From positions 1 through 19,521 of the forward strand of contig JACPHL010000098.1 in assembly GCA_016188625.1 (NCBI GenBank): a stretch of 19,521 nt of DNA, written 5' to 3'. Numbering within the stretch: position 1 is the first letter of the stretch; every line of letters begins with the position of its first letter. This DNA is from Candidatus Rokuibacteriota bacterium (lineage in GTDB: Bacteria > Methylomirabilota > Methylomirabilia > Rokubacteriales > JACPHL01). The notes under the pieces were generated by a model. The model saw nothing but the letters and a program-made list of their open reading frames with translations. It was not told where the DNA came from and did no database searches. Below, in pieces: positions 1 to 19,521 of this stretch. Both the position numbers and the translations under genes were made by a program.

Positions 1-2
1 TG

Positions 3-686
3 CCCGGGACCCTCTATGTGGTGGCGACCCCCCTCGGGAACCTGGAGGACATCACCCTGCGCGCCCTCCGGGTCCTGAAGGAGGCCGACCTGATCGCGGC
101 CGAGGACACCCGCCGGACGCGGACCCTGCTCGTCCGGTACGGGATCGCGACCCCCACCACCAGCTACTTCGAGCACAACCGGGCCCGGAAGGCGCCCTAC
201 CTCCTCCGCCTGCTCCGCGAGGGGAAGACGGTGGCCCTGGTCACGGACGCCGGGACCCCCGGGATCTCGGACCCGGGCGCCGACCTGGTGCGGGAGGCGC
301 GCGAGGCCGGGATCCCGGTGGTCCCGATCCCGGGCCCCTCGGCGGTCACCGCGGCCCTGTCGGTGGCGGGGCTCCCGGCGGACCGGTTCGTCTTCGAGGG
401 GTTCCTCCCCGTCAAGGCGGGGCGCCGGCTCGCCAGGCTCCGGGAGCCCAGGGCCCTCGGGCGGACCGTGGTGATCTACGAGGGTCCCCACCGGGTCCCC
501 GAGACCCTGGCCGCGATCCGGGAGGTCTTCGGGCCGGTGGAGGTGGTCCTGGCCCGGGAGCTGACGAAGCAGTTCGAGGAGATCAGGCGGGGGCCCCCCG
601 AGGCCCTGCTGGCGGCCTTCGGGGAGCGGCCGATCAGGGGCGAGGTCACCCTGATCCTCCCGGCCGTGAGGATTCCGTCCGAGTAA
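3..686 (+). CDS. rsmI: 16S rRNA (cytidine1402-2'-O)-methyltransferase RsmI, 5' partial
   Basis: This is a SAM-dependent tetrapyrrole-methylase-fold enzyme that 2'-O-methylates C1402 of 16S rRNA in the decoding centre. The frame is open from the window edge and reads PGTLYVVATPLGNLEDIT, so the true start lies upstream; the GTG at 18 is internal to the conserved N-terminal strand. Family motifs are VATPLGNL near the start, AEDTRRTRTLL, the SAM-site stretch VTDAGTPGISDPG, the PGPSAVTAALSVAGLP block, FEGFLP and LARELTKQFEE. The protein ends shortly after GEVTLIL, so it lacks the C-terminal extension found in longer RsmI proteins. In Bacillus the orthologue lies in the same neighbourhood as tmk, holB, ricT, metS and tatD, which are also in this window. 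The identification is firm; only the N-terminus is missing. Confidence 0.95.
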   Translation, partial: PGTLYVVATPLGNLEDITLRALRVLKEADLIAAEDTRRTRTLLVRYGIATPTTSYFEHNRARKAPYLLRLLREGKTVALVTDAGTPGISDPGADLVREAREAGIPVVPIPGPSAVTAALSVAGLPADRFVFEGFLPVKAGRRLARLREPRALGRTVVIYEGPHRVPETLAAIREVFGPVEVVLARELTKQFEEIRRGPPEALLAAFGERPIRGEVTLILPAVRIPSE

Positions 687-767
687 GGCTGTGCGCTTTT
701 GCGCTCTGGGCCCTCGGCTCGCGGATGGATGGTCCGCTCCGAGCGCGGGCTTCGACCGCGCAACCTT

Positions 768-808
768 GGGGGGAGGTCTCGGAAGGGGGGTGTAACCCCC
801 CTCCGAGT
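768..808 (-). repeat. Intergenic hairpin repeat, copy A
   Basis: The palindrome has arms CTCGGAAGGGGGG and CCCCCCTCCGAG around a TGTAA loop, flanked on the left by GGGGGGAGGT. Its reverse complement matches the copies at 2430-2471 and 16416-16458 over about 41 nt with only a few differences, mostly in the loop. This copy lies in the rsmI-thiD gap, upstream of the thiD promoter, in the opposite orientation to the other copies relative to the plus strand. There is no U-tract, so it is not a standard intrinsic terminator. Confidence 0.85.
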
Positions 809-812
809 GTTC

Positions 813-841
813 TTGAGGGTCCTCTACCGCTGGTCTATACT
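813..841 (+). promoter_or_regulatory. Sigma70-type promoter for thiD-tatC
   Basis: TTGAGG (813-818) and TATACT (836-841) are separated by 17 bp, close to the sigma70 consensus and conspicuous in this GC-rich background. Transcription would begin near 848, giving a leader of roughly 33 nt before the thiD ATG at 881. No TPP riboswitch core fits in this short leader. Confidence 0.65.
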
Positions 842-880
842 GGGGGTCGTGACCGCCGAAACCCTCTGCCTCCGCGCGCG

Positions 881-1672
881 ATGTCCGCGATCCCCAAGGC
901 CCTGACGATCGCCGGATCGGACTCCGGCGGCGGGGCCGGGATCCAGGCCGACCTGAAGACCTTCACGGCCTTCCGGGTCTACGGCGTCTCGGTCCTCACC
1001 GCGATCACGGCCCAGAACTCCCTCGGGGTCCAGGGGGTCCAGAACCTCCCGCCCGAGTTCGTGGCCCGCCAGCTCGAGTCGGTCCTCGGGGACATCGGCG
1101 CCGACGCGGTCAAGACCGGGATGCTCTCCACCGCCCTGATCATCCGCGCGGTCGCCTCCGGGCTCCGCGAGCACCGCGTCGAGCGGCTCGTCGTGGACCC
1201 GGTGATGGTCGCGAAGTCCGGCGATCCCCTCCTCGAGCCCGAGGCCCGGGCGGCCCTGGTCCGGGAGATCCTTCCGCTCGCCCTGGTGGTGACCCCGAAC
1301 CTCCACGAGGCGGCTGCCCTGGCCGGGCTCCCGGTGGGGACCCCCGAGGAGATGGAGGAGGCCGCCCGGCGCATCCACCGGCTCGGCCCCCGCCACGTCC
1401 TGGTCAAGGGCGGCCACCTGAAGGGGGATGCCCTTGACCTGCTCTTCGACGGCCAGGCCTTCATCCCCTTCCGCGCCGAGCGGATCCCCACGCCGCCCAC
1501 CCACGGGACCGGCTGCACCTATTCGGCGGCCATCGCCGCGGGCCTGGCCCGGGGCCTCCACCTCTCCGAGGCGGTGGGCGAGGCCAAGCGCTACGTGACC
1601 CGGGCGATCCGCGAGGGGTTCGCCGTCGGCCGGGGGGTCGGCTCCCTGCGCCACTTCCTGGAGGGCTGGTGA
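881..1672 (+). CDS. thiD: Hydroxymethylpyrimidine/phosphomethylpyrimidine kinase ThiD
   Basis: This cytosolic ribokinase-fold kinase phosphorylates HMP and then HMP-phosphate to HMP-pyrophosphate for thiamine synthesis. The 263-residue protein starts [18 protein letters not shown]. It carries the substrate motif [63 protein letters not shown] and the C-terminal anion-hole/catalytic signature [17 protein letters not shown]. The ATG at 881 is chosen because homology begins there and the promoter lies just upstream; the open frame reaches back to 725 but would run through the hairpin repeat. There is no obvious Shine-Dalgarno sequence. The stop overlaps the tatC ATG by one base (TGATG), implying translational coupling. 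Confidence 0.95.
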
Positions 1673-2397
1673 TGGCGCGCCATGTGACCGACGCTCAGAT
1701 GCCGTTCCTCGCCCACCTGGGGGAGCTCCGCAAGCGGATCATCTGGACCGTGGCGGCCATCGGCCTCGGCTTCGTGGCGACGTTCTCCTTCTCGGAACGG
1801 ATCGTCACGTTCCTGGCCCGACCGCTACCGGCGAAGCTCGTCGCCCTCGCGCCGGTGGAGACCCTGTGGGTCAACATCAAGGTCGCGATGCTCGCCGGCT
1901 TGTTCCTCACGCTGCCCTTCGTCCTGTACCAGGTCTGGGCCTTTATCGCCCCGGGGCTGCACCGACACGAGCGCCGCTTCGCCATCCCCTTCGTCCTCGT
2001 CGGGACGGTGCTCTTCACCATCGGTGGGGCCTTCTCCCTCCTGGTGGTCGTCCCGTTCGCCAGCCAGTTCCTCTGGACCTACAAGACCGCTGACGTCATC
2101 ATCCCGATGTGGTCGGCGAATTTCTACATCGGCTTCGTCGTCCGCTTCACGTTCGCCTTCGGGCTGGCCTTCCAGCTCCCGCTCGCCGTGACCCTGGCCG
2201 CCAAGATGGGGCTCGTGACCCCGCAGTTCCTGGCCAAGAACCGGAAGTACGCCGTCCTCTTCTGTGCCATCGCCGCGGCCATCTTGACGCCGACGCCGGA
2301 TGCCTTCAACATGATGTTGATGGCCGGCCCGATGTACGTCCTCTACGAGGTGGGGATCATCGCCGCCCGGCTCTTCGGCCGGCGGTTCCCCAAGTAA
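1672..2397 (+). CDS. tatC: Sec-independent protein translocase subunit TatC
   Basis: TatC is the integral-membrane receptor of the twin-arginine pathway. It binds RR signal peptides and recruits TatA/TatB to export folded, often cofactor-bearing proteins. The 241-residue protein has the N-terminal signature FLAHLGELRKRII, the first periplasmic-loop motif FIAPGLHRHERRF, six predicted hydrophobic segments and the late motif ILTPTPDAF followed by GPMYVLYEVG. The ATG at 1672 shares its A with the thiD stop; an in-frame GTG at 1669 is possible but less likely. No tatA/B gene is present here. Export of molybdenum or tungsten enzymes, for which this window has uptake genes, commonly uses Tat, but no functional link is shown. 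Confidence 0.95.
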   Translation: MARHVTDAQMPFLAHLGELRKRIIWTVAAIGLGFVATFSFSERIVTFLARPLPAKLVALAPVETLWVNIKVAMLAGLFLTLPFVLYQVWAFIAPGLHRHERRFAIPFVLVGTVLFTIGGAFSLLVVVPFASQFLWTYKTADVIIPMWSANFYIGFVVRFTFAFGLAFQLPLAVTLAAKMGLVTPQFLAKNRKYAVLFCAIAAAILTPTPDAFNMMLMAGPMYVLYEVGIIAARLFGRRFPK

Positions 2398-2429
2398 CCC
2401 CTTGCGCCTCCCCGGTGCTTCTGCTAAAA

Positions 2430-2471
2430 GACTCGGAGGGGGGCTAACGCCCCCCTTCCGAACCTCCACCC
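2430..2471 (+). repeat. Intergenic hairpin repeat, copy B
   Basis: The element is a GACTCGGAGGGGGGC arm, a TAAC loop and a GCCCCCCTTCCGA arm followed by ACCTCCACCC. It is nearly identical to copy C at 16416-16458 and to the reverse complement of copy A. It lies 32 bp past the tatC stop and runs up against the first recognisable PC4 codons, so it is the natural suspect for the missing 5' end of that gene. Confidence 0.88.
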
Positions 2472-2475
2472 AGGG

Positions 2476-2703
2476 GAGCGCCGGGTCTCGCTGCGCGAGT
2501 ACCGCGGCCACCCGTTCATCGATATCCGGGTCTACTACAAGCCGGCCGAGGGCGAGCCGGGGCCCACCCGCAAGGGGGTCACCCTCAACCCGGAGCTCTA
2601 CCCCGAGCTGAAGAAGGCCCTCCTGGCCCTGGAGCACGCCCTGGTGAAGCACCGCCTCCTGGACCGCGAGGCCATCGAGGCCGCGATGGCGGAGGAAGGG
2701 TAA
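2476..2703 (+). CDS. PC4/p15 transcriptional coactivator-like protein, no canonical start codon
   Basis: The reading frame gives ERRVSLREYRGHPFIDIRV, then YYKPAEGEPGPTRKGVTLN, then a helical C-terminus ending EAAMAEEG. The VSLREYRG, IDIRVYY and PTRKGVTL pattern is that of the PC4/Sub1 single-stranded nucleic-acid-binding fold, which has bacterial members that bind ssDNA as dimers. In-frame upstream there is a TAA at 2425-2427, then the hairpin repeat, and no ATG, GTG or TTG before the domain begins; the first GTG (about 2644) is far inside it. The gene therefore either uses a rare start codon, has lost its 5' end to the repeat, or carries a sequence error. Fifteen bases separate its stop from the helicase gene. 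The domain call is fairly secure; whether it is expressed is not. Confidence 0.65.
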   Translation, partial: ERRVSLREYRGHPFIDIRVYYKPAEGEPGPTRKGVTLNPELYPELKKALLALEHALVKHRLLDREAIEAAMAEEG

Positions 2704-2718
2704 GGCGTTTCCGCCCCG

Positions 2719-3975
2719 ATGAGGTTCCAGGACCTGGACCTCCCCGCCCCGGTCTTCCAGGGGATCGGGGCCGCGGGGTTTGAGGTCCCGACCCCGATCC
2801 AGGAGGCCGCCCTCCCCGTCGCCCTCAAGGGGAAGGACGTCGCGGGCCAGTCCCAGACCGGGACCGGGAAGACCGCCGCGTTCCTCATCGCCCTCTTCAC
2901 GCGCCTCCTCCGCACCCCGCCGCCGCCCCCCGGGCCGACGACCGCGCCGCGGGCCCTCATCATCGCCCCCACCCGCGAGCTGGTGGTCCAGCTCGAGGCC
3001 GACGCCCGGCTCCTCGGGCGGTTCACCGGCCTCCGGATCGTCGCCGTCTACGGGGGGGTGGACTACGCCCGCCAGCGTGAGGCCCTGCACCAGCCCACGG
3101 ACCTCCTCGTCGGGACCCCCGGGCGCCTCATCGACTATCTGAAGCAGCGGGTCTGGTCGCCGGCCCGGGTGGAGGTGCTGGTCATCGACGAGGCGGACCG
3201 GATGTTCGACATGGGGTTCATCGCCGACATCCGCTACCTCTGCCGCCGCCTGCCGCCCCCCGAGCGGCGCCAATCCTTCCTCTTCTCGGCCACGCTCTCC
3301 TTCCGCGTCCTCGAGCTGACCTGGGAGTTCATGAACAACCCCACGCAGATCACCGTGAGCGGCCGGCAGCTCACCGTGGAGCAGGTCGAGCAGCTCCTCT
3401 ACCACGTGGGGCGGCACGAGAAGCTCCGCCTCCTCCTGGGGCTCCTGGCCCGGGAGGGCGGGGAGCGGGTGCTGATCTTCACCAACACCCGCGCCGAGGC
3501 CGCCCGCCTGGTGGAGCGCCTCCGGCGGAACGGCCGGGAGGCTCGGGCCCTGACCGGCGACCTCGACCAGCGGCAGCGGCTCCGGACCCTGGCGGCCTTC
3601 AAGGAGGGGCGGCTGCCCATCCTGGTGGCGACCGACGTCGCCTCCCGCGGGCTCCACATCGAGGCGGTGAGCCACGTCATCAACTGGGATCTCCCCCAGG
3701 ACGCCGAGGACTACGTCCACCGGATCGGCCGGACCGCCCGGGCCGGGGCCGCGGGGAAGGCGATCAGCCTGGTGGACGAGCGGAGCGCGTTCGGGCTCGA
3801 GGCGGTGGAGCGGCTGATCGGGCAGCGGATCCGGGTGGAGTGGGCCGAGGACGACCTCTTCCTCCCCGAGGTCAGGCCGACCGCAGAGGAGCGCCGGCGG
3901 TTCGCCGAGGAGCGGACCGCCCGCGGCCATCCGCGGGACCGGGGCCGGGGCGGGCCCCGCCGGTCGCGGCGCTGA
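2719..3975 (+). CDS. rhlB: DEAD-box ATP-dependent RNA helicase, RhlB-like
   Basis: This 418-residue RNA helicase has two RecA domains. In the first: F3 and GFEVPTPIQ of the Q motif, Walker A QTGTGKT (about 46-52), PTREL (84-88), TPGR (133-136), DEAD (157-160) and SAT (190-192). In the second: FTNTRAEA, ATDVASRG (304-311) and HRIGRTARAG (334-343). Details such as DVAGQSQTGTGKTAAF, RLIDYLKQ, RMFDMGFIADIR and the SFRVLEL segment after SAT resemble Escherichia coli RhlB more than RhlE, CsdA or DbpA. The C-terminal tail is short, basic and Arg/Gly-rich, typical of nonspecific RNA binding. RhlB partners RNase E in gammaproteobacteria; whether that holds here is unknown. The placement next to a PC4-type nucleic-acid-binding gene is suggestive only. 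Confidence 0.92.
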   Translation: MRFQDLDLPAPVFQGIGAAGFEVPTPIQEAALPVALKGKDVAGQSQTGTGKTAAFLIALFTRLLRTPPPPPGPTTAPRALIIAPTRELVVQLEADARLLGRFTGLRIVAVYGGVDYARQREALHQPTDLLVGTPGRLIDYLKQRVWSPARVEVLVIDEADRMFDMGFIADIRYLCRRLPPPERRQSFLFSATLSFRVLELTWEFMNNPTQITVSGRQLTVEQVEQLLYHVGRHEKLRLLLGLLAREGGERVLIFTNTRAEAARLVERLRRNGREARALTGDLDQRQRLRTLAAFKEGRLPILVATDVASRGLHIEAVSHVINWDLPQDAEDYVHRIGRTARAGAAGKAISLVDERSAFGLEAVERLIGQRIRVEWAEDDLFLPEVRPTAEERRRFAEERTARGHPRDRGRGGPRRSRR

Positions 3976-3982
3976 ACAGCCC

Positions 3983-5523
3983 GTGTTCGACGTCCTGATC
4001 CGGGGCGGGACGGTGGTGGACGGCACGGGCGCGCCCGCCCGGCCAGCGGACGTCGCGGTCGAGGGCGGGCGGGTCGTCGCCGTCGAGCCGCGCCTCGCTG
4101 CGGAAGGCCGCCGCACCCTCGAGGCCGACGGCCTGCTGGTCGCCCCGGGGTTCATCGACATCCATACCCACTCGGACTTCTTCCTCCTCCAGGTCCCCTC
4201 GGCCGAGTCGAAGCTCCGCCAGGGGGTGACCACCGAGGTGATCGGGATGTGCGGCTTCTCCCCGGCCCCGGCGGTCCCCGAGCGCCTGGCCCTCCTCCAG
4301 GATCACGTGGCCTTCCTCGCCCCCCGGCTCCCCTGGGACTGGCGCGGCTTCGGGGAGTGGTGCGCGCGCCTCCGGGGGGCGGGGCTCTCGGTGAACGTGG
4401 TCCCCTTCGTGGGGCACGGGGCGATCCGGATCGCGGCCATGGGCTTCGAGCGCCGCCCCCCGACCCCCGAGGAGCTCCGGACGATGGAGGCCCTGGTCGC
4501 CCGGGCGATGGACGAGGGGGCGTTCGGACCGCCGCCCCACCCGCCGTCGGCGTTCTGCGCGCCGAACAGCCAGCGCAGACCCCGGCGGCGGCAGGAATCG
4601 GCCAGTTCTGATCCGCAGAGGCGATCGCGATCGGGGAGGCCGCGGGATGCCCGGTCCAGATCGCCCATCTCAAGGCCGCGGGGCGGGAGAACTGGCCGAA
4701 GATGGAGGCGGCCCTCCGCGCCCTCGACGCCGCCCGGGCCCGGGGGGTCGAGGTGACGGCGGACATCTACCCCTACACCGCCGGCTCAACGACCCTGTCG
4801 AGCCTCCTCCCCCCGTGGATGCACGACGGCGGCATGCCGCGTCTCCTCGAGCGGCTCGCCGATCCGGCGAGTCGGCGGCGGCTCCTCGACGAGTGCGCGG
4901 TCGGCGACGAGGGGTGGCTCGCCGCCAACGGCCGCACCACCTGGGAGGAGGTCCTGATCGCGGGGGCGCCGGCCTGTCGCGAGGCGGAGGGGCAGACCCT
5001 GGCGGCCCTGGCACAGACCCGCGGGCGGCCGGGCGCGGAGGTCCTGATCGAGGTCCTCCTCGAGGCCCGCGGCGCGGTGACGATGGTCCACTTCCTCATG
5101 GCCGAGGGGAACGTCGCCCGGGGGCTCGCCCACCCGCAGGTCATGGTCGGCTCGGACAGCCTCGGCCTCGCCGCCGGGCCGGGCCCCCATCCGGGCCGCC
5201 CCCATCCGAGGATGTACGGGACCTTCCCGCGCGTGCTCGGGACCTACGTCCGGGAGCGGCGCCTCCTCGGCTGGGAGGAGGCGATCCGCAAGATGACCGG
5301 GATGCCGGCCGCCACGCTCGGCCTCCGCGACCGCGGGGTGATCCGCCCCGGGGCGGCGGCGGACCTGGTGGTCCTCGACCCGGCCACCGTGGCCGACCGC
5401 GCCGGCTACGAGGCGCCGCATCGGTATCCCGAGGGGATCCGGTGGGTCCTGGTCAACGGCGCGGTGGTCCTGGACGACGGCGTCATGCGCCCGGTCCCGG
5501 CGGGGCGGGTGCTGACTCCCTGA
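3983..5523 (+). pseudogene. N-acyl-D-amino-acid deacylase (D-aminoacylase), disrupted
   Basis: This is an amidohydrolase-superfamily metalloenzyme that removes the acyl group from N-acyl-D-amino acids. The N-terminal half (GTG at 3983) has FDVLIRGGTVVDGTG, the metal-binding DIHTHSD, the GMCGFSPAP cysteine block and VPFVGHGAIR, and is intact to MDEGAFG ending near 4528. Homology resumes in another frame at about 4615 with AEAIAIGEAAGCPVQIAHLK and continues through VTADIYPYTAGST, MVGSDSLGLA, MYGTFPRVLG, MTGMPAATLGL and GAAADLVVLDP to the stop at 5521-5523. About 48 conserved codons, including the region that carries SHIRGE in relatives, are replaced by about 86 unrelated bases with a frame change, so no full-length enzyme can be made. 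Either the gene is dead or the assembly joined two molecules here. Confidence 0.85.
4525..4614 (-). other. Embedded terpene-cyclase/prenyltransferase QW-repeat fragment
   Basis: The minus strand of this segment reads LRWLFGAQNADGGWGGGP (4578 down to 4525). This is a textbook QW motif (Q-x3-GGW type) of squalene-hopene cyclase and prenyltransferase/squalene-oxidase repeat proteins. It occupies exactly the stretch where the deacylase gene loses its own sequence, and has no continuation of that family on either side. It is interpreted as a short foreign fragment joined into the deacylase, by recombination or by misassembly. A chance match cannot be excluded at this length, although the motif is specific. 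Confidence 0.5.
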
Positions 5524-5545
5524 GCCCGGCCCGGGGCCCATCCCC

Positions 5546-5575
5546 TTGACAGTGCGCCGGTCGCCGTGGTAAGCG
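5546..5575 (+). promoter_or_regulatory. Promoter of the molybdate/tungstate operon
   Basis: A perfect -35 TTGACA (5546-5551) is followed after 17-18 bp by a weak -10 (GTAAGC or TAAGCG around 5569-5575). The expected start point near 5582 abuts the palindromic operator. The -35 plus weak -10 arrangement resembles the second promoter at 9776, which has a much better -10. Confidence 0.55.
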
Positions 5576-5582
5576 TAGGGCT

Positions 5583-5606
5583 CGATATGTCGGGTCAAAC
5601 ATATCG
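5583..5606 (+). promoter_or_regulatory. ModE-type operator (24-bp palindrome)
   Basis: Perfect 8-bp half sites CGATATGT and ACATATCG flank an 8-bp spacer. The total length of 24 bp and the outer CG..TAT / ATA..CG pattern match the known Escherichia coli modA operator (half sites CGTTATAT and ACATAACG with the same spacing). It is an AT-rich island in GC-rich DNA, immediately downstream of the predicted transcription start and before a ModE-like gene. Repression by its own product when oxyanion is plentiful is inferred. Confidence 0.75.
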
Positions 5607-5625
5607 CCGGCGGCGCCTCCTCGAG

Positions 5626-5952
5626 GTGAAGACCAAGGTCTGGTTCGAGGCCGGGGGACGGTTCGTGCTCGGCGAGGGCGGGATCGCCCTGCTCGACGCC
5701 ATCCGGGAGCTGGGCTCGATCCAGCAGGCGGCCCGCCGGCTCGGCTGGTCCTACCGCCACACCTGGGGGTACATCCGGAACATGGAGGAGAGCGCCGGGG
5801 TCAGGTTCATCGAGCGGACCCGGGGCGGCCGGGCCGGCGGCGGGGCCCGCCTCACCCCGGAGGGAAAGGAGTTCCTGCGCCGGTACGGCACCTTCCGCCG
5901 CGCGCTGGCGCGGCTGGTGGACGGGCGGTTCCGGAGGGTGTTCTTGGCTTAG
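5626..5952 (+). CDS. ModE-like winged-helix transcriptional regulator (HTH domain only)
   Basis: This small DNA-binding protein (108 residues from GTG 5626) matches the N-terminal domain of ModE, the LysR-like winged helix that controls molybdate genes. Features are FVLGEGGIALLDAIRELGSI, the helix-turn-helix around QQAARRLGWSYRHTWGYIRNM (about 33-53), and the wing FIERTRGGRAGGGARLT (about 61-77), whose R-G-G-x-x-G-G-G-A-x-L-T is diagnostic. It has no C-terminal Mop/TOBE ligand domains. In-frame starts also exist at ATG 5587 and GTG 5566, but these lie inside the operator and the promoter respectively; none of the three has a clear Shine-Dalgarno sequence. It heads the operon with MOT1 and TupABC and probably autoregulates through the adjacent palindrome. 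Confidence 0.88.
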   Translation: MKTKVWFEAGGRFVLGEGGIALLDAIRELGSIQQAARRLGWSYRHTWGYIRNMEESAGVRFIERTRGGRAGGGARLTPEGKEFLRRYGTFRRALARLVDGRFRRVFLA

Positions 5953-5989
5953 GCGGCGCGGTGCTTTCCTCTGTGCGACGAGAGCGGGG

Positions 5990-7120
5990 ATGAGGATCGG
6001 CGGGAACGACTACAGCTTGCGCGAGCTGGCCGGGGCCTTCGGCGATCTCGGCACCCTCATCCCCTTCCTCGTAGGCTACATCACCATCACCGGGATGGAC
6101 CCGGTCGGGGTCCTCGTAGCCTTCGGGCTCTTCAAGATCGTCGCCGGGCTCTACTTCAAGACCCCCGTCCCGGTCCAGCCGATGAAGGCGATCGGCACGG
6201 CCGCGATCAGCCATCCGGGCGTGATCACCCCCGGTGCCATCTGGGCCTCCGGGCTGTTCACCGGACTCCTCTGGCTGGCGATGGGGCTCACGGGCGCGGT
6301 GACCTGGATCGCCAGGATCACGAGCCGTCCCGTCGTCCACGGCCTCGTCCTCGGCCTGGGGCTCGGGTTCATCCTCCAAGGGGTCAAGCTGATGGAGGGG
6401 GATCTCCTCCTGGCCGCGGTCGCCGTCGCCCTGACCTTCGTCCTGCTCTCCCTGGAGCGGGTGCCGGCGATGCTCCTCCTCCTCGCCTTCGGCGTGACCG
6501 TGGCCGTGGTCCGCGAACCCGTCCTCCTGGGCGAGCTGGCGCGGCTTTCGTTTCACCTGCGGCTCCCCGCCTTCGGCTTGACCGGGATCGGGTGGGGAGA
6601 CCTCGCGACGGGCGTGATCGTCCTCGGTCTCCCCCAGGCGGCGCTCACGCTGGGAAACGCCATCGTCGCCTTTACCGAGGAGAACAACGCCCTTTTTCCG
6701 AACCGGCCTGTGACCGTGAGGGCGATCGCGGTCAACCACGGGATCATGAACCTCGTCGGGACCAGTATGAGCGGCGTGCCGATGTGCCACGGCGCCGGAG
6801 GGATGGCGGGCCACGTCCGGTTCGGCGCCCGCACCGGCGGGGCCCTGGTGATCCTCGGGAGCCTCATCCTGTTCATCGGGCTCTTCCTGGCCGACTCGGT
6901 GGAGACGCTGTTCAAGCTCTTTCCCCAGGCGCTCCTGGGCGTGATCCTCATGTTCGCGGGGCTCGAGCTGGCTGCCGGCGTTCAAGGGAACCACTTCGAC
7001 CGGAGAGACCGGTACGTCATGCTCCTCGCCGCAGGGGTGGCCATGTGGAACATGGGCGCCGGCTACCTGGCCGGGATCGCCCTGTGGCACGCCTTCCACC
7101 GGGGATGGCTGAAGGCCTGA
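5990..7120 (+). CDS. MOT1-family molybdate (sulfate-like) transporter
   Basis: This 376-residue polytopic inner-membrane protein is related to plant/algal MOT1 molybdate transporters and more distantly to SulP permeases. It has about ten hydrophobic segments and the family signatures FGDLGTLIPFLVGY, TPVPVQPMKAIGTAAIS, a late PQAALTLGNAIVAFTEEN and VPMCHGAGGMAGHVRFG. There is no STAS domain, as expected for MOT1. It would import molybdate as a secondary transporter. It lies 37 bp after the ModE-like gene and 2 bp before the likely tupA start, so it is in the same operon. Combining a secondary MOT1 carrier with a Tup ABC importer under one ModE-type site suggests two uptake routes with different affinity or metal preference; this is an inference. 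Confidence 0.88.
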   Translation: MRIGGNDYSLRELAGAFGDLGTLIPFLVGYITITGMDPVGVLVAFGLFKIVAGLYFKTPVPVQPMKAIGTAAISHPGVITPGAIWASGLFTGLLWLAMGLTGAVTWIARITSRPVVHGLVLGLGLGFILQGVKLMEGDLLLAAVAVALTFVLLSLERVPAMLLLLAFGVTVAVVREPVLLGELARLSFHLRLPAFGLTGIGWGDLATGVIVLGLPQAALTLGNAIVAFTEENNALFPNRPVTVRAIAVNHGIMNLVGTSMSGVPMCHGAGGMAGHVRFGARTGGALVILGSLILFIGLFLADSVETLFKLFPQALLGVILMFAGLELAAGVQGNHFDRRDRYVMLLAAGVAMWNMGAGYLAGIALWHAFHRGWLKA

Positions 7121-7122
7121 GG

Positions 7123-7981
7123 GTGAGCCCTTCGCGCGACGCAAGGGGGGACGGGCTCGCGTGGGGCCTGGCGCTGGTCGCCTTCCTCCTGCTGGCGGTC
7201 CCGGCCCTCGGCGAGCCCCGGCGCCCGGTCATCCTGGCCACCACGACCAGCACCCTGGACTCGGGGCTCCTGGACGTCCTGGTCCCGCTCTTCGAGCGGC
7301 GGGCCGGCTACACGGTCAAGACCATCGCGGTCGGGACCGGCCAGGCCCTCCGGATGGCCGCCCGGGGGGACGCCGACGTCATCCTGGTCCACGCGCCCGA
7401 GCTGGAGGCCGGGTACGTGGCGGAAGGGGCCCTCATCCGCCGCCGCCGCGTCATGCACAACGACTTCGTCCTCGTCGGGCCGCCGGCCGACCCCGCCGGG
7501 GTCAGGGGCGCGAGGGCCGCGGGCGAGGCCTTCCGGCGGATCGCCGAGCGGGAGGCGCGGTTCGTCTCCCGGGGCGACGACTCCGGAACCCACCACAAAG
7601 AGCGCGCCCTCTGGAAGGCCGCCGGCGTCGCCCCCAGAAGGGGGTGGTACATCGAGTCGGGGCAGGGGATGGGCGCCACGCTGACCATCGCCGACGAGAA
7701 GGGCGCCTACTCCCTGACCGACCGGGCGACCTACCTGGCCTTCAGGAAGCGGCTCCAGCTGGCCGTCCTCCTCGAGGGGGACGCCCCGCTCCTGAACATC
7801 TACCACGTCATGGAGGTCAACCCGGCCAGGCACCCGCGGGTCAACGCCGAGGGGGGGAGGGCCTTCGCGGAGTTCCTGCTCTCGCCCGAGGCGCAGGCGG
7901 CGATCCGGACCTTCGGCGTCGAGGGGTACGGCGAGCCGCTCTTCTTCCCCGACGCGGTGAGGCCGGCGCCGGGCGGCGGAG
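7123..7981 (+). CDS. tupA: Tungstate ABC transporter substrate-binding protein TupA, no in-frame stop at its expected end
   Basis: This is the periplasmic/lipid-side oxyanion-binding subunit of the tungstate importer. The GTG at 7123 gives a signal peptide with hydrophobic core LALVAFLLLAVPALG and likely cleavage before EPRRP; an ATG at 7105 inside the mot1 end is an alternative. The mature protein has the TupA motif ATTTSTLDSGLL, IAVGTGQALRMA, DADVILVHAPELE, HNDFVLVGPPADP, SRGDDSGTHHKE, GMGATLTIADEKGAYSLTDRATY and the C-terminal YGEPLFFPDA. Relatives stop shortly after FFPDA. Here the frame stays open across all of tupB in the wrong frame and into tupC. A TGA at 7958-7960 would end the protein right after PDA if one base of the preceding GG were absent. 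The end given is approximate. Confidence 0.9.
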
Positions 7982-8674
7982 ATGGAGCTGATCTGGGAGG
8001 GGATCCGGCACGCGCTCTGGCTCCTGTTGACGGCCGACCCCGAGGTCCTCGGGATCACCTGGCTCTCCCTCCAGGTCTCGGGGCTGGCCACGCTCGCCTC
8101 GCTGGCGGTGGGGGTCCCGCTCGGGACCCTCATCGCCCTGACGCGCTTCCCCGGCCGCGGGCTGGTGGTGAGCCTCGTCAACACCGGGATGGGCCTGCCG
8201 CCGGTCGTGGTCGGGCTCTTCGTCTCGATCTTCCTCTGGCGGAGCGGCCCCCTGGGGGCGCTCGAGCTCCTCTACACCCCCACGGCCATCGTCATCGCCC
8301 AGTTCGTCATCGCCGCGCCCATCGTCACCGGCCTGGCCCTCGCCGCGGTCCAGCAGATCCCCCCCGGCTTCCGCCTCCAGATGCTGGCCCTCGGGGCCTC
8401 CCGGCCCCAGCTCCTCTGGCTCCTCGCCCGCGAGGCCCGCCTGCCGATGCTGGCCGCGGTCATGGCCGGCTTCGGCGGGGTGATCTCGGAGATCGGGGCC
8501 TCGATGATGGTGGGCGGCAACATCCGCGGCCAGACCCGGGTGCTCACCACGGCGACGGTCCTGGAGACCGGGAAGGGGAACTTCGATGTCGCCATCGCGC
8601 TGTCGCTCATCCTGCTGGCCATCGTCTTCCTCGTGAACTGGGCGCTCACGGGCCTCCAGCAGCGCCGGGCGTGA
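7982..8674 (+). CDS. tupB: Tungstate ABC transporter permease TupB
   Basis: This 230-residue inner-membrane permease forms the TupBC importer, passing oxyanion from TupA to the cytosol. It has about five to six hydrophobic segments, starting with ITWLSLQVSGLATLASLAVGV, then NTGMGLPPVVVGLFVSIF and AQFVIAAPIVTGLALAAV. It has the cytoplasmic EAA loop LALGASRPQLLWLLAREARLP that docks on the ATPase, then GGVISEIGASMMVGGNIRGQTRVLTTA, a signature shared by Tup and related oxyanion permeases. The ATG at 7982 lies at the expected end of tupA. The stop overlaps the tupC GTG (GTGA at 8671-8674). Confidence 0.93.
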   Translation: MELIWEGIRHALWLLLTADPEVLGITWLSLQVSGLATLASLAVGVPLGTLIALTRFPGRGLVVSLVNTGMGLPPVVVGLFVSIFLWRSGPLGALELLYTPTAIVIAQFVIAAPIVTGLALAAVQQIPPGFRLQMLALGASRPQLLWLLAREARLPMLAAVMAGFGGVISEIGASMMVGGNIRGQTRVLTTATVLETGKGNFDVAIALSLILLAIVFLVNWALTGLQQRRA

Positions 8675-9804
8675 GGGGCGTGGGGACGAGCGCGCCGGTC
8701 CTGGAAGGGCGGGGGCTTCGGGTCGTGGCGGACGGCCGCCCGCGGCTCGAGGTCGAGGCCGTCGCCGTCCACGAGGGGGAGGTCCTCGCGATCATCGGCC
8801 CCAACGGGGCCGGGAAGTCCACCCTGCTCCGGATCCTCGGCCTGCTCGAGCCGCCGACCGCGGGCGAGGTGCGCTTCCGCGGCGAGCCGGTCGGCGCCGG
8901 GGCCTCGCTCCTCGCCCTCCGTCGGCGCATGGCCTCGGTCTTTCAGGAGCCGCTCCTCTGCGACACCACGGTCCTCCGGAACGCCCGCCTCGGGCTCGCC
9001 CTCCGGGGCGTCCCGGACGCGGAGGCCGACCGGCGCGTCCGGCCGTGGCTCGAGCGGCTCGGGATCGCCCCCCTGGCCGGCCGCTCGGCCCGCACGCTCT
9101 CGGGCGGGGAGGCCCAGCGGACGAGTCTGGCCCGGGCCTTCGCCGTCGAGCCGGAGGTCCTGCTCCTCGACGAGCCGTTCTCGGGGCTGGACCCTTCCGC
9201 GCGCGAGGCGCTCCTCGGCGACCTGGAGCGCATCCTCCGGGAGACGGGGACGACCACGGTCTTCGTCACCCACGACCGGGACGAGGCCATCCGCCTCGGC
9301 GACCGGGTGGCGGTGATGATGGGCGGCAGGATCCTCCAGCTCGCCCGGCCGGAGGAGGTCTTCGCCGCGCCGGTGAGTGAGGAGGTGGCCCGCTTCGTCG
9401 GGGTGGAGAACATCCTGGCCGGCGAGGTCGCGGATCAGGGGGAGGGGCTCCTCGAGGTTCGGGTCGCCGACCGGAGCCTGCTCGTCGTCGGGGAGGCGGC
9501 CCGGGGCGAGCGGGTGCTGCTCTGCCTCCGCCCCGAGGACATCGTTTTGGGGCCGGCCCCTGCCGCGGGGCCCACCAGCGCCCGCAACGCCCTGCTCGGC
9601 AAGGTCGTCCGGCTCGTCCCCGTCGGCGTCCTTTGGCGGGTGGTGGTGGACTGCGGGTTCCCGCTCACGGCCCTCATCACCCGCCCCTCCATCGACGCGC
9701 TCGGGCTCGAGGAGGGACGCGAGGTGGTGGCCGGGTTCAAGGCGACGGCGGTCCACCTCCTCCGGCGGGGCCGGCTTGACAGGCGCCCCGGGGGGTTGGT
9801 ATAA
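8671..9804 (+). CDS. tupC: Tungstate ABC transporter ATP-binding protein TupC with C-terminal TOBE domain
   Basis: This 377-residue cytoplasmic ATPase powers TupB. It has Walker A GPNGAGKST (about 43-51), Q-loop FQEP (Q92), signature LSGGEAQR (143-150), Walker B VLLLDEP (163-169) and H-loop THD (H201). A C-terminal region of about 70 residues (ARNALLGKVVRLVP to VAGFKATAVHLL) is a TOBE/Mop-like oxyanion-binding domain, as in ModC-type ATPases, that could sense intracellular oxyanion. The GTG at 8671 overlaps the tupB stop; GTG 8680 is an alternative. The reading frame is the same as that of tupA with no stop between them. The TAA at 9802-9804 overlaps the -10 of the next promoter. Tungstate rather than molybdate specificity rests on the TupA/TupB partners. 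Confidence 0.92.
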   Translation: MRGVGTSAPVLEGRGLRVVADGRPRLEVEAVAVHEGEVLAIIGPNGAGKSTLLRILGLLEPPTAGEVRFRGEPVGAGASLLALRRRMASVFQEPLLCDTTVLRNARLGLALRGVPDAEADRRVRPWLERLGIAPLAGRSARTLSGGEAQRTSLARAFAVEPEVLLLDEPFSGLDPSAREALLGDLERILRETGTTTVFVTHDRDEAIRLGDRVAVMMGGRILQLARPEEVFAAPVSEEVARFVGVENILAGEVADQGEGLLEVRVADRSLLVVGEAARGERVLLCLRPEDIVLGPAPAAGPTSARNALLGKVVRLVPVGVLWRVVVDCGFPLTALITRPSIDALGLEEGREVVAGFKATAVHLLRRGRLDRRPGGLV

Positions 9805-9805
9805 G
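9776..9805 (+). promoter_or_regulatory. Strong sigma70-type promoter at the end of tupC
   Basis: A perfect TTGACA (9776-9781), an 18-bp spacer and TATAAG (9800-9805) lie over the last codons and stop of tupC. This is the best promoter match in the window. Transcription would start near 9812 and meet an intrinsic terminator about 100 nt later. Confidence 0.75.
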
Positions 9806-9811
9806 TGAGAG

Positions 9812-9912
9812 TACGTCCGAGGCCGAACGTCGTGCCCGGGAGGCGCGAGTGTTGAGGCAAGGAGAATCGATGGTGAGGCCAGCAGCCGGCGACACTGCTG
9901 GCCCTTTTTGTT
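9812..9912 (+). ncRNA. Candidate small RNA or transcription-attenuated leader
   Basis: The promoter at 9776-9805 and the terminator at 9877-9911 bound a transcript of about 100 nt. The 5' half can form ACGT..ACGT pairing (around 9813-9830) and a CGTGCC / GGCGCG stem with a CGGGA loop. A less structured purine-rich stretch with AAGGAGA follows, then the terminator hairpin. It matches no RNA family I recognise; SRP, 6S, tmRNA, RNase P, TPP, Moco, fluoride and c-di-GMP motifs were considered and do not fit. It is either a free-standing sRNA or a riboswitch/attenuator leader for the DUF465 gene whose ATG is at 9948. Confidence 0.45.
9877..9911 (+). terminator. Rho-independent terminator
   Basis: A perfect 9-bp stem, GGCCAGCAG with CTGCTGGCC around a 9-nt loop (9877-9903), is followed by CTTTTTGTTTTC. 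It is the only canonical stem plus U-tract in the window. It lies between the promoter at 9776 and the DUF465 start, so it acts either as the end of a short RNA or as an attenuator; it would also end tupC read-through. Confidence 0.88.
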
Positions 9913-9947
9913 TTCAGGCACTTCCGCGCACCCCAAAGGAGGGGAAT

Positions 9948-10184
9948 ATGAGCGATCGCGAGGCTCTGGTCGAGCGGCTCATGCATGAGAGCGAGGAGTT
10001 CCGGCGGCTCCGGGAGGAGCACCAGCGCTACGAGCAGGAGATCTCGGAGCTCCAGGGCCGCCACTACCTCTCCGCCGACCAAGAGTGGCGCGTCAGCGAG
10101 CTGAAGAAGCGGAAGCTCATGACGAAGGACCGGATGGAGGCGTTGATCCGCCAGGCCGGCCAGACCTCTTCCTCTCGAGCCTGA
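9948..10184 (+). CDS. DUF465 (YdcH-like) small coiled-coil protein
   Basis: This 78-residue hydrophilic protein starts MSDREALVERLMHESEEFRR and continues with LREEHQRYEQEISELQGRHYLS and EWRVSELKKRKLMTKDRMEALI. The pattern of E-F-x-x-L near the start, H-x-x-Y-E-x-E-I, then the E-W-x-V-x-x-L-K-K-x-K-L-x-x-K-D-x-M block is that of DUF465/YdcH. These proteins are predicted as a helical hairpin and their function is unknown. The ATG at 9948 follows a near-perfect AAAGGAGG with good spacing. An in-frame ATG at 9870, itself preceded by AAGGAGA, would add 26 residues encoded across the terminator hairpin; this is probably not the main start. Transcription must either pass the terminator or start at an unseen promoter after 9911. 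Confidence 0.85.
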   Translation: MSDREALVERLMHESEEFRRLREEHQRYEQEISELQGRHYLSADQEWRVSELKKRKLMTKDRMEALIRQAGQTSSSRA

Positions 10185-10205
10185 TCCCCCGGGAGTCCCC
10201 CCGCG

Positions 10206-10727
10206 ATGGGACCTCCGCGAAAGGGGGATGAGTCCCCCGCGCCCGACCAGTCTGGCCTCACCCATCTCGACGCCGAGGGGAAGGCGCGGATGGTGGACGT
10301 CACCGCCAAGGCCGAGACCGCCCGGGAGGCGCGCGCCCGCGCCACGCTCCGGATGCGCCCGGAGACCCTGGCCGCCATCCGGGCCGGGGAGGTCGCCAAG
10401 GGGGACGCCCTCGGCGTGGCGCGCCTCGCCGGGATCATGGCGGCCAAGCGGACCGCCGAGCTGATCCCCCTCTGCCACCCCCTCCGGATCACCGGGATCG
10501 AGGTCACCTTCGAGCTGGACGAGGCGGCCTCCGCGGTCCGGATCGAGAGCCGGGTCCGGACCGTGGACAAGACCGGGGTGGAGATGGAGGCGCTGGCGGC
10601 CGCGGCGGTGGCCGGGCTGACCGTCTATGACATGGTCAAGGCGATCGACCGGGGGATGGTCCTCACCGACGTCGGCCTCGTCGAGAAGGCGGGCGGGCGG
10701 AGCGGGCACTGGGTGCGCGAGCCGTGA
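10206..10727 (+). CDS. moaC: Cyclic pyranopterin monophosphate synthase MoaC
   Basis: MoaC acts with MoaA to convert the GTP-derived 3',8-cyclic intermediate into cyclic pyranopterin monophosphate, the first pterin of molybdenum/tungsten cofactor synthesis in the cytosol. Family motifs are [64 protein letters not shown], the active-site [30 protein letters not shown] and [10 protein letters not shown]. The only in-frame standard start close to the domain is ATG 10206. It adds a 17-residue leader, [17 protein letters not shown], that other MoaC proteins lack and whose DNA contains a hairpin similar to the intergenic repeats. It follows the DUF465 gene by 21 bp and overlaps the deacetylase start (GTGA). 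Proximity to the MOT1/Tup operon makes functional sense. Confidence 0.95.
10219..10247 (+). repeat. Degenerate hairpin repeat inside the moaC leader, copy F
   Basis: GGGGGA and TCCCCC (10223-10238) form a perfect 6-bp stem around TGAG, preceded by CGAAA. In the moaC frame it encodes [10 protein letters not shown]; the copies in A orientation would encode RKGGVSPPPS in the equivalent frame. The similarity is partial, so membership of the repeat family is tentative. Confidence 0.35.
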
Positions 10728-11851
10728 GGACCGCCCTCGTCTACACCGACGGCTACGCCCGGTACGACTACGGGCCCGAGCATCCGCTCCGCATGGCGCG
10801 CCTCCGGCTGACCTTCGAGCTCATGGAGGCCCTTCAGCTGACGGCCCTCCCGGAGACGAAGCTCCTGATCCCCGAGCCGGCCCCCGAAGCGGCGCTGCTG
10901 GGCTTCCACACCGCCGAGTACCTCGAGGTCCTCCGGGCGGCGAGCCAGGGGCTCGCGCTCCCGGCCCCGTACCGCTACGGGCTCGGCCCCGGCGACAACC
11001 CGATCTTCCCCGGCCTCTGGGAGGTCGCGACGCTGATCGCGGGCGGCTCGCTCTTGGCCGCCCGCCTGGTCGCCGACGGCGAGGCGGAGCGTGCCTTCCA
11101 CTTCGCCGGCGGGCTCCACCACGCCATGCCGGATCGCGCCTCGGGGTTCTGCTACATCAACGACGCCGTCCTCGCCATCCAGGCGCTGGTCGGCCGCGGC
11201 CTGCGCGCCCTCTACATCGACATCGACGCCCATCACGGCGACGGGGTCCAGCACGCCTTCTACCGGACGGACCGGGTCCTGACCATCTCCACCCACGAGC
11301 GCGGCGACCGGCTCTTCCCTGGCACCGGCTTCGTGGAGGAGCTGGGGGAGGGGCCGGGGCGCGGCTACAGCGTCAACCTCCCCCTCCACCCCGGGACCGA
11401 CGACGAGGTCTACCTGGAGGCCTTCGAGACCGTGGTCCCGCCCCTGGCCTCGGCCTTTCGTCCCGACGTCGTGGTGACCCAGCTCGGGATCGACGGCCAC
11501 CGGACCGACCCCCTCACCCATCTCGCCCTCACCGTGAACGGCTTCGCCCGGGCGGTGCGCCGCATCCTCGCCCTCGCCCCCCGCCTGGTGGCCCTGGGCG
11601 GCGGCGGGTACGACCTCGGCAACGTGGCGCGCGCCTGGAGCATCGCCTGGGCCCTGATGAACGAGGTCGAGCCGCCCGACCGGCTCCCCGAACCGTTCCT
11701 CCGGGCCTCCGGGCGGTTCTTCCGCGCCCCGGAGCTCTGGGACCCCCCTTCGCCTGAGCCCCCCGCGGCCCGGCACGCTGCCCGCGCCTTCGCCCAGCGC
11801 CAGGTGGAGGCGATCCGGCGCACCATCTTCCCGCTGCACCGCCTCGCCTGA
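10724..11851 (+). CDS. Class I histone deacetylase-like protein, AcuC type
   Basis: This 375-residue arginase/deacetylase-fold zinc hydrolase removes acetyl groups from lysine or small amide substrates. Visible features are [12 protein letters not shown] near the N-terminus, the active-site histidine pair [17 protein letters not shown] (H132-H133), the zinc ligands in [11 protein letters not shown] (D168, H170) and [12 protein letters not shown] (D257), and the catalytic tyrosine in LGGGGYD (Y296), so all catalytic residues are present. The domain order and IND/HHGDGV motifs are closest to AcuC, which in Bacillus deacetylates acetyl-CoA synthetase. No acsA or acuA acetyltransferase gene is nearby, so the substrate is unknown. 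The GTG start overlaps the moaC stop, indicating coupled translation. It is followed by hairpin repeat D, 2 bp past the stop. Confidence 0.9.
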
Positions 11852-11853
11852 CG

Positions 11854-11885
11854 CCTCGGAGGGGCGCGCGAGCCCCCCTCCGAGG
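11854..11885 (+). repeat. Intergenic hairpin repeat, copy D (diverged)
   Basis: Arms CCTCGGAGGGG and CCCCCCTCCGAGG surround a GC-rich loop. The outer CTCGGAGGGG / CCCCTCCGAG arms are the same as in copies A-C, while the loop and the right-hand flank differ. It starts 2 bp after the deacetylase stop, in the same orientation relative to the upstream gene as copies B, C and E. Confidence 0.7.
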
Positions 11886-11894
11886 TCGAAGACG

Positions 11895-11923
11895 TTGAGC
11901 CCGCCCCGGCTCTGTGCTAAGGT
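11895..11923 (+). promoter_or_regulatory. Possible promoter for tmk-holB-ricT-metG
   Basis: TTGAGC (11895-11900) and TAAGGT (11918-11923) are separated by 17 bp. The -10 is weak, but an A-run follows and the spacing to the tmk ATG at 11952 leaves a leader of about 20 nt. It sits right after hairpin D. Confidence 0.4.
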
Positions 11924-11951
11924 TGAAAAAATCCCTGGATGCGAGCGGACG

Positions 11952-12563
11952 ATGCCGGGGCGCTTCATCACCGTCGAGGGCGTGGAGGGGGCCGGGAAGA
12001 CGACCCAGATCCGGCTTCTGGCAGGGTGGCTCCGCGCCCGAGGCCACCGGGTCCGCGAGACCGCCGAGCCCGACGGGACCCGGCTCGGGGCGGCGATCCG
12101 CGCGCTCTTCGCTACGGCCCCGGGCCCTGAGCCGTTGGCCGAGGCGTTCCTCTTCGCGGCCGCCCGCCGCCAGCACGTGGTGGAGGTGATCCGACCGGCC
12201 CTGGCCGCCGGGGAGATCGTCCTCTCCGACCGCTTCGCCGACGCCACGCTCGCCTATCAGGGTTACGGTCGCGGCATCCCCTTGGGCGCCATCGAGGCCC
12301 TCAACCAGCTCGCCACCGAGGGGCTCCGGCCCGACCTGACCGTGCTCCTCGACCTGGATGTCGCCACGGGGCTCGCCCGCCTCGAGGCGCGCCCCCTCGA
12401 CCCCTTCGAGGCACTCGGGCTCGACTTCCACGAGCGGGTGCGGAAGGGGTACCTCGAGCTGGCCGGCCGCGAGCCCGACCGGTTCGTCGTCATCGACGGC
12501 CACCGCCGGCCGGAGGAGGTCCAGGCGGCGATCCGGGAGGCGGTCGGACGCCTCCTCCGATGA
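11952..12563 (+). CDS. tmk: Thymidylate kinase
   Basis: This kinase phosphorylates dTMP to dTDP with ATP for DNA synthesis. The 203-residue protein has the P-loop GVEGAGKTTQ (10-19), the segment ETAEPDGTRLG where most family members have R-E-P-G-G-T, the base/phosphate motif LSDRFADATLAYQGYGRG (DRF at 93-95), VLLDLDVATGLAR and the lid/C-terminal RPLDPFEALGLDFHERVRKGYLELA. The Gly-to-Asp change in EPDGT (residue 41) is unusual in a tightly conserved loop; the rest of the active site looks normal. ATG 11952 is chosen by homology; an upstream in-frame TTG at 11895 overlaps the presumed -35. It heads the tmk-holB-ricT-metG-tatD block, an order also seen in Bacillus. Confidence 0.94.
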   Translation: MPGRFITVEGVEGAGKTTQIRLLAGWLRARGHRVRETAEPDGTRLGAAIRALFATAPGPEPLAEAFLFAAARRQHVVEVIRPALAAGEIVLSDRFADATLAYQGYGRGIPLGAIEALNQLATEGLRPDLTVLLDLDVATGLARLEARPLDPFEALGLDFHERVRKGYLELAGREPDRFVVIDGHRRPEEVQAAIREAVGRLLR

Positions 12564-12619
12564 GTCACCCGCCTCTCTCTGTCGTCACCCAACCTCGGCC
12601 CCGGGCGGTGGGGGGGGTT

Positions 12620-12646
12620 GGGGGAGGAGCGATGCCGCTCCCCCCC
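12620..12646 (+). repeat. Hairpin between tmk and holB, next to the holB ribosome-binding site
   Basis: GGAGCG and CGCTCC pair around ATGC, extended by outer GGGGG and CCCCC with one bulged A, giving about 11 bp. The holB Shine-Dalgarno (AAGGTGG) follows immediately. It differs from the dispersed repeats A-E in sequence. The rest of the 94-bp tmk-holB gap holds a GTCACCC direct repeat and G-runs. Confidence 0.5.
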
Positions 12647-12657
12647 AAGGTGGACCA

Positions 12658-16413
<3,756 letters not shown>

Positions 16414-16415
16414 TA

Positions 16416-16458
16416 GACTCGGAGGGGGGCTGACGCCCCCCTTCCGATACCTCCCCCC
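16416..16458 (+). repeat. Intergenic hairpin repeat, copy C
   Basis: The element is a GACTCGGAGGGGGGC arm, a TGAC loop and a GCCCCCCTTCCGA arm, then TACCTCCCCCC ending at the base before the tatD ATG. Together with copies A and B it defines a unit of about 41-43 nt. It begins 2 bp after the metG stop and fills the whole metG-tatD gap, leaving no room for a normal Shine-Dalgarno sequence before tatD. Confidence 0.9.
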
Positions 16459-17241
16459 ATGATTCTCTTTGACACCCACGCTCACCTCCACCTCCCCGAG
16501 TTCGACGCCGATCGCGCGGAGGTCCTGGCGCGGGCGCGCACCGCAGGGGTCCACGGCTTCCTCACCGTCGGGATCGACGCCGAGGACTCCGCCAAGGCCG
16601 TGGCGCTCGCCGAGGCCGCGCCCGACGTCTGGGCCGCGGTCGGGATCCACCCCCACGAGGCGGCGGGCGCCGACGAGGCGGCCCTGGAAACCGTCCGGCG
16701 CCTGGCCCTCGGCTCGGCCAGGGTGGTCGCCATCGGCGAGACCGGGCTCGACTACTACCGAAACCTCTCCCCCCGCTCCGCCCAACTCGAGGCCTTCCGC
16801 CGCCAGCTCGCCCTGGCCCGGGAGCTCGGCCGCCCCGTCGTGGTCCACTGCCGGGAGGCGCACGCCGACGTGCTGGGCATGCTCCGGGAGGAGCGGGTCG
16901 GCGAGGTGGGCGGGATCATGCACTGCTTCTCGGGGGACGCCGCCGCCGCGCGGAGTTGCCTCGACCTCGGCCTCGGGATCTCGCTCGCGGGGCCTGTCAC
17001 CTACCCGAACGCGCGGAAGCTCCCCGAGGTCGTCCGGGCGGTCCCCCTCGAGTGGCTCCTCGTCGAGACCGACTGCCCCTTCCTGCCGCCCCAGCCCTAC
17101 CGCGGCAAGCGGAACGAGCCGGCGTGGATGGTCCACACCGCCGGGCAGGTCGCGGCCTTCAAGGGGGTGTCGTTTGCGGAGCTGGCCGTCCGGCTCACCG
17201 AGAACGCCCGGCGACTCCTCCGCCTCCCGCCCGCAGAATGA
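16459..17241 (+). CDS. tatD: TatD-family metal-dependent hydrolase/DNase
   Basis: This 260-residue TIM-barrel amidohydrolase is related to TatD/YcfH 3'-5' DNases with proposed roles in DNA repair and quality control. Metal ligands are visible in FDTHAHLHL (H7, H9), AIGETGLDYY (E94), VVVHCREAH (H130), IMHCFSGD (H155) and LVETDCPFL (D205). The C-terminal QPYRGKRNEP block and the helix ending NARRLLRLP are typical. ATG 16459 is fixed by the DTHAHL position; the upstream sequence is the hairpin repeat, with no Shine-Dalgarno. The gene follows metG as in many bacteria. Despite the name it is not needed for Tat export. The stop overlaps the ATG of the next gene (ATGA). Confidence 0.92.
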   Translation: MILFDTHAHLHLPEFDADRAEVLARARTAGVHGFLTVGIDAEDSAKAVALAEAAPDVWAAVGIHPHEAAGADEAALETVRRLALGSARVVAIGETGLDYYRNLSPRSAQLEAFRRQLALARELGRPVVVHCREAHADVLGMLREERVGEVGGIMHCFSGDAAAARSCLDLGLGISLAGPVTYPNARKLPEVVRAVPLEWLLVETDCPFLPPQPYRGKRNEPAWMVHTAGQVAAFKGVSFAELAVRLTENARRLLRLPPAE

Positions 17242-18182
17242 GCCTTCGCGACCTCCGCCTCTTTCTGGGGGGCGCCCTCAACATCGGCGCGGCCCGGGTC
17301 CTCAACGCCGCCCGCCCAGCCCGGCCGGTGACCCCGCTTTCCCTCGAGGGCTATCTCGGCCTCGCCGCCCCCGAGCCGCTCGACACGGTCCGGCTCCTCG
17401 AGGGGCGCTCGAACCGGGATCGTCTGGCCACGCTCCTCCGGCTCCTCGAGGCCCGGGGGATCCCCCATCGCCGCCTCCCCTACCGGAGCCTCGAGGGGTC
17501 CGGGGAGAACCTCGTGCTCGAGGCCGGGACGGACGGGCGGGTCCTGCTCCTGGCCGGCCATCACGACGCGGTGCCGGGGAGCCCGGGGGCCAACGACAAC
17601 GCCGCGGCGGTCGCCATCCTGCTCCGGCTCCTCGAGCGCCTGCTCGACGACCCGCCGCGGCGCTTCCGCGTCCGGGTGGTCATCTTCGGGGATGAGGAGA
17701 AGGGGTTCCTCGGCTCGCGCGCCTACGTCCGGGCCGCGCCCCTGGACGACCTCCTCGGGGTCGTGAGCCTCGAGCTCTGCGGGATCGGCGACGGCCTGGC
17801 CCTCTGGGACGTCGAGCCCGAGGCGGGGAGCCGTCTGGCGCGCGCCTTCGCCGCCACGGCGGAGGCGCTCGGGTACCGGCGGGACGAGGGGTATCACCTG
17901 GTGGGGCGGATCCCCCTCTTCGGGAGCGATCACCGCCCCTTCGCGGCCCGCGGGATCCCGGCCTACGGCCTCACGGTCATCCCGAACGCCGCCCGCGAGG
18001 CGCTCCGGAGTTTCATCTTCCGCCCCCTGCGCCCGGCGCTGCTGCTCCCGGCCCGCCGGCCCCCGCCGTTCAGGACCTACCACACCCCCCTCGACCGCGC
18101 CGACACGCTGGAGCCGGCCGCGCTCGGACGCGTCGGGGCGCTGCTCGAGGCGCTCTGCCGGGAGCTGGACACCGGGGCGTGA
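17238..18182 (+). CDS. M28-family zinc metallopeptidase (aminopeptidase-like)
   Basis: This 314-residue M28 di-zinc exopeptidase-type protein has zinc ligand candidates in LLAGHHDAVPGSPGANDNAAA (H108, D110, D120), FGDEEKGFLGS (E153-E154, general base and ligand), the later LFGSDHRPF aspartate/histidine and TYHTPLDRAD histidine near the C-terminus. This is the usual HxD...D...EE...D...H order. The N-terminal 30 residues are weakly hydrophobic without a convincing signal peptide, so a cytosolic or membrane-attached location is undecided. It shares ATGA overlap with tatD, indicating coupled expression. The exact substrate is not recognisable; aminopeptidase or glutaminyl-cyclase-like activity are both possible in M28. 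Confidence 0.85.
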   Translation: MSLRDLRLFLGGALNIGAARVLNAARPARPVTPLSLEGYLGLAAPEPLDTVRLLEGRSNRDRLATLLRLLEARGIPHRRLPYRSLEGSGENLVLEAGTDGRVLLLAGHHDAVPGSPGANDNAAAVAILLRLLERLLDDPPRRFRVRVVIFGDEEKGFLGSRAYVRAAPLDDLLGVVSLELCGIGDGLALWDVEPEAGSRLARAFAATAEALGYRRDEGYHLVGRIPLFGSDHRPFAARGIPAYGLTVIPNAAREALRSFIFRPLRPALLLPARRPPPFRTYHTPLDRADTLEPAALGRVGALLEALCRELDTGA

Positions 18183-18395
18183 GGGCTGCGTGGGCAAGGG
18201 GTGTGTTAGGGGGGGGAGGCGTCGGTCCCGAGCGGAACGTTAAGCGGAGCGGCGCGGGTCCCCGTCGTGAGCGAGCCGGATGGGGAAGCCGACAGGCGGG
18301 CGGAGGACAAAGAGGAGGGGCCCCGGCCGGCGAGCCACAGACGGGTGCGCCGCGGAGCGTGTGGAGCGAGGGGTCGATGCCTCCCACGGGGCAGT
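18183..18395 (+). other. Intergenic segment between the M28 gene and the DUF2007 gene
   Basis: These roughly 213 bases carry no convincing protein on either strand and no tRNA or known RNA core. The left end (around 18206-18225) has GGGGGGGGAGGCGTCGG, similar to the outer flank of the hairpin repeats. The rest is purine-rich on the plus strand. The two converging genes on either side would both terminate here. Confidence 0.4.
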
Positions 18396-18423
18396 CAGGA
18401 GCGGGGCGGAGCCCCCCTCCGAG
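18396..18423 (-). repeat. Intergenic hairpin repeat, copy E (diverged)
   Basis: The right arm GAGCCCCCCTCCGAG is conserved with copies A and D; the left arm (AGGAGCGGGGC) is degenerate but aligns without gaps over 28 nt with copy C read on the opposite strand. On the minus strand it follows the DUF2007 stop by 4 bp, so it has the same stop-proximal position and orientation as copies B, C and D. Confidence 0.6.
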
Positions 18424-18427
18424 GGTC

Positions 18428-18718
18428 TTAGGGGAAGGCGTGGTCGCCGGTGGAGTAGCGGGAGAGGAGCAGCCGGCTCTCGGGCCCGTCGGCCTCCGCC
18501 ACCAGGATCCGGACCTCGCCGAGGTCCCCCACGGTGAAGGGGTGGACCGAGGGCGCCAGGTGGGTGGTGCGGAGGAGGCAGGTGATCCCGTGGGCGCCGA
18601 GCAGCCCCTGGATCACCAGGGCCTCGGCCTGATCGCGGGCCCGGAAGACCTCGACGAAGGCGGGGCGCTTCTCGGGCTCGGGCCGGCGGCCCGGGAACGG
18701 GATGATCCGGCCGCTCAC
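18428..18718 (-). CDS. DUF2007-family small protein
   Basis: This 96-residue protein starts MSGRIIPFPGRRPEPEKRP, then a compact alpha/beta domain, FVEVFRARDQAEALVIQGLL then GAHGITCLLRTT, ending GEVRILVAEADGPESRLLLSR. The pattern of a strand ending VF, a helix with EA-x-x-I-x-x-L-L, G-I, and a final V-x-V-x-x-x-D/E with a helix is that of DUF2007 (putative signal-transducing domain, function unknown). The GTG start at 18718 is the nearest to the domain; the frame stays open far upstream only because of high GC. It is the only confident minus-strand gene in the window and is transcribed divergently from the membrane-protein gene, with 42 bp between the two starts. Confidence 0.78.
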   Translation of the reverse strand: MSGRIIPFPGRRPEPEKRPAFVEVFRARDQAEALVIQGLLGAHGITCLLRTTHLAPSVHPFTVGDLGEVRILVAEADGPESRLLLSRYSTGDHAFP

Positions 18719-18760
18719 GACGCCATCCCCCCGGCGGGGCGACGGCCTGTTCCGGCGACG

Positions 18761-19183
18761 ATGCCCATGACAGCTCCACTCTACCAGGGGCCTGGAGGGG
18801 GCGCAACCTGGCGGCGGCTCTTCGCGCTCCTGGCGATCTTCGTCGCGGGGACCGCGCTCCACCTGGTCGAGCACCTGGCGCGCGGCCTCACCCCCCTGGT
18901 GGCGTGGACGGCGCTCCCCGCGGTCCCGCTCGGGCTCCTGGCGCTCTGGGGGAGTTGGCGGCGAACCCCCTGGGGCGCCGGCCTCGCCCTCCTCCTCGCC
19001 GTGGCCGCCCTCGTCTTCGGGGCCCTCGAGCACCTGATCCTCCCCGGCCCCGATCACCTCGCCCGCGCTCCGCTCCCCTCCGCGGCCCTGACGGGGTTCC
19101 TGCTGCTCCTCGCGCCGGTCGTAGGCCTGGCTGCCTGGCGCGCGCTCCATGGCCGCCACCGGACTTCTCAGCCCTCGGCCTAG
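18761..19183 (+). CDS. Small membrane protein of unknown function, about four transmembrane segments
   Basis: I do not recognise this family. The 140-residue protein has a short basic-ended N-terminus (APLYQGPGGGATWRR), then four hydrophobic stretches: LFALLAIFVAGTALHL, LVAWTALPAVPLGLLALW, GLALLLAVAALVFGALEHL and ALTGFLLLLAPVVGLAAW. Short charged loops and a polar tail (RALHGRHRTSQPSA) complete it. Two similar H-L-x-E-H-L and L-E-H-L-I-L-P-G motifs, each with a histidine next to a membrane segment, could bind metal or haem, but this is speculation. ATG 18761 and ATG 18767 are both possible starts; neither has an evident Shine-Dalgarno. It is divergent from the DUF2007 gene and may share control with it. 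Confidence 0.6.
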   Translation: MPMTAPLYQGPGGGATWRRLFALLAIFVAGTALHLVEHLARGLTPLVAWTALPAVPLGLLALWGSWRRTPWGAGLALLLAVAALVFGALEHLILPGPDHLARAPLPSAALTGFLLLLAPVVGLAAWRALHGRHRTSQPSA

Positions 19184-19239
19184 TCTCGGGACCGGATCGC
19201 CGCAGAGCTCCACCACCCGCCCCACGCCCCGGCCTTTCC

Positions 19240-19410
19240 GATCCCTCTCAAGAAGCTTGGCAACGCTGCTGACCAGCTTATGCCTCCTTCCGGACAAGTG
19301 AGGTCTGTGCATCACAAATATGGGCTACTCGTCCCAATTCGCCATAAGCCACGTCGATGGGCATCCCCCGAAAAATGTATTTCCCTTCGAGGGAGAGGGG
19401 GCCTAGCGTG
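19240..19410 (+). other. Lower-GC intergenic patch before the DsrE-like gene
   Basis: Base composition drops to roughly half G+C against about 70% or more elsewhere. The minus strand reads KYIFRGMPIDVAYGELGRV and then AHICDAQTSLVRKEA to a stop at 19278, with codons (ATA, AAT, TTT) unlike the neighbours. This could be the tail of a foreign or decayed gene, or simply a regulatory region. I do not recognise the peptide. No confident promoter hexamers were found. Confidence 0.4.
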
Positions 19411-19429
19411 GAGCCAGGAGGTGGGGTCG

Positions 19430-19521
19430 ATGCGATTTTTGTTCGTCCTGACCGCGAGCCCCTATGGGGGCCAGACCGCCGCCACGGCCCTGAAGCTCGC
19501 AAGGGCTGCCCTGGACCTCGG
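19430..19521 (+). CDS. DsrE/TusD-like sulfur-relay protein, 3' partial
   Basis: Only the first 30 codons are in the window: MRFLFVLTASPYGGQTAATA then LKLARAALDL. The short first strand with R-F/A-x-x-V-T, the PYG turn and the following helix with alternating A/L match the start of DsrE/TusD proteins, which carry a persulfide in sulfur relay. The ATG has an ideal AGGAGG (19416-19421) with 8-nt spacing. The rest lies outside, so the cysteine that would distinguish sulfur carriers from other DsrE-fold proteins is not visible. Confidence 0.7.
   Translation, partial: MRFLFVLTASPYGGQTAATALKLARAALDL

Follow-up and report, generated by a model that had tools for sequence, protein, structure and literature searches.

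Five hairpins in one contig

The window analysed here, a stretch of 19,521 nucleotides, is the entire contig C226 of a Candidatus Rokuibacteriota genome (2.6 Mb, 344 contigs, 84% complete). A sequence-only reading had placed five copies of a GC-rich hairpin, hereafter M1, along this window and described them as lacking a U-tract. All five were found again in the window sequence, none with a U-tract, and their fold energies range from −19 to −28 kcal/mol, with four of the five beating every shuffled control.

Between the TP_methylase and thiD genes (named from Pfam), a full-length element of what we call type A occupies about 670..808 on the minus strand, with its M1 hairpin at 779-805. Its right-end motif lies 116 nt from M1 and runs into the 3′-terminal part of the methylase gene upstream, the stop of which is 17 nt inside the right end, and the final codons of that gene, CCG TCC GAG TAA, are contained within the element. 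The copy at 2430-2471 belongs, by sequence alignment, to a truncated element on the plus strand (2424..2475) that consists of M1 and a CCTCC spacer; here the tatC stop (2395-2397) is ~33 nt upstream, and a CTAA at 2424-2427 stands 8 nt before TCGG. After this copy, positions 2472-2702 hold an open frame (translation GERRVSLREYRGHPFIDIRVYYKPAEGE...) that looks protein-coding by eye, in which no ATG, GTG or TTG start is plausibly placed, the element occupying the expected start position; the piece of this frame that we scanned gave no Pfam match. Folding and Pfam place a diverged, symmetric M1 hairpin at 11852..11885 (plus strand), 2-5 nt past the TGA with which a histone-deacetylase-like gene ends. 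At 16411..16458 (plus strand; fold, alignment and Pfam), a truncated element made of M1 and ACCTCCCCCC fills the complete gap from a methionyl-tRNA-synthetase-like (metG-like) gene to tatD, starting 6 nt past the stop. The last copy is a minus-strand composite at 18194..18427 (alignment and Pfam), in which a diverged M1 (18396-18423) comes 4 nt after the TAA that ends a minus-strand DUF2007 gene (stop at 18428-18430) and leads into a long palindromic module (type D). This module of ~200 nt (18194-18395 in the window) ends in GGGAGGCRYCGRYCCC and recurs in several contigs of the same genome, often joined to M1 and also solitary. The proposal that the hairpins follow a stop codon in the orientation of the gene holds for the copies at 2430-2471, 11854-11885, 16416-16458 and 18396-18423, but not for that at 768-808, which is on the minus strand and follows no such stop.

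Architecture, copy number and turnover of the element

From about 1.0 Mb of the same genome we could draw the anatomy of the repeat, in which the M1 hairpin forms the left end of a palindromic, modular element of ~140 nt. The left end reads [AC]CTCGGAGGGGGG-loop-CCCCCCTTCCGA and is followed by a spacer, CCTCCCCCC, a second covarying hairpin and the right end, TTACTCGGACGGGCTCC; for 17 of 21 right ends the distance to the M1 start is 114-119 nt, which gives full-length copies a fixed size. The same left end also precedes other interiors, named types B to E. What had been taken for the repeat unit is real, but it is only the left end of the element, and the full element, its preference for the trimer TA[AG] (TAR) and its copies beside start codons had all gone unmentioned. 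Pairing is maintained between copies, and the advised check for compensatory changes bears this out: in helix 2 a G-C pair has become C-G in 13 copies and another pair has gone from C-G to G-C in 2, the closing C-G of helix 1 is U-A in 3 copies, and the two stems together hold 18 double-changed cells versus 5.0 in shuffles, although, since the copies are related, this covariation backs pairing during spread and not many independent events. Terminal inverted repeats amount to an imperfect match seen by eye only (G[TA]GCC..TC.GAG), and left and right termini gave no covariation signal within a copy under a loose right-end filter. Covariance models of Rfam returned no match at E up to 1. Short, discrete and non-coding, with fixed ends and many copies, the unit is in these respects like a MITE.

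The suggestion of a dispersed family was borne out by a whole-genome count, in which a strict pattern gave 82 forward and 80 reverse matches, whereas the reversed control pattern gave 0; each symmetric hairpin contributes two matches, and we estimate the number of loci, which is lower, at roughly 120-140. All 18 GTDB stretches that matched a closely related pattern are titled Candidatus Rokuibacteriota. The 59 genomes compared within a single order hold between 0 and about 187 copies each, with patchy numbers even inside one genus, and in some of them the count includes a second hairpin type, M1′. This sister hairpin, CGGAGGGGGCCTCGACGGCCCCCTCCGA, was observed in four genomes (G005, G007, G011 and G013), where it stands in place of M1, or together with it, at orthologous positions. 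We also observed that several contigs of this assembly stop no more than about 300 nt from an M1 element (for example L052, L088, L094, L106 and L108), and the repeat thus probably fragments assemblies. In the papers searched, nothing on such repeats in Rokubacteria was found.

Whether copies come and go was assessed by searching 16 loci of the genome G007 in its congener G005, where 14 were closely matched. Seven of these keep M1, some with other modules gained or lost, while at three G005 has M1′ in its place or fused to it. At the remaining four M1 is absent from G005, an insertion polymorphism that could also reflect deletion in G005. In two of the M1-less alleles the TA belonging to the stop is retained (CAGTA|ACCTCGG versus CAGTA|GACGG, and GCCTAG|CAGACTCGG versus GCCTAG|AGCGGA). 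When the two ends of 16 full-length copies were compared, direct repeats were in excess over shuffled pairs (P = 0.0065), under a match rule that was settled on after the ends had been looked at. No hairpin was seen at the metG-tatD junctions of relatives, which at ~60-69% protein identity are too distant for exact junctions. The many copies, their patchy numbers and their presence or absence between congeners make mobility probable. The element family is, in our assessment, real, so far phylum-restricted, probably mobile and unusually prone to adjoin coding boundaries.

Stop codons, TAR and start codons

Genomic context was read from gene calls made with a home-made, simple codon-model caller; about 20 of the contigs used, or about a third, were picked for holding copies, so that the context counts come from a biased sample; the stop-codon and TAR comparisons are independent of that choice. 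Among 68 oriented copies, 39 lie in co-directional gaps, 16 in convergent gaps, 12 beside contig ends and 1 in a divergent gap. In most same-strand cases M1 starts 2-8 nt past the stop, and this 3′-end bias supports the earlier expectation of a placement that is non-random with respect to genes. The stops beside M1 are TAA or TAG in 47 of 59 cases versus 303 of 904 elsewhere (P = 3.6 × 10−12). Copies without a called stop nearby also have a TA[AG] within 14 nt upstream (17 of 28, versus 4.6% of intergenic windows; P = 3 × 10−16), and the trimer stands mostly 8 nt before TCGG, at copies without a near stop as well. Since TAR is kept upstream of copies that have no stop nearby, it looks like an insertion target here. 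The second genome, G007, has TAR upstream of 18 of 30 copies (P = 2 × 10−15), while in other Rokuibacteriota contigs (3 of 21 copies, P = 0.08) the enrichment is not clear; from sequence, TAR thus looks like an insertion target in two lineages, and not yet phylum-wide. At three G007 loci (L208, L221 and L222) we observed a separate palindromic repeat of ~85 nt, CTAGTGCCGTTCCAACT...AGTTGGAACGGCACTAG, at CTAG stops adjoining M1 elements, which has the look of a further MITE family that shares the preference for CTAG.

The left end of the element is also crowded by starts on the opposite strand, with 39 within 60 nt and 23 at 1-10 nt in the genome of the window, G007 and other contigs together; no comparable crowding at starts occurs at the right end. 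Most copies at 1-10 nt from starts lack TAR, which therefore does not explain them. Read on the strand of the starting gene, the order is GGGGGGAGG, the M1 hairpin, a few bases and the start codon. In 20 of the 23 copies the linear distance from GGAGG to the start is 35-40 nt, which shrinks to 7-13 nt when the hairpin is excluded; one further copy has a spacing of 3 nt, probably through a start call that came too early, and the other two lack a GGAGG close by. This geometry raises the possibility, which we put forward tentatively as an added function and not as an alternative origin, that start-adjacent copies form split ribosome-binding sites, the hairpin joining GGGGGGAGG to the start. A hairpin is reported to separate the SD from the start codon and to shorten the effective spacing in genes 38 and 25 of phage T4 (PMC3014915), the same arrangement as that predicted here, and at L224/L245 the hairpin differs between congeners while the start-side architecture is kept. 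On the other side, the predicted accessibility of the SD in start-adjacent copies averages only 0.35, the two copies without a close GGAGG do not fit, and by a crude test only about half of the genes have an SD-like motif, so an SD may not be required. The constant element itself supplies the SD, so that finding one there adds no independent evidence, and this together with the low accessibility keeps the split site at the level of a proposal.

A probable mobile element and its possible roles

We consider it likely that Candidatus Rokuibacteriota carry a family of short, modular, non-coding mobile elements, with M1 as their conserved left end, that are inserted in trans beside TAR, and most likely these are non-autonomous, MITE/REP-like elements. 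A trans-acting enzyme would insert the element next to TAR, a trimer that would be rare in this GC-rich genome and supplied mainly by TAA and TAG stops, and copies would hence collect 2-8 nt past stops. The stop would be kept or re-formed at the insertion junction, and the element would fill the gene junction with both neighbours unbroken.

Two other accounts have to be weighed against such a mobile element. The hairpins could be functional 3′-end elements under selection, with each gene owning its copy as a non-canonical terminator, an mRNA stabiliser or a ribosome-stalling hairpin; non-canonical 3′-end signals had been one reading offered from the window. Very strong hairpins just past stops speak for it, as does the occupancy of 16 of 50 convergent versus 1 of 84 divergent gaps (about a third of the contigs having been chosen for holding copies), and ribosome stalling has been reported for E. 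coli REPs that lie no more than 15 nt from a stop (PMC12306157). Close relatives nevertheless manage with 0-3 copies, the elements occur in both orientations, many adjoin start codons and TAR persists without stops. Nor do the sequences after M1 resemble those of an intrinsic terminator, M1 being followed by CCTCCCCCC or similar with no U-tract, and loose terminator-scanner matches at two copies are on the opposite strand or have a T-poor tail. A general excess of stop-adjacent hairpins was considered and rejected, as there is none beyond M1 and its variants. We regard a 3′-end signal as an unlikely primary role, and secondary effects on termination or translation as possible.

Still less probable, in our view, are classical REP elements moved by a RAYT (Y1 HUH) transposase. 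The likeness to REPs that had been pointed out is sound as regards dispersed, probably mobile palindromes: the M1 repeats are short, intergenic and high in copy number, have a one-base bulge in the stem and a 3′-end bias, and form mosaic combinations with hairpin swaps, as BIMEs do. The association with a RAYT did not hold up. Y1_Tnp (PF01797) has no match in this 84%-complete genome, where a search for a RAYT-like transposase had been advised, nor in six high-copy relatives (G003, G005, G025, G035, G039 and G048), whereas G045 has three matches and zero copies of the element; over 59 genomes copy number shows no association with the presence of Y1 (P = 0.48). The aligned flanks carry neither the GTAG nor the CGTC tag of REPs (PMC3733652) at the hairpin base, where CTCGG stands with variable bases outside it. 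The two defining marks of RAYT-type REPs, tag and transposase, are thus both missing. Other partners were sought in this 84%-complete genome: IS4/IS5 and IS630 were rejected because DDE_Tnp_1 (PF01609), DDE_Tnp_1_2 (PF13586) and DDE_3 (PF13358) have no match, and an IS91-like partner because the one weak, apparently degraded match to Y2_Tnp (PF04986), on contig C299, has no element ends around it.

Set beside known systems, the mobile element that we favour resembles Correia/NEMIS and RUP, MITEs with TA-type targets, in being non-coding, under 200 nt, present in many copies, bounded by TA and inserted beside genes (PMC2229807). It differs in being GC-rich, in its weak terminal inverted repeats and strong end hairpin, and in a left end set tight on coding boundaries, and no related IS was found among the families searched. 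With the GTAG and CGTC superfamilies of REP/BIME it shares high-copy palindromes, a preference for co-directional and convergent gaps and mosaic arrays (PMC3733652), whereas its unit of ~140 nt has a defined right end and neither their tag nor a RAYT link. The CIR repeats of Caulobacter are likewise intergenic stem-loops that have MITE features in part and lack a known mobiliser (PMC2229807); they belong to a different phylum, and the likeness is drawn at the level of description. The T4 genes 38 and 25 share the spacing-shortening hairpin that parts SD and start (PMC3014915), which in Rokuibacteriota would sit on a dispersed repeat and is predicted only. Taking the two sides together, it is conceivable, if slightly more doubtful than the split site itself, that this phylum-specific mobile element offers a ribosome-binding site (GGGGGGAGG, bridging hairpin and start) on one strand while abutting a stop on the other, and would so act as a gene-junction module that can transpose, rewiring operon junctions with neither gene broken.

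The element probably represents a mobile repeat that colonises a compact, GC-rich genome by way of rare TAR trimers supplied by stops, and for an uncultured phylum it provides a high-copy marker of genome change. It also counsels caution, in that hairpins adjacent to stops need not be terminators. If the start-side architecture works, Rokuibacteriota would have a hairpin-bridged ribosome-binding site that is carried on a mobile repeat.
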